A stretch of DNA of 64,000 bases from Zhihengliuella sp. (GTDB lineage Bacteria > Actinomycetota > Actinomycetes > Actinomycetales > Micrococcaceae): positions 62,001 to 126,000 of the forward strand of contig NZ_JAPSJL010000001.1 of assembly GCF_031178195.1 (NCBI RefSeq). Direction: 5' to 3'. The stretch's first letter is position 1, and each line of letters begins with the position of its first letter. The notes under the pieces were generated by a model that saw only the letters and a program-made list of their open reading frames with translations, did not search any database and was not told where the DNA came from. Made by a program: the position numbers and the translations under genes. Positions 1-64,000 of the stretch are shown piece after piece.

Positions 1-118
1 CGCCGGGACGCATGCCGCCGCCGTCGTGTGCTCCGGCATGCCGGCCGATGACTCGCTGGAATCCGCCGTGCTCGAGGGAGCCCCGCTGGAGGTCGCGCCA
101 TATCGCGTTCAGTTCTGA
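1..118 (+). CDS. 3' end of an unidentified gene (partial)
   Basis: An open frame enters from the left edge (codons from base 2) and ends at TGA 116-118. The visible tail is about 38 residues and ends in APYRVQF. I do not recognise the family. Its stop codon shares CTGA with the putative CTG start of the next gene, the usual sign of translational coupling, which is the main reason for believing the frame is real. A strong Shine-Dalgarno-like GGAGGT (88-93) lies inside its last codons and would serve the downstream helicase gene. Confidence 0.4.
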   Translation, partial: AGTHAAAVVCSGMPADDSLESAVLEGAPLEVAPYRVQF

Positions 119-3100
119 CCCGGTTCAGCCCCGCGACCCGCGAGTGGTTCGAGGGTGCCTTCAGCGCGCCCACCCAGGCGCAGGACGGTGCCTGGGAGGC
201 GATCAGCCGCGGCGAGAACGCCCTGGTGGTGGCGCCGACCGGCTCCGGCAAGACGCTCTCGGCCTTCCTCTGGGCGCTCGACTCGTTCGTCCGGCACACG
301 CGCGACGAGGAACCGGACGGGCAGGCACCGCCGACGGCCACGGCCCCGGAGACCCGGCCCGCGTCTGAACCCGCAGCCCCGGCGACGGTCCCCGCAGTCG
401 CCGACCCGGCGCCGTCGTCCGCGGCCCGGAACCGGCAGAAACGCGCCACCCGGGTCCTGTACATCTCGCCGCTGAAGGCGCTCGGCGTGGACGTGGAGCG
501 GAACCTGCGCAGCCCGCTGATCGGCATCACGCAGACCGCCGCCCGGTTGGGCCTGCCCGCCCCCGAGATCCGCGTGGGTGTCCGTTCCGGCGACACCCCC
601 GCCGGCGAGCGCCGCAAACTGCTGACCAACCCGCCGGACATCCTCATCACGACGCCGGAGTCGCTGTTCCTCATGCTGACCAGCCGCGCCCGCGAGACGC
701 TCGGCGCGGTGGACACGGTGATCGTCGACGAGGTCCACGCCGTCGCCGGGACCAAGCGCGGCGCCCATCTGGCGGTCTCCCTGGAGCGCCTCGACGCGCT
801 GTTGCGGAGGCCGGCCCAGCGCATCGGCCTCTCCGCCACGGTGGAGCCCCGCGAGGAGGTGGCGCGGTTCCTCGGCGGCACCCGCCCGGTCACGGTGGTG
901 GCGCCCGAGTCGACCAAGAAGTGGGACCTGACCGTCACGGTCCCGGTGGAGGACATGACCGATCTCCCCGCGGCGGCGTCGGCCCACGACCAGGGCCCCG
1001 CGTCGGGGCTCCAGCCGCAGGCGAGCATCTGGCCGCACGTCGAGGAGCGGATCGTCGACCTGATCGAGGCGAACCGCTCGACGATCGTCTTCGCGAACTC
1101 GCGCCGCCTCGCCGAGCGGCTGACCGGCCGGCTGAACGAGATCCACGAGGAGCGCCTGCAGCTCGCGGCCGAGCAGGCGGCGCCCGCCGGCGGCCCCTCC
1201 GATCCCGACCGGGCCGCGGGCGGGGACCGCGACGCCGACTGGGCCGCCGCGTGGGAGGGTCTGCGCGAGGGTGCCGCCGCCCGCCCGGAGCCGACCCGCA
1301 CGCCGGCCGAGATGATGGCCCAGGCCGGCCAGACCTCCGGCGCCCCCGCGGTGCTGGCGCGCGCCCACCACGGCTCCGTGTCCAAGGACCAGCGCGCCGA
1401 GATCGAGGACGCCCTGAAGTCCGGCCGGCTGCGCTGCGTGGTCGCCACCAGCTCGCTGGAGCTGGGCATCGACATGGGCCTGGTGGACCTGGTGATCCAG
1501 GTGGAGTCGCCCAACTCGGTGGCCTCGGGCCTGCAGCGCGTGGGCCGCGCCGGGCACCAGGTGGGCGCCGAGTCGCGCGGCGTCTTCTTCCCCAAGCACC
1601 GCGGCGACCTCCTGGACACCACGGTGACGGTGGAGCGGATGGTCCGCGGGGCCATCGAGCCGCTAAAGATCCCGCAGAACCCCCTGGACATCCTCGCCCA
1701 GCAGACGGTCGCGGCCGCTGCGCTCGGCGAGGTCGACGTGGAGGAGTGGTACGACGTCGTCCGGCGGTCCGCGCCGTTCGCCGCCCTGCCGCGCTCGGCG
1801 TACGAGGCGACGCTGGACCTGCTGGCCGGGAAGTACCCCTCCGACGAGTTCGCCGAGCTGCGCCCCCGCGTGGTCTGGGACCGCGACGCGGGCACGCTCG
1901 AGGGACGCCCCGGCGCGCAGCGGCTCGCGGTCACCTCGGGCGGCACCATCCCCGACCGCGGGCTCTTCGGCGTCTTCCTCGCCGGCGACGAGTCCGGCGC
2001 CAAGCGCGTCGGCGAGCTGGACGAGGAGATGGTCTACGAGTCGCGGGTCGGCGACGTGTTCGCGCTCGGGGCCACCAGCTGGCGGATCGAGGACATCACC
2101 CACGACCGCGTGATCGTCACCCCCGCCTACGGCCAGCCGGGCAAGCTGCCGTTCTGGCACGGCGACGGGCCCGGCCGGCCCGTGGAGCTGGGCTACGCCG
2201 TCGGGCGCGCCCGCCGCGAGCTCGCCGCCCTCGGCGAGGACGACGCCGTCGCCCGGCTGTCCGCCGCGGGCCTGGACCCGTGGGCGGTCTCCAACGTGCG
2301 GGCCTACCTGGAGGCCCAGCGCGAGGCGACGGGCAGCATCCCGTCGGACCAGACGCTCGTCGTCGAGCGGTTCCAGGACGAGCTCGGCGACTGGCGCGTG
2401 GTCCTGCACTCGCCGTTCGGCATGCCGGTCCACGCCCCGTGGGCGCTCGCCGTCGGCGCCCGGCTGCGCGAGCGGTACGGGCTGGACGGGGCCGCCATGG
2501 CCTCCGACGACGGGATCGTGCTGCGGGTGCCCCTGATGGAGGACGAGCCACCGGGCGCCGACCTCTTCCTCTTCGACCCGGAGGAGCTCGACGACATCGT
2601 CACCCGCGAAGTGGGCGGGTCGGCGCTGTTCGCGTCCCGGTTCCGCGAGTGCGCGGCCCGGGCGCTGCTGCTCCCCCGGCAGAACCCCGGCCAGCGGACG
2701 CCGCTGTGGCAGCAGCGGCAGCGGTCCGCGCAGCTGCTGGACGTGGCGAAGAAGTACCCGACCTTCCCGATCATCCTGGAGACGGCCCGCGAGTGCCTGC
2801 AGGACGTCTACGACGTCCCCGCCCTGCGCGACGTCGCCGCGGCGGTGGGCCGGCGGGAGATCCGGATCGCCGAGACCACCACGCGCCAGCCGTCGCCGTT
2901 CGCCCAGTCGCTGCTCTTCGGCTACGTGGCGCAGTTCCTCTACGAGGGCGACTCGCCGCTGGCCGAGCGCCGGGCCGCGGCCCTCTCGCTGGACCCGACG
3001 CTGCTCAACGACCTGCTCGGCCGCAGCGAGCTGCGCGAGCTCCTGGACCCGGACGTCATCCGGCGCACCGAGGCGGAGCTGCAGCGGACCGCGCCCGACC

Positions 3101-5295
3101 GCCGGCTGCGCGGCGTGGAGGGGGCCGCCGACCTGCTCCGTCTGCTCGGTCCGCTGACCGCCGAGGAGCTGGCGCTGCGGCTGCGGCCGGACGGCGAGGC
3201 CGCCGACACGGAGCCGGCGGGGGGCGCCCCTTCGACGGAGTCGACCGACGACGCCGGGGCCGAGGACGCGAGCCCGGACGGGGAGGGGGTCGACGACGGC
3301 GGCCACGCCTCGGTGGCGACGGCCCGGGCCTGGGCGGAGGAGCTGGTCCGCAGCGTGCGCGCCCTGCGCGTGAACGTCGCCGGGCGCGAGGTCTTCGCGG
3401 CCATCGAGGATGCGGCCCGGCTGCGCGACGCACTCGGGGTGCCGCTGCCCATCGGCGTGCCGCTGGCCTTCGTCGAGCCGGTCGAGGACCCGCTCGGCGA
3501 CCTGGTGGGCCGGTACGCGCGCACGCACGGCCCGTTCGCCTCCGCCGAGGCGGCCGGCCGGCTGGGGCTGGGCGTCGCCGTCGTGCACTCGACCCTGCAG
3601 CGGCTGGCCCAGTCCGGGCGCGTGCTGGACGGGGAGTTCCGGCCGCGGGAGCTGCTGCCGGCGGAGCACCGCGGCGGCGACGCGGGACTCGAGTGGTGCG
3701 ACGCCGAGGTCCTGCGCCGGATCCGCCGCCGCTCCCTGGCGGCCCTGCGTGCCGAGGTCGAGCCGGTAGACGCCGCGACGTACGCCCGCTTCCTGCCCGC
3801 GTGGCAGTTCGTCGGCGACGGCGAGACCGCCGCCCCCCAGCTGCGCGGGGCCGACGGCGTGGCGGCCGTCGTCGAGCAGCTCGCCGGCTACCCGGCGCCG
3901 GCGAGCGCCTGGGAGACCCACATCCTTCCCGCCCGCGTCGCCGACTACCGGCCCGGGCTGCTGGACGAGCTGCTCGCCTCCGGCGAGGTCCTGCTCACCG
4001 GAGCCGGTGCGCTGAGCGGCAACGACGGCTGGGTCGCACTGCACCCGGCGGGCACGGCCGAGCTGACCGTCAGCGGGACGGCCGCCCCGCAGCCGGATCA
4101 GCCGGCCGTCCCCCCGGCCGACGAGGCGGAGGCGCCGGCCGCGGCGCGCGACGCGGTTCTGTCCACGCTCTCGACCGGGGGCGCGTACTTCTTCCGCCAC
4201 CTGGCCGAGGCCCACCCCGGCGTCCCGCAGCCGGACCTGCTGGACGCGCTCTGGGAGTTGTTCTGGGCCGGCCGCCTGACCAACGACACGTTCGCCCCCG
4301 TCCGCGGGCTGCTCGACGGCGGCCGCACCGCCCACAAGGCGCGCGCGTCGACGCCGCGCTCGCGGCTGGCCCGCCCGTCGCGGCTCGGCCTGCGCTCGGG
4401 ACTCCGCGCGCGGCTCGAGTCCGGCGGCGGGCCGGGCGCCGGCTCGGGGCTGCGCACGGGTCTGCGCTCGGGTCTCGGCGGAGACCACAGCGGGCACGCC
4501 GGCGGCGATGCCCAGGCGGTCACCACCGGCGTGCTGACGCCGGCGCAGCAGGCCCGGGCGGCCGGCCGCTGGTCGCTGGCGCCGGCCCCCGAGCGGGACG
4601 CCACGCTGCGCGCCCACGCCACCGCGGAGCTGCTGCTGGACCGTTACGGGGTCCTCACCCGCGGCCCGGTCGCCTCCGAGGAGGTCCCGGGCGGGTTCGC
4701 GCTGCTCTACAAGGTCCTGGCGCGGCTGGAGGAGGCCGGGCACATCCGCCGCGGCTACTTCATCGAGCACCTGGGTGCCGCGCAGTTCGCGCTCTCGGCC
4801 ACGGTGGACCGTCTACGCGCGCACGTCGGCTCGGGCGGACGGGCCGGCCTCGACGGCGGCGGCGCCGGGCCGGACGCCCTGCAGTACAGCGCTGAGGCCT
4901 CCCGCCGCGCCCCGCTCGCCGTGGCGCTCGCCGCCACGGATCCGGCCAACCCGTACGGTGCGGCACTGGGCTGGCCGGCGGCGCCGTCGTTCTCCGGCGA
5001 GGAGGCGTCCCGGCACCGCCCGGGGCGGAAGGCGGGGGCCGTCGTCGTCCTGGTCAACGGCGCGCTCGCGCTCTACGTGGAGCGCGGCGGCCGGACCGTC
5101 CTGGCCTGGACGGAGGACCCGGCCGAGCTGGCCGCGGCCGCCGAGGCCCTGGTCCGCGCCCTGCGCGCCGCCCGGGTGGAGAAGATTTCAATCGAGAAGG
5201 TCAGCGGAGTCCCGGTCCTCGGGACGCCGCTGGCGCAAGCGCTACGTGCCGCCGGGTTCTACGCGGCGCCGAATGGGGTGAGATTCCGTGCCTGA
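115..5295 (+). CDS. lhr: Lhr-type ATP-dependent helicase (long form)
   Basis: Large superfamily 2 helicase acting in nucleic-acid repair, about 1,726 residues. Visible motifs are Walker A APTGSGKT (about residue 40), the DEVH box in VIVDEVHAVAGTKRGAHL, SAT in IGLSATVEPR, and motif VI QRVGRAGHQ. The Lhr-specific C-terminal half follows (winged-helix and Lhr core, ending in GVRFRA). The protein is longer than usual because of low-complexity inserts: about 55 Pro/Ala-rich residues just after motif I and a Gly/Arg/Ser-rich stretch near residue 1,400. No ATG, GTG or TTG lies in frame between the upstream stop (49-51) and residue RFSPATREWF. I place the start at CTG 115, which overlaps the previous stop; ATA 100 behind GGAGGT is the alternative. 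It overlaps nei by 8 bp, and the lhr-nei pair is a known actinobacterial arrangement. Confidence 0.93.
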   Translation: MTRFSPATREWFEGAFSAPTQAQDGAWEAISRGENALVVAPTGSGKTLSAFLWALDSFVRHTRDEEPDGQAPPTATAPETRPASEPAAPATVPAVADPAPSSAARNRQKRATRVLYISPLKALGVDVERNLRSPLIGITQTAARLGLPAPEIRVGVRSGDTPAGERRKLLTNPPDILITTPESLFLMLTSRARETLGAVDTVIVDEVHAVAGTKRGAHLAVSLERLDALLRRPAQRIGLSATVEPREEVARFLGGTRPVTVVAPESTKKWDLTVTVPVEDMTDLPAAASAHDQGPASGLQPQASIWPHVEERIVDLIEANRSTIVFANSRRLAERLTGRLNEIHEERLQLAAEQAAPAGGPSDPDRAAGGDRDADWAAAWEGLREGAAARPEPTRTPAEMMAQAGQTSGAPAVLARAHHGSVSKDQRAEIEDALKSGRLRCVVATSSLELGIDMGLVDLVIQVESPNSVASGLQRVGRAGHQVGAESRGVFFPKHRGDLLDTTVTVERMVRGAIEPLKIPQNPLDILAQQTVAAAALGEVDVEEWYDVVRRSAPFAALPRSAYEATLDLLAGKYPSDEFAELRPRVVWDRDAGTLEGRPGAQRLAVTSGGTIPDRGLFGVFLAGDESGAKRVGELDEEMVYESRVGDVFALGATSWRIEDITHDRVIVTPAYGQPGKLPFWHGDGPGRPVELGYAVGRARRELAALGEDDAVARLSAAGLDPWAVSNVRAYLEAQREATGSIPSDQTLVVERFQDELGDWRVVLHSPFGMPVHAPWALAVGARLRERYGLDGAAMASDDGIVLRVPLMEDEPPGADLFLFDPEELDDIVTREVGGSALFASRFRECAARALLLPRQNPGQRTPLWQQRQRSAQLLDVAKKYPTFPIILETARECLQDVYDVPALRDVAAAVGRREIRIAETTTRQPSPFAQSLLFGYVAQFLYEGDSPLAERRAAALSLDPTLLNDLLGRSELRELLDPDVIRRTEAELQRTAPDRRLRGVEGAADLLRLLGPLTAEELALRLRPDGEAADTEPAGGAPSTESTDDAGAEDASPDGEGVDDGGHASVATARAWAEELVRSVRALRVNVAGREVFAAIEDAARLRDALGVPLPIGVPLAFVEPVEDPLGDLVGRYARTHGPFASAEAAGRLGLGVAVVHSTLQRLAQSGRVLDGEFRPRELLPAEHRGGDAGLEWCDAEVLRRIRRRSLAALRAEVEPVDAATYARFLPAWQFVGDGETAAPQLRGADGVAAVVEQLAGYPAPASAWETHILPARVADYRPGLLDELLASGEVLLTGAGALSGNDGWVALHPAGTAELTVSGTAAPQPDQPAVPPADEAEAPAAARDAVLSTLSTGGAYFFRHLAEAHPGVPQPDLLDALWELFWAGRLTNDTFAPVRGLLDGGRTAHKARASTPRSRLARPSRLGLRSGLRARLESGGGPGAGSGLRTGLRSGLGGDHSGHAGGDAQAVTTGVLTPAQQARAAGRWSLAPAPERDATLRAHATAELLLDRYGVLTRGPVASEEVPGGFALLYKVLARLEEAGHIRRGYFIEHLGAAQFALSATVDRLRAHVGSGGRAGLDGGGAGPDALQYSAEASRRAPLAVALAATDPANPYGAALGWPAAPSFSGEEASRHRPGRKAGAVVVLVNGALALYVERGGRTVLAWTEDPAELAAAAEALVRALRAARVEKISIEKVSGVPVLGTPLAQALRAAGFYAAPNGVRFRA

Positions 5296-6094
5296 GGGTG
5301 ATTCCGTGCACCGGGCCGCGCGCATGCTGGACGCTGCGCTGACGGGCCACGTACTGACCAAGACGGACTTCCGGGTGCCGCAGGTGGCCACCGTGGACCT
5401 GGCCGGGCGGCCGGTCGACTCGGTGTGCGCCCGGGGCAAGCACCTGCTGATCCGGATCGGGACGGACCCGGCGCAGCTGCTGACCATGCACACGCACCTG
5501 ATGATGGACGGCCGCTGGGAGGTCTACGCACCCGGCGAGCGCTGGCGCGTGGCCGGGCACAAGGTGCGCTGCGTGCTGACGAACTCGACCTTCGAGGCGA
5601 TCGGCGTGGACCTCGGGTTCCTGCGGCTCTTCCCCTCGCGTCTGGAGCCGCAGGCGGTGGGGCATCTGGGCCCAGACCCGCTGGGGCGGGACTGGGACCC
5701 GGACGAGGTGCGGGACCGGATGCTGAAGGAGCCGGAGCGGGCCGTCGGGCTGGCGCTGCTGGACCAGCGGAACATGGCCGGCGTCGGCAACATCTACCGT
5801 TCGGAGGCGCTGTTCGTGTGCCGGGTGCACCCCCTGACGCCGGTGGGCGAGGTCCCGGACCTGCCGCGCCTGATCGAGCGCTGCTTCCTGATGCTCCACG
5901 CCAACCGGGACCGCGAGCGGCGCAAGACCACCCCGGCCGAGCTCCGCGAGCCGTACTGGGTGTACCAGCGGGCCGGCCGGCCGTGCTTCCGCTGCGGCAC
6001 GGCGCTGGACCTGCTGCGCATCGGCCCGGTGAAGCTGCAGCAGGACCGCGACGCGTACGTGTGCCGGACCTGCCAGCCGGACCCCGCCGCGTAG
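5288..6094 (+). CDS. nei: Fpg/Nei-family DNA glycosylase (endonuclease VIII-like)
   Basis: Base-excision repair glycosylase/AP lyase of 268 residues. After removal of Met the N-terminus is Pro-Glu-Gly-Asp, with the catalytic proline and glutamate in the expected places. The helix-two-turn-helix region contains NMAGVGNIYRSEALF. A zinc finger closes the protein, with CFRCG and CRTCQ as its Cys pairs around a KLQQDRDAYV hairpin. The GTG start at 5288 lies inside the last codons of lhr, so the two genes are translated together. The same lhr-nei order is known in mycobacteria. It probably removes oxidised bases while Lhr remodels the DNA; that link is inference. Confidence 0.92.
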   Translation: MPEGDSVHRAARMLDAALTGHVLTKTDFRVPQVATVDLAGRPVDSVCARGKHLLIRIGTDPAQLLTMHTHLMMDGRWEVYAPGERWRVAGHKVRCVLTNSTFEAIGVDLGFLRLFPSRLEPQAVGHLGPDPLGRDWDPDEVRDRMLKEPERAVGLALLDQRNMAGVGNIYRSEALFVCRVHPLTPVGEVPDLPRLIERCFLMLHANRDRERRKTTPAELREPYWVYQRAGRPCFRCGTALDLLRIGPVKLQQDRDAYVCRTCQPDPAA

Positions 6095-6294
6095 ACCGGA
6101 CGGCGGCGGCTGGGCGTCCGCTGGCGGCGCGCTCCCAGCTCGCTGCGGATCCGCCGGGAGACTCGCCCCGCCGCGGCCGAGCGGCGTACGTTGTGAACTG
6201 GACGGCGTCCGTCCCGGCACGCCCCGCGTGTGCCGGAGCGGAACGCGCCCGCGCCTCCGACCGGCGCACGAGTGGAGAAACGAGGAGCCGAGAG

Positions 6295-7398
6295 ATGCCC
6301 ACCGTGGGAGTGATGGCCGACCCCGGCCTGCCGGAGATCATCTCCCGTCAGGTCCACGGCGTCGTCGAGAAGAACCTGGCCGCGTACGACGGCGAGGGGT
6401 GGACCGTCGTCGTCGAGCGCGGCGCCCTGCCCCTGAACGACGACGGGGACATCCCGCTCATGGAGCGCTCCTCGGCGCTGCTCTCCGAACGGGGCTGGGA
6501 CTACATCATCTACGTCACCGACCTGCCGCGCACCTACGACGGACAGCCGCTGGCCTACGAGCTCGAGAACGAGACGAACGCCGCCCTGCTCTCGCTGCCG
6601 GCGCTCGGCCTGTGGCGCCTCACCGCGCGCCTGCGCACCCTGCTCACGGACCTCTCGCTCACCCTGCACGAGCGGCAGGCGCCGGAGGAGGAGCGCCGGG
6701 AGTCGAACATCCGGACCCCCGGGGTGCGCACCGCCCACCACGAGGACGACGACGGCCGTGTCTTCGTCACCCTCGACTCCCCCGTGAGCCGGCTGCGTCT
6801 GCTCGCCGGCATGGTCCGGAACAACCGTCCGGGCCGGCTGCTCACGGCGCTCTCGACCTGCATCGCCACCGCCGCCGCGGCCGGCGCCTTCGGCATCTTC
6901 TACACGAGCATCTGGAACATGTCCGATGCGCTGCCCGCCCGCCGGCTGTTCCTCATCAGCATCGTGGCCGTCCTGACGCTGAGCGTCTGGCTGATCGTGC
7001 GCAACGGCCTCTGGACGCGGCGGGCGAGCATCGAGCAGTCCGGCACGGCACGGGTGGGCGTGGGCTCGGCGTCGAACCAGGCCGCGCTGGACAACGCCGC
7101 GACCCTGGTCACGGTGGTCCTCTCCGTGGGGTTCATGTACGCGGTCCTCTTCACGGTGCTGTTCGCCGGCTCCATCACGATCGTCGACTCCGGATACCTG
7201 GAGTCCCAGCTGGAGCACCCCGTCGACGTCGGCGACTACGCCACCCTGTCCTGGCTCGCCGCGTCGCTGGGCACGATGGCCGGCTCGCTCGGCTCCAACT
7301 TCGACAGCGACGCGGACATCCGCGAGGCCACCTACAGCCGGCGGGCGCGGCAGCGGCGCCAGCTCAACGAGGGGGCCGAGGAGGGCGAAGCCGTCTAG
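6295..7398 (+). CDS. Uncharacterised membrane protein with soluble N-terminal domain
   Basis: 367 residues. GAGGAG (6282-6287) sits 7 bp before ATG 6295. Residues 1-120 are hydrophilic and contain WDYIIYVTDLPRTYDGQPLAYE, which looks like a folded alpha/beta domain. Four hydrophobic segments follow from about residue 185 onward (LLTALSTCIATAAAAGAFGIF, LFLISIVAVLTLSVWLIV, LVTVVLSVGFMYAVLFTVLFA and LSWLAASLGTMAGSLGSNF), and the tail is charged. Homologues are common in actinobacteria as hypothetical membrane proteins, but I cannot assign a function. It stands alone, 200 bp after nei and 124 bp before the pseudouridine synthase. Confidence 0.85.
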   Translation: MPTVGVMADPGLPEIISRQVHGVVEKNLAAYDGEGWTVVVERGALPLNDDGDIPLMERSSALLSERGWDYIIYVTDLPRTYDGQPLAYELENETNAALLSLPALGLWRLTARLRTLLTDLSLTLHERQAPEEERRESNIRTPGVRTAHHEDDDGRVFVTLDSPVSRLRLLAGMVRNNRPGRLLTALSTCIATAAAAGAFGIFYTSIWNMSDALPARRLFLISIVAVLTLSVWLIVRNGLWTRRASIEQSGTARVGVGSASNQAALDNAATLVTVVLSVGFMYAVLFTVLFAGSITIVDSGYLESQLEHPVDVGDYATLSWLAASLGTMAGSLGSNFDSDADIREATYSRRARQRRQLNEGAEEGEAV

Positions 7399-7510
7399 CC
7401 GCCCGGCCGCCGTCGTCCCGTCTCCGCGGGGCTCCCCCCGCGTCGACCACCCCTCCCCACGGGCCCCCACGCCCGTGGAGCACCGCGCCCGCGGGGCGCT
7501 GCGCCCATGG

Positions 7511-7522
7511 GACACTGGAACG
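7511..7522 (+). promoter_or_regulatory. -10 element of a leaderless transcript (rluA-like gene)
   Basis: GACACT (7511-7516) lies six bases before GTG 7523. This matches the -10 to start spacing seen at many genes in this window and predicts a transcript beginning at the start codon. There is no ribosome-binding site. Confidence 0.5.
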
Positions 7523-8605
7523 GTGGCCATGAAGTCTCCCCTCCCCGTCCGGAACGGCGTCGGCGCAACCCGGCTCCGGCTCCCCGAGGCACCCCGCGCG
7601 GGCCAGGCCACCGTGCTGGAGCACCTGGTCGCCCGCTTCGGCCACATCGACCCCGGCGAGATCGCGCAGCGGTTCGACGACGGCGAGGTCGTCGCGCGCG
7701 ACGGCGCTCCCCTGTCCCGGGCCACGCCGCTGGGGGCCCACGATTTCGTCTGGTACTACCGGACCCTCCCCCCGGAGACGCCGATCCCGTTCGAGGAGCG
7801 CGTCCTGGCTCAGGACCGGGACCTGCTGGTGGTGGACAAGCCGCACTTCCTGCCCACGACGCCCGGGGGCGGGTTCCTGCAGGAGTCCGCGCTGGTGCGG
7901 CTGCGCAACCGGCTCGGCCTGCCCGAGCTGACGCCCATCCACCGCCTGGACCGGGCGACGGCGGGCGTGATCCTCTTCTCCGTCCGCGCCGAGACGCGCG
8001 GGGCCTACCAGACCATGTTCGAGCGGCGCACCGTGCGCAAGGAGTACGAGTGCGTCAGCGCGCTCCCCGCCGGGGTACGGGGCGACGGCCTGCGCGGCGG
8101 GGACGATTCCGTGGACCTCCACGACCTCGGGGGCTTCCGCGGCCTCGGGGACTTCCGCGATCTCGGGAACCCCCGTGATCTCGGGGACTTCCGCGAATTT
8201 CCAGTCGTGGTGCGCAGCCGCATCCGGAAGACCAAGGGGGAGCTGCGGGTGCGGCTCGAGGACGGGCCGGCGAATGCCGAGTCCGCCGTCGAGCTGCTCG
8301 CGACCGGCGCCAGCGGGGGCCACCGGGCGGGTCTGCCCGTCGCGCACTTCCGGCTCACGCCGCACACGGGGAAGACGCACCAGCTGCGCGTGCACATGGC
8401 GTCGCTGGGCCTGGGCATCCTCAACGACGTCTTCTACCCGGACCTGCTGGACAAGGCCCCGGACGACTACGATCGCCCGCTGCAGCTGCTGGCGCGCAGC
8501 ATCGAGTTCCCCGACCCGGTGACGGGGAACCGCCGCCGCTTCGAGTCGGGCCTCCGGCTCGCGGAGGCGCCCGTCGCCGAGGCACCCGCCGGCCCGCCCG
8601 CGTGA
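7523..8605 (+). CDS. RluA-family pseudouridine synthase with repeat insertion
   Basis: rRNA/tRNA pseudouridine synthase of about 360 residues. The core reads DLLVVDKPHFLPTTPGG, then the catalytic HRLDRATAGVILF with its Asp, and later the substrate-binding HTGKTHQLRVHMASLGLGI. The N-terminal part (EHLVARFGHIDPGEIAQRFDDG) resembles an S4-like RNA-binding segment. An unusual insertion of about 30 residues in the middle of the catalytic domain is built from four 18-bp tandem repeats (8123-8194). I chose GTG 7523 because a -10 hexamer sits six bases upstream; ATG 7529 is equally possible. Its stop overlaps the next start (GTGA). Confidence 0.88.
   Translation: MAMKSPLPVRNGVGATRLRLPEAPRAGQATVLEHLVARFGHIDPGEIAQRFDDGEVVARDGAPLSRATPLGAHDFVWYYRTLPPETPIPFEERVLAQDRDLLVVDKPHFLPTTPGGGFLQESALVRLRNRLGLPELTPIHRLDRATAGVILFSVRAETRGAYQTMFERRTVRKEYECVSALPAGVRGDGLRGGDDSVDLHDLGGFRGLGDFRDLGNPRDLGDFREFPVVVRSRIRKTKGELRVRLEDGPANAESAVELLATGASGGHRAGLPVAHFRLTPHTGKTHQLRVHMASLGLGILNDVFYPDLLDKAPDDYDRPLQLLARSIEFPDPVTGNRRRFESGLRLAEAPVAEAPAGPPA
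8123..8194 (+). repeat. Four tandem 18-bp repeats inside rluA-like gene
   Basis: Units start at 8123, 8141, 8159 and 8177. Each is close to GATCTCGGGGACTTCCGC and encodes variants of DLGDFR. A fifth, degenerate unit may precede them. The array keeps the reading frame and falls between the catalytic Asp motif and the HTGKTHQLR motif, probably in a surface loop. Confidence 0.85.
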
Positions 8606-9216
8606 TCGAACCCGGGACGGGTCCCCTCGGGCTCGACGGCGGCGGCCTCTGGTACCACCTAGCCACGTTCGTACTCGTGGCGCTCGATGCCGCCTTCCCG
8701 CCCCTCCCCGCCGAGCTGCTGGTGCTCGGCTCCGGCCCGCTGGCCGCCGACGGCCGGGTCTCGGCCCTCTGGGCCTGGCTGGCCGCCGCGGCCGGATGCC
8801 TCGCCGGGGACCTCGGGCTCTACTGGGTCTTCCGGCGCGGCCTCACCCGGTGGCTGGACCGGTTCCGGGCGGGGCGCTGGGTCCACCGCAACACCGTGGC
8901 GGTCATGAACCGGCTCGGCCGCGACGCCACCTACGCGTCACTGCTCGGCCTGCGCTTCGTCTCCGGCGGGCGGACCGCCTCGGTCGCCGCCGCGGGCCTC
9001 GCGGGCGTCGGGCCGCGCCCCTTCGCCGTGCTGGCCGCCGCCGGCTCCGGGATCTGGGCGGCCTGGATGATGCTGCTGGGGCATCTCACGCAGTCGGTCA
9101 CCGGCTGGCCGACGTGGGCCGCCACACTGGCGTCGCTGGTCCTCGGCGCGGCGATCGCCGCCGCGCTGGCCGGCGCGCTGACGTGGGCGGACCGTCGTCG
9201 GGGTCCCCGGGCGTAG
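8602..9216 (+). CDS. DedA/VTT-domain membrane protein
   Basis: 204 residues with four or five hydrophobic segments. Features resembling the DedA (SNARE-associated, VTT) family are the N-terminal hydrophobic hairpin LDAAFPPLPAELLVLGSGPLA, the GD-containing segment AGCLAGDLGLYWVFRRG, and the re-entrant-like GLRFVSGGRTASVAAAGLAGV. Relatives are thought to act as lipid flippases or in envelope maintenance. The start GTG 8602 overlaps the stop of the preceding synthase, so the two are co-translated. An assignment to DedA rather than another small integral membrane family is likely but not certain. Confidence 0.75.
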   Translation: MIEPGTGPLGLDGGGLWYHLATFVLVALDAAFPPLPAELLVLGSGPLAADGRVSALWAWLAAAAGCLAGDLGLYWVFRRGLTRWLDRFRAGRWVHRNTVAVMNRLGRDATYASLLGLRFVSGGRTASVAAAGLAGVGPRPFAVLAAAGSGIWAAWMMLLGHLTQSVTGWPTWAATLASLVLGAAIAAALAGALTWADRRRGPRA

Positions 9217-9225
9217 GCTGGAACC
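9214..9225 (+). promoter_or_regulatory. -10 element of a leaderless transcript (DUF1684 gene)
   Basis: TAGGCT (9214-9219) followed by six bases and ATG 9226. No ribosome-binding site is present. It overlaps the end of the upstream gene. Confidence 0.55.
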
Positions 9226-10242
9226 ATGGCTCAGGATGCAACGGCACAGGATTCCACCCTGCCCTCCCCCTCCCCCGCGCGCACCGCCTGGCAGCAGTGG
9301 CGCATGCTGCGCGAGGAGTCGCTGGCCGCCGAGTTCGGCTGGCTCACGCTGACCAGCTACCAGTGGCTGCCCTCCGCCCCGGCGCCCGTGGAGCTGGTCC
9401 CCGGGCGCTTCGGCGCGGGCCCCGACGGCGCGGTCTTCGAGCCCGACGGCGCAGAGGTCCTCGGATGCGACGACGACGCGCCGGTGACCGCCCCGCTGAC
9501 CCGTGCACTCGCCGAGGGCGAGTCCGTCGACTGGCTGCGCACCCGCGACGTCACGGGTCAGGACACCGTGGTGGAGCTGGGCGTGCGCGGCGGTCGCTAC
9601 ATGGTCCGCACGCATGCGCGCCGGAGCCCCCAGCTGGACGCGTTCGACGGCGTCCCCACGTTCGACTACAACCCCGCGTGGGTGGTGCCCGGTCGGTTCG
9701 AGGCCTACCCGGAGCCCCGGCCCGTGGAGGTCGGCACCTACCGGCCGGACACCCGCCTGGACAAGGTGCTCGCGGGCGAGGTCGTCTTCGAGATGCCGGC
9801 GGCGTTCCCGCACCGGCTGGCCGCCGAGCAGAACCCGGACGGGTCGCTCGCCATCGCCTTCCACGACGCCTCCAACGGGGACACCACCCCGGAGTGGCGC
9901 TTCGTGACGGTCCCGGCCCCCGGTCCCGACGGGACCGTGACCCTCGACTTCAACCGCACGCTCTTCTACCCGTTCGCATTCTCCCAGTTCGCGGTCTGCC
10001 CCCGCCCGCCGGAGGGCAACCGGCTCGAGATCGCCGTCAATGCCGGCGAGCGCTCGGAGCGCCCCGCCCCCACGGGCGGGTTCGCGACCGGCGGGAACCC
10101 CACGGGCGTGAGCACCACCGGTGGGCCGGCCACCGGCGGGAACCCCACGGACGGGAGCACCACCGGTGGGCCGGCCACCGGCGTGGACCCCACGGGCGGG
10201 ACCGCCACCGCCGAGGGTGGCGCCCGCCACACCGGGGAATAG
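9226..10242 (+). CDS. DUF1684 domain protein with Gly/Thr-repeat tail
   Basis: 338 residues. The family core spans about residues 15-270. It begins WQQWRMLREESLAAEFGWLTL and ends in the diagnostic block LDFNRTLFYPFAFSQFAVCPRPPEGNRLEIAVNAGE. The biochemical role of DUF1684 is unknown to me. The last 65 or so residues are a low-complexity extension of GGNPTGVSTTGGPAT repeats, encoded by 45-bp tandem units, that does not belong to the domain. The gene is probably expressed from its own leaderless promoter. It precedes an old-yellow-enzyme gene by 29 bp and may be co-transcribed with it. Confidence 0.85.
   Translation: MAQDATAQDSTLPSPSPARTAWQQWRMLREESLAAEFGWLTLTSYQWLPSAPAPVELVPGRFGAGPDGAVFEPDGAEVLGCDDDAPVTAPLTRALAEGESVDWLRTRDVTGQDTVVELGVRGGRYMVRTHARRSPQLDAFDGVPTFDYNPAWVVPGRFEAYPEPRPVEVGTYRPDTRLDKVLAGEVVFEMPAAFPHRLAAEQNPDGSLAIAFHDASNGDTTPEWRFVTVPAPGPDGTVTLDFNRTLFYPFAFSQFAVCPRPPEGNRLEIAVNAGERSERPAPTGGFATGGNPTGVSTTGGPATGGNPTDGSTTGGPATGVDPTGGTATAEGGARHTGE
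10090..10209 (+). repeat. 45-bp tandem repeats at the 3' end of the DUF1684 gene
   Basis: Two nearly identical 45-bp units (10090-10134, 10135-10179) and a shorter third (10180-10209). All begin GGCGkGrACCCCACGG and encode a GGNPT..STTGGPAT tail. The frame is preserved. Confidence 0.85.
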
Positions 10243-10271
10243 CGGCCGCGCGGGGTGGGTTCGGCCTGAGT

Positions 10272-11378
10272 GTGAGCACACTCTTCAGCCCCGTGACCCT
10301 GTCTACCCCCGACGGCGACGGCCTGGCGCTGCGCAACCGCGCCGTCGTCGCACCGATGTGCCAATACTCCGTGGACGCCGAGGACGGCGTCCCCACCGAT
10401 TGGCACCTGTCCCACCTCGGCGCGCTGGCCGCCGGCGGGTTCGGCCTGGTGATCGCCGAGGCGAGCGCGGTGACGCCCGAGGGGCGGATCTCCCCGCGGG
10501 ACACCGGCCTCTGGAACGACGAGCAGACCCGCGCCTGGCGGCGCATCACGGACCTGATCCGGGCCAACGGCTCGGTCCCGGGAATCCAGTTGGCCCATGC
10601 CGGCGCGAAGGCCTCCACACAGCCGATGCTGCCGGGCCTCTCCGAGTCCACGGTCCCGGAGGACGACGGCGGCTGGCCGACCGTCTCCTCCTCGGTCTCG
10701 GACGCGTTCGGGCTCGCCCCGGCGCGGGAGCTGACCGGGGAGGAGATCGAGCAGCTGATCGCCGATTGGGCCGCCGCCGCCCGCCGCGCCGACGAGGCCG
10801 GCTTCGACGTCGTGCAGATCCACGCCGCCCACGGCTACCTCCTCCACCAGTTCCTCTCGCCGCTGGTCAACACGCGGACCGACGAGTACGGCGGTTCCTA
10901 CGAGAACCGCACGCGCCTGGTGAAGCGGATCGTCGAGGCCGTGCGCGATGCGTGGCCGGCGCACAAGCCGCTCGCGGTGCGCTTCTCCGGCACGGACTGG
11001 ACCGACGACGGCTGGACCCTGGCGGAGACGGTGCGCCTGGCCGGGGAGCTGCGCGAGCTCGGCGCCACGGCGTTCGACGTCTCCTCCGCCGGCATCGGCC
11101 GCTACTCGGGTCCGAGGTCGGCCCCCGGCTACCAGACCGCGCTCGCCGCGGCGGTGAAGGCCGGACTGGAGGGCACGGACTCGTTCGTGACCGCCGTCGG
11201 GCTGATCACCACCGGCGTGCAGGCCGAGCACGTGCTCGTGACCGGTCAGGCCGACGGCGTCGCGGTCGCCCGGGCGGCCCTGGAGAACCCGCACTGGGCA
11301 GCCGTGGCCGCTCGCGAGCTCGGCGTCCCGGCCGAGGAGAACCCACGCGCGACGCCCCTCTGGCGCGGACACTGGTGA
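10272..11378 (+). CDS. NADH:flavin oxidoreductase, old yellow enzyme family (YqjM-like)
   Basis: FMN-dependent ene-reductase of 368 residues with a TIM-barrel fold. Motifs include LRNRAVVAPMCQYS near the N-terminus (its Cys is the redox-tuning residue of the YqjM class), the HLGALAAGGFGLVIAEASAV strand, IQLAHAGAKAS, the substrate-binding HAAHGYLLHQFLSPLVNTRTDEYGGS with the His-x-x-His pair, and the FMN phosphate site VAVARAALENPHWA. GTG 10272 gives the expected N-terminus. It reduces activated C=C bonds; the physiological substrate is not evident from context. Confidence 0.93.
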   Translation: MSTLFSPVTLSTPDGDGLALRNRAVVAPMCQYSVDAEDGVPTDWHLSHLGALAAGGFGLVIAEASAVTPEGRISPRDTGLWNDEQTRAWRRITDLIRANGSVPGIQLAHAGAKASTQPMLPGLSESTVPEDDGGWPTVSSSVSDAFGLAPARELTGEEIEQLIADWAAAARRADEAGFDVVQIHAAHGYLLHQFLSPLVNTRTDEYGGSYENRTRLVKRIVEAVRDAWPAHKPLAVRFSGTDWTDDGWTLAETVRLAGELRELGATAFDVSSAGIGRYSGPRSAPGYQTALAAAVKAGLEGTDSFVTAVGLITTGVQAEHVLVTGQADGVAVARAALENPHWAAVAARELGVPAEENPRATPLWRGHW

Positions 11379-11453
11379 GCCACCCCTGACGTGCCGCTGC
11401 GCCGTCGGCTCGGCTGGCGGAGGCCCCGCCGACCGCCGACGGGAAGCAGCGAA

Positions 11454-11497
11454 AGCCGGTGCGCTCCCCCGCCATCGCGGCGGGGAGCGCACCGGCT
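11454..11497. terminator. Bidirectional hairpin terminator between convergent genes
   Basis: Stem of about 19 bp with one bulged C: AGCCGGTGCGCTCCCC(C)GCC pairs with GGCGGGGAGCGCACCGGCT around an ATCGC loop. It lies between the ends of the reductase (plus) and the exporter (minus). Confidence 0.8.
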
Positions 11498-11534
11498 CTC
11501 GTCGTTCGGTCGACGCAGCCGGCCGTCCGGCCCG

Positions 11535-13025
11535 TCAGTGGGCCGCGGGCGCGTGCTCGGCCGCCGGCTCGTCGGCGAAGACCGACTTGCGCATGAAGCA
11601 GGACAGGATCAGGACCAGCACGGCGAAGACCGCCGCGGCGAGGAAGCCCTGCTGGTAGCCCTCGACCTGGGCCTGCACCGGGCCGAGCCCGTCGGCAGCC
11701 GCACCCGCGGTCCCGCTGGCCATGATCCCGACCAGCAGGGCCGTCCCGGCCGCGCCGCCGAGCTGCTGCAGCGTGCTGAGCACGGCGGATCCGTGCGAGT
11801 GCAGGTGGTGCGGCAGCGGGTTCAGCCCGGTGGTGAAGGCCGGCGTGAACAGCAGGGCGAAGCTCAGGGACATGAGCAGGTGCGCCACGACCATCATCCA
11901 GACCGGAGTGGTCTCGGTCAGCTGCGTGTAGCCGAGGAGGACGGCGACCAGGACGACGCCGCCCGGCACCATGAGCGGGCGCGGCCCCACCCTGTCGTAC
12001 AGGCGACCGACGACGGGCGCCAGCAGACCCATCAGCAGACCGCCCGGCAGCAGGAGCAGCCCGGTGCCCAGCGGGTCCAGGCCGCGGACGTTCTGCAGGA
12101 AGAGCGGCAGCAGGATGATGATGCCGAACAGGGAGACCATCGCCATGACCATCAGCGCCAGGGCAAGCGTGAACGGGCGGTAGGTGAAGGGCCGCAGGTC
12201 CAGCAGGGCGCGGTTCTCGCGCTGGAGCCGGAGCTGCAGCAGCGTGAAGCAGGCCAGCAGGACCAGGGCCACGCCGATGGCGACGAACGGCGTCGTGTCC
12301 GGACCGGAGGCCGAGCCGGCCGCCGCCCCGTGACCGCCGCCGAGCGTGCTCAGCCCGTACACGAGCAGGCCGAAGCCCGGCGCGGCCAGCAGCAGCGAGG
12401 GGACCGAGAGCGGCTTGGCCTCCTCGGCCTCGCCGCCGAGCAGCCGCGCGCCGATGACGAGGGCGGCCAGGGCGACCGGCAGCACCAGCAGGAAGATCCA
12501 GCGCCACTCGAGGAACTGGAGGATCAGGCCGGAGATCGTGGGACCGATGGCGGGGGCCACGGAGATCACGATCGACACGTTGCCCATCATGGCGCCGCGC
12601 TTCTGCGGCGGGACGATGTCCAGGATCGTGGTCATCAGCAGCGGCATCATGATCGCCGTGCCGCACGCCTGGATGACGCGGGCGGCCAGCAGGACGCCGA
12701 AGACCGGCGCCATCGCGGCGAGGAGCGTCCCCGCGGAGAAGAGCACCATCGCCAGGATGAAGACGGTGCGGATGGCGAAGCGGCGCAGCAGGTAGCCGGT
12801 GGTGGGGATCACCACGGACATGGTCAGCAGGAAGGCGGTGGCGAGCCACTGGACCGTGGACTCGCTGACGTCGAACGCCACCTGCAGACGCGGGAGGGCG
12901 ACGTTCATGATGGTCTCGTTGAGGATCACGACGAACGCCGCGATCAGCAGCGTCAGGATCGTGGTGCGTGCGCGCGGATCGAGTCGGTCCGGGCGGCGCT
13001 CGGAGGTGGCGGCGGAATTCTGCAC
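11535..13025 (-). CDS. MFS multidrug exporter, DHA2 (EmrB/QacA) type
   Basis: Proton-driven drug exporter of 496 residues with about fourteen hydrophobic segments, as expected for the DHA2 class. Visible family marks are FVVILNETIMNVALPRLQ in helix 1, VQWLATAFLLTMSVVIPTTGYL in helix 2, RVIQACGTAIMMPLLMT, and the motif-C-like VAPAIGPTISGLI. GTG 13025 is preceded by AAGGAC. The C-terminus is charged and Ala-rich. The 363-bp divergent region upstream holds two adjacent palindromes that could be the operator of an efflux repressor, but no repressor gene is next to it. The substrate is unknown. Confidence 0.92.
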   Translation of the reverse strand: MQNSAATSERRPDRLDPRARTTILTLLIAAFVVILNETIMNVALPRLQVAFDVSESTVQWLATAFLLTMSVVIPTTGYLLRRFAIRTVFILAMVLFSAGTLLAAMAPVFGVLLAARVIQACGTAIMMPLLMTTILDIVPPQKRGAMMGNVSIVISVAPAIGPTISGLILQFLEWRWIFLLVLPVALAALVIGARLLGGEAEEAKPLSVPSLLLAAPGFGLLVYGLSTLGGGHGAAAGSASGPDTTPFVAIGVALVLLACFTLLQLRLQRENRALLDLRPFTYRPFTLALALMVMAMVSLFGIIILLPLFLQNVRGLDPLGTGLLLLPGGLLMGLLAPVVGRLYDRVGPRPLMVPGGVVLVAVLLGYTQLTETTPVWMMVVAHLLMSLSFALLFTPAFTTGLNPLPHHLHSHGSAVLSTLQQLGGAAGTALLVGIMASGTAGAAADGLGPVQAQVEGYQQGFLAAAVFAVLVLILSCFMRKSVFADEPAAEHAPAAH

Positions 13026-13388
13026 TGGGGGTCCTTAACGTACGACGCCGTTCGCGCCCCGGCGCGGTGGCGACGGGACGGTGCGACGAGCGGGGCTGCG
13101 GGTGTGTCGACGGATGACCGCGACTTCCGGGTCGGGGCGCCCGGGCCGGCGGCCGGTGATCGGGTCCCGGGAGAGCCTCCACAGCTTACCCCCGTCGATT
13201 GAGTTACCGGGGGCAATGAGAGCAGGATCTCATCTGATTGATTCTTCTCAATCAGTAAGTCTGCCACAGGAAACCGTGGTGCACCAGCGGACGGCCGCGA
13301 CGGATCCGGTCGACGCCCCCGGTCGGCGCGGAGCGGATCGCCCGGCCGCCTCCGTGCCCCGGGCCGTCGAGTGCGCTAAACATGAGGT
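13026..13388. other. Divergent intergenic region between exporter and Nudix-like gene
   Basis: 363 bp without a convincing gene. Open frames here are biased shadows with no start signals. The half nearest the Nudix gene is less GC-rich and holds two adjacent inverted repeats (13216-13255). A TAAACA hexamer (13377-13382) is placed six bases before ATG 13389. Confidence 0.7.
13216..13255. promoter_or_regulatory. Tandem pair of perfect palindromes, candidate operators
   Basis: ATGAGA-N6-TCTCAT (13216-13233) is directly followed by CTGATTGA-N6-TCAATCAG (13234-13255). Both arm pairs are perfect and both spacers are six bases. The two centres are about 20 bp apart, two helical turns. This is the layout expected for two repressor dimers on one face of the DNA. 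Confidence 0.6.
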
Positions 13389-13928
13389 ATGAGCGTTCGC
13401 ACACCAGACCCCTACCCCGGGTGGCTGTCCGAGGAGGACCTGCACGAGGCGCGCCAGCGGCTGCCGATCGCCTACGTCGAGGCCATCCCGGTCCGCGTGG
13501 ACCCGCTGGGCTACGTCTCGGAGGTCGGCCTCCTCTACACGGCGGACGCCGACGCCCGCTTCCGGTTCGCCTTCGTCTCCGGGCGGGTGATGTACCGGGA
13601 GACCGTGCGCGCGGCCCTCATCCGGCACATCGAGCAGGACCTCGGCCCACTCGCGATGCCGCAGTTGCCGCCGTCGCCCGCCCCGTTCACCGTGGCGGAG
13701 TACTTCCCGTCGCCGTCGGAGACCGGCCTGACGGACGACCGCCAGCACGCGATCGCCCTCTGCTACGTGGTGCCCGTCCGCGGCGAGTGCAACCCCCGGC
13801 AGGACGCGCTGGAGCTGAACTGGATGAGCCCGTCCGACGCCCTGAGCGCCGAGGTCTGCTCCGAGCTGCCCGGCGGCCGCGCCAACATCATCCGGCAGGC
13901 CCTCGCGCACGTCGGCTGGTGCGAGTAG
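13389..13928 (+). CDS. Nudix-like (DUF4916-type) protein with degenerate Nudix box
   Basis: 179 residues. It opens with WLSEEDLHEARQRLPIAYVEAIPVR and contains a beta-rich core, then GRVMYRETVRAALIRHIEQDLG, which has the spacing of a Nudix box but lacks the canonical REuxEE metal ligands (RHIEQD here). The remainder resembles the actinobacterial DUF4916/Nudix-like family. Hydrolase activity is therefore doubtful. ATG 13389 has TAAACA six bases upstream and may be leaderless. It is followed by an uncharacterised gene after 41 bp. Confidence 0.8.
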   Translation: MSVRTPDPYPGWLSEEDLHEARQRLPIAYVEAIPVRVDPLGYVSEVGLLYTADADARFRFAFVSGRVMYRETVRAALIRHIEQDLGPLAMPQLPPSPAPFTVAEYFPSPSETGLTDDRQHAIALCYVVPVRGECNPRQDALELNWMSPSDALSAEVCSELPGGRANIIRQALAHVGWCE

Positions 13929-13969
13929 CGCCCGCCGCCCACCCGACCCGAGAGGAAGAGGAAGGCCCC

Positions 13970-14869
13970 GTGCAGACCCCGCAGCCGGAAGACCCCGTCT
14001 ACGTCCGGAGCGTCCGGGCCGAGCAGGTCCGCCCCGGCGACCGGTTCATCACCCGCCACGGCTCCCCCAGCGCCCCGGTCTCGTCCCTGCGCGTCCTCCC
14101 GGACAGCTTCGGCACCCCGGCGCTCGTGGAGGCGACGCTGGCCAGCGGCCAGAAGGCCACCATCGCGTACGGCTCGTCGATCCGCGTCCACACGGCCACG
14201 CCGACGCCGTCGCTGACCTACGAGGACCTGCAGGCCCTGCCGGTGGAGGCGGAGTCCCCCGAGGCGGTGCTGCTCTCGATCGCGGAGCATTACGCCGAGG
14301 ACCCCGGGATGGTCGAGCGCATCGGCAAGCTGGCGCGCGGCGTGAATCTCAAGGCGGGCGCGCATCTGGAGGACCTGTACGCGCTGACGCAGCACCTGGT
14401 GGTCGACCGCGACGACCGCGCCAGCGCCTGGCGGCTGCTGGACATCCTGACGGAGATCCCGTTCGACGGGAACTTCGGGCGCTGGAAGTCGGTGGAGGCC
14501 GCCCTCGCGCTGGCCGCCTTCCTCGCCTACGACGGCGGCGACCTCGACGCCGCGGAGCGGTACTCCGCGGTCCTGCGCCAGACGGACCACGAGGAGCAGG
14601 ACCCGGTCCAGGCGAAGCTGACCGCCGAGCTGCGGCAGCGCCAGCTGGACGAGCCCAACCTGTTCGACCGGGAGATCCACCGGGCCGTCGCCGCCCGCGA
14701 CCCGGAGACCGAGCGCCGCTGGCGCCTCCAGCGCCTCGGCACCCTGCTGTATCTGCTGGCCCACGGCGGGTCCCGCACACTGGACGCGGCGGAGCTCCGC
14801 CGTCGCATCCACCACGAGCTCAGGGCGCTCGGCACCCCCGGCGAGCAGCAGGGCTGGAGCGCCTCCTGA
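13970..14869 (+). CDS. Uncharacterised actinobacterial protein (helical repeat type)
   Basis: 299 residues starting at GTG 13970 behind a purine-rich AGAGGAAGAGGAAGG. Residues 1-75 form a beta-rich domain (EQVRPGDRFITRHG ... FGTPALVEATLASGQKATIAYGSS). The rest is alpha-helical with TPR-like character (WKSVEAALALAAFLAYDGGDLDAAERYSAVLRQ) and a DLFDREIHRA-type segment. I do not recognise a characterised family. Its position 41 bp after the Nudix-like gene suggests an operon. No signal peptide or membrane segment is visible. Confidence 0.75.
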   Translation: MQTPQPEDPVYVRSVRAEQVRPGDRFITRHGSPSAPVSSLRVLPDSFGTPALVEATLASGQKATIAYGSSIRVHTATPTPSLTYEDLQALPVEAESPEAVLLSIAEHYAEDPGMVERIGKLARGVNLKAGAHLEDLYALTQHLVVDRDDRASAWRLLDILTEIPFDGNFGRWKSVEAALALAAFLAYDGGDLDAAERYSAVLRQTDHEEQDPVQAKLTAELRQRQLDEPNLFDREIHRAVAARDPETERRWRLQRLGTLLYLLAHGGSRTLDAAELRRRIHHELRALGTPGEQQGWSAS

Positions 14870-14960
14870 ACCAGCCCGGGCTCGGCGGCACGGGCCGACC
14901 CGGGAACCCGTCCGACCTGCGCGCAGCAGGCCGGACTGCTCCTCCGGACCCGCCGTCCGC

Positions 14961-15004
14961 GTTACTCGTCGTGTCCCTGGTCGTTACTCGTCGTGTCCCT
15001 GGTC
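14961..15004 (+). repeat. Exact 22-bp tandem duplication at a stop codon
   Basis: GTTACTCGTCGTGTCCCTGG-TC occurs at 14961-14982 and again at 14983-15004. It covers the last seven codons and the TAA of the small minus-strand gene, so a second in-frame copy of the ending follows its stop. Confidence 0.9.
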
Positions 15005-15253
15005 GCCGCTCATCTGTCCGCTCGCCGGCGGCGTCTCCCCGGGGCTGACCCCTCCGCCGTCCTCCAGTCCGGCGTCGCGCTGCTGCCCCGGATCCGGATT
15101 CGCGTCCTCGGCGTGCTGCGCACCGGCCCCGCTGCGGGAGGCGTCCTCCGTATCGGCCAGGTCGCTGCCTCCGAGGTCGGTGGCCGGCACCTGGCCGGTG
15201 TCCTCCGCTGCCTCGCCTGATCCGTGCTCTGCTTCGTTTCCGTGATGTCCCAT
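14984..15253 (-). CDS. Small acidic protein resembling DUF6480
   Basis: 89 residues, highly acidic and Gly-rich. The core NPDPGQQRDAGLEDGGGVSPGETPPASGQMSG matches my recollection of the short actinobacterial DUF6480 family (NPDP...GLEPGGGVPPGETPP). ATG 15253 has CATGAT six bases upstream, so it may be leaderless. Its 3' end, with the stop codon, lies in a 22-bp tandem duplication. It is probably intrinsically disordered; function unknown. Codon bias fits this frame better than the overlapping ones. Confidence 0.65.
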   Translation of the reverse strand: MGHHGNEAEHGSGEAAEDTGQVPATDLGGSDLADTEDASRSGAGAQHAEDANPDPGQQRDAGLEDGGGVSPGETPPASGQMSGDQGHDE

Positions 15254-15330
15254 GCCCGCATCATGGCACCGGTCCGGCGCGCGGTGAAGAGGAGCCCGCA
15301 TGGGAACTCCCTGACAACCTCCGGGAGCCC

Positions 15331-15361
15331 TTGACCGTTCGTCGTGCCGGGTCGCTAGGGT
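15331..15361 (+). promoter_or_regulatory. Promoter of the oxidoreductase-GH13 operon
   Basis: TTGACC (15331-15336), a 19-bp spacer and TAGGGT (15356-15361). Transcription would start near 15368, giving a leader of about 100 bases before ATG 15470. Confidence 0.5.
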
Positions 15362-15469
15362 GAGCGCACAGGGCGCTCGCGCCGGCACCGGCCCGGCACC
15401 GCGCGGTGCCCCGGGACGGAAGCAGAAGACCCGCAGCAGACGACCCCGAACAGACGACACGGAGCAGAC

Positions 15470-16483
15470 ATGGTCCTCCTCGGATTCCACGCCTCGCACG
15501 AGCAGATCGGCCCCCGGCAGCTGCTGGAGGATGTCCAGCGGGCGGAGCGGGCCGGATTCGGCGCCGCCCTGTGCTCGGACCACCTGAATCCGTGGGGGCG
15601 GGCGCAGGGGCATTCGGGGAACGCCTGGGCCTGGCTCGGGGCGGCGCTGGCGAGCACGCAGCTGCGTCTCGGCGTGGTGACCGCCCCCGGCCACCGGTAC
15701 CCGGCGGCCACCTTCGCGCACCAGGTCGGCACCCTGGCGGCCATGTTCCCGGGCCGCTTCTGGGCCGCCGTGGGCACCGGGGAGTACGTCAACGAGTCCG
15801 TCACCGGGGAGCCGTGGCCGCCGAAGGACGAGCGGCGCCGCCGCGTCGACTCCACCGTGGAGGACCTGCGGCGCCTGCTCGCCGGGGAGACGGTCACGAA
15901 CCGCGACCCGCTGGCCAGACTGGAGGGGATGCGGCTCTGGGACCGACCCGACGTCCCGCCCCCGCTGCTCGCGCCGGCCGTCTCGCCGGAGAGCGCCGCG
16001 TGGGCGGCGCGCTGGGCCGACGGCCTGATCACGCTCAACCAGCCGGTCGAGACCCTGCGCCGCGTCGTCGAGGCCTACCGCGGCGCCGGGGGCCGGGGCC
16101 CACTGGTCCTCCAGATCCACCTCAGCTGGGCGGAAACCGACGCCGAGGCCGAGTCGATCGCCGTGGACCAGTGGACCACGAACGTCATCTCGCCGCCGGC
16201 CACCTGGGACCTGCCGACCCCGGAGCACTTCGAGGCCGCCACGCAGGCGGTCCGCCCCGAGGATGTGCGCGGCGCCGTCGTCGTCTCCTCCGAGACCGGC
16301 GAGCACGTCGAGCGGCTGCGCGAGTACGCGGCCCTCGGGTTCGAGGAGATCTACCTGCACCACGTGGGGCAGGACCAGCGCCCCTTCATCGAGGCCTTCG
16401 GCCGGGACGTGCTGCCGCACGTCGCCGACGACGGCGTGCCGGCCCCGGTCGGCGAGGGCCCCGGGGCGGGAGGAGCGCGATGA
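15470..16483 (+). CDS. Luciferase-like flavin oxidoreductase (TIGR03885-like)
   Basis: 337-residue TIM-barrel flavoprotein of the bacterial luciferase superfamily. Typical segments are LLGFHASHEQIGPRQLLEDVQRAERAGF, the SDHLNPWG loop, LRLGVVTAPGHRYPAATFAHQVGTLAAMFPGRFWAAVGTGE, and a late GFEEIYLHHVGQDQRPFIEAFGRDVLP. The GTGEYVNE segment matches the subgroup I know as TIGR03885, thought to use FMN rather than F420. GGAG (15461-15464) precedes ATG 15470. It overlaps the GH13 gene by ATGA, implying a linked function. The substrate is unknown. Confidence 0.88.
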   Translation: MVLLGFHASHEQIGPRQLLEDVQRAERAGFGAALCSDHLNPWGRAQGHSGNAWAWLGAALASTQLRLGVVTAPGHRYPAATFAHQVGTLAAMFPGRFWAAVGTGEYVNESVTGEPWPPKDERRRRVDSTVEDLRRLLAGETVTNRDPLARLEGMRLWDRPDVPPPLLAPAVSPESAAWAARWADGLITLNQPVETLRRVVEAYRGAGGRGPLVLQIHLSWAETDAEAESIAVDQWTTNVISPPATWDLPTPEHFEAATQAVRPEDVRGAVVVSSETGEHVERLREYAALGFEEIYLHHVGQDQRPFIEAFGRDVLPHVADDGVPAPVGEGPGAGGAR

Positions 16484-18222
16484 AGGGCACCGACACGTCG
16501 GATCTGTGGTGGAAGACCGGACTGATCTACTGCGTCGACGTCGAGAGCTTCCTGGACTCGAACGGCGACGGCGTGGGCGACCTCGCCGGACTGACCCGCC
16601 GCATCGACTACCTGGCCGAGCTCGGGGTGACCTGCCTGTGGCTCATGCCCTTCTACCCGACACCCGGGCGGGACGACGGCTACGACATCACGGACTTCTA
16701 CAACGTCGATCCGCGGCTGGGGAGCCTCGGGGACCTGGTGGCCCTGGTCCGGACCGCCCACGACCGGGGGATCCGCGTCATCGCGGACCTGGTGCTGAAC
16801 CACACCTCCGACCAGCACCCGTGGTTCCAGCGGGCGCAGGAGGACCCGGAGAGCCCGGAGCACGACTTCTACGTGTGGCGGGACACGGAGCCGCCGGACA
16901 CCTCCGACCTGGTCATCTTCCACGGCGAGCAGAAGAGCATCTGGTCCAAGAGCAAGAAGGCCGGCAAGTGGTACCTGCACCGCTTCTACAAGCACCAGCC
17001 GGACCTCAATGTCTCCAACCGGCGGGTGCGCAACGAGATCGCGAAGATCATCGGTTTCTGGCTGCAGCTGGGGCTCGACGGCTTCCGGGTGGACGCCGTC
17101 CCGCAACTGCTCACCGTGGGGTTGCACGACCAGATCGAGAACGACGGATTGACGGATCCGCACGGCTACCTCGGCGAGGTGCACGCCTTCATGCGCCGCC
17201 GCTCCACGGACGCGATCCTGCTCGGCGAGGTCAACCTCCCCTACCGGGAGCAGGAGACGCTCTTCGGCACGCCCCCGGCGGTGGAGCTGGACCTGATCTT
17301 CGACTTCGTCGCGATGCAGAACCTGTACCTCTCGCTGGCGCGCGGCGAGGCCGGCCCGCTGGCGGCCGCGCTGCGCACCCGGCCGCCGATCGACGACGTC
17401 AACCAGTGGGTGACCTTCGTGCGCAACCACGACGAGCTGGCCCTGGACCAGCTCGGGGAGGCCGAACGCGAGGAGGTCTTCGCCGCGTTCGCTCCCGAGG
17501 AGCGCCACCGCGCCTTCGGGCGCGGCATCCGCCGCCGGCTGCCGCCGATGCTCGAGGGCGACCAGCAGCGGATCAGGATGGTGTACTCGCTCATGTTCTC
17601 CCTGCCGGGGACACCGGCCCTCTTCTACGGCGAGGAGCTGGGGATGGGCGAGGACATCGACGCCGAGGGCCGGCAGGCGGTCCGTTCGCCGATGCAGTGG
17701 GCCCCGGACGCGTCGGGCGGGTTCTCCGAGGCCGCGCCGGAGGAGCTGGTCGCGCCCGTGGTCGGCGGCGACTTCGGCCCGGAGAACATCAACGCGCACG
17801 ACGCCGCCGCGGACTCGACCTCGCTGTTCAACTTCATCCGCCGCCTGGCCGCGGCGCGGCGCCGGTCCGTGGTCCTCGGCTGGGGCTCCACCGAGTTGCT
17901 GGAGCAGCCGGAGACCGCCGTCCTGGCGCATCGGGCCGCACTCGACGGCCAGGACTTCGTGGCCGCGGTGCACAACTTCTCCGCCGAGCCGGTCGAGACG
18001 CGGGTGCTGATCCCCGATGCCGAGCCCGGTGACGAGCTGGAGATCCTGGTCGACGTCGGATCGGCCGGGAACGATGCGAAGGAGCCGATCGACGCCGGCG
18101 AGCACCGCCACCGCATCCGCAAGCTCACGGTCGAGGACGACCGGCGGGTCCCGGTCGCCCTGGAGCGCTACGGCTTCCTCTGGTTCCGCCCGTTCCGGCT
18201 GGGACCCGACGGCATCTTCTAG
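16480..18222 (+). CDS. GH13 alpha-amylase family enzyme (trehalose-synthase-like)
   Basis: 580-residue glycoside hydrolase family 13 protein. The catalytic residues are present: nucleophile Asp205 in GFRVDAVP, acid/base Glu250 in ILLGEVNLP, and Asp318 in FVRNHDEL. The opening WWKTGLIYCVDVESFLDSNGDGVGDLAGLTRRIDYLAELGVTCLWLMPFY is typical of trehalose synthase/oligo-1,6-glucosidase relatives, and a beta-sandwich domain C ends the protein. There is no fused maltokinase. GGAGG precedes the ATG, which overlaps the flavin oxidoreductase stop. It probably isomerises or hydrolyses maltose/trehalose-type sugars; exact specificity is not readable. Confidence 0.92.
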   Translation: MKGTDTSDLWWKTGLIYCVDVESFLDSNGDGVGDLAGLTRRIDYLAELGVTCLWLMPFYPTPGRDDGYDITDFYNVDPRLGSLGDLVALVRTAHDRGIRVIADLVLNHTSDQHPWFQRAQEDPESPEHDFYVWRDTEPPDTSDLVIFHGEQKSIWSKSKKAGKWYLHRFYKHQPDLNVSNRRVRNEIAKIIGFWLQLGLDGFRVDAVPQLLTVGLHDQIENDGLTDPHGYLGEVHAFMRRRSTDAILLGEVNLPYREQETLFGTPPAVELDLIFDFVAMQNLYLSLARGEAGPLAAALRTRPPIDDVNQWVTFVRNHDELALDQLGEAEREEVFAAFAPEERHRAFGRGIRRRLPPMLEGDQQRIRMVYSLMFSLPGTPALFYGEELGMGEDIDAEGRQAVRSPMQWAPDASGGFSEAAPEELVAPVVGGDFGPENINAHDAAADSTSLFNFIRRLAAARRRSVVLGWGSTELLEQPETAVLAHRAALDGQDFVAAVHNFSAEPVETRVLIPDAEPGDELEILVDVGSAGNDAKEPIDAGEHRHRIRKLTVEDDRRVPVALERYGFLWFRPFRLGPDGIF

Positions 18223-18246
18223 CCACGGCGGATCCGCACGCGATCC

Positions 18247-20717
<2,471 letters not shown>

Positions 20718-20867
20718 CCGGCCCGCCGGCGGCGGGGCCGGACCGCCCGCGGGCCACGCCGGGAGCCCGCCGACGGACGCCGCGGACCGGTGCGCCCGGC
20801 ACTGCGCCGGGGCCGCCGTCGCACCGTTCTATGACGCCGCCGACAGGCGGGATCCGCGCCACGTTGG

Positions 20868-20873
20868 TACCGT
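20868..20873 (+). promoter_or_regulatory. Candidate -10 of ppc
   Basis: TACCGT about 78 bp before the ppc start, inside the otherwise featureless 234-bp gap after tgt. No clear -35 is visible. Confidence 0.3.
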
Positions 20874-20951
20874 GTGAGCCATCTGACGTGACGACGGGGT
20901 CGCGTGAAGTCCGACTGCCGCGGCGATCCCGCGGCGTGATCGAGGAGATTC

Positions 20952-23750
20952 ATGCCCCACGAGAGAACACTTCACAGCGCCCGGAACCAGGCCGCGCAGG
21001 AGCCCCGGAACGGGGCCGCGGACGACGTCGTGATCGGCGCGGCGGACGGTACCGCGGACGGTGCCGCGGACGGTGCGACGGCGGAGGCCGCGGCCCGCGC
21101 GGTCGCCTCCCACGAGATCCCCGAGGCGATGCGCCACGACGTCGGCCTGCTCGTCGGCTTGCTGGGCCAGGTGCTCACCGAGTACGGCGCCGACGGTCTG
21201 CTCGACGACGTCGAGCGGCTCCGCGGCCTGACCATCGAGGCGCTCGGCGATCCCGACGGCGAGGCCCTGCGGTCCGCCGAGGAGCTCGTCGAGTCCTTCA
21301 CCACCGAGCGGGCCGAGGAGGTCGCCCGGGCCTTCACCTGCTACTTCCTGCTGGCCAACCTCGCCGAGGAGCAGCAGCGGATCCGCGCGCTGCGGGCCCG
21401 CGACGGGCAGGTCCCGCTGGAGGAGCAGGAGCCCTCCGAGTCGGTGGCCGCGGCCTTCACGCACCTGGCCGGCGAGGTCGGCCGGGACGAGGCCGAGCGC
21501 CGGCTGCGCGAGCTCCGCTTCCACCCGGTGCTCACGGCGCATCCCACCGAGGCACGCCGCAACGCGGTCTCCGCGTCCATCCGCCGGATCGGCGACCTCC
21601 TGGACGAGCGCAACGACCCGCGACTCGGGGCCGGTGCCCGCGACCGGACCACGCGCCGGCTGCTCGCCGAGATCGACAATCTCTGGCGCACCGCGCAGCT
21701 GCGCGTGGCCAGCCCCTCCCCGCTGGACGAGGTCCGCAACGCCCTGGCCGTCTTCGACTCGTCCTTCTCCAGCGTCTTCGCCGCGGCCTACCGCCGCATG
21801 GACGACTGGCTCCAGGGCGAGGCACGCGGCACCCGGCCGCCCCTGGCGCCGTCGTTCATCCGGCTGGGGTCCTGGATCGGCGGCGATCGCGACGGCAACC
21901 CGAACGTGACGGCCCAGGTCACGCGCGCCGCCGTCGGGCAGGCCGCCGACCGGGTGCTCGCCGAGCTCGCCGAGCGCACCCGCCGCGTCGGCACGGCCCT
22001 GACGCCGGACGAGCGGTTCGCGACGGCCTCCGCCGAGCTGACGGCCCTGTGGAACCGGCAGCGCCAGCTCTCCGACGAGCTCACCGACGCCGCGGCCGCG
22101 CACTCCCCCAACGAGCCGCACCGGCAGGTGCTGCTGGCCGTGGCCGGCAGGCTGGACGCGACCCGGGCCCGCGACGCCGACCTGTCCTACGCGCGCCCGG
22201 ACGAGCTCCTCGCCGACCTCGCCGTGGTGCAGGACTCGCTCGCCGCGGCCGGGGACGTCCGCGCCGCGTACGGTGAGCTGCAGGAGCTGATCTGGCAGGT
22301 GGAGACGTTCGGCTTCCACCTGGCCGAGCTGGAGGTTCGCCAGCACTCCAAGGTCCACTCGCAGACCCTGCAGTGGCTCGCGGACCCGGAGTCGGTGGAG
22401 CGGATGGCCGTCCCGGGCGAGGAGGTGCTGGAGACGTTCCGCGCGATCGCCGCCGTCCAGCAGCGCTACGGCGTGGACGCCGCCCGTCGGTACATCGTCT
22501 CCTTCACGACGTCGGCCCAGAACCTCGCCGATGTCTACACGCTGGCCGAGCACGCGCTCGGATCCGCCGAGGACGCCCCGGTCCTGGACGTGGTCCCGCT
22601 GTTCGAGACCTACCAGGACCTGCAGAACGCACCGCGGATCCTCGAGGAGATGCTGGAGATCCCGGCCGTGCAGCGCCGGCTCGAGGCGACGGGGCGCCGG
22701 CTGGAGATCATGCTCGGCTACTCGGACTCCGCCAAGGACGTGGGGCCGGTGGCCGCGACGCTGGCACTGTACGAGGCGCAGGAGAGGATCGCCGCCTGGG
22801 CGCAGCGGCACGGCATCCTCCTCACCCAGTTCCACGGCCGCGGCGGCGCCCTGGGCCGCGGCGGCGGACCGGCCAACCGGGCGATCCTCGCCCAGCCCCC
22901 GCACTCGGTGGACCTGCGGTTCAAGGTCACCGAGCAGGGCGAGGTCATCTCGGCGCGCTACGGCCACCCGGAGATCGCGCTGCGGCACATCGAGCAGGTC
23001 GCCGCGGCCACGCTGATGGCCTCGGCGCCGTCGACCGAGCAGCGCAACGCGCGTGCCGCGGAGCGCTTCGCCGATCTGGCCGCGCGCATGGACGCCGTCT
23101 CGCGGGAGCGGTTCGACGGGCTCGTCGGCGCCGACGGCTTCGCGCCCTGGTTCGCGCAGGTCACGCCGCAGGACGAGGTGGGCCTGCTGGCCATCGGCTC
23201 GCGCCCGGCCAAGCGCGGTCTCTCCGTGGAGTCGCTCGAGGACCTGCGTGCCATCCCGTGGAACTTCGCGTGGAGTCAGGCCCGCATCAACCTGACCGGC
23301 TGGTACGGCCTGGGCTCGGCACTGGAGGCCGTCGGGGACACGGACCTGCTGCGCTCCGCGTACGCGGAGTGGCCGCTGTTCCGCGCACTGATCGACAACA
23401 TCGAGATGTCGCTGGCGAAGACGGACCGGCGCATCGCCGAGCGCTACCTCGCGCTCGGCGACCGCGACGATCTCGCCGCCCTGGTGCTGGAGGAGCTGGA
23501 CCTGACCACCAAGTGGGTCCTGGCGATCACAGAGCAGGACCGGCTGCTGCAGGACCACCGCGTCCTCGGCCGCGCCGTCGAGTTGCGCAACCCCTATGTC
23601 GACGCGCTCTCGCTGCTGCAGCTGCGGGCGCTGCGCACCCTGCGCTCGGAGGACGCCGGGAGTCTGGACGACGCCGAGCTCGACGACCAGCGCGACCTGC
23701 TCCTGCTGACGCTCAAGGGCGTCGCGGCCGGCCTGCAGAACACCGGATAG
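20952..23750 (+). CDS. ppc: Phosphoenolpyruvate carboxylase
   Basis: 932 residues. It carboxylates PEP with bicarbonate to oxaloacetate, an anaplerotic step. All landmark motifs are present: the catalytic-His motif FHPVLTAHPTEARRN, GSWIGGDRDGNPNVT, the second family signature containing GYSDSAKDVGPVAATLALYEAQ, the glycine loop FHGRGGALGRGGGP, and the C-terminal QNTG. The first 55 or so residues are an Ala/Asp/Gly-rich extension with three 12-bp repeats. GAGGAG lies 6 bp before ATG 20952. It is monocistronic, with a strong terminator at 23858-23897. Confidence 0.97.
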   Translation: MPHERTLHSARNQAAQEPRNGAADDVVIGAADGTADGAADGATAEAAARAVASHEIPEAMRHDVGLLVGLLGQVLTEYGADGLLDDVERLRGLTIEALGDPDGEALRSAEELVESFTTERAEEVARAFTCYFLLANLAEEQQRIRALRARDGQVPLEEQEPSESVAAAFTHLAGEVGRDEAERRLRELRFHPVLTAHPTEARRNAVSASIRRIGDLLDERNDPRLGAGARDRTTRRLLAEIDNLWRTAQLRVASPSPLDEVRNALAVFDSSFSSVFAAAYRRMDDWLQGEARGTRPPLAPSFIRLGSWIGGDRDGNPNVTAQVTRAAVGQAADRVLAELAERTRRVGTALTPDERFATASAELTALWNRQRQLSDELTDAAAAHSPNEPHRQVLLAVAGRLDATRARDADLSYARPDELLADLAVVQDSLAAAGDVRAAYGELQELIWQVETFGFHLAELEVRQHSKVHSQTLQWLADPESVERMAVPGEEVLETFRAIAAVQQRYGVDAARRYIVSFTTSAQNLADVYTLAEHALGSAEDAPVLDVVPLFETYQDLQNAPRILEEMLEIPAVQRRLEATGRRLEIMLGYSDSAKDVGPVAATLALYEAQERIAAWAQRHGILLTQFHGRGGALGRGGGPANRAILAQPPHSVDLRFKVTEQGEVISARYGHPEIALRHIEQVAAATLMASAPSTEQRNARAAERFADLAARMDAVSRERFDGLVGADGFAPWFAQVTPQDEVGLLAIGSRPAKRGLSVESLEDLRAIPWNFAWSQARINLTGWYGLGSALEAVGDTDLLRSAYAEWPLFRALIDNIEMSLAKTDRRIAERYLALGDRDDLAALVLEELDLTTKWVLAITEQDRLLQDHRVLGRAVELRNPYVDALSLLQLRALRTLRSEDAGSLDDAELDDQRDLLLLTLKGVAAGLQNTG
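21042..21077 (+). repeat. Three 12-bp tandem repeats in the ppc N-terminus
   Basis: Units GCGGACGGTACC, GCGGACGGTGCC and GCGGACGGTGCG encode ADGT/ADGA in the disordered N-terminal extension. The frame is kept. Confidence 0.8.
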
Positions 23751-23797
23751 GCGGGCGTCGGGAGACCCACGGCCGGCCGCGCCGACCGCCGACCCGG

Positions 23798-23842
23798 CCG
23801 GGCTCTCCCGGACCGGGCTCTCCCGGGCCAGGCTCGCCCGGT
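23798..23842 (+). repeat. Three imperfect 15-bp tandem repeats after ppc
   Basis: CCGGGCTCTCCCGGA, CCGGGCTCTCCCGGG and CCAGGCTCGCCCGGT in direct succession, in non-coding DNA just before the ppc terminator. Each unit contains its own small inverted repeat. Confidence 0.8.
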
Positions 23843-23857
23843 CCGCGCCCTCGGCGC

Positions 23858-23897
23858 ACGACGACGGCGGCACCCGCGTGGGTGCCGCCGTCGTCGT
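23858..23897 (+). terminator. Hairpin terminator after ppc
   Basis: A perfect 18-bp stem (ACGACGACGGCGGCACCC paired with its complement) and a GCGT loop, 108 bp after the ppc stop. Confidence 0.8.
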
Positions 23898-23996
23898 CCG
23901 TCCGCCCGTCCCGCCCCCGGGACCGCCCGTGCCACAGAGCCAGAGAGCCGCGGTTCAGCGGCGCCGCGTGCTTTCACCGTCGCCCCCGCCGTTGGT

Positions 23997-24009
23997 TAGA
24001 GTCGGAAGC
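23997..24009 (+). promoter_or_regulatory. -10 element of a leaderless transcript (small membrane protein)
   Basis: TAGAGT (23997-24002), then seven bases, then ATG 24010. Confidence 0.5.
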
Positions 24010-24264
24010 ATGGAGCCCCTCGCGCGTCGACCGCTGCTGCCGGAGACGCTGCGCGGACGCCTGACGCTGTGGCTGATGCTCTCCACCGCCGTGCTGGTCC
24101 TGGGCTACTGCGGCTCGCTCCTGCTGCCGGAGGAGCTGCCCGCTCCCGACGCCGGCAGCGCGTTCAAGGTTCTCTTCACGACGCTTCCGCTCCTGTACGG
24201 TCGCGGCGGACTGCAGAGCGGCCGTCCCCGCGCCGACGGCCCCCGCGGCCAGCAAGCCGACTGA
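24010..24264 (+). CDS. Small uncharacterised membrane protein
   Basis: 84 residues. A basic N-terminus (MEPLARRPLLPETLRGR) is followed by one strong hydrophobic segment (LTLWLMLSTAVLVLGYCGSLLL), a weaker second one (AFKVLFTTLPLLYG), and a polar Arg/Gly-rich tail. I recognise no family. Support comes from the leaderless-type promoter placed exactly seven bases upstream and from codon bias. It converges on the yhhQ-like gene, with a hairpin between them. Confidence 0.6.
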   Translation: MEPLARRPLLPETLRGRLTLWLMLSTAVLVLGYCGSLLLPEELPAPDAGSAFKVLFTTLPLLYGRGGLQSGRPRADGPRGQQAD

Positions 24265-24268
24265 GCGC

Positions 24269-24309
24269 CGCGGCCTGAGCGCTTCCTCGGCGCCGGAGGT
24301 CAGGCCGCG
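24269..24309. terminator. Possible bidirectional hairpin
   Basis: CGCGGCCTGA (24269-24278) pairs with TCAGGCCGCG (24300-24309), which contains the stop codon of the minus-strand transporter. The loop is about 21 bases, so the structure is only moderately convincing. Confidence 0.4.
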
Positions 24310-24998
24310 TAGGTGGGCTCGCGGCGCTTGAACCAGGCGATCACGGCGGAGGTGACCGGGACGAGGATGACCTCCACGGCCGTCTTGTAGAGGAATCCGA
24401 CCACCACGTAGTTCACGAAGGTGCCCGCGTCCGTGATGCCGATGACCCCAGCGGCGATGGAGCAGAAGATCAAGGTGTCGGCGAACTCGCCGACACCCGT
24501 GGAGCCGATGAGCCGGGCGACGAGTCCACGCTCCCCGAAGCGCTCCTTCATCCGCACCAACACCCACGAGTTGAGCGTCTGGCCGGCGGCGAAGCCGAGC
24601 AGCGACGCGGCCACGATCTGCCACACCGGGCCCAGCGTCGCGGCGAGCGCCTCCTGCCCCTCGTACCACTCGGCGCCGGGCAGGGCGATGATGACCCAGA
24701 AGCACAGGCTGGTGAAGGCGGAGAGCGCGAAGGTTGTGACGATCGCCCGGCGCGCGGCCTTGAACCCGTACACCTCGGATACCACGTCGCCGAGGATGTA
24801 GGCCATCGGGAAGAGGAAGAAGCCGCCGTCGGTGACGATCGGCCCGAAGGTCACGCCCTTGGTGGCGCCGATGTTGGACAGGACGACGACGACCGCCATC
24901 AGCGCGAGCACGGTGGCGAAGTAGGGGCTGCCGGCCGAGGCGAACGCCGCGTGGGCGGTGCGCTGGGGCGCAGTGGAGCGAGGAGTGGCTGAGGCCAT
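24300..24998 (-). CDS. yhhQ: YhhQ/VUT-family queuosine-precursor transporter
   Basis: 232 residues with about six membrane segments. Family landmarks are LSNIGATKGVTFGPIVTDGGFFLFPMAYILGDVVSEVYGFKAARRAI (the GD-x3-E-VYG motif), LNSWVLVRMKERFG, and GSTGVGEFADTLIFCSIA. YhhQ proteins import preQ0, preQ1 or queuine precursors. With tgt 3.6 kb away it suggests salvage of the tRNA modification. GACACT lies six bases before ATG 24998 and no ribosome-binding site is seen, so it is probably leaderless. I found no convincing preQ1 riboswitch upstream. Confidence 0.92.
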   Translation of the reverse strand: MASATPRSTAPQRTAHAAFASAGSPYFATVLALMAVVVVLSNIGATKGVTFGPIVTDGGFFLFPMAYILGDVVSEVYGFKAARRAIVTTFALSAFTSLCFWVIIALPGAEWYEGQEALAATLGPVWQIVAASLLGFAAGQTLNSWVLVRMKERFGERGLVARLIGSTGVGEFADTLIFCSIAAGVIGITDAGTFVNYVVVGFLYKTAVEVILVPVTSAVIAWFKRREPTYAA

Positions 24999-25010
24999 GA
25001 GGTGAGTGTC
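24999..25010 (-). promoter_or_regulatory. -10 element of a leaderless transcript (yhhQ)
   Basis: On the minus strand GACACT (25010-25005) is followed by six bases and ATG 24998. The same hexamer and spacing occur at the rluA-like gene. Confidence 0.5.
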
Positions 25011-25121
25011 CCGTTTCTTAAGTGGTTCGCCTGGCGCCCCGGGCGATGTCCGCCGGCGCCGGCTGTATTAGCACTTGCCCCGCAATTCTCCCACGCACCG
25101 CCCCTCCTTAAGCCCCGCTGA

Positions 25122-25156
25122 TTGCGCAACCCCGTCCCGGCCAACATAATGGCGCC
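25122..25156 (+). promoter_or_regulatory. Leaderless promoter of the penicillin-binding protein gene
   Basis: TTGCGC (25122-25127), a 17-bp spacer, CATAAT (25145-25150), then six bases to ATG 25157. Both hexamers and the ideal spacing make this the best-formed leaderless promoter in the window. Confidence 0.65.
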
Positions 25157-27175
25157 ATGCGTCCACTCCTCCGCGGCCTCGGCCTCGTCTCTGTCCTGAG
25201 CCTCGCCGGGGCGTCCCTGGCCGCGTGCAGTCCGGCGCCGCCGGATCCCCGTCCGGCCGCCGAGGCGCTGGTGGAGGCCCTCGACGCCGGCGATCTTTCG
25301 GCCGTGCCGATGACGGGGGTCGAGCCTGCCGCGGCGACCGAGACCCTGACGACGGCGTACGGATCGCTGGAGGCGGTGGACCGCGACCACTCGCTCGTCT
25401 CCGTCGCCGTCGACGAGGACTCCGCCGAGGGCGACGGCCCTGCCACGGCGACGGGTACGATCCGCACCGTCTGGGACATGGACGAGACCGACAACGACTT
25501 CACCTACGAGACCCGGGCCACGTGGGAGCTCGACGAGGAGTCCGACCGGTGGCAGCTGCGCTTCGATCCCGCACTGCTGGCGCCAGACCTCGCCGCGGGA
25601 GAGTCGCTCGCTGTCTCCTACGAACCGGCCCCGCGCGGGGAGATCCTCGGTGCCGGCGGCGACGTCCTCGTGACCGAGCGGCCCGTGGTCCGGGTGGGCA
25701 TCGACAAGACCCGCGCCGAGGCCGACACGTGGGAGTCGTCGGCCCGGGCGCTGGCCGAGCTGGTCGGCGTCGACCCGGACGCGTACGCCGAGCGGGTAGC
25801 GGCCGCCGGCGAGCGCGCCTGGGTCGAGGCGATCGTGCTGCGCGACGACGAGACGCGGACGGCCACCGACGCCGAGATCGCGGCCATCCCGGGCGCCGCC
25901 GCCAACCCGGACACCCTGCCGCTGGCCCCGACCCGCACCTTCGCCCGCCCCCTGCTCGGTTCCGTGGGCCAGGCGACGGCGGAGATCATCGAGGCGTCCG
26001 ACGGCCGCGTCAGCGCCGGGGACCAGGTGGGCCTCTCCGGTCTGCAGTCGGCCTACGACGCCACACTCGCCGGGACCGCCGGACTGACGGTCTCCCGCTA
26101 CTCCGCGGAGGGAGAGCCGGTCGCCGAGCTCTTCTCGGCCGAGCCCGCCCCCGGAGCGGATGTGGAGACCACGCTCGACCGGGACCTCCAGGCCCTCGCC
26201 GACTCGCTGATCGCCGACTCCGCCTCGCCGGCCTCCATCGTCGCCGTCCGCCCGTCCGACGGCGCTGTCCTCGCCGCCGCCTCCGGCCCCGAGGACAACG
26301 GCTACAACACCGCCCTACTGGGCCGGTACGCGCCAGGCTCCACCTTCAAGGTGGTCACCGCCCTCGCGATGCTGCGCGACGGCGCCACCCCGGAGACCGA
26401 GGTCCAGTGCCCCGAGACCATCACGGTCGACGGCCGGTCCTTCAAGAACTACGACGGCTACCCGGAGTCCTCCCTCGGGACCATCACCCTGGCGGAGGCG
26501 CTCGCCCAGTCCTGCAACACGGTCTTCATCCAGGCCGCCGGCGATCTCGGCGCACCGGCCCTCGCCGAGGCCGCCGCCGCCCTCGGCCTGACGGCGGAGG
26601 CCGCCACGGGGCTGGAGGCCTTCCTCGGCTCGGTCGCCGCCGACTCCACGGGCACGGAGCTGGGCGCCAACGGGATCGGCCAGGGCGTCGTCCAGTCGTC
26701 CCCGCTGGGCATGGCGACGGTCATGGCCTCGGTCGTCGCCGGCGGCACCGTCCAGCCGCGGCTGGTCGTCGATCCGGCGCCCGAGGGCGCCGCGTCGGCA
26801 ACGGGATCGCCGGCGGAGTCGACCCCGCCATCGGAGTCGGACTCGTCGTCGGCGTCGGACTCGTCGTCGTCTGCGGCGCCGGCCGAGTCCGCGCTGACCG
26901 ACGAGGAGGCCGGGACGCTCGCGGCGATGATGGCGGGGACGGTGGAGCGCGGCACACTGACCGACCTGCAGTCGGTCCCGGGGGCGGCTGTGATCGGCAA
27001 GAGCGGCACGGCCGAGTACGACGCCGAGCAGAACGCGCACGCCTGGGTGATCGCGGCGCAGGAGGACCTCGCCGTCGTCGCCTTCGTCGAGGACGGACAG
27101 GGCGGCTCGCAGACGGCCGGGCCCCTGGTGCGCGACTTCCTCACGGGCGCGCGGGAAGCCTCGGCGGCCGAGTAA
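25157..27175 (+). CDS. Lipoprotein penicillin-binding protein (MecA/PBP3-like transpeptidase)
   Basis: 672 residues. The N-terminal signal ends in a lipobox (GASLAACS), so the protein should be lipid-anchored outside the membrane. An NTF2-like domain (residues 30-150), a dimerisation domain with RGEILGAGGDVLVTERPV, and the transpeptidase domain follow. The active-site motifs are Ser in GSTFKV (SxxK), SCN in AQSCNTVF, and KSGTAE. It cross-links peptidoglycan or acts as a low-affinity PBP. A Ser/Asp-rich linker (ESDSSSASDSSSS) interrupts the domain before KSG. Expressed from a leaderless promoter. Confidence 0.93.
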   Translation: MRPLLRGLGLVSVLSLAGASLAACSPAPPDPRPAAEALVEALDAGDLSAVPMTGVEPAAATETLTTAYGSLEAVDRDHSLVSVAVDEDSAEGDGPATATGTIRTVWDMDETDNDFTYETRATWELDEESDRWQLRFDPALLAPDLAAGESLAVSYEPAPRGEILGAGGDVLVTERPVVRVGIDKTRAEADTWESSARALAELVGVDPDAYAERVAAAGERAWVEAIVLRDDETRTATDAEIAAIPGAAANPDTLPLAPTRTFARPLLGSVGQATAEIIEASDGRVSAGDQVGLSGLQSAYDATLAGTAGLTVSRYSAEGEPVAELFSAEPAPGADVETTLDRDLQALADSLIADSASPASIVAVRPSDGAVLAAASGPEDNGYNTALLGRYAPGSTFKVVTALAMLRDGATPETEVQCPETITVDGRSFKNYDGYPESSLGTITLAEALAQSCNTVFIQAAGDLGAPALAEAAAALGLTAEAATGLEAFLGSVAADSTGTELGANGIGQGVVQSSPLGMATVMASVVAGGTVQPRLVVDPAPEGAASATGSPAESTPPSESDSSSASDSSSSAAPAESALTDEEAGTLAAMMAGTVERGTLTDLQSVPGAAVIGKSGTAEYDAEQNAHAWVIAAQEDLAVVAFVEDGQGGSQTAGPLVRDFLTGAREASAAE

Positions 27176-27243
27176 CCAGCCGCCGCGTCGCCAGCAGGCC
27201 GATGGGTCGCAGGCAGCCTCGGACCAAGGTGGCAACCTGCACA

Positions 27244-27289
27244 GCCCGGTCCCGGGAGGAGGGCGCTTCGCGCGAATGCAGGACCGGGC
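27244..27289 (+). terminator. Possible hairpin after the PBP gene
   Basis: GCCCGGTCC (27244-27252) pairs with GGACCGGGC (27281-27289) around a 28-base loop containing a smaller GCGC-TTC-GCGC hairpin. It ends just before the next promoter. Confidence 0.4.
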
Positions 27290-27297
27290 CCCGCCCC

Positions 27298-27310
27298 TAA
27301 AATGGGGGCC
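27298..27310 (+). promoter_or_regulatory. -10 element of a leaderless transcript (pdxK-like)
   Basis: TAAAAT (27298-27303) and seven bases before ATG 27311. An in-frame ATG at 27302 lies within the hexamer and would leave no room for a promoter, which supports 27311 as the start. Confidence 0.6.
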
Positions 27311-28126
27311 ATGACTTCCACCGACTACGCCACGGCCCCCGCCGTCACGCTGACCATCGCCGGTTCCGAGGCGACGGGCGGCGCCGGCGCGCAGGCCGAC
27401 CTGAAGACCTTCCAGCAGCTGGGGACCTACGGCATCGTGGCCCTGACCTGCATCGTCTCCTTCGATCCGAAGGAGAACTGGAACCACCGGTTCGTCCCGG
27501 TGGAGCCGCAGGTCATCGCTGACCAGTTGGAAGCCGTGCAGGAGTGCTACCGCGGCCGGCTGGACACCGTGAAGCTGGGCATGATGGGCTCCCCGGCCAC
27601 GATCGGCACCGTCGCCGACGCCCTGAAGGGCCAGGACTGGCGGCACGTCGTCCTGGACCCGGTGCTGATCTGCAAGGGCCAGGAGCCGGGCCACGCGCTC
27701 GACACCGACGAGGCGCTCAAGGCGGAGCTGCTCCCCCTGGCCACGTTCGTCACGCCGAATCACTTCGAGGCCGAGCAGCTCTCCGGACTGAGCATCCGGG
27801 ACGAGGACGGCCTTGCCGCCGCGGCCAAGCGCATCCACGAGCTCTCCGGGGCGGCGGTCCTCGCGAAGGGCGGCGTCCGCCTCGCCGGCGGGGACGCCGT
27901 CGACGTCTTCTACGACGGCGAGACGCTGGAGGTCCTCCGCGCGCCGAAGATCGGCGAGGTCGCCGTCTCCGGGGCCGGATGCTCCCTGGCTGCAGCCATC
28001 ACCGCCGAGCTGGCCAAGGGTGCGACGCCGCTGGAGGCCGCCCGCACCGCCAAGGCCTTCGTCACCCGTGGCATCGAGCGTCGCGTGGAGTCCAACGCGC
28101 CGTTCGACGCTCTCTGGCAGGGCTGA
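27311..28126 (+). CDS. pdxK: Pyridoxine/HMP kinase of the Bacillus PdxK/ThiD type
   Basis: 271-residue ribokinase-fold kinase. It begins LTIAGSEATGGAGAQADLKTFQQLGTYG, contains VVLDPVLICKGQE (the PVxxCKG form typical of the bacillus-type pyridoxine kinase), the FVTPNHFEAEQLSG block, AKGGVRLAGGDAVDVFYDG, and the anion-hole motif GAGCSLAAAI with Cys as in Bacillus PdxK. It phosphorylates pyridoxine/pyridoxal or hydroxymethylpyrimidine for vitamin B6 or thiamine salvage; the two cannot be separated by eye. It stands alone between a PBP and a secreted protease. Confidence 0.87.
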   Translation: MTSTDYATAPAVTLTIAGSEATGGAGAQADLKTFQQLGTYGIVALTCIVSFDPKENWNHRFVPVEPQVIADQLEAVQECYRGRLDTVKLGMMGSPATIGTVADALKGQDWRHVVLDPVLICKGQEPGHALDTDEALKAELLPLATFVTPNHFEAEQLSGLSIRDEDGLAAAAKRIHELSGAAVLAKGGVRLAGGDAVDVFYDGETLEVLRAPKIGEVAVSGAGCSLAAAITAELAKGATPLEAARTAKAFVTRGIERRVESNAPFDALWQG

Positions 28127-28163
28127 GACACCCCTCCTCGCACCGTAAATATCAAAGAAGTCC

Positions 28164-28191
28164 TTGACAAGTGATCGAGGTCACCTAGGCT
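28164..28191 (+). promoter_or_regulatory. Strong consensus promoter of the subtilase gene
   Basis: TTGACA (28164-28169), a 16-bp spacer and TAGGCT (28186-28191). The leader is about 80 bases, with AAGGAG (28270-28275) before ATG 28280. Confidence 0.75.
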
Positions 28192-28279
28192 GGCTCGCGG
28201 AGGCCGCCCGTGCATCACGCCCGGATCGGCCTCCCGCGCCGCCTCACGACGTGCGCGAATCCTGAATCCAAGGAGCAGC

Positions 28280-31200
28280 ATGTCCCACTCGCACCGTTCC
28301 CGCCGGGCCGCCCGCGGCCTGTCGCGGGCCGTGGCCACCTCCGCGGGCCTCGCGCTCGCGGTGACCATGGCCTCGCCGGCCCAGGCGACGCCGTCGGACC
28401 CGCCCGCGGATGCCATCTCCGGCACCTCGCTGAAGGGCCACGACGCCGCACTGTCGCCGTCGCTCGCCCGCGCCGAGGGAGAGGTCTCGGTCTTCGTCCA
28501 GTTCGCAGGCGAAGGCGCCTACGAGCAGACGCAGCCCGAGGCCGTCCTGAAGCGCCACGGCAAGCCGGTCGACAAGTCGGCCAAGGTCAAGGAGATCCGC
28601 AAGAACATCAAGGCCCAGGGCAAGGCCGCCGCGAAGGCTGCCAAGGCCGAGGTCATCTACACGACCACGAACACGCTCCCCGGCGTCGCGCTCCGCGGGG
28701 ACGCGGAGCAGCTCCGCGCCCTCGCCGAACGCGACGACGTCGTGAAGGTCAGCGCCATCACCCCGAAGACGCCCAGCAACGCGGGCGCCGTCGTCGACAC
28801 CCGCACCCTGAACGCGTGGCAGGACCTCGGCGCGACGGGCGAGGACACCACGATCGCGGTGCTCGACACCGGCGTCGACTACACGCACGCCGGGTTCGGC
28901 GGCCCCGGCACCCGCGAGGCCTACGAGCAGGCACAGGCCTCCACCGAGCTCCCGGGCCCGGACTCCGGGCTGCTGGACCCCGCGAAGTTCATCGGGGGCT
29001 GGGACCTGACCGGCGACGACTACAACGCGAACCCGAGCGCCGACAGCTACCAGCCGATCCCCCACCCCGACCCCAACCCGCTGGACTGCGCGTCCGCCGG
29101 CCACGGCTCCCATGTCGCCGGCAGCGCCGCCGGCTACGGGGTGAACGCGGACGGGACCACGTTCCGCGGCGACTACTCCTCGCTCACCGAGGCCCAGGTC
29201 GCCGAGCTGAAGGTCGGCCCCGGCACGGCCCCGCTGGCCCAGGTGGTCGGCATCCGCGTCTTCGGCTGCGAGGGCTCCTCCGCCGTCGTCGGACAGGCCC
29301 TCGACTACGTGCTGGATCCCAACGGCGACGGCGACTTCTCCGACCGTGCCGACGTCGTGAACATGTCGCTCGGCTCCGACCACTCGCCGGTCGACGACCC
29401 CGAGAACGACATCGTCGACGCCCTCTCCGAGGTCGGCATCCTCTCCGTGGTCGCCTCCGGCAACGCCGGCGACGTGACCAACGTGGGCGGCTCCCCGGGC
29501 AACGCGGCGTCGGCGCTGACCGTGGCGAACAGCGTCGGCTCGACCGTCACGCTCGACGGTGCCGAGGTGCTCGCCCCGGCCGATGTCGCCGGCCGCGCCG
29601 CCGGCCAGTACTCGCGGAACTTCGACTACCAGACGGCCACCGAGGAGCAGCTCACCGGCGAGGTCGTCATGGCGCCCGCGGACAACGCGTTCGGCTGCGA
29701 CCCGTGGCCGGCCGGCACCGATCTGGGCGGCAAGTGGGTCTGGATCCAGTGGGAGGAGGACGGGTCCTTCCCGTGCGGCTCCGCCCAGCGCTTCAACAAC
29801 ATCGAGGCCGCCGGCGGCGCCGGCGTCGTCCTCGACTCCCCGCGACTGGTGTTCGACGCCGGAATCGCCGGCAACGCGACCATCCCGGGCATCCAGCTGA
29901 ACCAGACCTTCTCGGAGAAGCTGCGCCCGGCCGCCGAGGCCGGGACGCTGCAGATCCGCCTGGACGCCGAGTGGATCGGCTCCACCAAGGCGGAGTCCGG
30001 CGCCCTGGACACGCTCAACGCGAGCTCCTCGCGAGGCATCCACGGCAGCGACGGCACGGTCAAGCCGGACGTCGCGGCCCCGGGCACCTCCATCGGCTCG
30101 GTGGGCGTCGCGACCGGCAGCGGCCAGGCCGTCATGACCGGCACCTCGATGGCGACCCCGCACGTGGCCGGCCTCGCCGCGCTGCTCTACGGCGCGGACG
30201 ACTACACGCCGTACCAGGTCAAGTCGATGCTCATGAACACCGCGACGGCGGACCTCGAGACCGCCGAGGGCGAGGTCTATGGGCCGAACCGCGTGGGCGC
30301 CGGCCGCGTGGTCGCCGACGCCGCGCTGCAGACCCCGGCCCTGGCCTACGCCACCGACGCCCCGGAGCGCACCTCGCTGGTCTTCGGCGTGATCGAGCTG
30401 GGCACCGAGGCCTACACGGCGACGAAGTCCGTGACCGTGCAGAACCTCTCGGACGTCGAACGCACCTACGCCCTCTCCTACGAGGCGGCGACGGAGATCC
30501 CGGGTGCCGCCTACTCGCTGAGCGCTGACAGCGTCACCGTTCCCGCTGGCGGAACCGCCACGCTCGACGTCACCCTGACGATCGACCCGGCACAGTTCGC
30601 CAAGACCATGGACCCGACCATGGACGCCACCCAGCAGGGCCTGGCCCGCCAGTGGCTGGCCGACGCCACGGGCCGTGTCGAGCTCCGCGCGGACTCCGTC
30701 CCGACCCTGCGCGTCCCCGTGCAGGCGGCCCCCAAGCCGGTCGCGGCGATGGAGGCGGCGAAGAAGTCCAAGGTCCGCGACGGCGAGGCCTCGATCCAGC
30801 TCTCCGGCCGCGGCGTCGACCAGGGCGAGGGCTCCGAGAGCATCACCTCGCTCGTCTCGCCCTTCGAGCTCGGCGCGAGCTCCGGCGACCAGCAGGACTC
30901 GACGACGCCGGGCGCGAACCAGATGGACCTGTCCTTCGTGGGCGCCAACTCGGACGCCTCCGAGGTCGGCGCGGCCGACGGCGTGCTGAGCATCGGCGTC
31001 GCGACCCACGACCAGTGGGCGCATCTGGCCGGCGGCATCGAGATCAACGCCGAGTTCGACGTCGACCTCGATGGCACCGCGGACTTCTACACAGTCACCA
31101 CGCGCTACGACGACATCGATCTGGACGTGGCGGCGACCTTCGACGCCGAATCCGGCGAGAACGTCGACGTCTGGCCGGTCAACCTGGCCCAGGGCGAAAC

Positions 31201-31564
31201 GGACACGAACCTGTTCGACTCCAACGTGGCCAGCCTGCCGGTATCGCTCGCCGCGCTCGGGGTGACCGAGGACCAGCAGATCAACTACCGCGTCGCCACG
31301 TACAGCGTCTACTACACGGACGACGACGGCCGCTCCATCCCCGTCGACGCCACCGACTGGATCGGCTACAACCCGGTCTCCCCGGAGGTCTCCTTCGGTG
31401 GACTGCTCTTCGCGGACCTGCCCCAGAGCACCCTCGAGGCGACCGTGGCCACCAGCCCGGCCGGCCAGAACGGCAAGGGCAAGCCCAAGCCTGAAGCCGA
31501 GGCGCTGCTGCTGCATCACCACAACGCCCTCGACGCGCGCGCCGAGGTGGTGGAGTTCAAGTAA
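28280..31564 (+). CDS. Secreted S8 subtilisin-like serine protease
   Basis: 1,094 residues. A signal peptide ends near MASPAQA, followed by an inhibitor-I9-like propeptide (to about residue 165) and the S8 domain. The triad is Asp196 in AVLDTGVD, His275 in GHGSHVAGSAAG, and Ser623 in GTSMATPHVAG. A PA domain is inserted between His and Ser (about residues 440-570, with EAAGGAGVVLDSPRL). A Fn3-like region and a long beta-rich tail of about 250 residues follow, without an obvious cell-wall anchor. It is probably an extracellular nutrient protease. It has its own strong promoter and terminator. Confidence 0.95.
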   Translation: MSHSHRSRRAARGLSRAVATSAGLALAVTMASPAQATPSDPPADAISGTSLKGHDAALSPSLARAEGEVSVFVQFAGEGAYEQTQPEAVLKRHGKPVDKSAKVKEIRKNIKAQGKAAAKAAKAEVIYTTTNTLPGVALRGDAEQLRALAERDDVVKVSAITPKTPSNAGAVVDTRTLNAWQDLGATGEDTTIAVLDTGVDYTHAGFGGPGTREAYEQAQASTELPGPDSGLLDPAKFIGGWDLTGDDYNANPSADSYQPIPHPDPNPLDCASAGHGSHVAGSAAGYGVNADGTTFRGDYSSLTEAQVAELKVGPGTAPLAQVVGIRVFGCEGSSAVVGQALDYVLDPNGDGDFSDRADVVNMSLGSDHSPVDDPENDIVDALSEVGILSVVASGNAGDVTNVGGSPGNAASALTVANSVGSTVTLDGAEVLAPADVAGRAAGQYSRNFDYQTATEEQLTGEVVMAPADNAFGCDPWPAGTDLGGKWVWIQWEEDGSFPCGSAQRFNNIEAAGGAGVVLDSPRLVFDAGIAGNATIPGIQLNQTFSEKLRPAAEAGTLQIRLDAEWIGSTKAESGALDTLNASSSRGIHGSDGTVKPDVAAPGTSIGSVGVATGSGQAVMTGTSMATPHVAGLAALLYGADDYTPYQVKSMLMNTATADLETAEGEVYGPNRVGAGRVVADAALQTPALAYATDAPERTSLVFGVIELGTEAYTATKSVTVQNLSDVERTYALSYEAATEIPGAAYSLSADSVTVPAGGTATLDVTLTIDPAQFAKTMDPTMDATQQGLARQWLADATGRVELRADSVPTLRVPVQAAPKPVAAMEAAKKSKVRDGEASIQLSGRGVDQGEGSESITSLVSPFELGASSGDQQDSTTPGANQMDLSFVGANSDASEVGAADGVLSIGVATHDQWAHLAGGIEINAEFDVDLDGTADFYTVTTRYDDIDLDVAATFDAESGENVDVWPVNLAQGETDTNLFDSNVASLPVSLAALGVTEDQQINYRVATYSVYYTDDDGRSIPVDATDWIGYNPVSPEVSFGGLLFADLPQSTLEATVATSPAGQNGKGKPKPEAEALLLHHHNALDARAEVVEFK

Positions 31565-31577
31565 CCCAATGAAAACC

Positions 31578-31641
31578 AGCGGGCCGTGCCCGCGGCGGGC
31601 AGATCCCTCCGGGGATCAGACCGCTGCGGGCACGGCCCGCT
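31578..31641 (+). terminator. Long hairpin terminator after the subtilase
   Basis: AGCGGGCCGTGCCCGC (31578-31593) pairs perfectly with its complement at 31626-31641. A second small hairpin (GATCCC-TCC-GGGATC) forms in the loop. Confidence 0.85.
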
Positions 31642-31755
31642 TCTATGTGTCGTTGGCCGGAAATCGACCTGACCTTCCTTTTTCCGTTCTCCGCCGGGAG
31701 AACATTCCACGGAGCCCGCTTCTACTATTCCGTATTGTGGAAATTGATTATCCTC

Positions 31756-31784
31756 TTGTGAAATCTCTCCCGCCCGCCTACCTT
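31756..31784 (+). promoter_or_regulatory. Promoter of dctA
   Basis: TTGTGA (31756-31761), a 17-bp spacer and TACCTT (31779-31784), in the least GC-rich tract of the window (about half GC from 31660 to 31790). The sequence TTGTGGAAA occurs about 21 bp upstream of TTGTGAAA as a direct repeat, a possible activator site. Confidence 0.5.
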
Positions 31785-31802
31785 TGAGATGCCCGCCGCA
31801 GA

Positions 31803-31820
31803 TGTGACGGGCCTCTCACA
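31803..31820. promoter_or_regulatory. Inverted repeat downstream of the dctA promoter
   Basis: TGTGA-N8-TCACA, about 12-30 bp after the predicted transcription start and 23 bp before ATG 31844. The placement would suit a repressor. The 8-bp spacer is two longer than a CRP/GlxR site. Confidence 0.35.
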
Positions 31821-31843
31821 ATCGAACGAATGGGTTCCGACCG

Positions 31844-33283
31844 ATGAAGATTTCACACGAGGCCACGCTGAAGGCGAGTTCGGCGCCGGCCAAGAAGCGG
31901 CGACTGCATCAGTCGCTCTTCTTCCAGATCCTGATCGCCGTAGTCGCGGGGGTGCTGATCGGCCATTTCTGGCCGACGATCGGCGAGCAGCTGAGGCCGC
32001 TCGGAGACGGCTTCATACGTTTGATCAAGATGATCATCGCCCCGCTGATCTTCCTGGTCATCGTCACCGGCATCGCCGCCGTGGGCGATGTGAAATCCGT
32101 GGGCCGCGTGGGAGTCAAGGCCCTGATCTACTTCACCGGCGCAACCCTCTTCGCGCTCCTGTTCGGTATGGTCGTTGCCAATGTCGTCCAGCCCGGCAAG
32201 GGCTTGAACATCGATCCGGCCACGATGTCGCAGGAGGCCCTGGATGAGAAGACAGGGGGCGCCCAGCCGCACGGTGCCTCGGAGTTCCTGCTCGGCGTCA
32301 TTCCCGAGAGCGCGCTGGGTGCTTTCGCCGAGAACTCGCTCCTCCAGGTGCTCTTCTTCTCAGTCTTCTTCGGCATCGCCGTCATCGTCCTGGGCCAGGA
32401 CCGCTGCCGCCCGCTGTTGAACATCTTCGAACTGGTCCTGGAGATCGTCTTCAAGATCATGTCCTGGATCATGCGGGTCGCACCCATCGGCGCCTTCGGG
32501 GCCATGGCGTTCATCATCGGCCAGTACGGCATCGAGACGCTCGGCACCTACGCCAAGCTCATCGCTGCCTGCTACGCAGCTGCGTTGATCTTCATCGGCC
32601 TGCTGTTCGTCGTCGCCTGGGTCATGGCCGGCGTGCCGCTCTGGTCCTTCATCAAGTACACCCGCGAGGAGTTCCTCCTGGCGCTGGGCACTGCCTCCAC
32701 CGAGGCCGTCATGCCCCGCATCATGACGAAGCTGACACGGGCGGGCTGCTCCCGGGCCACCACGGGCCTGGTGATCCCCACCGGCTACTCGTTCAACCTC
32801 GACGGCGCCGCCATGTATCTCTCCATCGCTGTCCTCTTCCTGGCGCAGGCCTTCGGCCACGACCTGACTATCGGCCAGCAGCTCGCCGCCCTGGGGATCC
32901 TGCTGCTGACTTCCAAGGGCATGGCGGGCGTGCCAGGCTCCTCGTTCCTGGCACTCTCGGCGACGGCCGCGGCACTCGGGATCTTCCCCGTCGCCGGCGT
33001 CGCCCTGATGCTGGGCGCTGACCGCCTCATGGACTCCATGCGCGTCGCCGTCAACCTGCTGGGCAATTGCGTTGCCACCTTCGTCGTCGCCAAGTGGGAG
33101 AACCAGTTCGACCGCGGCGTGATGCAGCGCGCCTTCGCGGGCAAGCTCACGGACGAGGACGAAACCGAATTCCAGCGTCAGCACTCGCCCGAAACGGTCG
33201 CCGTACTCGGCGGCGACGGAGCCCCGGCTCCAGCTTCCGTCCAGACGGCCCAGCCCCTGCCGACAGCCGGCGCCGCACGATAG
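31844..33283 (+). CDS. dctA: C4-dicarboxylate:cation symporter DctA
   Basis: 479-residue member of the glutamate/dicarboxylate:cation symporter family, with eight membrane helices and two hairpins. Landmarks are FIRLIKMIIAPLIFLVIVTGIA, the Ser/Thr-rich hairpin LGTASTEAVMPRI, GYSFNLDGAAMYLSIAVLFLAQ (the DctA form of the NLDG motif), and SKGMAGVPGSSFLALSATAA, the second hairpin. It takes up succinate, fumarate and malate with Na+ or H+. The gene is slightly less GC-rich than its neighbours and follows an AT-rich, probably regulated promoter. It ends at a hairpin shared with umuC. Confidence 0.93.
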   Translation: MKISHEATLKASSAPAKKRRLHQSLFFQILIAVVAGVLIGHFWPTIGEQLRPLGDGFIRLIKMIIAPLIFLVIVTGIAAVGDVKSVGRVGVKALIYFTGATLFALLFGMVVANVVQPGKGLNIDPATMSQEALDEKTGGAQPHGASEFLLGVIPESALGAFAENSLLQVLFFSVFFGIAVIVLGQDRCRPLLNIFELVLEIVFKIMSWIMRVAPIGAFGAMAFIIGQYGIETLGTYAKLIAACYAAALIFIGLLFVVAWVMAGVPLWSFIKYTREEFLLALGTASTEAVMPRIMTKLTRAGCSRATTGLVIPTGYSFNLDGAAMYLSIAVLFLAQAFGHDLTIGQQLAALGILLLTSKGMAGVPGSSFLALSATAAALGIFPVAGVALMLGADRLMDSMRVAVNLLGNCVATFVVAKWENQFDRGVMQRAFAGKLTDEDETEFQRQHSPETVAVLGGDGAPAPASVQTAQPLPTAGAAR

Positions 33284-33325
33284 GCGCCCCGCCCAGCGCG
33301 CCCCTGCATGCTGCAGTATGAGCGG

Positions 33326-33353
33326 GCGGCCAGGAGCATCAGCTCCCGGCCGC
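33326..33353. terminator. Terminator between dctA and umuC
   Basis: GCGGCC-A-GGAGC pairs with GCTCC-C-GGCCGC, leaving one mismatch, and is followed by TTTCTCG on the plus strand, a typical intrinsic terminator for dctA. Confidence 0.7.
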
Positions 33354-33380
33354 TTTCTCGTCCCGGTCCCGCTCTCTCCG

Positions 33381-34706
33381 CTATCCGCGCACGAGCGGGA
33401 GGTCCTTCCACTCGGTCGTGAACTTCGGCGAGGAGAACTGCCGCCGCATGCTCCACGCGGCGGGCTCGGAGAGGCCGCCCCGGCCGAGCCCGATGGAAGT
33501 CTGACCGAAACGCGACTTGACGCGCCCGAGGACCTCGCTGAGCTGGGGCGCCTCGTCCGGGCAAGCGGCGCCTGCCGGACTGTCGTGGTCAGCGGCGAGC
33601 GCGGAGAACAGGTCCAGCTCCTGCTGCAGCGGCGCGCCGGCAGGGGTCAGGCCGGAGAGCACCACGCCCGCGCGGGCGTACGCAGCGTCCGGCGCCACCC
33701 GCCCGCCGAGGGCGTTGACGGCGGCGCGGACGATCTCGATCGGATCGTCTGTCGGGGCCGCAAGCGGCACGGACACGGTGGGATTCGACGCGGGCCCGGC
33801 GGCGAAGCGGCTGGTCCCGGCAAACGCGGTGACCACGCTGGCGCGCAGTCCACGGGACGCGAGTCGGGAGGCTGCGCTCTGGGCGTAGACGGCCATGACC
33901 TCGCGCATCTCGGCGGCCGAGCCAACGGGCTGGGAGAACGAGCGGGAGAACATGATCTGGTGGGCATCGGCCCGCTCGTCGATCGGCGGAATGCACGGGG
34001 TCCCGTTGAGCTCGAGCACGGTGCGCTGCAGCACCACGGAGAACTTCCGCCGGATCCACGCGGGGTCGGCGTCGCGGAGATCGGCGACCGTGCTGATGCC
34101 CAGGCCCTCGAGTTTTTCGCCGCTGCGCCGACCGACACCCCACACCTCGGTGGCCGGCAGCCGCTCCTGCAGTCGTCGCAGCTGTTCGGCGGGCATGGAG
34201 CCCAGGGAGCAGACCCCGCCGAACCCCGGGTTGTTCTTCGCCACGTGGTTGGCGAACTTGGCCAGCGTCTTGCTGGAGGCGACGCCCACACAGACCGGCA
34301 GGCCCACGTGGCGACGAACGGCCTCCCGCACGGTCCGGGCGGCCTCGACAGCGGCTGTCGCGTCGCCGTCAGGGAGGCCGAGAAACGACTCGTCGATGGA
34401 GTAGATCTCCTGCCACGCGCCGAACCGGCCGATGACCTCCATCGCCCGCGCCGACATGTCGCCGTAGAGCTCGTAGTTGCTGGACCGGGCGACCAGCCCT
34501 TGCTGCTCGGCCAGGGGCGCCAGCTTGAACCACGGCGCACCCGTGCGAATACCCAGGGCCTTGGCCTCGGCGCTGCGCGCCACGACGCAGCCGTCGTTGT
34601 TGGAGAGTACGACGACGGGGCGGCCTTCCAGACCCGGGTCGAAGACGCGCTCGCAGGAGACGTAGAAGTTGTTGACGTCGACCAGGGCGAAGAGGTGCCC
34701 GCTCAT
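33381..34706 (-). CDS. umuC: Y-family DNA polymerase V catalytic subunit
   Basis: 441 residues. The Y-family polymerase catalytic core is intact: ALVDVNNFYVSCERVF with the first Asp, NNDGCVVARSAEAKALGI, IYSIDESFLGL with the catalytic Asp-Glu, and the KTLAKFANHVAKNN loop. HhH residues WGVGRRSGEKLEGLGI and a little-finger domain follow. A clamp-binding motif, QQELDLFSA, lies near residue 375. The start overlaps the umuD stop by four bases (ATGA), so the two are coupled. It performs error-prone bypass of lesions and belongs to the SOS operon below. Confidence 0.95.
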   Translation of the reverse strand: MSGHLFALVDVNNFYVSCERVFDPGLEGRPVVVLSNNDGCVVARSAEAKALGIRTGAPWFKLAPLAEQQGLVARSSNYELYGDMSARAMEVIGRFGAWQEIYSIDESFLGLPDGDATAAVEAARTVREAVRRHVGLPVCVGVASSKTLAKFANHVAKNNPGFGGVCSLGSMPAEQLRRLQERLPATEVWGVGRRSGEKLEGLGISTVADLRDADPAWIRRKFSVVLQRTVLELNGTPCIPPIDERADAHQIMFSRSFSQPVGSAAEMREVMAVYAQSAASRLASRGLRASVVTAFAGTSRFAAGPASNPTVSVPLAAPTDDPIEIVRAAVNALGGRVAPDAAYARAGVVLSGLTPAGAPLQQELDLFSALAADHDSPAGAACPDEAPQLSEVLGRVKSRFGQTSIGLGRGGLSEPAAWSMRRQFSSPKFTTEWKDLPLVRG

Positions 34707-35104
34707 AGCCGGTGCAGGCTCCGGGTGACAACGCCCCAGACGACGAACCCGCCGGCGATGCGCTCGAGCGCCGGTTCGCCCGGCGGCAGGGGGTCGGTCT
34801 CGAGTGCGCCGCCCTCGCCGTCGTGCCGGAGCCGACGGACGACCAGTTCACCGCCCACGACGGCGACCACGACGTTCCCGGGGCGCGGCGTGCGGGCGCG
34901 CTCGACGATGATCTCGTCGCCGTCCGAGATGCCCGAGGCGGCCATGGAATCGCCGGTCACGCGCATGACGAACGTGCTGGTGCGGTCCGGGATCAAGTGC
35001 CGGTTCAGGTCGATGCCGCCGTCGTAGTAGTCTCCGGCCGGCGACGCGAACCCGGTCGCGGCCTTCGGGCGGACCGTACCCGCCGCGTGGTCGGACGACT
35101 CCAT
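34703..35104 (-). CDS. umuD: UmuD-like subunit lacking the catalytic lysine
   Basis: 133 residues with the LexA/UmuD S24 fold: Ser53 in VTGDSM, DGDEIIVERA, and GNVVVAVVGGELVVRRLRH. Aligned by spacing to E. coli UmuD (Ser60, Lys97), the general-base position is Arg90, so the Ser-Lys dyad is incomplete. The N-terminal cleavage context, CGFPSPAADY in E. coli, is TGFASPAGDY here. I chose ATG 35104 because AGGAGGT sits six bases upstream; an upstream ATG (35134) touches the LexA box and has no ribosome-binding site. It may work only as a fixed UmuC partner. Confidence 0.88.
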   Translation of the reverse strand: MESSDHAAGTVRPKAATGFASPAGDYYDGGIDLNRHLIPDRTSTFVMRVTGDSMAASGISDGDEIIVERARTPRPGNVVVAVVGGELVVRRLRHDGEGGALETDPLPPGEPALERIAGGFVVWGVVTRSLHRL

Positions 35105-35133
35105 GGCACCTCCTCGACGCCCCGCGTCATCCA

Positions 35134-35149
35134 TCGAACAAACTTTCGA
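35134..35149. promoter_or_regulatory. LexA (SOS) box of umuDC
   Basis: TCGAACAAACTTTCGA, one mismatch from the actinobacterial consensus TCGAAC-N4-GTTCGA. It lies at the predicted transcription start of umuDC. Confidence 0.8.
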
Positions 35150-35154
35150 TCCTC

Positions 35155-35160
35155 AGTCTA
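35155..35160 (-). promoter_or_regulatory. -10 element of the umuDC operon
   Basis: TAGACT on the minus strand, five bases upstream of the LexA box. LexA bound there would cover the start site. Confidence 0.55.
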
Positions 35161-35299
35161 GTGCTGGCCCCGGCCCTCCGCCACGGAGGGTGACCGGCGG
35201 GGTGAGACCCAGCCGTGGAGGGCGAAAAGACGGATGAAGGACCGCCTTCTTCCGGTCCGCCCGGCCGCGCAGCCCCCGTGCGGCAGTCCACTGGTGCGC

Positions 35300-35842
35300 A
35301 TGGATACACTCGACACCACCTCAGTCACGCACCTCCACGCCACCGGGACACCCCCGGGGATCCGCCGACGGCGAGTCCTCACGGGAGCCGCCTGGTCCGT
35401 GCCGATCATCGCCGCCGCGGTCTCGGCGCCAGCCGCGTCCGCCAGCCCCTCCACCGGCGGCCAACTGACCTACCCGGCGTCCTTCCGCTACAACGGGGCG
35501 GGGCTCCAGGTCGAGCAGACCTTCATGACCGCGACGGCGGACGGCTTGGCTGCCGGCGTCGCGACCGGGACCATCACCCTCACCGTCACGGCGCCTGCGG
35601 GGACGACCCTGCAGACGCTCACGCTGAACGCGGGGTGGGTCCTGACGAACCCGGACTCCACCAACGGCGTCTTCATCTTCGTCCACTCAGAGGGCGTCGT
35701 GACCGGCCGGGACGGGACGCACAGCTTCTCGCTGCCGACCTACACCCTCCGGACGCCCGAGGAGCCGCCGGCCCCCGGCTCGGTCACTCTCTCGTGGACG
35801 AGCGACAACTTCACGGGCGGTTCGGCGACCTACACCGGCTAG
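35300..35842 (+). CDS. Secreted protein with Tat-like signal
   Basis: 180 residues from ATG 35300. Residues 20-50 form a twin-arginine-type signal (GIRRRRVLTGAAWSVPIIAAAVSAPAASA) followed by about 130 residues of predicted beta structure rich in Thr and Val (TGTITLTVTAPAGTTLQTLTL). I know similar short Tat-signal proteins in Arthrobacter relatives but no function. An upstream in-frame ATG at 35234 has no ribosome-binding site. It is divergent from umuDC and precedes a large LuxR regulator by 89 bp. Confidence 0.7.
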   Translation: MDTLDTTSVTHLHATGTPPGIRRRRVLTGAAWSVPIIAAAVSAPAASASPSTGGQLTYPASFRYNGAGLQVEQTFMTATADGLAAGVATGTITLTVTAPAGTTLQTLTLNAGWVLTNPDSTNGVFIFVHSEGVVTGRDGTHSFSLPTYTLRTPEEPPAPGSVTLSWTSDNFTGGSATYTG

Positions 35843-35931
35843 CCCCGAGCAGGAGTCCACGAGCGACGATTCGCACCAGCCCGACCGCCGGCACGGGAGG
35901 GGGTGAGGAAAAGGGTTAAAGGCTCAAGTAA

Positions 35932-38346
35932 GTGTCAATACCCCGCCCTCCCCGGTTCCCCCGTGCCCAACGCGACGTACCCTCGGGGATACCGGCTGTT
36001 CCGCCCAGCCGGATCCGGGGGAGGCGACGCATCGTGGAGGAGAGGCTCGCGGGGACGATTCCGGTCTGGACGCGATTCCACACTGTAGCTCCTGACGTGC
36101 GCCTCGTCGGCCTGCGCGGACCCCTCGGCTCGGGCAAGTTCGATTTCGCCGCCCGGTGGATCCGCTGGCAGGCGTCGGAGTTCGGCCGACGGCCCTTCCT
36201 CGTCGACGCGCGCGTTCCCGGCGTCGACCTGCCCGGCCGGCCCGACCCCGGCGAGGCGGCGTGCGTGCTCCTGCCTCCGGAAGCCGCTGCGGAGGCCGCG
36301 CTGCGGGCCCTGGGCGGCTTCGTGCTGGGGCCCCGCATGCTCATGCTCACCCGCGACGAGGCCGTGGCCTCCCTGTGCCCGCACGCCACGGCCCCGGAGG
36401 CCTTCGCGCCAGTCGTGGACCAGGCGCGCCGGTACGTCGGCGGCTGGCTCCACGGCCTCGCGTTCCTGACGGCCCCGTCCGCCCTCCCGATGACGGAGCG
36501 CGCCGAGCAGCTGCTCCCCGCCGTCGAATCCGCGTGGCTGCCTTGGCTCCTGGCGCAGGACGAGCCCGAGCTCCTGCTCGATGCCGGATTCCTGCCCCGG
36601 CTCTCCCCCGGCCTCCTGACGGCCCTGACGGGGAACGACGACGGCCCCGGGCTCCTGGACCGGGCCGTCCGCGCGGGGCTCGCGCAGGAGGGGCGGGTGC
36701 CGGACCTGATCCAGACCGCCGTGATCGGGCAGGTGCGGCGGACCCGGGAGCCCGATGCGGGCCTCCGGTTCGACGCCGCCACCCGCGCCCTGGCGTCGGA
36801 GGCGGGACCGGTGGAGGCCCTGCGCTACGCGGTGACTCACCGGCGCTGGACCGCAGCCTCCGACCTCGCGCGGCGTGCGTGGCCCCGGCTGCTCAACACG
36901 GATCCGCAGTTCCTCATGGAGACCGTGCGCCTGGTGCCCGAGCGCTTCGCCGAGGCGCATCGGGAGAACGTCATCGGCCGGATCCTGCTGGACCTCCTGG
37001 GTCCGCTCCGGCGCGATGTGCCCTTGCAGTTCGTCGACGTGCCCGAGCACCCGCCGGGGCTCGAGGAGTTGCGGCTGACCCTCCGCCACTCCCCGCGGCG
37101 GGATCACGTGCTGACCCTGAACGGGTTGACGCTGCTGACGATGTACGAGCGGACCATCGGACTCTATGACGACGCGGCCAAAACCGCACGGAGGTCCCTG
37201 GCGCTCGCGTCGACGCTGCCCGGCGGGGATCAGGGCAGCGATCTCTCGGTCGCGGCGCTCCACGCGGGGCTCTCGTTGCTGCTGATCGACGACGCCGAGC
37301 GCGCCCTCGAGGCCTTCGAGCTCGCCTGGCACCACAGCGGGGTGCGGAAGAACCCCTATTCGGCCTCGGAGGCTGCGGCGACGGCGGCTCTGGTCCAAGC
37401 CGAGCGCGGCGGGCGCGACGCGGCGCTCGGGTGGCTGGAGCGGTTCGAGCACGTGGCCGCCCTCGAGTGCTGGAACATCCCACGGGCACGGGACAAGGCG
37501 AACGTCGCCCGCGCGCTGCTGGCGCTCGACGAGCTCGACCGCACCGCCACGGCCGAGCACCTGGAGCGTCTGCGGCACCAGCCGGAGATCGCAGAGCTGT
37601 GGCCGTTCAGCGTGCTGGCACGGGTCCGGCTGCAACGGCTCCAGGGCCACCCGAGCCTCGCCGGCGAGACGCTCTCCGCGGTGGTGCGGCAACGCCGCCG
37701 CCAGGCCACGGCTCCGCTGTCCCGACGGGCTCTCGCCGTTCTGCGTGCGGAGGCACTTCTCGCCGGCGATCGACCGCACGAGGCCCGCGACTTCGTGCGC
37801 TCGACGATGGAGGGCATGCCGGAGGCGATCGTCTGCGACGCGTGGCTGGCGGTCGCGTTCGATGACAAACGGCTCCTGGCCTCCGCGCTCCGGCATGTCG
37901 ACGACCCGACGCTGGCTCCCCGCTTGCAACGGCTCCTGACCGGTATCGCGGTGGCGATGCGGAACTCCCCCGTGGAGATCGAGGCCGTGGTCCGGGACCA
38001 CGTCGCGGCGGGCCTACCCCTCCTGGGGCTGGTCCCCTATTGGAGATCGACGGCGGCTCGCGACCTGATCCGCGATCAGGGTCTCTTGCCGCCGGCGTGG
38101 GAGGTCCGACTCGACGGACTGGCCATGACGGAGCAGGATCCGGGCGAGCGGCGCCCCTCCCTGACGGTACGGGAGCGCGAGATCCTGTCGGCACTGGCTG
38201 ACGGCAAGTCCCGGCCGCAGGTCGCCCAGGAGCTGTTCGTCTCGACGAACACCATCAAGACGCAGACGTCCGCCCTCTACGCGAAACTCGGAGTCTCCAC
38301 TCGGGAGGACGCCGTGCGAGAGGGCGGACGTTGGGGCTACCTGTGA
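35932..38346 (+). CDS. Large LuxR-type transcriptional regulator (MalT/LAL-like)
   Basis: 804 residues. The N-terminus resembles a STAND ATPase, but Walker A is degenerate (GLRGPLGSGKF, with Phe for Ser/Thr). The middle is a long helical, TPR-like region (YDDAAKTARRSLALASTL and similar). The C-terminal 60 residues are a LuxR HTH (LTVREREILSALADGKSRPQVAQELFVSTNTIKTQTSALYAKLGV). GTG 35932 retains the conserved RRRIVEERL segment; GTG 36034 behind GGGGGAGG is the alternative. It may control the adjacent secreted protein; that is inference. Confidence 0.87.
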   Translation: MSIPRPPRFPRAQRDVPSGIPAVPPSRIRGRRRIVEERLAGTIPVWTRFHTVAPDVRLVGLRGPLGSGKFDFAARWIRWQASEFGRRPFLVDARVPGVDLPGRPDPGEAACVLLPPEAAAEAALRALGGFVLGPRMLMLTRDEAVASLCPHATAPEAFAPVVDQARRYVGGWLHGLAFLTAPSALPMTERAEQLLPAVESAWLPWLLAQDEPELLLDAGFLPRLSPGLLTALTGNDDGPGLLDRAVRAGLAQEGRVPDLIQTAVIGQVRRTREPDAGLRFDAATRALASEAGPVEALRYAVTHRRWTAASDLARRAWPRLLNTDPQFLMETVRLVPERFAEAHRENVIGRILLDLLGPLRRDVPLQFVDVPEHPPGLEELRLTLRHSPRRDHVLTLNGLTLLTMYERTIGLYDDAAKTARRSLALASTLPGGDQGSDLSVAALHAGLSLLLIDDAERALEAFELAWHHSGVRKNPYSASEAAATAALVQAERGGRDAALGWLERFEHVAALECWNIPRARDKANVARALLALDELDRTATAEHLERLRHQPEIAELWPFSVLARVRLQRLQGHPSLAGETLSAVVRQRRRQATAPLSRRALAVLRAEALLAGDRPHEARDFVRSTMEGMPEAIVCDAWLAVAFDDKRLLASALRHVDDPTLAPRLQRLLTGIAVAMRNSPVEIEAVVRDHVAAGLPLLGLVPYWRSTAARDLIRDQGLLPPAWEVRLDGLAMTEQDPGERRPSLTVREREILSALADGKSRPQVAQELFVSTNTIKTQTSALYAKLGVSTREDAVREGGRWGYL

Positions 38347-38380
38347 GCCGCGCGGTGAATGCGTCGAGTGACGCGCCGAC

Positions 38381-38995
38381 TTAGACGGTACGGACTGCGA
38401 CGCCGGGGGTCAGCCGCGGCAGGCGCTCGTGGACGGCGTCCTCGCCCGGATGGCCGACGTTGATCACCATGAAGGAACGGTGTCCGGTGCCCTCGTTGAA
38501 GGCGGCGTCGACGGCATCTGCGTCGAAACCGGCCATCGGACCGGCATGCAGGCCCACTGCCCGGACGGCCATGATGAAGTAGCCGGCCTGGAGCCAGGCG
38601 TTGTTCTTACCGACCTCGAGCCGGGCGCCTTCCTCAGCGAACATCTCGACTGCCTGCGGGGCGTGCGGGAAGACCTCCGCGAAGTGCTCGGTCCACGCCG
38701 TGTCGAAGGACAGGATGGCAGTGGCGGGAGCCGACTGCGTCTTCGGACGGTTGCCCTCGGCCATGGCGGGGACAAGGCGCTCGCGGGATTCGCCCGGCTC
38801 CACCCAGGTGATGCGGAGCGGCTGGTTGTTCATGAGCGTCGGGCCGAACTTCATCAGCTCGTAGATCTCGGCCAGCTGCTCGGCCGAGACCGGCTCGTCC
38901 GAGAACGTGCGGATGCTGCGGGCCTCACGGAAGAGCAGGTCAGCGGCTTCGTCGTCGATGGCGAGCGGGCGGGTCATCGTGGTTTCGACGGTCAT
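38381..38995 (-). CDS. Nitroreductase-family protein (RutE/HadB-like malonic semialdehyde reductase)
   Basis: 204 residues. The N-terminal REARSIRTFSDEPVSAEQLAEIYELMKFGPTLMNNQPLRITWV, with the FMN-binding RSIR and the substrate loop, is characteristic of the RutE/HadB branch. The later VGLHAGPMAGFDADAVDAAFNEGTGHRSFMVINVGHPGEDA supports it. It probably reduces malonic semialdehyde or a nitro/quinone substrate with NAD(P)H. No other pyrimidine-degradation (rut) gene is nearby. The start ATG 38995 gives MTVETTMTRPL; the second Met is possible. Confidence 0.88.
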   Translation of the reverse strand: MTVETTMTRPLAIDDEAADLLFREARSIRTFSDEPVSAEQLAEIYELMKFGPTLMNNQPLRITWVEPGESRERLVPAMAEGNRPKTQSAPATAILSFDTAWTEHFAEVFPHAPQAVEMFAEEGARLEVGKNNAWLQAGYFIMAVRAVGLHAGPMAGFDADAVDAAFNEGTGHRSFMVINVGHPGEDAVHERLPRLTPGVAVRTV

Positions 38996-39232
38996 GGAGG
39001 GATCCTGTCGGTCGGGAAGCAGTGTCCTTCGCGTCAACAGACCAAGTCGCCGTGGCCATACCGATTCGAGGAGTGAGATCCGTCATACCACCCCGTCGCC
39101 TGCCGCCGGAGTCTGGGCCACCGCCTCGTGTTGGTTCATCAGACTCTTTCGAGACCGGGTTCCCTCTTCGTTCACTGTCGGCCGGCTCACTGCCGGCCGA
39201 CCCCAACGAATCGAGTGGATCGGGTGAACTGC

Positions 39233-41395
39233 CTAGAAGGGGATGGGTGTCGGTTCGGGTGGGTCGAGGGGCAGGAGTGCTGTCTGGTCGGCTGTTTCGG
39301 GGTGGAAGTAGGGGTTGCGCATCAGGGGTCTCTGCGGGTCGACGGTCGCCGGGGGTCGCCAGAGTGGGATGCCGGTGCTGGTGTCGATGTCCCAGGTGCT
39401 GTTGTCGGCCAGGGTGTGGTGGAACAGGCAGCACAGGGCCCCGTTGGACACGTCGGTGGCCCCGCCTTGGTGCCAGGGGATGACGTGGTGGGCCTCGCAC
39501 CAGGTCGCCGGGACCGTGCAGCCGGGGAACGTGCATCCCCGGTCGCGGATGGTCAGGGCGCGGCGTTGGGCGGCAGTGAAGGTCCGTTGGGCCCGCCCGA
39601 GGTCCAGGACCTGGCCGTGGCCGCCGAGCACGGCCGGCAGCACCGCCGCATCGCAAGCCAGTTCCCGCAGCTGCGCCGGCGGCATCATCGGGGTATAGAC
39701 GCCCCGACTGACGGGCAGCCGCCACGACGAACCACCCGACGGCTCATCCGATAACTCGCCCGACGGCTCAGCCAGTGAGTCGCCCGGTGGGTCATCCGGT
39801 GAGTCGCCCGGTGGGCCGGGTCGGGCGGCCGGGCCGCTGAGCCCGTTGGGCCCGTCGATTCCGTTCGCCTGGTGCAGCAGGGTCTGGTGGTCGATGGTGA
39901 CCATGACGACGGGGCGTTGGCCGCCGGTGGAGGGCAGCCGGTCCGTCGCCAACGCGATGTTCAGGGCGGCGAGGATCCCGTCGAGCTCCTGCTGCGCCCT
40001 CGACCGATCATCCGCGAGCGCGGCGCCGGGCTCGGGGAGGAACGCCACCGGGACCGCCGAAGCACCGGGACCCGGATCAGAATCAGGATCAGGGCCGGAG
40101 CCAGCGGAGCCAGCGGCGCCGGCGGTCGTCTCGCCGTCGCCGGCCGCGGAGCCGCCATGATCCTTCTCGCGCTCGTGCTCGTGCTCGTGCTCACGCCCGT
40201 GCTCGTGTCCGTTGGCGTCGATGCCGACGCCGCTCCTCGTGCCCGTCCGGGCCGTCTTCTCCGTGGCGGCCGCGAAGTCGCCACGCCCGTTCTCGTTCTC
40301 GTTCTCATTCTCGTGTCCGTCGACGCCGCCACCGGCGTCCGTTCCCGTCCCGCCGGCCGTGGAGCCAATGAGGCCCGCATCGGCGGCCGCGTCGGAGAGC
40401 GGACCGTCTGCTCCCGGCCGGTCCGTGTCGGCGGCGGGCCCGCCGGCGGCAGGTCCCTTCGCTCCGGTCGCCTCGTCGTTGTTGTCGTTGTTGTTGCGGG
40501 TGGTGCGGGGGTTGGTGGCGGCGCCGGTGACGGTGCGGAGGATCTCGAACTGCGCGGTCGTGACGTTCAGGTGGAACCGGTGCAATCCCTGCCGCCGGCC
40601 CTTGTAGAACAGTCCCTGCTGGGACTGCTTGACCGCCGCGGAGGGCTCGAGGCCGTCCTGGTCGATCGCGACCTCCCACTGCTGGGCCACGGCCTCGACA
40701 GTGCGCGGATCGAAACGCCGGGCCGCCTGCGCGAGGTTCTCCTCCATCGCCTCCCACATCCGCACCGCGTCCGGGCCGAGCTGTCCGGCCCGCGGGCCCA
40801 CCCGGTCCAGGCAGCGCACCGCGATCACCGCAGCCTCCGCGGAGACCTCCCCGGCGACAGCAGCCTCACCCAGGTGCGGGTACCTCGGCACCAACGCCTC
40901 ACCGGTGAGCGCACGGCGGGGCAGCAACGACCCGGCCAGGTTCAGGCGCCGGTTCGTCTCCGTGGTCGTGACGCGTTCGGCGTGCCGGTACCAGTCCGCG
41001 GTGCTCTTGAACTCCGACAACCCCCGCCCCGTCCCGCCAGCCCCGGCCCCGGCGAGATCGGCCTCCTCCGCGACCCGCGCCCCCAGCACCCGCCCGAAAT
41101 CCGTGCCCCGGCCCACACCCTCGAGCACGTGCACCAGCCGGGCCCCCGACCCCGGATCCCACGGACCTTCGCAGACCGCCTCGGCCGTCTCCGCGAGAAG
41201 CTCCCGAACCACCACACCCAAGGCCTCCCACCGCTCCACCAGGCCAGAGCGCCCGAGCGTCGAGCCTGCGGCCACGGTGGACGCCGCCGTGCCGGTCGAC
41301 GCGGAAGAAACAGGCGCGGCAGCCGACGCGGCGTCTGCAGCTGCCGCTGCTGCCGCAGACGCTCCGCCCGCCCCATCCGCTCCGGTGAAATCCAT
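39233..41395 (-). CDS. DUF222/HNH endonuclease-motif protein with hexanucleotide repeats
   Basis: 720 residues. The DUF222 (13E12-like) region lies in the first half (RLNLAGSLLPRRALTGEALVPRYPHLGEAAVAGEVSAEAAVIAVRCLD). The C-terminal HNH motif is CTFPGCTVPATWCEAHHVIPWHQGGATDVSNGALCCLFHHTLAD, with Cys zinc ligands and His-Asn-His. Between them is a charged, repetitive linker with NENENENG and HEHEHERE runs. Such proteins are abundant multicopy genes in actinobacteria, possibly mobile or repeat-associated nucleases; their role is unproven. GAGGA precedes ATG 41395; ATG 41416 is an alternative. Confidence 0.85.
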   Translation of the reverse strand: MDFTGADGAGGASAAAAAAADAASAAAPVSSASTGTAASTVAAGSTLGRSGLVERWEALGVVVRELLAETAEAVCEGPWDPGSGARLVHVLEGVGRGTDFGRVLGARVAEEADLAGAGAGGTGRGLSEFKSTADWYRHAERVTTTETNRRLNLAGSLLPRRALTGEALVPRYPHLGEAAVAGEVSAEAAVIAVRCLDRVGPRAGQLGPDAVRMWEAMEENLAQAARRFDPRTVEAVAQQWEVAIDQDGLEPSAAVKQSQQGLFYKGRRQGLHRFHLNVTTAQFEILRTVTGAATNPRTTRNNNDNNDEATGAKGPAAGGPAADTDRPGADGPLSDAAADAGLIGSTAGGTGTDAGGGVDGHENENENENGRGDFAAATEKTARTGTRSGVGIDANGHEHGREHEHEHEREKDHGGSAAGDGETTAGAAGSAGSGPDPDSDPGPGASAVPVAFLPEPGAALADDRSRAQQELDGILAALNIALATDRLPSTGGQRPVVMVTIDHQTLLHQANGIDGPNGLSGPAARPGPPGDSPDDPPGDSLAEPSGELSDEPSGGSSWRLPVSRGVYTPMMPPAQLRELACDAAVLPAVLGGHGQVLDLGRAQRTFTAAQRRALTIRDRGCTFPGCTVPATWCEAHHVIPWHQGGATDVSNGALCCLFHHTLADNSTWDIDTSTGIPLWRPPATVDPQRPLMRNPYFHPETADQTALLPLDPPEPTPIPF
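40165..40208. repeat. Hexanucleotide repeat GCTCGT in the HNH gene
   Basis: Runs of GCTCGT with minor interruptions encode the His-Glu repeats on the minus strand. Gain or loss of six-base units would keep the frame. Confidence 0.8.
40288..40315. repeat. Hexanucleotide repeat GTTCTC in the HNH gene
   Basis: Four to five units of CGTTCT/CATTCT encode the Asn-Glu run NENENENG on the minus strand. Confidence 0.8.
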
Positions 41396-41587
41396 GTACC
41401 CATCCTCGCCCGCCATCAGGTGGGGCGCCCGGACGGCCGGCACCACTGTGCACGGCAACGCCCGGCAACAGACCTGTGGAGGACAAGTCGGCGTCCTCGC
41501 CTGATTCTGGGCATGGCACTGCCCGCGGCCCCGGGCGAGGACCGGGAACTGCGGACAGAGATACGCCGGATTGATTCGTCGACGGCC

Positions 41588-43069
41588 TCAGTAGTTGATG
41601 ACCTGCGGCGCTCCCAGCTGCTTGAGCCCCTCGACCCCGAATTCGAGGCCGAAGCCCGACTGCTTCATGCCGCCGAACGGCATCCGCGGATCCACGGCGC
41701 CGTGCTTGTTGATCCAGACCGTGCCGGCCTCGATCCGCGCGGCGACCTCGAGGGCAGCCTCCCGATTCGACGACCAGACCGAGCCGCCGAGCCCCACCTC
41801 GAGGGCATTGGCCATCCCGACGGCGTCGTCGACGCTGGAGTACTTGATGATCGGCAGCGCCGGCCCGAACTGCTCCTCGGCGACCAGCGGGTTGTCGTTG
41901 TCGATGTCCGCCACGAGCGTCGCCGGGTAGAAGTAGCCGGGAGCGGAACCGTCCGGGTTCCCACCGGTCAGGACCCGCGCTCCGGCGTCCCTGGCGGCCT
42001 GCACCAGCTGCGCGACGACGTCGTACTGGGCCCGGTTCTGCAGCGGTCCCAGGACGTTCTGCTCCTCGAGGCCGACGCCCATCGGCATCGCCTCGGCGAC
42101 CTCGACGAGGGCCGCGCAGACGTCGTCGTACACGTCCTCGTGGACGTAGAGGCGCTTGAGCGCCGCACAGGTCTGGCCCGTGTTGATGAACGCGCCCCAG
42201 AAGAGATCCTCGGCGATCGCCCGCGCGTCCACGTCCGGCAGGACGATGCCGGCGTCGTTGCCGCCGAGCTCCATGGTCACGCGCTTGACCGTATCCGCGG
42301 AGTCCTTGATGATCCTCTTCCCCGCGGCCGTGGAGCCGGTGAACATGATCTTGGCGACGTCCGGGTGCTCCACCAGCAGCGCGCCGACGTCGCGGCGGCC
42401 GGCCACCACGTGCAGCACGTCCGCGGGGAGAGCCGTGCTCATCACGTGCGCCAGGGCGAGGACGGACAGCGGCGTGTTGCCGGACGGCTTGACCACCACC
42501 GCGTTGCCCATGCGCAGCGAGGGCGCGATCTGCCAGACGGAGATCATCATGGGCCAGTTCCACGGCCCGATCGCCCCGACGACGCCGAGCGGCCGGTAGT
42601 GGAGCTCCGCCCGGCCGCCCTCGTCGTCGAACAGGACCTCTGGCTCCAGCTCGAAGCCGGCGGTCGCGCGCAGCCAGGCGACGCAGGCCCCGACCTCGAA
42701 GCGGGCGTTGGGGCCGTTGAGCGGCTTGCCCTGCTCGCGGGAGAGCAGCTCGGCGAGGGCCTCCGCATTGGCCTCGACCGCGTCGGCGGCGGCGTTCAGG
42801 GCCGCGCTGCGCTCGGTGTGGCTGCAGGCTCCCCACGCCGGCTGGGCGGCGCGGGCCGCAGCGATGGCGGCCTCGAGGTCCTCGGCGGTCGCCTCGGGGG
42901 CACGTCCGACGACGGCGCCCGTCGCCGGGTCGAGGATCTCCCGGCCGCCGGTGGCGGGCTGGACGGCGTCCAGCAGGTCGGCGGCCGTGCTGAAGCGGGC
43001 GGATCCAGTGGACTGGTCCCGGGTCGGCTGGGGTGACTGGGCCTGGGGTGACTCGGTCTCGGTGGTCAT
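41588..43069 (-). CDS. NAD(P)+ aldehyde dehydrogenase (aromatic-amine pathway)
   Basis: 493 residues of the ALDH superfamily. Present are the oxyanion Asn in GPWNWPMM, the cofactor motif FTGSTAAGKRI, the general base in MELGGNDAGIV, the nucleophile Cys in FINTGQTCAALKR, and EEQFGPALPIIKY. In this locus it should oxidise the phenylacetaldehyde or hydroxyphenylacetaldehyde made by the amine oxidase to the acid, as FeaB does in E. coli. AGGAGC precedes ATG 43069. It lies 166 bp after the APC permease on the same strand and is probably co-transcribed with it. Confidence 0.92.
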   Translation of the reverse strand: MTTETESPQAQSPQPTRDQSTGSARFSTAADLLDAVQPATGGREILDPATGAVVGRAPEATAEDLEAAIAAARAAQPAWGACSHTERSAALNAAADAVEANAEALAELLSREQGKPLNGPNARFEVGACVAWLRATAGFELEPEVLFDDEGGRAELHYRPLGVVGAIGPWNWPMMISVWQIAPSLRMGNAVVVKPSGNTPLSVLALAHVMSTALPADVLHVVAGRRDVGALLVEHPDVAKIMFTGSTAAGKRIIKDSADTVKRVTMELGGNDAGIVLPDVDARAIAEDLFWGAFINTGQTCAALKRLYVHEDVYDDVCAALVEVAEAMPMGVGLEEQNVLGPLQNRAQYDVVAQLVQAARDAGARVLTGGNPDGSAPGYFYPATLVADIDNDNPLVAEEQFGPALPIIKYSSVDDAVGMANALEVGLGGSVWSSNREAALEVAARIEAGTVWINKHGAVDPRMPFGGMKQSGFGLEFGVEGLKQLGAPQVINY

Positions 43070-43212
43070 CGTTGCTCCTGCGGGTTGGAGGGGGGGTGAG
43101 TGGTGCGTTGATCGGCGGGAAGGGAGGTCCGGTGCCCATCGTCGTCGACGAGCGCTGCGCGGGTCTTGCCCGCAGGCGCACCGGTCTTGGACCAGCGCGC
43201 GCCGTTCGCTGC

Positions 43213-43228
43213 GCGCCCGGCCGGGCGC
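43213..43228. promoter_or_regulatory. 16-bp palindrome after the permease gene
   Basis: GCGCCCGGCCGGGCGC, 8 bp past the permease stop and upstream of the dehydrogenase. It could partially terminate or stabilise the message; it is otherwise unremarkable in DNA this GC-rich. Confidence 0.3.
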
Positions 43229-43235
43229 GGCGGGG

Positions 43236-44804
43236 TCATCGGCCGGTCCCGGCGCCGATCCTTTCGTAGACGTCCGGACGACGACGGCGCAGGCCGAGTG
43301 CCCAGAGCGAGGCGGCGGCGCCGGCGGCCAGGACGAGGGCCGGCAGCAGCCAGCTCAGCACGCCGCCCTCGGAACCGATGAGGACCCCGAAGTTGGCGAG
43401 GATCATGAACAGCAGCACCAGCAGGGCGGCGCCGGCGAGCAGCGGCGCGTAGAACGCAGTCCACGCGCCCTCGCTGCGGGGGTGCCGGCGGAAGAAGCCG
43501 ACCACCGCGAACGACGTCAGGGTCATCAGCGCGACCAGTCCGAGCGCACCCATGTTGGTCAGCCAGGTGAAGAGCGTGATCACGGGGAACAGTGCACCGA
43601 GCTCGTGGCCGGCCCCCGCGACGGCGAAGGCGACGATGACCGCGAGGGCCACGGCCGACTGGACCAGCGACCCGGCCACGGGCGCCTGGGCGCGGTTGGT
43701 GCGGGCGAGGATCCGCGGCAGGACGCCCTCGCCCCCCATCGAGAAGAGGTAGCGGGCAATGACGTTGTGGAACGCAATGAGGGCAGCGAGCACGCTGGTC
43801 ATGAACAGCAGGTTCCCGAGGACGATGAACCATCCCGCCACCCGGCCCTCCAGGAACACGAACATCAGGTCCGGGCCGAGCTCGGCGGAGCGGGCGACCA
43901 CGGCGGAGTCGCCCTCGCCGACGGCCATGGCCCAGGCGGAGAATGCGTAGAACAGAGCGATCACGACGATCGCGACCAGGGTGGCCCGGCGGGCGGTGCT
44001 CCGCGGGTCCTCGACCTCCTCGTTGTAGATCGCGCCGGACTCGCACCCCATGAAGGCGGCGATGCTGAAGACGAGCGCGGCGCCGACGCCCGCCGAGAAG
44101 AGCGCGCCCGGCTCGAGCGATGCGGTGGTGAGGCCCTCGGGGGCGGCCCCCAGCGCGACGACGTCGTACACCAAGACGATCAGGAACTCGAGGGCCACGA
44201 CGAGGCCGAGGACCTTGGCCGAGAGGTCGACCTTGTTGATGCCGAGGAGTCCGACGACGGCCCAGCCGGCAAGCGCCGTCGTCCACCACGGGACCGTGAC
44301 GCCGAACGTGCCGGCCAGGAACGACGAGAGCACGAAGCCGAGCATCCCGTAGATGCCGATCTGCATGGCGTTGTACGCGACGAGCGCGACCCAGGCGGAG
44401 CCGACGCCGGCCCAGCGGGTCAGGCCGAGCGAGATGTAGGAGTAGAACGCGCCCGCGTTGGTGACCCAGCGGCTCATGGCGGTGTAGCCGACGGCGAAGA
44501 CCATGAGGGCGACGCCGAGGACGAGGAAGGACAGGGGGATGCCGAGGAGGCCGGTCACCGCGTAGTTGCTGGTGACGCCGCCGGCGACCACCGTCAGCGG
44601 CGCGGAGGCCGCGATGATCATGAAGGCCAGCGCCGGGACGCCGAGACGACGGCGGCCCAGGCCCGCGGAACCGTCGGTGCCGGGTGCGGCGGTGCCGTGC
44701 GCGGCGGCGTGCAGGGCGTCGGCCGCGGCGGGAGACGTGGACGACGATGCGCGCAGGGTGGGTCTGCGGCTAGGTCCTGCTCCGGTTCGAGTCGCTTCGG
44801 GCAT
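43236..44804 (-). CDS. APC-superfamily amine/amino-acid permease
   Basis: 522 residues with about twelve to fourteen hydrophobic segments after a 50-residue polar N-terminus. APC marks include IIAASAPLTVVAGGVTSNYAVTGLLGIPLSFLVLG, YTAMSRWVTNAGAFYSYISLGLTRW, FMGCESGAIYNEEVEDPRSTARRA, and the later MGGEGVLPRILARTNRAQAPV. Its place between the FeaR-like regulator and the aldehyde dehydrogenase suggests uptake of phenethylamine or tyramine. GGAGG lies before ATG 44804. The 88-bp gap upstream holds the promoter element shared with the amine oxidase. Confidence 0.92.
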   Translation of the reverse strand: MPEATRTGAGPSRRPTLRASSSTSPAAADALHAAAHGTAAPGTDGSAGLGRRRLGVPALAFMIIAASAPLTVVAGGVTSNYAVTGLLGIPLSFLVLGVALMVFAVGYTAMSRWVTNAGAFYSYISLGLTRWAGVGSAWVALVAYNAMQIGIYGMLGFVLSSFLAGTFGVTVPWWTTALAGWAVVGLLGINKVDLSAKVLGLVVALEFLIVLVYDVVALGAAPEGLTTASLEPGALFSAGVGAALVFSIAAFMGCESGAIYNEEVEDPRSTARRATLVAIVVIALFYAFSAWAMAVGEGDSAVVARSAELGPDLMFVFLEGRVAGWFIVLGNLLFMTSVLAALIAFHNVIARYLFSMGGEGVLPRILARTNRAQAPVAGSLVQSAVALAVIVAFAVAGAGHELGALFPVITLFTWLTNMGALGLVALMTLTSFAVVGFFRRHPRSEGAWTAFYAPLLAGAALLVLLFMILANFGVLIGSEGGVLSWLLPALVLAAGAAASLWALGLRRRRPDVYERIGAGTGR

Positions 44805-44865
44805 GGGGGCCTCCTGGGGATAGCGGTCGACGCGACGGTGCGCCGAATCCCAGTGTGGTCCGCCT

Positions 44866-44890
44866 CACTTTATTTTCTCTAGCCGTAGAG
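44866..44890 (-). promoter_or_regulatory. Shared amine-island promoter element, permease copy
   Basis: Read on the minus strand: CTCT-ACGGCT-AGAG, then AAAATAAAGTG. TAAAGT is a plausible -10. The element ends 61 bp before ATG 44804 and begins 2 bp past the AraC stop codon. It matches 46995-47020 at nearly every position. Confidence 0.7.
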
Positions 44891-44892
44891 CG

Positions 44893-45840
44893 TCAGTGGC
44901 TTGCCACTCCGTGCACGCCCTTGCGGTAGGCCGCCGGCGAGGCGCCGTAGGCTGTCCGGAAGGAGCGGCTGAAGTGGGCGGCGTCGATGAGGCCCCAGCG
45001 GGCGCCGATCGCGCCGACCGGCACCTCGGCCTGCAGCGGGTCGGCGAGGTCGCGGCGGCAGTTCTCCAGTCGGCGGGTGCGGATCCACTCGGCGACGGTG
45101 TGGCCGGAGTCGGCGAACAGCTTGTGCAGGGTCCGCGTGGACATGTAGTGCGCCGCCGCGACCAGGCCGGGCGAGAGGTCCGGGTTGCCGAGCTGGCCCT
45201 CGATGAAGTGCTGCACGCGCCGGAGCTGGCGGCCGCGGGAGAGCGCCTCGGAGGTGTCGCGGCTGCCGATCTCGTCCGCGAGGAGCGTACCGAGCAGGTC
45301 CACGGTGTTGGTCGCCAGCCGGTGGCCGATCGGACCGTCGAGCGTGGGCAGGAGTCCGCCGATCTGCCGCAGGAACGGCCCGATCGCTCCGCCGAGCCGC
45401 TGGTCGGAGCCCATGGCGACGGCCGTCAACTCGGCCACGTCCGGCGCCGAGAGCCCGAGCATGTGCTGCGGGAACATGAGGACGAAGGCAGAGAACTCCT
45501 CCTCGTAGGTGATGGTGTAGGGCCGTTGGGTGTCGTAGATCGCCAGGTCCCCGGGGCGCAGCACCGTCTCCCGGCCATCCTGCGCCAGGAGCCCCGTCCC
45601 ACTGAGCTGGATGCTGAGCTTGTAGAAGCCGCGCCGCTCCTCCGCGATGCGGGCAGGGGTCCGCTCGACGCGCTGCGGCGCCGCGTCGATCCGCATCATG
45701 CCCACGTCGGCCACTGTCCCGCCGCCAACGCTGCCGCGGAAGCCGCCCCCGGTCACGGGGCGCGCCTCCAGGGGCACGAACGAGTTCGAGACGAGTCGCT
45801 GCCAGGCGTCGAAGTCGGTGGCGGTGTGTAGCTGGTACAT
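44893..45840 (-). CDS. AraC-family regulator, FeaR-like
   Basis: 315 residues. An N-terminal AraC-binding-like (cupin) domain contains FYKLSIQLSGTGLLAQDGRETVLRPGDLAIYDTQRPYTITYEEEFSAFVLMFP, typical of the FeaR/TransActivator group. Two C-terminal HTH motifs follow (LVAAAHYMSTRTLHKLFADSG and IGARWGLIDAAHFSRSFRTAYGASPAAYRK). E. coli FeaR activates tynA and feaB, and this gene sits between equivalents of both. It probably activates the permease-dehydrogenase and amine oxidase promoters. A 10-bp palindrome, AGGGCGCCCT, lies just before its start. Confidence 0.88.
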   Translation of the reverse strand: MYQLHTATDFDAWQRLVSNSFVPLEARPVTGGGFRGSVGGGTVADVGMMRIDAAPQRVERTPARIAEERRGFYKLSIQLSGTGLLAQDGRETVLRPGDLAIYDTQRPYTITYEEEFSAFVLMFPQHMLGLSAPDVAELTAVAMGSDQRLGGAIGPFLRQIGGLLPTLDGPIGHRLATNTVDLLGTLLADEIGSRDTSEALSRGRQLRRVQHFIEGQLGNPDLSPGLVAAAHYMSTRTLHKLFADSGHTVAEWIRTRRLENCRRDLADPLQAEVPVGAIGARWGLIDAAHFSRSFRTAYGASPAAYRKGVHGVASH

Positions 45841-45934
45841 GAGGGCGCCCTGTGGTATGGATCACGAGTGGATGTAGCCCCAATGTAGACAACGCGGGCA
45901 GGCTTGTCACACCCAGCCCTCCCGCGCGCTGCCC

Positions 45935-46543
45935 CTAGGAGCCCTGCCGGACCTCCGGTCGGAGGTGGCCGAGCTGCACGCCCAGCTGCTGCTCGAGGTG
46001 CCCGACCGAGTTGAACGACGTGTCCAGCACGGCCGCGCCCTGCGCGCCGAGCAGGAAGTTCAGGAGGGACTCGACGGCGGGGTCGACATCGAGGTCGGGC
46101 CGGATCTCGCCCGCTGCCATCCCCTCGCGCATCCAGGCGCGCATCCGGCCGCGCCAGGTCAGCATGGCGCCGTCGTTGATCTCGGCGAGCCCGGGCTCGT
46201 GCAGCGCCAGCTGCCAGAACGGCAGCACCACGCGGGCTTCGTCGAGACGCTCGGCGTCCAGCGGGAGGACCTCGCGGGCGAACCGCTCCAGGGCGAGCAT
46301 GCCGTACGCGTCGGCGACCGACCGGTCGATCCGGCGGTTCGTCTGCTCGAAGACGTACGTGTAGGTGGCGCGCGCGAGCTCGGTCTTGGTGGGGAAGTAC
46401 GGTTTCAGGGCGCCATTGGCGAACCCCGCTTCCGCGGCGACGTCCCGCAGCGTGAGCCCATCGAGCCCGCGCCGGGCGACCACCCTGCAGGCGGCCTGGG
46501 CGATCTCGTCGCGACGGGCCGCATGGTCGACGATCTTGGGCAT
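45935..46543 (-). CDS. TetR-family regulator (BetI-like), first paralogue
   Basis: 202 residues. The N-terminal HTH is [47 protein letters not shown]. The ligand domain ([42 protein letters not shown] ... [15 protein letters not shown]) resembles BetI. TAGGAT lies six bases before ATG 46543, so the message is probably leaderless. It is divergent from the amine oxidase across 540 bp. It is clearly paralogous to the TetR gene at 49745-50326; the two bracket the oxidase. Its ligand may be the amine or aldehyde. Confidence 0.9.
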
Positions 46544-46555
46544 GACGACATCCTA
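46544..46555 (-). promoter_or_regulatory. -10 element of a leaderless transcript (first TetR)
   Basis: TAGGAT on the minus strand (46555-46550), six bases before ATG 46543. Confidence 0.5.
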
Positions 46556-46582
46556 AGTCCGCGACCGCCGCGAGGCTCCCGC

Positions 46583-46637
46583 GAGATGCCGCTCGAGCAC
46601 CGGTTTCGCCCCGGAAACCGTGCTGGAGGGGCATCTC
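46583..46637. repeat. Long imperfect inverted repeat (REP-like hairpin)
   Basis: Arms of about 24 bp run from GAGATGCC at 46583 to GGCATCTC at 46637, closing on a GCCCCG loop, with two mismatches and one bulge. Its right arm overlaps the first 30-bp tandem unit. Confidence 0.7.
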
Positions 46638-46719
46638 ACAGGGGCGGCGGGGCTGGACCGGCATCTCACAGGGGCGGCGGGGCCGGACAGGCATTTCACG
46701 GGGTCGGCCGGGCCGGACC
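46630..46719. repeat. Three 30-bp tandem repeats upstream of the amine oxidase
   Basis: Units at 46630, 46660 and 46690, each starting GGCATyTCAC and ending GGGCyGGAC. The first two differ at two positions. Units abut without spacers. Confidence 0.85.
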
Positions 46720-46992
46720 GGGCGCCCCGCTGCCCCACCTGTGCCACTACGGCATCTCACGGAGCCCTGCGGCATCGAGGGGATCCCGGGCGGGCGTCCG
46801 CCCGCGGCGACCGCGAAGCCCGGGACGCCTCGAAGTCGCACTCGTGCAGCCTCTCCGCGCCCAGGGGCTGCATGATCGCGACGCCGATGCATCAACCCTG
46901 CAGAGTTGCGCCGCCGACGGAACCAGCCTGCAACACGGCGACGCCGACAGCCCCTCCGACCCGCCCCTTGCCACCTCCGGGCCCGGTACGTA

Positions 46993-47020
46993 TTCTCTAC
47001 GCCAAGAGAAAATAAAAGTG
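46993..47020 (+). promoter_or_regulatory. Shared amine-island promoter element, amine oxidase copy
   Basis: TTCTCT-ACGCCA-AGAGAA (46993-47010) is a perfect dyad, followed by AATAAAAGTG. It ends 63 bp before ATG 47084. If TAAAAG is the -10, the dyad occupies the -35 to spacer region, fitting either an activator or a TetR-type repressor. Confidence 0.7.
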
Positions 47021-47083
47021 GCTCGCATCACAGGTCGGTGCGACGGCCGCCACTCCGCACGCCACATCACTCCTGGAGGAACC

Positions 47084-49177
47084 ATGTGCAGCCCCGCCTC
47101 GCCCCCGTCGCTCGCGACCGATCCGTCCGATGAGACCGGTGCCGTTCCGGCAGCCATCGAGCCCGGCGTGTCCAACGGGTCCGACGGGTCCAATGGGTCC
47201 GACGGGTCCGACGGCGCCTATCGGCTCCCGACCGCCGAGGAGATCGCCGCCGTCCGCGACCTCCTTCGACGCGAAGGCCAGCTGACGGACGCGCACCGGG
47301 TCGCCTACCTGGGCCTGCTCGACCCCCGCCGTGGCCCCGCGGCGGATCGCGCCCCCGCAGCTCGTCGCTTCCGGGTCTTCACCCTGAACTCGGCCGACGG
47401 CACGGCCGCGGACCTCGTGGTCGACCAGACGGCGGACCGCGTCGAGTCCGTGACCGCCCTGGACACCGCCGAGACCGGCGAACTGCCCGTCATGGAGCAG
47501 GAGTTCGCCAGGGTCGAGGAGATCCTCGCCGCCGACACGGACTGGCGGGCAGCCATCGCCAAGCGCGGTCTGGAGCTGGCCAAGGTGCGCGTGGCACCGC
47601 TCTCGGCCGGCTTCTACGACTACCCGGAGGAGCGCGGCACCCGCATCCTGCGCGGCCTCGCCTTCTACCAGGAGCACGAGACCGACTCGGCCTGGGCGCA
47701 CCCGATCGACGGGCTGGTCGCCTACGTCGACGTCGTCCGCGGGCGGGCCACACGCGTGCTGGACAGCGCCGTCGTACCCGTCCCCCAGGAGCACGGGAAT
47801 TACACGGACCCGTCGCTGACCGGCGAGCCGCGCACCACGCAGCGGCCCATCAGCATCACCCAGCCGGAGGGCCCGTCCTTCACGGTCACGGACGGCAACC
47901 ACGTGGAGTGGGAGCGCTGGAGCCTGGACGTCGGCTTCGACATGCGCGAGGGCCTGGTCCTGCACAACATCTCCTTCGACGACAAGGCGCCCGACGGCGA
48001 CGTCCGCCGGCGCCGCATCCTCAACCGGGCGTCGATCGCCGAGATGGTGGTCCCCTACGGCGACCCGTCGCCGGTACGGAACTGGCAGAACTACTTCGAC
48101 ACCGGCGAGTACCTGATCGGATCCTGCGCGAACTCGCTCGAGCTCGGCTGCGACTGCCTCGGCGAGATCACCTACCTCTCCCCCGTGATCGCGGACAACT
48201 TCGGCAATCCGCGCACCATCCGCAACGGCATCTGCCTGCACGAGGAGGACTGGTCCATCCTGGCCAAGCACTCGGACCTGTGGAGCGGCGTCGAGTACAC
48301 CCGGCGCAACCGGCGCCTCGTGATCAGCTTCTTCACCACCGTGGGCAACTACGACTACGGCTTCTACTGGTACCTCTACCTGGACGGCACGATCGAGTTC
48401 GAGGCGAAGGCCACCGGCATCGTCTTCACCTCCGCGCAGCCGGACGGCGACTACCCGTACAGCTCCGAGCTGGCCCCCGGACTGGGCGCGCCGTTCCACC
48501 AGCACCTGTTCGGCGCGCGGCTGGAGTTCGCGCTCGACGGCGGCCCCGGCCGAGTGGTCGAGGAGGAGGCCGTGCGCCTGCCCCTGGGGCCGGACAACCC
48601 GCGCGGCAACGCGTTCACGCGGAAGCACACGGTGCTCCGGCGGGAGTCGGAGGCCGTCCGGGACACCAGCATGGAGACCGGACGGACGTGGCTGGTGCAG
48701 AATCCGGAATCGATCAACCGGCTGGGCGCCCCGGTCGGCTACAAGCTCCACCCGGAGGGGAACCCGACGCTGCTCGCCGACCCCGGCTCCTCGGTGGCCC
48801 AGCGCGCGGCGTTCGCCACCCGGGCCCTCTGGGTCACGCCCTACGACGAGTCGCAGAAGTACCCGACCGGCGACTTCGTGAACCAGCACCCGGGCGGGGC
48901 CGGCCTACCGGAGTGGACCGCCGCCGACCGGAGCATCGACGGCGAGGACCTGGTCCTCTGGCACACGTTCGGCCTGACGCACTACCCCCGGGTGGAGGAC
49001 TGGCCGATCATGCCCGTGGACGCCACGGGGTTCAAGCTGCGCCCGGAGGGGTTCTTCGACCGCTCGCCGGTGCTGGACGTGCCGGCTCCGGCGACGGCGC
49101 ACTGCGCCTCCACTCCCGGGGCCGGGGCCGCCGGCGAGTCCGGGGCGGGGCAGTGCGGCTGCGACTCGCAAGGATAG
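47084..49177 (+). CDS. tynA: Copper-containing primary amine oxidase (TPQ type)
   Basis: 697 residues. It oxidises primary amines to aldehydes, releasing NH3 and H2O2. The TPQ precursor is Tyr423 in TVGNYDYG, the catalytic base is Asp339 in YFDTGEYL, and the copper ligands are His472 and His474 (HQHLFG) and His633 (GLTHYPR). Every one is offset by 41 from Arthrobacter globiformis phenylethylamine oxidase (382, 298, 431/433, 592), so the fold is the same without indels in between. The N-terminal extension includes five 9-bp repeats (SDG/SNG), and a Cys-bearing tail (HCAST...QCGCDSQG) closes it. GGAGGA precedes ATG 47084. Confidence 0.95.
47171..47215 (+). repeat. Five 9-bp tandem repeats in the amine oxidase N-terminus
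   Basis: Units TCCrAyGGG encode Ser-Asn/Asp-Gly five times in the flexible extension ahead of the conserved domains. Confidence 0.85.
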
Positions 49178-49806
49178 CCGTCGCGCTGCTCGGCTGCGCG
49201 ACGGCGGCGGCCCACGTGGCGCTCCTGCCGGACATGGGCGCCCGCCACGGCTGGGCAGCGGCCGTGCTGATGGCGGCGGTGGCGCTCCACTGCGCGGGGT
49301 CCGCGCTCCACGCGGCCGGCCTGCGGCGCCGTCGTACGACGGCGCACGCCGCACCCGCCGCTGCGTGCGGCGGCGAACTCCCGGCGACCCTGCGCCGGGT
49401 CACGACGCCGTCCGGCCCGAGGCCCTGCCCTCGCTCCCTGCTCCACGTGCACGGGTGCGCGGCCGCGATGGTACTGGTCCACGCCGCGCTGGTGCTCGGT
49501 CTGCCCGGCCACGCGCACGCCGGCGGACACGGCGGCGGACACGGCTTTGGGCACGACGCCGGCCACAGCGGCGGGATGCTTGCGATCCTCGGCCTCGAGC
49601 TCGCGCTCGCGCTCTGCTGGGCCGCCGGGTGGGCCCGGAGCCGCAGCCTCCCCGCGGCACGGGGCCCCGCGGCACGGGTCCCCGCGGCACGGGTCCTCGC
49701 GGGACGGTCGCCGGGCCGAGCAGGAGGGTGGACGGGCTCCGGGGTCAGCCGCGGAGCAGGTGCAGCAGCGAGTCGACCTGCCCGCGCAGCTGGTGGGCGG
49801 AGTTGA
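49153..49806 (+). CDS. His-rich four-helix membrane protein coupled to the amine oxidase
   Basis: 217 residues from GTG 49153, which overlaps the amine oxidase by 25 bp. Hydrophobic segments lie at about 6-25, 34-56, 98-118 and 142-160. Between the third and fourth is [20 protein letters not shown] with six His (120-138), and further His and Cys lie in or near helices (HC at 46-47, HVHGC at 98-102). No known family is recognised. A metal-binding, possibly copper-delivering role is inferred from the neighbour only. The last 60 bp overlap the convergent TetR gene, and 15-bp repeats encode PAARV in the tail. Confidence 0.6.
49654..49698 (+). repeat. Three 15-bp tandem repeats in the His-rich protein gene
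   Basis: Units GCGGCACGGGkCCCC at 49654, 49669 and 49684 encode [16 protein letters not shown] fragment of a fourth follows. Confidence 0.8.
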
Positions 49807-50326
49807 ACGAACCGTCGGCCAGGGCACCGGCCTGCGCGCCGCTGATGAAATTCAGAACCATCTCCGTGACGCCGTCGACCGAGACGTCCGCGCGGACCTC
49901 GCCGTCGGCCATGGCCTCGCGCAGCCAGGTGCGCATCTGCAGGCGCCACGACGCCGTCAGGGCGTTGCCGAGGGCAGCGAGCTCCTGGTCGTGCAGCGAC
50001 ATCTGCCAGGCCGGGACGAGGACCCGGGCGAAGGCGAGGCGCTTGTCATCCAGTGGGAGCAGCTCGAGGACGAAGAGGCGGAGCGCCTCGATGCCGAAGT
50101 GGCCGTCGACGGCCGTGGCGATGCTGGCGTTGGCGCGGTCCCGGGCGTGACCGAAGGCGGCCCGGGCCAGGGCGGACTTGCTCGGATAGCAGCGGGCCAT
50201 GGTCTGCCGGCTGACGCCGGCCTCGGCCGCGACGTCGGCCAGGGTCATTCCGTCGAAACCGCGGCGGGCCACGACCGCCGTGACCGCCTCGGAGTACTCG
50301 AGGGGGCGCAGTTCTAGATGAGGCAT
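49745..50326 (-). CDS. TetR-family regulator (BetI-like), second paralogue
   Basis: 193 residues. The HTH is EAVTAVVARRGFDGMTLADVAAEAGVSRQTMARCYPSKSAL. The ligand domain parallels the first TetR segment by segment (FVLELLPLDDKRLAFARVLVPAWQMSLHDQELAALGNALTASWRLQMRTWLREAMADGEVRADV, then [19 protein letters not shown]), so the two are paralogues flanking the amine oxidase. I start at ATG 50326 because TATGAT lies seven bases upstream; a longer start (50338) would fall within that hexamer. Converges on the His-rich protein gene with a 62-bp overlap. Confidence 0.88.
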   Translation of the reverse strand: MPHLELRPLEYSEAVTAVVARRGFDGMTLADVAAEAGVSRQTMARCYPSKSALARAAFGHARDRANASIATAVDGHFGIEALRLFVLELLPLDDKRLAFARVLVPAWQMSLHDQELAALGNALTASWRLQMRTWLREAMADGEVRADVSVDGVTEMVLNFISGAQAGALADGSFNSAHQLRGQVDSLLHLLRG

Positions 50327-50339
50327 GCCGATTATCATA
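50327..50339 (-). promoter_or_regulatory. -10 element of a leaderless transcript (second TetR)
   Basis: TATGAT (50339-50334 on the minus strand) and seven bases before ATG 50326. Confidence 0.6.
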
Positions 50340-50496
50340 ACGCCGCGCCGGAGCGTCCGAGGCGCGCTTTTAAACCGGTGTCTGGAGGATCAGAACGCTC
50401 CTTCGAACCGCTTCCGGGACGAATTGTTTCCTCACGGCGGCGGTGAAAAGACGAACCGACGCCGGCGCGCCCGGACCCGCCTCTTCCCGGACACGG

Positions 50497-50532
50497 CAGC
50501 GCCCTCCCGGGACGGTTCCCGGGAGGGCGCTG
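50497..50532. terminator. Terminator of the RNase J gene
   Basis: CAGCGCCCTCCCGGGA pairs perfectly with its complement around a CGGT loop, 40 bp beyond the stop codon. Confidence 0.8.
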
Positions 50533-50571
50533 CGGGGCCGGCCCGTCGGGGCGGCCGGTGTGCCGGCGCGG

Positions 50572-52263
50572 CTAGGCGTCGACGGTGATGACGGTGAAGA
50601 CGGGCTTGCGGCGCAGGGCGCGCTGGGCCCAGCGGGTCAGGCCGGCCGCGATCGCCTTCTCGGCGTCGGGGCCGGTTTTCTCGCCCTTGAGGCCGTTGAT
50701 GGTCTTCTGGACGATCCCGGTGGCGGCGTCCAGGTCCTTCTTGTTCAGCTCGAACCCGAGCGGGAAGAACTCGGGGTCCTCCTCGAGGGCCCCGGTGTCC
50801 GGGTCGACGATCGCGAGGACGGTGACCGCGCCGTCCGCGGCGAGGCGGACGCGGTGTGCCAGCGACTCCTCGGTCGCAGCGCCGGCCACGTTGTTCTCGA
50901 CGTACACGTACTCGGCCGGGATGTGCCCGGCGACGCGTGCCACGCCGTCGACCAGGTCGACGACGATGCCGTCCTCGCCGATGATCGTGTTGCGCGGCTC
51001 GACGCCGGTGCGGATCGCGAGCTCGGCATTGGCCTTCAGGTGGCGGTGCTCGCCGTGGACGGGCAGCACGTTCTTGGGCCGGACCAGGTTGTAGCAGTAC
51101 ACGAGCTCGCCCGCGGAGGCGTGGCCGGAGACGTGGACCTTGGCGTTGCCCTTGTGGACCACGTTGGCACCGAGCTTGGTCAGGTCGTTGATCAGCCGGT
51201 AGATGCCCGACTCGTTGCCCGGGACCAGCGAGGAGGCCAGCAGCACGGTGTCGCCGTCGGCCAGGTCCACCACGTGATCCTGGTTCGCCATGCGGGCCAA
51301 CGCGGCCATCGGCTCGCCCTGGGAGCCGGTGCAGATGATGACGACCTTCTTCGGCGGGAGCTTGTCCAGCTCCTTGAAGTCCACCAGCATCCCCTTCGGG
51401 ATGGTCAGGTAGCCGAGCTCCTGCGCCGTGGTCATGTTGCGGACCATCGAGCGGCCCAGGAAGGCGACCTTGCGGCCGTACTTCTGCGCGGTGTCGATGA
51501 CCTGCTGGATGCGGTGCACGTGCGAGGCGAAGCTGGAGACGATCACGCGGCGCGGGGCTGTGCGGATCACCTGGTCGATCGCGGGCACCAGGTCTGCCTC
51601 GGCGGCCAGGAAGCCCGGGACCTCGGCGTTGGTGGAGTCGACGAGGAACAGGTCCACGCCCTCCTCGCCGAGGCGGGAGAAGCCGGCCAGGTCGGTGATG
51701 CGGCGGTCCAGCGGGAACTGGTCCATCTTGAAGTCGCCGGTGGCCAGGGCCAGACCGGCGGGCGTGCGGATCGCGACGGCGAGACCGTCCGGGATGGAGT
51801 GGTTGACCGCGAGGAACTCGAGGTCGAACGGCCCGAACTTGCGCCTGTCGCCCTCCTTCACCTCGATCATCTTGGCGTTGATCCGGTGCTCGGCCAACTT
51901 GTTCTTCAGGAACGCCAGCGTCAGGCGCGCCGAGATCACGGGGATCTCGCGGCCCTCCTTGAGCAGGTACGGGACACCGCCGATGTGGTCCTCGTGGCCG
52001 TGCGTGAGGACGACGCCGACGACGTCGTTCCAGCGGCCGCGCAGGTAGCTGAAGTCCGGCAGGATCAGGTCGACGCCGGGGTGCTGCTCCTCGGGGAACA
52101 GGACGCCGCAGTCGACGATCAGGATCTTGCCGCCGTACTCGAAGACCGTCATGTTGCGGCCGATCTCGCCGAGGCCGCCGAGGGGGACGACGCGGAGGCC
52201 GTTCTTGCTCAGCGCCGGCGGGTTCTTCGAATTCGGATTATTGCGGGTATGACGTTTGGTCAT
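50572..52263 (-). CDS. rnj: Ribonuclease J
   Basis: 563-residue metallo-beta-lactamase/beta-CASP ribonuclease with endo- and 5'-exonuclease activity in mRNA and rRNA processing. The metal site is THGHEDHIGG, with further ligands in VNHSIPDG and ATGDFKMD. The beta-CASP part contains SSFASHVHRIQQVIDTA and STNAEVPG. PVHGEHRHLKANAELA is the hallmark of the C-terminal metal ligand, and an RNase J C-terminal domain follows. AAGGAT precedes ATG 52263. The leader is about 70 bases from TAGGCT (52346-52341). Unlike many relatives it is not preceded by dapA. Confidence 0.96.
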   Translation of the reverse strand: MTKRHTRNNPNSKNPPALSKNGLRVVPLGGLGEIGRNMTVFEYGGKILIVDCGVLFPEEQHPGVDLILPDFSYLRGRWNDVVGVVLTHGHEDHIGGVPYLLKEGREIPVISARLTLAFLKNKLAEHRINAKMIEVKEGDRRKFGPFDLEFLAVNHSIPDGLAVAIRTPAGLALATGDFKMDQFPLDRRITDLAGFSRLGEEGVDLFLVDSTNAEVPGFLAAEADLVPAIDQVIRTAPRRVIVSSFASHVHRIQQVIDTAQKYGRKVAFLGRSMVRNMTTAQELGYLTIPKGMLVDFKELDKLPPKKVVIICTGSQGEPMAALARMANQDHVVDLADGDTVLLASSLVPGNESGIYRLINDLTKLGANVVHKGNAKVHVSGHASAGELVYCYNLVRPKNVLPVHGEHRHLKANAELAIRTGVEPRNTIIGEDGIVVDLVDGVARVAGHIPAEYVYVENNVAGAATEESLAHRVRLAADGAVTVLAIVDPDTGALEEDPEFFPLGFELNKKDLDAATGIVQKTINGLKGEKTGPDAEKAIAAGLTRWAQRALRRKPVFTVITVDA

Positions 52264-52340
52264 CTCATCCTTTGCGTGGGCGCCACTCGAGGGCGCTATC
52301 TATGGGCGCCACAGGAACAGGGCGCAGAAAGTCTGCCCCC

Positions 52341-52346
52341 AGCCTA
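52341..52346 (-). promoter_or_regulatory. -10 element of rnj
   Basis: TAGGCT on the minus strand about 78 bp before ATG 52263. The divergent VOC gene has its own TAGGCT 20 bp away. Confidence 0.45.
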
Positions 52347-52368
52347 TCAGCGCGCGTGGAGCCCCGCG

Positions 52369-52380
52369 TAGGCTCGGCCC
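52369..52380 (+). promoter_or_regulatory. -10 element of a leaderless transcript (VOC gene)
   Basis: TAGGCT (52369-52374) and six bases before ATG 52381. No ribosome-binding site. Confidence 0.55.
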
Positions 52381-52782
52381 ATGACGGCACCCCTGGTCTA
52401 CATCACCTTCCCCGGCACGGCCCGCGAGGCACTCGGTTTCTACGCCGACGTCTTCGGCGGGGAGCTCTCCCTGCACACCTACGCCGATTTCTCCCGCAGC
52501 GACGGCCCGGGTGGGCTGATCGCGCACGGCGTGCTCGACGGCGTCGTCTCGCTCGCGGGATCCGACGCCGCCCCGGGCGAGCCGGCCATCGACCCGCGCG
52601 GCCTCCGGCTCTCCCTCCTGGGCACGGCGGAACCGGCGGAGCTCCATGCCTGGTTCGACCGGCTCGCGGAGGGCGGCGAGGTGGTGGACCCGCTGGCGCC
52701 GAAGCCGTGGGGCGCCACGGACGGACAGGTCAGGGACCGGTTCGGTCTGCCCTGGCTGATCGGCTACGAGCCCGCCGGCTGA
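52381..52782 (+). CDS. VOC-superfamily (PhnB/glyoxalase-like) protein
   Basis: 133 residues with the paired beta-alpha-beta modules of the vicinal-oxygen-chelate fold. It begins PLVYITFPGTAREALGFYADVFGGELSLHTYADF, the PhnB-like opening, and ends VDPLAPKPWGATDGQVRDRFGLPWLIGYEP, also typical of that branch. Some metal ligands of true glyoxalases are absent, so an enzymatic role is uncertain. It is a single gene between rnj and the response regulator, on its own leaderless promoter. Confidence 0.9.
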   Translation: MTAPLVYITFPGTAREALGFYADVFGGELSLHTYADFSRSDGPGGLIAHGVLDGVVSLAGSDAAPGEPAIDPRGLRLSLLGTAEPAELHAWFDRLAEGGEVVDPLAPKPWGATDGQVRDRFGLPWLIGYEPAG

Positions 52783-52807
52783 CCAGCTCGAAGCCGCCAG
52801 CGGTCTA

Positions 52808-53626
52808 TCAGGGCCGCCAGCGGTAGCGGTGCTCGGGCCGTCCCGCCGAGCCGTACCGCGGCCGCAGCTCCGCCCGGTCCTGCCGGGTCAGCAGATCCAG
52901 GTACCGCCGCGCGCTCACCTTGGAGATGCCGCATGCGCGCGCCACCTCGGCGGCCGAGGCGTCGGGCGTGGCCGAGGGGGTGGCCATCGGGGCGGCGGTC
53001 CCGTGGTCCGTCGCCGGACCGGTCAGTTCCCGCAGGGCCCCGGCGACGAGGTCCAGGGTCGGCTGGGAGAACCCCTTGGGCAGCGATTTCGCCGGCGCGT
53101 CCGACGCCGGACCGCCCGTCACGCCGGCGGCCGCCTCTCCCCGGGCGCCGCCCACCAGTTCGTCGACGGCGGCCTGGCGCGCGGGGTCGACGGCGTCGCG
53201 GTCCCGCGTGCCCCCGGACTCGCTCGCCCGGGTGGCCCGGGACGAGCGGAACATCTGGAGCCGGCGCGTGAACTCGACGACGGTAAACGGCTTGACCAGG
53301 TAGTCGTCGATCCCGCTGCCGAGCGCGCTGCGGACCGTCTCGGCCTCGGCGGCGGCGGTGATCATGATGACCCCCGCGCGGTGCCCGGCCGCGCGCAGCC
53401 GCTCCAGGACGTCGACGCCGTTCGCGTCCGGCAGGTGCACGTCCAGCAGGATCAGGTCCACGGGCTCGGCCGCCAGGAACGGCTCCACCTCGGCCCCGCG
53501 GCCCAGCGTCCCTGCGACCTCGAATCCGTCGGCCGCCTCGACGAAGAGCCGGTGCATGCGCACCACATCGGGGTCGTCGTCGACGATCAGCGTCCTGATC
53601 GTCGACTCGTCCTCCGCTCCGGTCAC
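52808..53626 (-). CDS. Response regulator, CitB/DcuR type
   Basis: 272 residues. The receiver domain has the acidic pocket VDDD (residues 15-18), phospho-acceptor Asp62 in LILLDVHLP, Thr in MITAAAE, and Lys in YLVKPF. A linker of about 70 variable residues leads to a C-terminal helix-turn-helix (AAEVARACGISKVSARRYLDLLTRQDRAELRPRYGSAGRPEHRYRW), typical of the CitB/DcuR group. The GTG start at 53626 overlaps the kinase stop. It should activate the divergent tctCBA operon when citrate is present, as CitB does in Corynebacterium. Confidence 0.92.
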   Translation of the reverse strand: MTGAEDESTIRTLIVDDDPDVVRMHRLFVEAADGFEVAGTLGRGAEVEPFLAAEPVDLILLDVHLPDANGVDVLERLRAAGHRAGVIMITAAAEAETVRSALGSGIDDYLVKPFTVVEFTRRLQMFRSSRATRASESGGTRDRDAVDPARQAAVDELVGGARGEAAAGVTGGPASDAPAKSLPKGFSQPTLDLVAGALRELTGPATDHGTAAPMATPSATPDASAAEVARACGISKVSARRYLDLLTRQDRAELRPRYGSAGRPEHRYRWRP

Positions 53627-55341
53627 TGCCGCTCACCCGCTTCCCCTGGTCCGTTCGAGATGCCGCCGGTCGGCCCGCCCCCGGTCCGTTCGCTCTCGGC
53701 CGGGGCGTCGCCCCAGCGGGCGGTCAACCGCGCCCCGCCGAGCTCGGAGCGGTCGACCTCGATGCTCCCGGACCGCCGCTTGATCATACGGTCCACGAGC
53801 GCCAGGCCCACCCCGCGCCCGGCCGCCTCCTCGCTGGGCTTGGTGCTGACGCCGCGCTGGAAGACGCGCTCGACGTCCTCCGGGGCGATGCCCGGCCCGG
53901 AGTCCTCCACGCGGATCAGGAAGGCGTCGCCCGTCCCGCGCACCAGGACGCGCACCTCCCCGCCGTCGCCCGCGGCGTCGATGGCGTTGCTGAGCAGGTT
54001 CCCGGCCACGGTGAGGACGTCGTCGTCGGCCTCGAAGCCGCTCCCGGTGACGGACTCCGGTGCGACGGCGAAGCCCACGCCCCGCTCGCGCGCCACCGCC
54101 GCCTGGGCGGCGAGGACCCCCGCGAGCCCAGGATCGGAGACGACGACGGCCGAGCGGTCCGTGGGCCCGGCGATCCGCTGGATGTACTCGAGCGCGGCCT
54201 CGTGCGCGCCGACGGACAGGTACCCGGAGAGGACGTGGAGCCGGTTGGCGAACTCGTGGGTCTGCGAGCGCAGCGCGTCGGTCAGGCCGCGCTGGCCGTG
54301 CAGCTCGCGCAGGGTCGCCTCCAGCTCGGTGCGGTCCTGCAGAGTGAGGGTCTGGCCGGCCGAACGGCCGTCCGCGAGCGTGGCGGCCCGGCGGGCCGCC
54401 AGCAGCATCCGCTCCCCCACCAGCACCAGTCGCGTCTCCTGGTGCTCCGGCGGCAGGCGCAGCAGCTCCAGCAGCTGCGGGTCGAGGACCTCGGCGGCGG
54501 GCCGGCCGGTCAGGGCGGCGAGCTCGTCGTCGTCGGGCTCGGCGAACCCGAGGAGCCGCGCCGCCTCCCGGTTGAACAGCGTGATCCGGCCCTCCGGGTC
54601 CACGCCCACCACGCCGTCGCGCACGCTGTAGAACAGGGCATTGCTGGACTGCAGCAGCCCGGCGACCTCCTCCGGCTCCACCCCGTAAATGCGCCGGCGG
54701 ATGGACCGCGCCGCCCACAGGCTCAGCACCGTCCCGACGGCGGAGGCGCCCAACACCCAGGGCGCGAACCCGAGGACCAGGCCCGCGAGCTCGCCGCGCA
54801 CCTTGTGCTGCAGGATCCCGACGGAGACCGTGCCCACCACGGCGTCGCCGTCGTACACGGGCTCCTTCACGCGCAGGGTGACGCCGATGGTGCCGCGCTC
54901 GACCCCCTTGAAGGACTCGCCCTCGAGGACCAGGGAGTGGTCGGTGGAGACGGGTTCGCCGATGCGCTCCGGGTCCGGGTGGGCGACGCGCAGCCCGTCG
55001 AGGCCCACCACCACCACGTAGTCGACGCCGGAGGTCTCCTGAGCGAGGCGGGCGAGCGGCGCGATCACCTCGACGTCGTCCTCGGTGTTGAGCGCGGCGG
55101 CGACGTCGGGCTCGTCGGCGATCTCGAGCGCGACGGTCCGGGCGCGGTCGTAGGCGCGGTCCTGGATCCGCTGGTCCTCGAAGACCATCACCACGCACGC
55201 GACCAGGACCATCAGGCCGATCACGATCGCCACCTGCATGGCGGCCAGCCGGGCGCGCAGGGGCGCCCGCGCCGGCCTGCGGCGCCGGGCGGCGCGGGAG
55301 GCGGCGTGGGCGTCGGAGCCCTCGGGGCGGGCGCTCGGCAT
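53623..55341 (-). CDS. Sensor histidine kinase, CitA/DcuS type
   Basis: 572 residues. Two membrane helices (about 34-54 and 183-210) flank a periplasmic PDC/Cache sensor domain (EIADEPDVAAALNTEDDVEVIAPLARLAQETSGVDYVVVVGLDGLRVAHPDPERIGEPV), as in CitA. A cytoplasmic PAS domain (VRDGVVGVDPEGRITLFNREAARLLGF), the phospho-acceptor region RSQTHEFANRLHVLSGYL, and an HATPase with NLLSNAIDAAG, EDSGPGIAP and GRGVGLALV follow. It senses citrate or a related carboxylate outside the cell and signals to the overlapping response regulator. Divergent from tctCBA. Confidence 0.93.
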   Translation of the reverse strand: MPSARPEGSDAHAASRAARRRRPARAPLRARLAAMQVAIVIGLMVLVACVVMVFEDQRIQDRAYDRARTVALEIADEPDVAAALNTEDDVEVIAPLARLAQETSGVDYVVVVGLDGLRVAHPDPERIGEPVSTDHSLVLEGESFKGVERGTIGVTLRVKEPVYDGDAVVGTVSVGILQHKVRGELAGLVLGFAPWVLGASAVGTVLSLWAARSIRRRIYGVEPEEVAGLLQSSNALFYSVRDGVVGVDPEGRITLFNREAARLLGFAEPDDDELAALTGRPAAEVLDPQLLELLRLPPEHQETRLVLVGERMLLAARRAATLADGRSAGQTLTLQDRTELEATLRELHGQRGLTDALRSQTHEFANRLHVLSGYLSVGAHEAALEYIQRIAGPTDRSAVVVSDPGLAGVLAAQAAVARERGVGFAVAPESVTGSGFEADDDVLTVAGNLLSNAIDAAGDGGEVRVLVRGTGDAFLIRVEDSGPGIAPEDVERVFQRGVSTKPSEEAAGRGVGLALVDRMIKRRSGSIEVDRSELGGARLTARWGDAPAESERTGGGPTGGISNGPGEAGERQ

Positions 55342-55403
55342 GGTCCCTCCGGCCGTTGCGTTTGTTTTTCTTTCGTTGCTTATGACCCAAACCCGGATTC
55401 CGG

Positions 55404-55419
55404 TGTGCCCGGGGTCACA
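55404..55419. promoter_or_regulatory. CRP/GlxR-like site between the two-component genes and tctC
   Basis: TGTGCCCGGGGTCACA, which fits TGTGA-N6-TCACA with one mismatch. It lies 64 bp before the tctC start, in a 141-bp divergent region that also contains an AT/T-rich stretch (55358-55382) suitable for the response regulator. Confidence 0.5.
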
Positions 55420-55482
55420 GCGCTGTCATCGTAGTGAGTCAAGCACGCACCCAATCTACGGAATGCGATGAGGAACAACACA

Positions 55483-56451
55483 GTGAAACGCATACTCTTC
55501 GGCGGCGCCGTGGCGGTCGTGACCGCCCTGGCGCTCGTCAACGCCGCCAGCACCGGCGGGGAATCGACCGCCCGCAGCAAGCTGGTGCTCATGGCGCCGG
55601 CGTCGCCGGGCGGCGGCTGGGACGGGTTCGCCCGCGAGTCCCAGCAGGCCATCAAGTCCGAGGGCATCAGCAACAACGTCCAGGTCGTCAACGTGCCCGG
55701 CGCGGGCGGCACCATCGGGCTGAGCCAGTTCGCGCAGATGGAGGGCCGCTCGGACATGTTGATGGTCACCGGCGGCGTGATGATCGGCGCGGTCGAGCTG
55801 GCCGACTCCGGCGTCGGCCTGGACGACGTCACCCCGCTCGTGCGCATGTCGGACGACTACTCGGTCATCGTGGTCCCCGCCGACAGCCCGTACGAGGACC
55901 TCGGCGACTTCATCGAGGCCTGGAAGGCCGACCCCGGCGGCACGTCGATCGCCGGCGGGTCGCTCGGCGGCATCGACCACCTGCTCATGGGCCTGGTGGC
56001 GGAGAAGGTCGGGATGGACCCGCGCGACGTCAACTACATCCCCTACTCCGGCGGCGGCGAGGCGATCACCTCGGTGCTCTCCGGGACGACGACGGCGGCG
56101 GTCTCCGGCTACAACGAGCTCTCTGACCAGATCGAGGCCGGCAACCTGCGGGCCCTGGCGATCTCGTCCGCGGAGCCACTGGAGGGCATCGACGTGCCGA
56201 CCTTCAAGGAGGCCGGCGTGGACGCCTCGATGGCGAACTGGCGCGGCCTGGCCGCCGCACCGGGCATCAGCGACGCCGACAAGGCGGAGCTGGTCGAGAT
56301 CATCGAGGAGTACCGCCAGACCGACCACTGGCAGGACGCGCTCGAGCGCAACGACTGGACGGACAGCTTCATGGTGGGCGAGGAGTTCGACCGCTTCCTG
56401 GAGCAGGAGACCGCGACCACCAACGAACTCGTGGAAGGACTGGGACTGTGA
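55483..56451 (+). CDS. tctC: Tripartite tricarboxylate transporter, binding protein TctC
   Basis: 322 residues from GTG 55483, chosen because GAGGAA sits about seven bases upstream and the product then begins [13 protein letters not shown], a normal signal peptide; ATG 55468 is the alternative. The TctC fold is shown by [63 protein letters not shown], and [29 protein letters not shown]. It captures citrate or a related tricarboxylate outside the membrane and delivers it to TctAB. First gene of the tctCBA operon, divergent from its probable sensor kinase. Confidence 0.93.
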
Positions 56452-57074
56452 GCGCCACCGACACCGCACCCGTGGAGCGGGAGACCGTCAAGATCACCGG
56501 GTTCTGGTCCGGCCGCAGCGAGCTGGTCGTCTCGGGCCTCGTGCTCGCCCTGGCGACCGCCGTCGTCGTCGGGATCCTCACCATGGACGTCAAGGGGGAC
56601 ACGGTCCCCGGACCGCAGTTCTTCCCGACCATCGTCGCCGTGGCGCTCTACGCCATCGGCGTCCTGCACGCGATCAGCGTCATCCGCACCCGGCGCTTCC
56701 CGCACGGCGGCGGCTCGCAGAGCCCGGACGTCTCCTCGGACATGCTCGCCGAGCTCAGCCACGCCGAGCGCGCCGAGGTCTACGGGCGGCGCGGCGACCG
56801 GCCGCGCGCGGCCGGCCGCGTCCGCCTCTACTCGGACTGGAAGACCATCGGCCTGGTGGTCGGCGGGGTCGTCCTCTTCATCCTGGCCCTGCCGGTCCTC
56901 GGCTGGGTCATCACGGCGGCAGGTCTCTTCTGGGTGATCTGCAAGGCCTTCGGCAGCAAGCGTCCCGTCTTCGACGTCGGCGTCTCCCTGCTCTTCTCCT
57001 CGATCACCCAGCTCGCATTCGGCGCCGGCCTCGGCCTGAGCCTGCCGTCCGGCTTCCTGGGAGGGATGCTCTAA
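56448..57074 (+). CDS. tctB: Tripartite tricarboxylate transporter, small subunit TctB
   Basis: 208 residues with about four hydrophobic segments (LVVSGLVLALATAVVVGIL, FFPTIVAVALYAIGVLHAI, TIGLVVGGVVLFILALPVLGWVITAAGLFWVIC and VGVSLLFSSITQLAFGAGLGLSLPSG). PGPQFFPTIVA is a TctB hallmark. It carries a longer cytoplasmic loop than usual between helices 2 and 3 (about 50 residues, HGGGSQSPDVSSDMLAELSHAERAEVY). GTG 56448 overlaps the tctC stop (GTGA), and tctA follows immediately. Confidence 0.92.
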   Translation: MSATDTAPVERETVKITGFWSGRSELVVSGLVLALATAVVVGILTMDVKGDTVPGPQFFPTIVAVALYAIGVLHAISVIRTRRFPHGGGSQSPDVSSDMLAELSHAERAEVYGRRGDRPRAAGRVRLYSDWKTIGLVVGGVVLFILALPVLGWVITAAGLFWVICKAFGSKRPVFDVGVSLLFSSITQLAFGAGLGLSLPSGFLGGML

Positions 57075-58607
57075 ATGGATCAGCTTTCGCACCTGATGGA
57101 GGGTTTCGCCGGCGCACTGACGCTCGCGAACCTGGTCTGGGTCATCGTCGGAGCGCTGCTCGGCACCGCCGTCGGCGTCCTGCCGGGCCTCGGCTCCTCG
57201 ATGGCGGTGGCCCTGCTGCTGCCCGTGACCTTCAGCCTCGACCCCACCGCCGCGCTCATCATGTTCGCCGGCATCTACTTCGGCGGCATGTTCGGCGACT
57301 CCACGGCGGGCATCCTGCTCAACACACCGGGCGCCTCCTCGGCGATCGCGACGACGTTCGAGGGCCACCGGATGGCCAAGAGCGGCCAGGCCGCCCGCGC
57401 CCTGGCCACGGCTGCGATGGGCGCCTTCATCGGCGGGCTCCTCGCCAGCACCCTGGTCGTGTTCTTCGCCCCCACGCTGGTCAAACTGGCCACCGAGTTC
57501 GGGCCGGCCGAGTACTTCGCCCTGGCGGTGTTCGCCTTCGTGGCGATCTCCTCGGTGGTGTCCGACTCGATCATCAAGGGCCTCACCACGCTGTGCATCG
57601 GACTGGTGCTCGCCATGATCGGCGTGGACGACTCGTCCGGCACCACCCGCTTCACGCTCGGCTCCCAGCAGCTCTTCGACGGCCTCTCGATCGTCGTCAT
57701 CACGGTCGGCCTGCTGGCTCTGGGCGAGGTCATCCACGTGGCCTCCCGCGTCCACCGCGACCCCAACGCCGTCAGGATCCCGGCGAGCGGGCGGGCCCGG
57801 CTCAGCCTGCCGGACTTCCGCAAGGCCATGCCGGCCTGGCTGCGCGGCACGGCGTTCGGCGTCCCGTTCGGCATTATCCCCGCTGGCGGTGCCGAGATCC
57901 CGACCTTCCTGGCCTACGGGACCGAGAAGCGCCTGGCCGCGAAGCGCCGCGACCAGGAGTTCGGCACCACGGGCTCGATCAACGGCGTCGCCGCCCCGGA
58001 GGCGGCCGGCAACGCCACGGCGGGCATGGCCATGGGCGCCCTGCTCGCCCTAGGTCTGCCGGTCTCCGCGACAGCGGCCCTGATGCTCGCCGCCTTCCAG
58101 CAGTACGGCATGCAGCCGGGCCCGCTGCTCTTCGAGCGCTCCGGCGACCTGGTCTGGACGCTCCTGGCGTCGCTGTTCGTCGGCCTGATCATCCTGCTGA
58201 TCATCAACATGCAGTTCGCGAGCTTGTGGGCCAAACTGCTCCTGGTGCCGCGCCAGTACCTGTACGCGGGCATCACGGTCCTGTCGATGCTCGGCGTCTA
58301 CGCCGTGAGCTCCTCGCTCGTGGACCTGTGGTTCCTGCTCGCGATCGGCGTCCTCGGCTTCGTGATGCGGCGCTATAACTTCCCGGTGGCACCCGTGCTG
58401 ATCGCGGTCATCCTGGGCCCGCTGGCCGAGACCTCGCTGCGCAACGCGCTGACGGTGTCCGAGGGCGACCTGGGGTACCTCGTCTCCTCGCCGGCGACGA
58501 TCATCATGTACGCCCTGCTGGTGGTGGCCGTGGTCTACGCCGCGGTCAAGCACTCGCAGACGCGCAGGGCGGAGCGGGAGGAAGCGCGCCTCCTCGAGGA
58601 CGCCTAG
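57075..58607 (+). CDS. tctA: Tripartite tricarboxylate transporter, large subunit TctA
   Basis: 510 residues with ten to twelve membrane helices. TctA signatures are VGVLPGLGSSMAVALLLPVTFSLDPTAALIMFAGIYFGGMFGDSTAGILLNTPG (the conserved GLG/NTPG loop) and its pseudo-repeat FGVPFGIIPAGGAEIPTFLAYGTEKRLAAKR with EAAGNATAGMAMGALLALGLPVSATAALM. It forms the sodium-driven transport channel with TctB. ATG 57075 directly follows the tctB stop (TAA). The operon ends at the hairpin at 58637-58668. Confidence 0.95.
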   Translation: MDQLSHLMEGFAGALTLANLVWVIVGALLGTAVGVLPGLGSSMAVALLLPVTFSLDPTAALIMFAGIYFGGMFGDSTAGILLNTPGASSAIATTFEGHRMAKSGQAARALATAAMGAFIGGLLASTLVVFFAPTLVKLATEFGPAEYFALAVFAFVAISSVVSDSIIKGLTTLCIGLVLAMIGVDDSSGTTRFTLGSQQLFDGLSIVVITVGLLALGEVIHVASRVHRDPNAVRIPASGRARLSLPDFRKAMPAWLRGTAFGVPFGIIPAGGAEIPTFLAYGTEKRLAAKRRDQEFGTTGSINGVAAPEAAGNATAGMAMGALLALGLPVSATAALMLAAFQQYGMQPGPLLFERSGDLVWTLLASLFVGLIILLIINMQFASLWAKLLLVPRQYLYAGITVLSMLGVYAVSSSLVDLWFLLAIGVLGFVMRRYNFPVAPVLIAVILGPLAETSLRNALTVSEGDLGYLVSSPATIIMYALLVVAVVYAAVKHSQTRRAEREEARLLEDA

Positions 58608-58636
58608 CGTCCGACGCACTGAAGAGAACACCCGCG

Positions 58637-58668
58637 AGAGGTGGCGGCCCGTACGGGCCGCCACCTCT
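58637..58668 (+). terminator. Terminator of tctCBA
   Basis: AGAGGTGGCGGCCCGT and its exact complement abut to make a 32-bp perfect palindrome, 30 bp after the tctA stop. Confidence 0.8.
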
Positions 58669-58713
58669 TCTGCTGCGCGGGGCCGCGCGGTGCGGCGCGG
58701 CGCGGGCGAAAAA

Positions 58714-58731
58714 TGTCTGAGATCTCAGACA
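58714..58731. promoter_or_regulatory. 18-bp perfect palindrome upstream of the symporter
   Basis: TGTCTGAGATCTCAGACA, continuous with no spacer. This form is typical of GntR/FadR-type operators. It lies 196 bp before the symporter start, beside a second palindrome. Confidence 0.6.
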
Positions 58732-58744
58732 CCTTCGGGTCGGG

Positions 58745-58757
58745 TTCAATCATTGAA
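58745..58757. promoter_or_regulatory. 13-bp palindrome upstream of the symporter
   Basis: TTCAAT-C-ATTGAA, centred 28 bp downstream of the centre of the 18-bp palindrome. Possibly a second regulator site or part of the promoter. Confidence 0.4.
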
Positions 58758-58927
58758 GTCCACACCAATTTTGCCGCTGAACGGGCGGTCAGGCCGCACG
58801 TGCCGGACCTGCTGCGGACAGCACCACGCCCGGTCCGGCGGCGCCCTGACGGCCGACACGGCGCGACCAGCCTGTGACGTGTGTCATCATCATGGGTGAT
58901 CATTCGTACTCCCCTGGAGGTTTTAAC

Positions 58928-60463
58928 ATGAGCGACGTCTTAGGTGCCATCAATGACGTCATCTGGAGCGACTGGCTCGTCTATCTGTGTCTGGCGGCCG
59001 GCGTCTACTTCTCCGTCCGTTCCCGGTTCATGCAGGTCCGCCACTTCAAGGGCATGATCAGCCAGCTCGTCCGTGGAGAGACGTCGCCGTCCGGCGTCTC
59101 CTCGTTCCAGGCGCTGGCCATGTCGCTGTCCGGACGCGTGGGCACCGGCAACATCGCCGGCGTGGCAACCGCGATCGCCTTCGGCGGCCCCGGTGCGATG
59201 TTCTGGATGTGGATGGTCGCGTTCCTCGGCGCGTCGACGTCGTTCGTCGAGTCCACGCTGGGCCAGATCTACAAGACCCGCGATCCGCTGACCGGCGAGT
59301 ACCGCGGCGGCCCGGCCTACTACCTCAGCCGCGCCCTCGCGCACACCCGCGCCGCAGGGGTCTTCAAGGTGTACGGCTACGTGTTCGCCGCCGTCACCGT
59401 CCTCGCCTGCGGCGTCCTGCTGCCCGGCGTGCAGGCCAACTCGATGGCCACCGCCATCGACGGTGCCTGGACCGTCAGCCCCTGGATCGTGGCGGTCGGC
59501 GCCGTGATCGTCCTGGCGTTCGTCATCATCGGCGGCGTCAAGCGCATCGCCACGTTCGCGTCGTTCGTCGTGCCGTTCATGGCGCTGGCCTACATCATCC
59601 TGGCCCTCATCGTGGTGCTCATGAACGCGTCGGTCCTGCCCGAGGTGCTGGGCATGGTCTTCCGCAGCGCCTTCGGCCTCGATTCCGCCTTCGGCGCCGT
59701 CGTCGGCCTGGCGGTCATGTGGGGCGTCAAGCGCGGCGTCTACTCCAACGAGGCCGGCCAGGGCACGGGCCCGCACGCCGCTGCGGCCGCCGAGGTCTCG
59801 CACCCGGCCAAGCAGGGCCTCGTCCAGGCGTTCGCGGTCTACGTGGACACCCTCTTCGTCTGCTCGGCCACCGGATTCCTGATCCTGTCCACCGGTGCCT
59901 ACCGCGTGTTCCACGGCGGCAGCGAGGACGGCGGGGTGCTCGCCGAGGGCGGTCTGCTCTCCGCCACCGCCGTGGTGGGGCCGCAGTTCGTCCAGGAGGG
60001 CTTCGACTCCGCTTTCTCGGGCTTCGGTGCCTCGTTCATCGCGTTCTCGCTGATCTTCTTCTGCCTGACGACGATCATCGCCTACTACTACATGGCGGAG
60101 ACCAACCTCCGCTTCCTGGTGGGGACGTCCTCGACCACCCTGATCCCGGGGATCAAGGCGAGCATCGGCCGAGTCACCACCATGGCGCTCCAGGTCGCGA
60201 TCCTCATCGCCGTCGCCTACGGCACCGTGAACACGGCCGCCGACGCGTGGCTCATGGGCGATATCGGTGTGGGCCTGATGGCCTGGCTGAACATCATCGG
60301 CATCCTGATCCTGCAGCAACCGGCGTACAAGGCGCTGCGCGATTTCGAGCGCCAGAAGAAGCTCGGCATTGACCCGGTGTTCGACCCGAAGGCCCTCAAC
60401 ATCGTCGGCGCAACCTTCTGGGAGTCCTACGACCGCGACCGCTCCAAGGAGCCTGTGGCCTAG
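58928..60463 (+). CDS. Alanine/glycine:cation symporter (AGCS family)
   Basis: 511 residues with about ten to eleven membrane helices. Family hallmarks are FQALAMSLSGRVGTGNIAGVATAIAFGGPGAMFWMWMVAFLGASTSFVESTLGQIYK, RGGPAYYLSRAL, and WGVKRGVYSNEAGQGTGPHAAAAAEVSHPAKQGLVQAFAVYVDTLFVCSATGF. It imports alanine or glycine with Na+. GGAGG (58916-58920) is well placed before ATG 58928; an earlier in-frame GTG (58874) has none. Upstream palindromes suggest repression by a GntR-like protein encoded elsewhere. Confidence 0.94.
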   Translation: MSDVLGAINDVIWSDWLVYLCLAAGVYFSVRSRFMQVRHFKGMISQLVRGETSPSGVSSFQALAMSLSGRVGTGNIAGVATAIAFGGPGAMFWMWMVAFLGASTSFVESTLGQIYKTRDPLTGEYRGGPAYYLSRALAHTRAAGVFKVYGYVFAAVTVLACGVLLPGVQANSMATAIDGAWTVSPWIVAVGAVIVLAFVIIGGVKRIATFASFVVPFMALAYIILALIVVLMNASVLPEVLGMVFRSAFGLDSAFGAVVGLAVMWGVKRGVYSNEAGQGTGPHAAAAAEVSHPAKQGLVQAFAVYVDTLFVCSATGFLILSTGAYRVFHGGSEDGGVLAEGGLLSATAVVGPQFVQEGFDSAFSGFGASFIAFSLIFFCLTTIIAYYYMAETNLRFLVGTSSTTLIPGIKASIGRVTTMALQVAILIAVAYGTVNTAADAWLMGDIGVGLMAWLNIIGILILQQPAYKALRDFERQKKLGIDPVFDPKALNIVGATFWESYDRDRSKEPVA

Positions 60464-60521
60464 TCAGCGTCGATCGCCCGCGGCCAGCCCGGGCACCGTC
60501 CGGAAGCAGCCCCGTACGCAC

Positions 60522-60557
60522 GAAGCCGCCGGCCCCCTCATCGGGGCCGGCGGCTTC
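60522..60557. terminator. Terminator between symporter and monooxygenase genes
   Basis: GAAGCCGCCGGCCCC pairs perfectly with its complement around CTCATC, between convergent genes, so it may serve both. Confidence 0.8.
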
Positions 60558-60564
60558 GTCGTTC

Positions 60565-60861
60565 TCAGAGCGGGGAGCCGATGATCCGGAACTTGAACCC
60601 TCCCCGGTTCCCAGTCAGCAGCGGCATCGCCTCACTGATCGCCGAGCGGATCGAGGTCCGTTCGAGCGCCTCGCGGTGCGCCTCCTCGCTGGTCCACTGC
60701 TCGATCACGAACACCGTGCTGGAGTGATCGTCGCTCACCCCGACGTCGTAGGTCAGACAGCCCGCATCGACCAACTCGGGACGATGGCGCGTGAGGATAT
60801 CGATGAGTTGATCGCGCTTGCCCGGTTGCGCTTCCAGTGTTCCAACGGTGACGAAGCTCAT
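60565..60861 (-). CDS. Antibiotic biosynthesis monooxygenase (ABM)-domain protein
   Basis: 98 residues, the length of a single ferredoxin-like ABM/YgiN domain. FVTVGTLEAQPGKRDQLIDILTRHRPELVDAGCLTYDVGVSDDHSSTVFVIEQWTSEEAHREALERTS has the GT..A.PGK, C..Y.. and E.W.....H marks. Relatives act as quinol monooxygenases or heme-degrading enzymes; the substrate here is unknown. TAGCGT lies six bases before ATG 60861, so the message is probably leaderless. Confidence 0.9.
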   Translation of the reverse strand: MSFVTVGTLEAQPGKRDQLIDILTRHRPELVDAGCLTYDVGVSDDHSSTVFVIEQWTSEEAHREALERTSIRSAISEAMPLLTGNRGGFKFRIIGSPL

Positions 60862-60873
60862 GGCTCGACGCTA
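60862..60873 (-). promoter_or_regulatory. -10 element of a leaderless transcript (ABM gene)
   Basis: TAGCGT (60873-60868 on the minus strand) and six bases before ATG 60861. Confidence 0.45.
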
Positions 60874-60989
60874 CGACTCTCCGCGGGCCGGGGCAAGACC
60901 TCGGTCGCTCCGCAGGTCTCGGCCCCGCCCGAACCGCGTGCTACTTTGTGCTCGACGGTCGTCCCGCTCCCCCACGAGAAAGAGTCGTC

Positions 60990-61514
60990 ATGACGCAGAT
61001 CAACATCAGCCGTGCGGTCGGGATCAACGCGACCCCGGACCAGATCCGCCCCTTCCTCACCGACTTCCGCTCCTGGCGCGACTGGTCCCCCCTCGACGAG
61101 CTGGACCCCGCACTGCACCGCGAGTACCGCGGCGCGGAGACTGGTGTCGGCGCCGTTTACGAGTGGTCGGGCAACAAGAGCACGGGCAGCGGCGTCATGA
61201 CGATCACCGCGGTCACCGAGGACCACGTCCAGATCCACCTCGAGTCCCACGAGCCCTTCAAGGGCTCCAGCGACCACACGTTCAGCCTGGATCCGGTCCC
61301 GGGGAAGACCGGTCCCGGTCCCAAGGAGACCACGGAGGTCACCTGGACGATGGTCGGTTTCCCGCAGGGGGTGCGCGGCCTCGTCGCCAAGCTGTTCGGC
61401 AGGCTCGAGCCGCGCATGGCCGAGGCGATCACGCAGGGCCTGCTCAATCTGAAGGACCGGATGGAAATCGAGCCACCGGTCGGCGGGACGGAGCGGGCTG
61501 GAGCCTCGCTCTGA
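60990..61514 (+). CDS. SRPBCC (START-like) family protein
   Basis: 174 residues. The fold is indicated by the opening ISRAVGINATPDQIRPFLTDFRSWRDWSPLDELDPALHREYRGAETGVGAVYEWSGN and the C-terminal helix LVAKLFGRLEPRMAEAITQGLLNLKDRME, together forming the helix-grip pocket for a hydrophobic ligand. Many such proteins are polyketide-cyclase or lipid-binding relatives of unknown role. TACTTT near 60941 may be its -10, and GAGAAAGAG precedes ATG 60990. It is monocistronic with a terminator at 61581-61630. Confidence 0.9.
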   Translation: MTQINISRAVGINATPDQIRPFLTDFRSWRDWSPLDELDPALHREYRGAETGVGAVYEWSGNKSTGSGVMTITAVTEDHVQIHLESHEPFKGSSDHTFSLDPVPGKTGPGPKETTEVTWTMVGFPQGVRGLVAKLFGRLEPRMAEAITQGLLNLKDRMEIEPPVGGTERAGASL

Positions 61515-61580
61515 CGCAGCGCCCTCTGGGCATCTGCCCGGACAACGCAACGCGCCCGCGCCGCACTGGCGCCGAGACGG

Positions 61581-61630
61581 ACGGAGCGGGTGCGGACCGC
61601 GCTGGATCGCGAGGACCGCACCCGCTCCGT
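61581..61630. terminator. Terminator between SRPBCC and the DUF4190-like gene
   Basis: ACGGAGCGGGTGCGG (61581-61595) pairs perfectly with CCGCACCCGCTCCGT (61616-61630); convergent genes on both sides. Confidence 0.75.
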
Positions 61631-61652
61631 CGTGTGGCCGAGGCAGTCCCCG

Positions 61653-62474
61653 CTACTGGACGTTCCAGACGGCGGGCTCGCCGTTGACGTCGAACGTGGC
61701 GCCGACGCGGAGCATCGCTCCCTCGATCGCCTCGGCCGGGACATCGAAGCACGTCTGGTAGGACGAGGTTCCGCCGGCGGTCAGGTTCGGCTGCTCGATG
61801 CCGTTCCTCTCGAGGACCGCGGTGCAGGTGCTGCTGGAGTAGATCCGGGCGTCCGACCCCACGAGCTCCGCGGTCAGGTCGAGCCACGGGGTGCCCTCCT
61901 CCGTACCCTCGTAGGCGACGGTGAGGTCGACGAGGACGTGCTGGCCCGTTGCCGGCTCGTTTAACTCGTTCACGGCGGCGATGTCCTCGCCGGCGTCCAG
62001 GTTCACGGCGTCCACTGTCACCTGGTAGTCGCCGACGGCCGCGGCGGTGCCGAGCTGGTTCGCCTCTGTCGCGGCGGCGGCTGACTGCTCCTCCTCGGTG
62101 GCCGCGCGTTCGCCGGTCTCGGCCTGCTCGATCGTCTGGTCCACGGCGTCCTCGGCGCCGTCGAGGACGGACACGTAGAACGCCTGCGTCGCGAAGACGA
62201 CCACGATGGCCATCACCGCGATCACGGTGGACGCGATGCCGAAGCCCTTGCCGCCGTTCCGCCTGGACGCCATGACCAGGGAGGCGATGCCGAGGCCCAG
62301 CGCGATGACGCCGAGGACTGCGGCGACGTTGTTGATGATCGGAAGCGCCGAGAGGCAGATGGCGACGAGCGCCACCACGAGTGCGGTGATGCCGAGTCCG
62401 CGGCCCGCGCGCGTCCTCGGCTTCGCCCCCGTCGGCGCGGACGGAGGCTGGGTGGTCTGTTCCGGATGGCTCAT
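61653..62474 (-). CDS. Membrane-anchored protein with DUF4190-like N-terminus and DUF4352-like domain
   Basis: 273 residues. Three hydrophobic segments (LGITALVVALVAICLSALPI, AAVLGVIALGLGIASLVM and GIASTVIAVMAIVVVFATQAFYV) with the repeated G-x-A pattern resemble DUF4190. A Glu/Ala-rich stalk leads to an exported beta domain (VGDYQVTVDAVNLDAGEDIAAVNELNEPATGQHVLVDLTVAYEGTEEGTPW) of the DUF4352/DUF5067 kind, with two Cys (SSSTCTAVL, YQTCFDVP) that may pair. The role is unknown. GGGGGAG lies just before ATG 62474. Confidence 0.82.
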   Translation of the reverse strand: MSHPEQTTQPPSAPTGAKPRTRAGRGLGITALVVALVAICLSALPIINNVAAVLGVIALGLGIASLVMASRRNGGKGFGIASTVIAVMAIVVVFATQAFYVSVLDGAEDAVDQTIEQAETGERAATEEEQSAAAATEANQLGTAAAVGDYQVTVDAVNLDAGEDIAAVNELNEPATGQHVLVDLTVAYEGTEEGTPWLDLTAELVGSDARIYSSSTCTAVLERNGIEQPNLTAGGTSSYQTCFDVPAEAIEGAMLRVGATFDVNGEPAVWNVQ

Positions 62475-62676
62475 TTCTCCCCCAAGAGGTCGGTGATGAT
62501 GTCGGTCCCGAGAGTGCTCGGGACCCAGCTCGAACAGTAGGCAGTGCCACCCACAGGATGGCGTCGAGGATCCTCGAGGGGACCTCACGGCGGCCCGCAC
62601 CTAGATCGGGGCGGGTACGCGAGCACCTTCCAGCGAACTCCAAGGAGCTGTCCCTGTTCTTTCAGGAAGCGCTTGT

Positions 62677-62682
62677 TAGGTT
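62677..62682 (+). promoter_or_regulatory. Candidate -10 of the ferritin-like gene
   Basis: TAGGTT, 59 bp before ATG 62742, in a 267-bp gap that is otherwise unremarkable. CTGTTC 17 bp upstream is a poor -35, which would fit an alternative (stress) sigma factor. Confidence 0.35.
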
Positions 62683-62741
62683 CGGGGAACAGGCGGCCGG
62701 ACGGCCGCCGCACCTCAGTTCCCTTAGGAGGATCTCAGACC

Positions 62742-63227
62742 ATGCAGATCAAGAACTCGGAAGAACTGTTCGTACGCCTGCTCTCGCTGGCCAACAGCGC
62801 GGAGCAGCAGATGACCAAGGCGCTGCCCAAGCTCGCGCGTGCGGCTGAGAACCCCAAGCTCGTCGAGATGTTCGAGCACCACCTCGAGGAGACCGAGGGA
62901 CAGCTGGAGCGCATCGACCAGGTCGCGAGCACCCTGGACATCACGCTGAAGCGGATCAAGGACCAGTCCATGGCCGCCCTCATCGGCGACGGCGAGGAGT
63001 TCATCGAGGCCACCGAGAAGGGCGCGCTGCGCGACGCCGCCCTCGTGGGCGCGGCCCAGCGCGTGGAGCACTACGAGATCGCCGGATACGGCACCCTCTG
63101 CGCCTTGGCCTACGAGCTGGGCTACACGGAGGCGAAGAACATCCTCGCCGAGACGCTGGCGGAGGAGAAGTCGACCGACGAGAAGCTCACCTCCGTGGCC
63201 GAGTCGAAGGTCAACAAGCAGGCCTAG
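62742..63227 (+). CDS. DUF892/YciF-type ferritin-like protein
   Basis: 161 residues, all alpha, with a four-helix bundle typical of DUF892. The pattern is NSEELFVRLLSLANSAEQQMTKALPKLARAAENPKLVEMFEHHLEETEGQLERIDQV then GALRDAALVGAAQRVEHYEIAGYGTLCALAYELG, with the Glu/His residues (EHHLEET, EHYEIAGY) expected at a diiron-like site. Members are induced by osmotic, oxidative or stationary-phase stress. AGGAGGATC (62727-62735) precedes ATG 62742. Two hairpins follow. Confidence 0.92.
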   Translation: MQIKNSEELFVRLLSLANSAEQQMTKALPKLARAAENPKLVEMFEHHLEETEGQLERIDQVASTLDITLKRIKDQSMAALIGDGEEFIEATEKGALRDAALVGAAQRVEHYEIAGYGTLCALAYELGYTEAKNILAETLAEEKSTDEKLTSVAESKVNKQA

Positions 63228-63241
63228 CGGCCCCTCCGTTC

Positions 63242-63279
63242 CGGAGAACCGGAGGAGACGAACGGCCTCCGGTTCTCCG
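63242..63279 (+). terminator. First of two back-to-back terminators
   Basis: CGGAGAACCGGAGG pairs with CCTCCGGTTCTCCG around the ten-base loop AGACGAACGG. It lies 14 bp after the ferritin-like gene. Confidence 0.8.
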
Positions 63280-63288
63280 CAGGACAGA

Positions 63289-63328
63289 CGAAGGCCCCGG
63301 GAGAGACGAACGGCTCCCGGGGCCTTCG
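63289..63328 (-). terminator. Second of two back-to-back terminators
   Basis: CGAAGGCCCCGGGAG pairs with its exact complement around the identical ten-base loop AGACGAACGG. It lies after the convergent acetyltransferase gene. Confidence 0.75.
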
Positions 63329-63378
63329 TGCGCGCGGCCGGGGTCTCGACCCGCCCCAGACGAGGCGCCGGGGAGACG

Positions 63379-63891
63379 TCAGAGCCAGCGGGTCATGAAG
63401 ACGCTGTTCTCATCCTCGACGTACGTCCCGAACGGCTCGCAGGGAGCGAACCCCTCCGACGCGTACAGGCCGCGCGCGGCGGCGAAGTAGTCCTCCGTGC
63501 CCGTCTCCAGGGAGATGCGCCGGACCCCGCGGGCCGCTGCGTCGCCCACCAGGAGGCGCACCATGGCTCGCGCGAGCCCGCGGCCGCGGTAGCCCGCGTG
63601 GGTGCGCATGCTCTTGAGCTCCTCGTGACCGGCCTGCGGCTCGCCGCCGGGGCCGTGCACGACGGCGATGCCGCCCGTCGCGATGAGGGCGTCGCCGTCG
63701 TACGCCGTCCACAGGCGGACGGACGGCCGGTCCAGACCGGCCAGGTCGAGCGCATGCACGCTCTCCGGCGGTGACGTGGCCGCCATGTCCGCGAGGTGCT
63801 CGCCGAGGAACGCCTCGAGGCGCGGGTCGGCGAAGTCGGCGCGTCGGACGGCGAAGCCGACGAGGCCAGGGGCGGATGACGTTGCGGTCAC
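63379..63891 (-). CDS. GNAT-family N-acetyltransferase
   Basis: 170 residues. The acetyl-CoA motif is MRTHAGYRGRGLARAMVRLLVGDAAARGVRRISLETG (the QxxGxG/A-like RGRGLA loop), and FAARGLYASEGFAPCEPFG follows, close to the putative amino-acid/PhnO acetyltransferases. GTG 63891 has TAGAAT seven bases upstream and is probably leaderless; longer in-frame starts would lie upstream of that hexamer. The substrate is unknown. Confidence 0.9.
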   Translation of the reverse strand: MTATSSAPGLVGFAVRRADFADPRLEAFLGEHLADMAATSPPESVHALDLAGLDRPSVRLWTAYDGDALIATGGIAVVHGPGGEPQAGHEELKSMRTHAGYRGRGLARAMVRLLVGDAAARGVRRISLETGTEDYFAAARGLYASEGFAPCEPFGTYVEDENSVFMTRWL

Positions 63892-63904
63892 GACGGCGAT
63901 TCTA
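63892..63904 (-). promoter_or_regulatory. -10 element of a leaderless transcript (GNAT gene)
   Basis: TAGAAT (63904-63899 on the minus strand) and seven bases before GTG 63891. Confidence 0.6.
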
Positions 63905-63953
63905 CGGGCCGCGGCGTCCCGCCCGCCGCGGACGGGTCGCGCGGTGGAGCCGG

Positions 63954-64000
63954 TCAGAGGTCCTGCTCGGCGAGCCATTCGTCGGCGATGGTCGCGGCCG
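63954..64000 (-). CDS. C-terminal end of an unidentified gene (partial)
   Basis: The minus-strand frame ends ...AATIADEWLAEQDL then TGA (63956-63954). The ending is reminiscent of glycine-betaine/choline ABC substrate-binding proteins (VADEWLAENGL-like), but fifteen residues are too few to be sure. The gene enters from the right edge. Confidence 0.35.
   Translation of the reverse strand, partial: AATIADEWLAEQDL

Follow-up and report, generated by a model that had tools for sequence, protein, structure and literature searches.

The window (the 64,000-nucleotide stretch of DNA analysed here) carries two divergent transcripts for amine catabolism, a permease/dehydrogenase transcript and a copper amine oxidase gene, and nearly the same short stretch of DNA lies upstream of both. 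Which protein reads this shared element, and what would its binding do to the two transcripts? The initial annotation presented the element as a promoter element of a common regulon, controlled by the FeaR-like AraC protein or by one of the TetR paralogues. The prediction of a regulon comprising the permease/dehydrogenase transcript and the amine oxidase is supported here, and the choice of regulator is narrowed: TetR1, the product of the adjacent TetR-family gene, is strongly favoured, and the AraC protein is disfavoured. It is highly likely that the shared element is the operator of TetR1; we infer binding, the direction of regulation and the ligand from sequence comparison.

Genes of the locus

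The minus strand of the window encodes an aldehyde dehydrogenase (41588..43069; Pfam Aldedh, 481.6 bits), an amino acid/amine permease (43236..44804; Pfam AA_permease_2), the FeaR-like AraC-family protein (44893..45840; Pfam AraC_binding_2 and HTH_18) and TetR1 (45935..46543; Pfam TetR_N and TetR_C_6), the proposed repressor for both operators. The helix-turn-helix domain TetR_N is present in TetR1 with 41.7 bits against a cut-off of 24. In the equivalog test, the AraC protein scores 147.1 bits with the NCBIfam FeaR model, under the cut-off of 199. The copper-containing primary amine oxidase (CuAO; 47084..49177, plus strand; Pfam Cu_amine_oxid) scores 836.5 bits with the NCBIfam primary-amine oxidase model (cut-off 651). 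TetR2 (49745..50338, minus strand) is a second TetR paralogue, 45% identical to TetR1.

Two further frames were noted in the window. Just 3' of the oxidase gene, the segment 49190-49650 is open (part of the 47908-49806 ORF) and contains a hydrophobic stretch and a His/Gly-rich segment; it is possibly linked to copper supply. The protein encoded at 39233-41458 (minus strand) looks by eye like an HNH endonuclease type, and its Asn/Glu and His/Glu runs are suggestive of a variable linker.

The shared element in the window and in the genome

The pattern CTCTACGsCwAGAGAAAATAAA is located at 44890-44869 (minus strand) and at 46995-47016 (plus strand). The permease-side stretch (CTCTACGGCTAGAGAAAATAAA-GTG, 44890-44866, minus strand) and the oxidase-side stretch (CTCTACGCCAAGAGAAAATAAAAGTG, 46995-47020, plus strand) differ by two substitutions and one inserted A, as the initial annotation described (agreement at all but three positions). 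The distances of 61 and 63 bp to the start codons were also given correctly. The ATG codons are at 44804 and 47084, and a GGAGG-type ribosome site is located before each of them.

The pair had been called very unlikely to arise by chance, which is overstated for the bare pair. Its best ungapped 25-bp identity is 21, and among nearly 2000 random pairs of 150-bp stretches from the window, one pair reached the same value. The bare pairwise match was rejected as proof. By itself the pair is suggestive, not decisive; the decisive evidence is comparative.

A search of the whole genome had been proposed. When up to 3 mismatches to the 22-bp pattern were allowed, only the two sites were detected in the 3.15-Mb genome, and the control gave 0 matches. 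The 14-bp dyad alone, also with up to 3 mismatches, shows no enrichment in the window (12 found against 12.1 expected); this count is the chance expectation, and the dyad alone was dropped as a marker. A looser palindrome pattern gave 23 matches in the five genus genomes against 24 in the control, none of them at the known sites, because its gap is one base too long for the genus. According to a scoring matrix trained on 22 sites, all from outside the genus, both window sites score 24.8 bits. With the same matrix, the next unrelated score in the window is 5.5 bits, and the best of 20 shuffled windows is 11.2 bits.

Occurrence of the element in relatives

A search with the AraC protein at E 1e-30 gave matches in 90 of 149 genomes, and from these relatives 38 stretches were taken. 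A further 80 named loci were taken from a scan with a TetR1 alignment, as the best 80 of the matches listed. After 10 of 119 stretches were dropped as duplicates, the merged set contained 109 non-redundant stretches, 99 with TetR1 and ten with AraC but without TetR1. Among the matches listed, the TetR1 subfamily is found across Micrococcaceae, Cryobacterium and Brevibacterium. For 400 shuffled 360-bp stretches, the best score exceeded 6.9 bits in about 1% and 10.7 bits in about 0.1%.

The element is conserved in related genomes, as expected from the initial annotation. By the rule of at least 12 bits upstream of either TetR1 or the oxidase, 96 of the 99 TetR1 loci have a site and three (L063, L145 and L196) lack one. 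Of the 94 loci with CuAO, 92 have a site of at least 12 bits upstream of this gene. In the first set, TCTAC-N5-[TG]AGA followed by A-rich sequence was found in each of the 27 oxidase promoters, in 23 cases as TATTCTCTAC. The aligned sites show dyad symmetry with two centres one base apart. The genus set consists of five genomes; in the four others the element is found near the oxidase, and in two of them also before the permease.

The strict motif TATTCTCTAC-N6-AGAAAA, with at most one mismatch, gave 51 matches in 50 of the 149 family genomes, and the reversed-pattern control gave 0 in the same genomes. TetR1 (E 1e-50) was detected in 68 of the 149. The strict motif is present in 50 of these 68 genomes (absent in 18) and in 0 of the 81 genomes without TetR1 (Fisher p 9.5e-25), and 50 of the 51 matches are within 600 bp of TetR1. 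All 94 CuAO loci, collected by AraC or TetR1, also contain TetR1. Since the oxidase is always accompanied by TetR1 in this set, co-occurrence cannot separate TetR1 from the oxidase. In four loci (L046, L140, L141 and L194) the operator remains with the oxidase though TetR1 is 2-4 kb off. L063 has no CuAO in its stretch; a flavin-containing amine oxidase (9715-11217, minus strand) is found there, with a 25.5-bit TetR1-type site (11184) about 120 bp ahead of its likely start, as if the regulator kept its role while the type of enzyme changed. In TetR1, the recognition-helix region (NGA-KPYF) is invariant in 22 homologues but for one position, and such a near-unchanged region is expected for a conserved operator.

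Beside the TetR1 homologue of Streptomyces flaveus (L208), a TCTACAGTTGTAGA dyad scoring 16.5 bits was observed at about 6657, upstream of a divergent PLP-dependent decarboxylase (5065-6510, minus strand). From the sites of L208 and L063 we infer, and only infer, amines as the ligand, to which both point. A second, partial site (TTTTTCTAC / GTAGAAAAA; 8-22 bits) was observed near tetR1, in the oxidase-tetR1 gap, in L062, L067, L070, L073 and L078, and it possibly serves autoregulation. The distance from the oxidase operator to tetR1 is 451 bp in the window and is often within about 150 bp in relatives. Approximately three tandem copies of a 30-bp unit are present between tetR1 and the oxidase at 46630-46721. 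The long gap and the tandem copies suggest an expansion of the spacer.

Promoters and the identity of the binder

At the oxidase, the predicted -35 TTGCCA (46968..46973, plus strand) is located 17 bp before the predicted -10 TATTCT (46991-46996, plus strand). The putative TetR1 operator (TATTCTCTACGCCAAGAGAAAATAAA, 46991..47016, plus strand) begins on this -10, which forms its first six bases, and covers the expected start of the predicted promoter. Among the 92 aligned oxidase promoters (for 7 of the 92 operators the opposite strand gave the best score, and their alignment was left unchanged), TTG precedes the TATTCT position in 77, with a spacer of 17 (49 promoters) or 18 (28 promoters), and exact TATTCT is present in 58. 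Part of the conservation of the oxidase site is that of the -10. Repressors typically cover the -10 and start, as predicted here, and this placement suggests that the oxidase promoter is active by default and blocked by TetR1.

At the permease, the putative operator (CTCTACGGCTAGAGAAAATAAA, 44869..44890, minus strand) is placed differently. The predicted -10 CACACT (44852..44857, minus strand) is located 11 bp past the downstream end of the operator. Thus, the equal distance of the two copies to the start codons, which had been taken as evidence, is probably uninformative, because at the oxidase the operator and the predicted -10 overlap, at the upstream end of the operator. For the same reason 'promoter element' is inaccurate: the element is a putative operator with a different place relative to each predicted promoter. 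The permease operator starts 3 bp past the stop codon of araC, so that read-through from araC is possible.

It could be argued that the likeness of the two sites reflects sigma-factor recognition and not an operator, as TATTCT fits a -10 and TTG is found at the expected distance in most oxidase promoters. The permease copy, however, lacks the TATT part and reads ACGCTCTACG, the predicted -10 of the permease is elsewhere, at an offset common to relatives, and the conservation extends well past the hexamer. In relatives, a similar element was also found by inspection upstream of the predicted -35 of araC. We regard promoter similarity as the least probable explanation of all. TetR2 as the binder, alone or jointly with TetR1, is also highly improbable. 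It is near the oxidase in all five genus loci, and 45% of its sequence is identical to TetR1, but TetR2 is a best match in the 5 genus loci only and in no other operator-bearing locus. In addition, the recognition-helix region of TetR2 differs from that of TetR1 (versus SRQTMARCYPSK).

The FeaR-like AraC protein would activate both transcripts through the shared element if it acted on the model of E. coli FeaR and its targets tynA and feaB; a passage of PMC4640556 states that FeaR regulates tynA and activates feaB. The gene araC is located between both transcripts, and FeaR is its nearest named family. Nevertheless, the element is absent beside all ten FeaR-like araC genes without a TetR1 neighbour (upstream of araC, permease and dehydrogenase; best score 1.7 bits). 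When these ten stretches were scanned whole, weak matches were found in two of them, off the araC-dehydrogenase genes (L058, 12.3 bits; L049, 9.7 bits, 191 bp before another permease). In six of the ten cases the genome carries TetR1 elsewhere; thus, the araC-only loci test 'not AraC' and do not test 'only with TetR1'. Conversely, 22 loci have TetR1 while AraC is missing from the fetched stretch, and 20 of them carry the element. Sites of AraC-family proteins are usually direct repeats, not dyads. A direct repeat of about GNCAAG-N15-GNCAAG is indeed found in the permease/dehydrogenase upstream regions, in 53 of 120 at spacer 15; the reverse-complement, reversed and complement controls gave 5, 7 and 2, and no other spacer from 9 to 24 gave more than 15. 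Eight loci combine AraC and a dehydrogenase in a stretch without TetR1, and all eight have the repeat before the dehydrogenase, as expected if AraC reads it; among oxidase upstream regions it is present in just 2 of 94. Taken together, a role of AraC as the reader of the shared element is very unlikely, and TetR1 remains the preferred binder.

The FeaR-like AraC protein probably uses the direct repeat, with its 21-bp period, as a site other than the shared element; this assignment is drawn from the pattern counts. By pattern, the repeat is absent in 19 of 60 AraC loci and is present in 6 of 16 loci without AraC in the stretch, which speaks against a close tie between the two. As a genome-wide marker in the five genus genomes it gave 75 matches against 104 in the control; the repeat carries weight at promoters only. 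The repeat of the window is GGCAAG-N15-GGCTAG-N21-CACACT. The distal half-site GGCAAG (44900..44905, minus strand) is within the 3' end of araC. The proximal half-site GGCTAG (44879..44884, minus strand) is the middle of the TetR dyad CTCTACGGCTAGAG, and thus the permease site carries two superposed signals. The predicted -10 CACACT is 27 bp past the start of the proximal half-site. In 36 of 54 repeat-bearing promoters, CANNNT is found at the fixed offset, and in 8 it is one base nearer.

CRP/GlxR-like boxes

A third type of signal is present on the same promoters. At the oxidase, the CRP/GlxR-like box GTGGCTCGCATCAC (47018..47031, plus strand), of the form GTG-N8-[CT]AC, is located 3' of the operator. 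Of the 92 oxidase promoters, 70 have GTG-N8-[CT]AC in this position or on the -35; the next best spacer gave 12, and 200 shuffles gave a mean of 1.9 and a maximum of 6. At the permease, the box GTGAGGCGGACCAC (44855..44868, minus strand) overlaps the predicted -10, and GTG-N8-CAC is found in 27 of the 54 repeat-bearing promoters (next best spacer, 13). The araC promoter, with -10 TACATT (45887-45882) and -35 GTGACA (45910-45905) predicted by inspection on the minus strand, has the box GTGATCCATACCAC (45852..45865, minus strand). Upstream of araC, GTG-N8-CAC is present in 57 of 77 stretches with TetR1 and in 0 of 10 without.

The GlxR/CRP consensus of Actinobacteria is given in the text of PMC7999487 as TGTGA-N6-TCACA. 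The GTG-N8-CAC boxes of the window have the exact spacing of this consensus. Their match to it is incomplete, and they are located either on the predicted -10 or 3' of it. A CRP-type protein is encoded in the genome (275.9 bits to PDB 3h3u). A CRP/GlxR-type protein probably adds global control via these boxes.

Proposed circuit and its wiring across the family

According to the circuit that we propose, a TetR1 dimer would bind TCTAC-N5-(T/G)AGA and the adjoining A-rich DNA without inducer, and the inducer is probably an amine or its aldehyde. TetR1 would cover the -10 and start of the oxidase and, at the permease/dehydrogenase transcript, the region between the activator site and the -10. Both transcripts would be blocked, and the inducer would release TetR1. 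The oxidase promoter has a good predicted -35 and -10, and release alone may suffice. The permease promoter has a poor predicted -10 and seems to need the FeaR-like AraC protein too. Since the direct repeat overlaps the TetR1 operator, both proteins should compete at the permease.

Besides the oxidase operator, a TetR1-like site of at least 10 bits is found at araC in 47 of 77 stretches, at the permease in 4 of 53 and at the dehydrogenase in 1 of 57. The dehydrogenase case is L175, with no AraC in the stretch. The four with a permease site are the window, L011, L012 and L146. In L146, and likewise in L133, a divergent tetR1 copy shares the site; thus, a permease site downstream of araC occurs in the genus only. 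It is known from three species, and in the 2 of 5 genus genomes without a permease in the locus, the second site is also missing. The araC sites are weaker (about 10-22 bits). We treat them as TetR1 sites on two grounds: they fit the TetR1 consensus, and they are absent from the ten AraC stretches without TetR1.

In a tree of 74 AraC rows (three AraC rows with stops or too short were left out), the permease site occurs nowhere outside the genus clade (5 rows, support 99/98). The araC sites are present in 48 rows at 9 bits, none of them in the genus clade. As neither site is present in 23 rows, and about 10 changes are needed to explain the araC label, the araC wiring is likely, though not certainly, ancestral. 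We give about even weight to the possibility that, in the genus, the second operator moved from the araC promoter to the permease promoter and merged with the AraC repeat, by which a cascade was rewired into direct competitive control. If this is true, the wiring at the araC promoter in many relatives would be a cascade in which the TetR protein represses the activator, and in the genus, repressor and activator would be mutually exclusive on one composite permease site.

Comparison with known systems

KstR-like systems consist of a TetR-family repressor and a divergent catabolic gene whose promoter is covered by the operator. TetR1 is similar in having TetR_N and a BetI-type C-terminal domain, a small putative dyad operator that covers the predicted -10 and start, and an adjacent, divergent target. 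The targets are different, however: here they are the amine oxidase, the permease and, in relatives, araC. The model scores of TetR1 are 31.3 bits for KstR (cut-off 280), 54.6 for ScbR (150) and 42.9 for BetI (201.3), and thus TetR1 is no equivalog of those.

The FeaR/tynA/feaB system of E. coli shares with this locus a FeaR-like AraC protein, a copper amine oxidase and an aldehyde dehydrogenase. In contrast to that system, the oxidase promoter here has a putative TetR operator and hardly ever the AraC repeat. A common AraC site at the oxidase and dehydrogenase genes was not found, as the putative repeat is present in 53 of 120 permease/dehydrogenase regions against 2 of 94 oxidase regions. 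The closest solved sequence to TetR1 is PDB 2NX4 (E 8.2e-38), a TetR-family protein whose molecule name gives no function. Its recognition-helix region, YTNGALSHYFAGK, is unlike that of TetR1, so that the operator may differ.

A literature search, with subscription papers largely outside its coverage, found neither a functional study of the TetR1 subfamily nor a description, in these bacteria, of a copper amine oxidase under TetR control. TetR repressors acting from a dyad over the promoter are a well-known type of system; the regulon and the wiring in the genus appear new.

Significance

A likely operator, its targets and a testable circuit are now assigned to the TetR1 subfamily. Bacteria of this kind include soil and cheese-surface species exposed to biogenic amines. 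The comparison separates three superposed controls on the same promoters, those of TetR1, the FeaR-like AraC protein and a CRP/GlxR-like protein. Because the same operator occurs in two wirings, it becomes directly testable how a repressor-activator circuit evolves.
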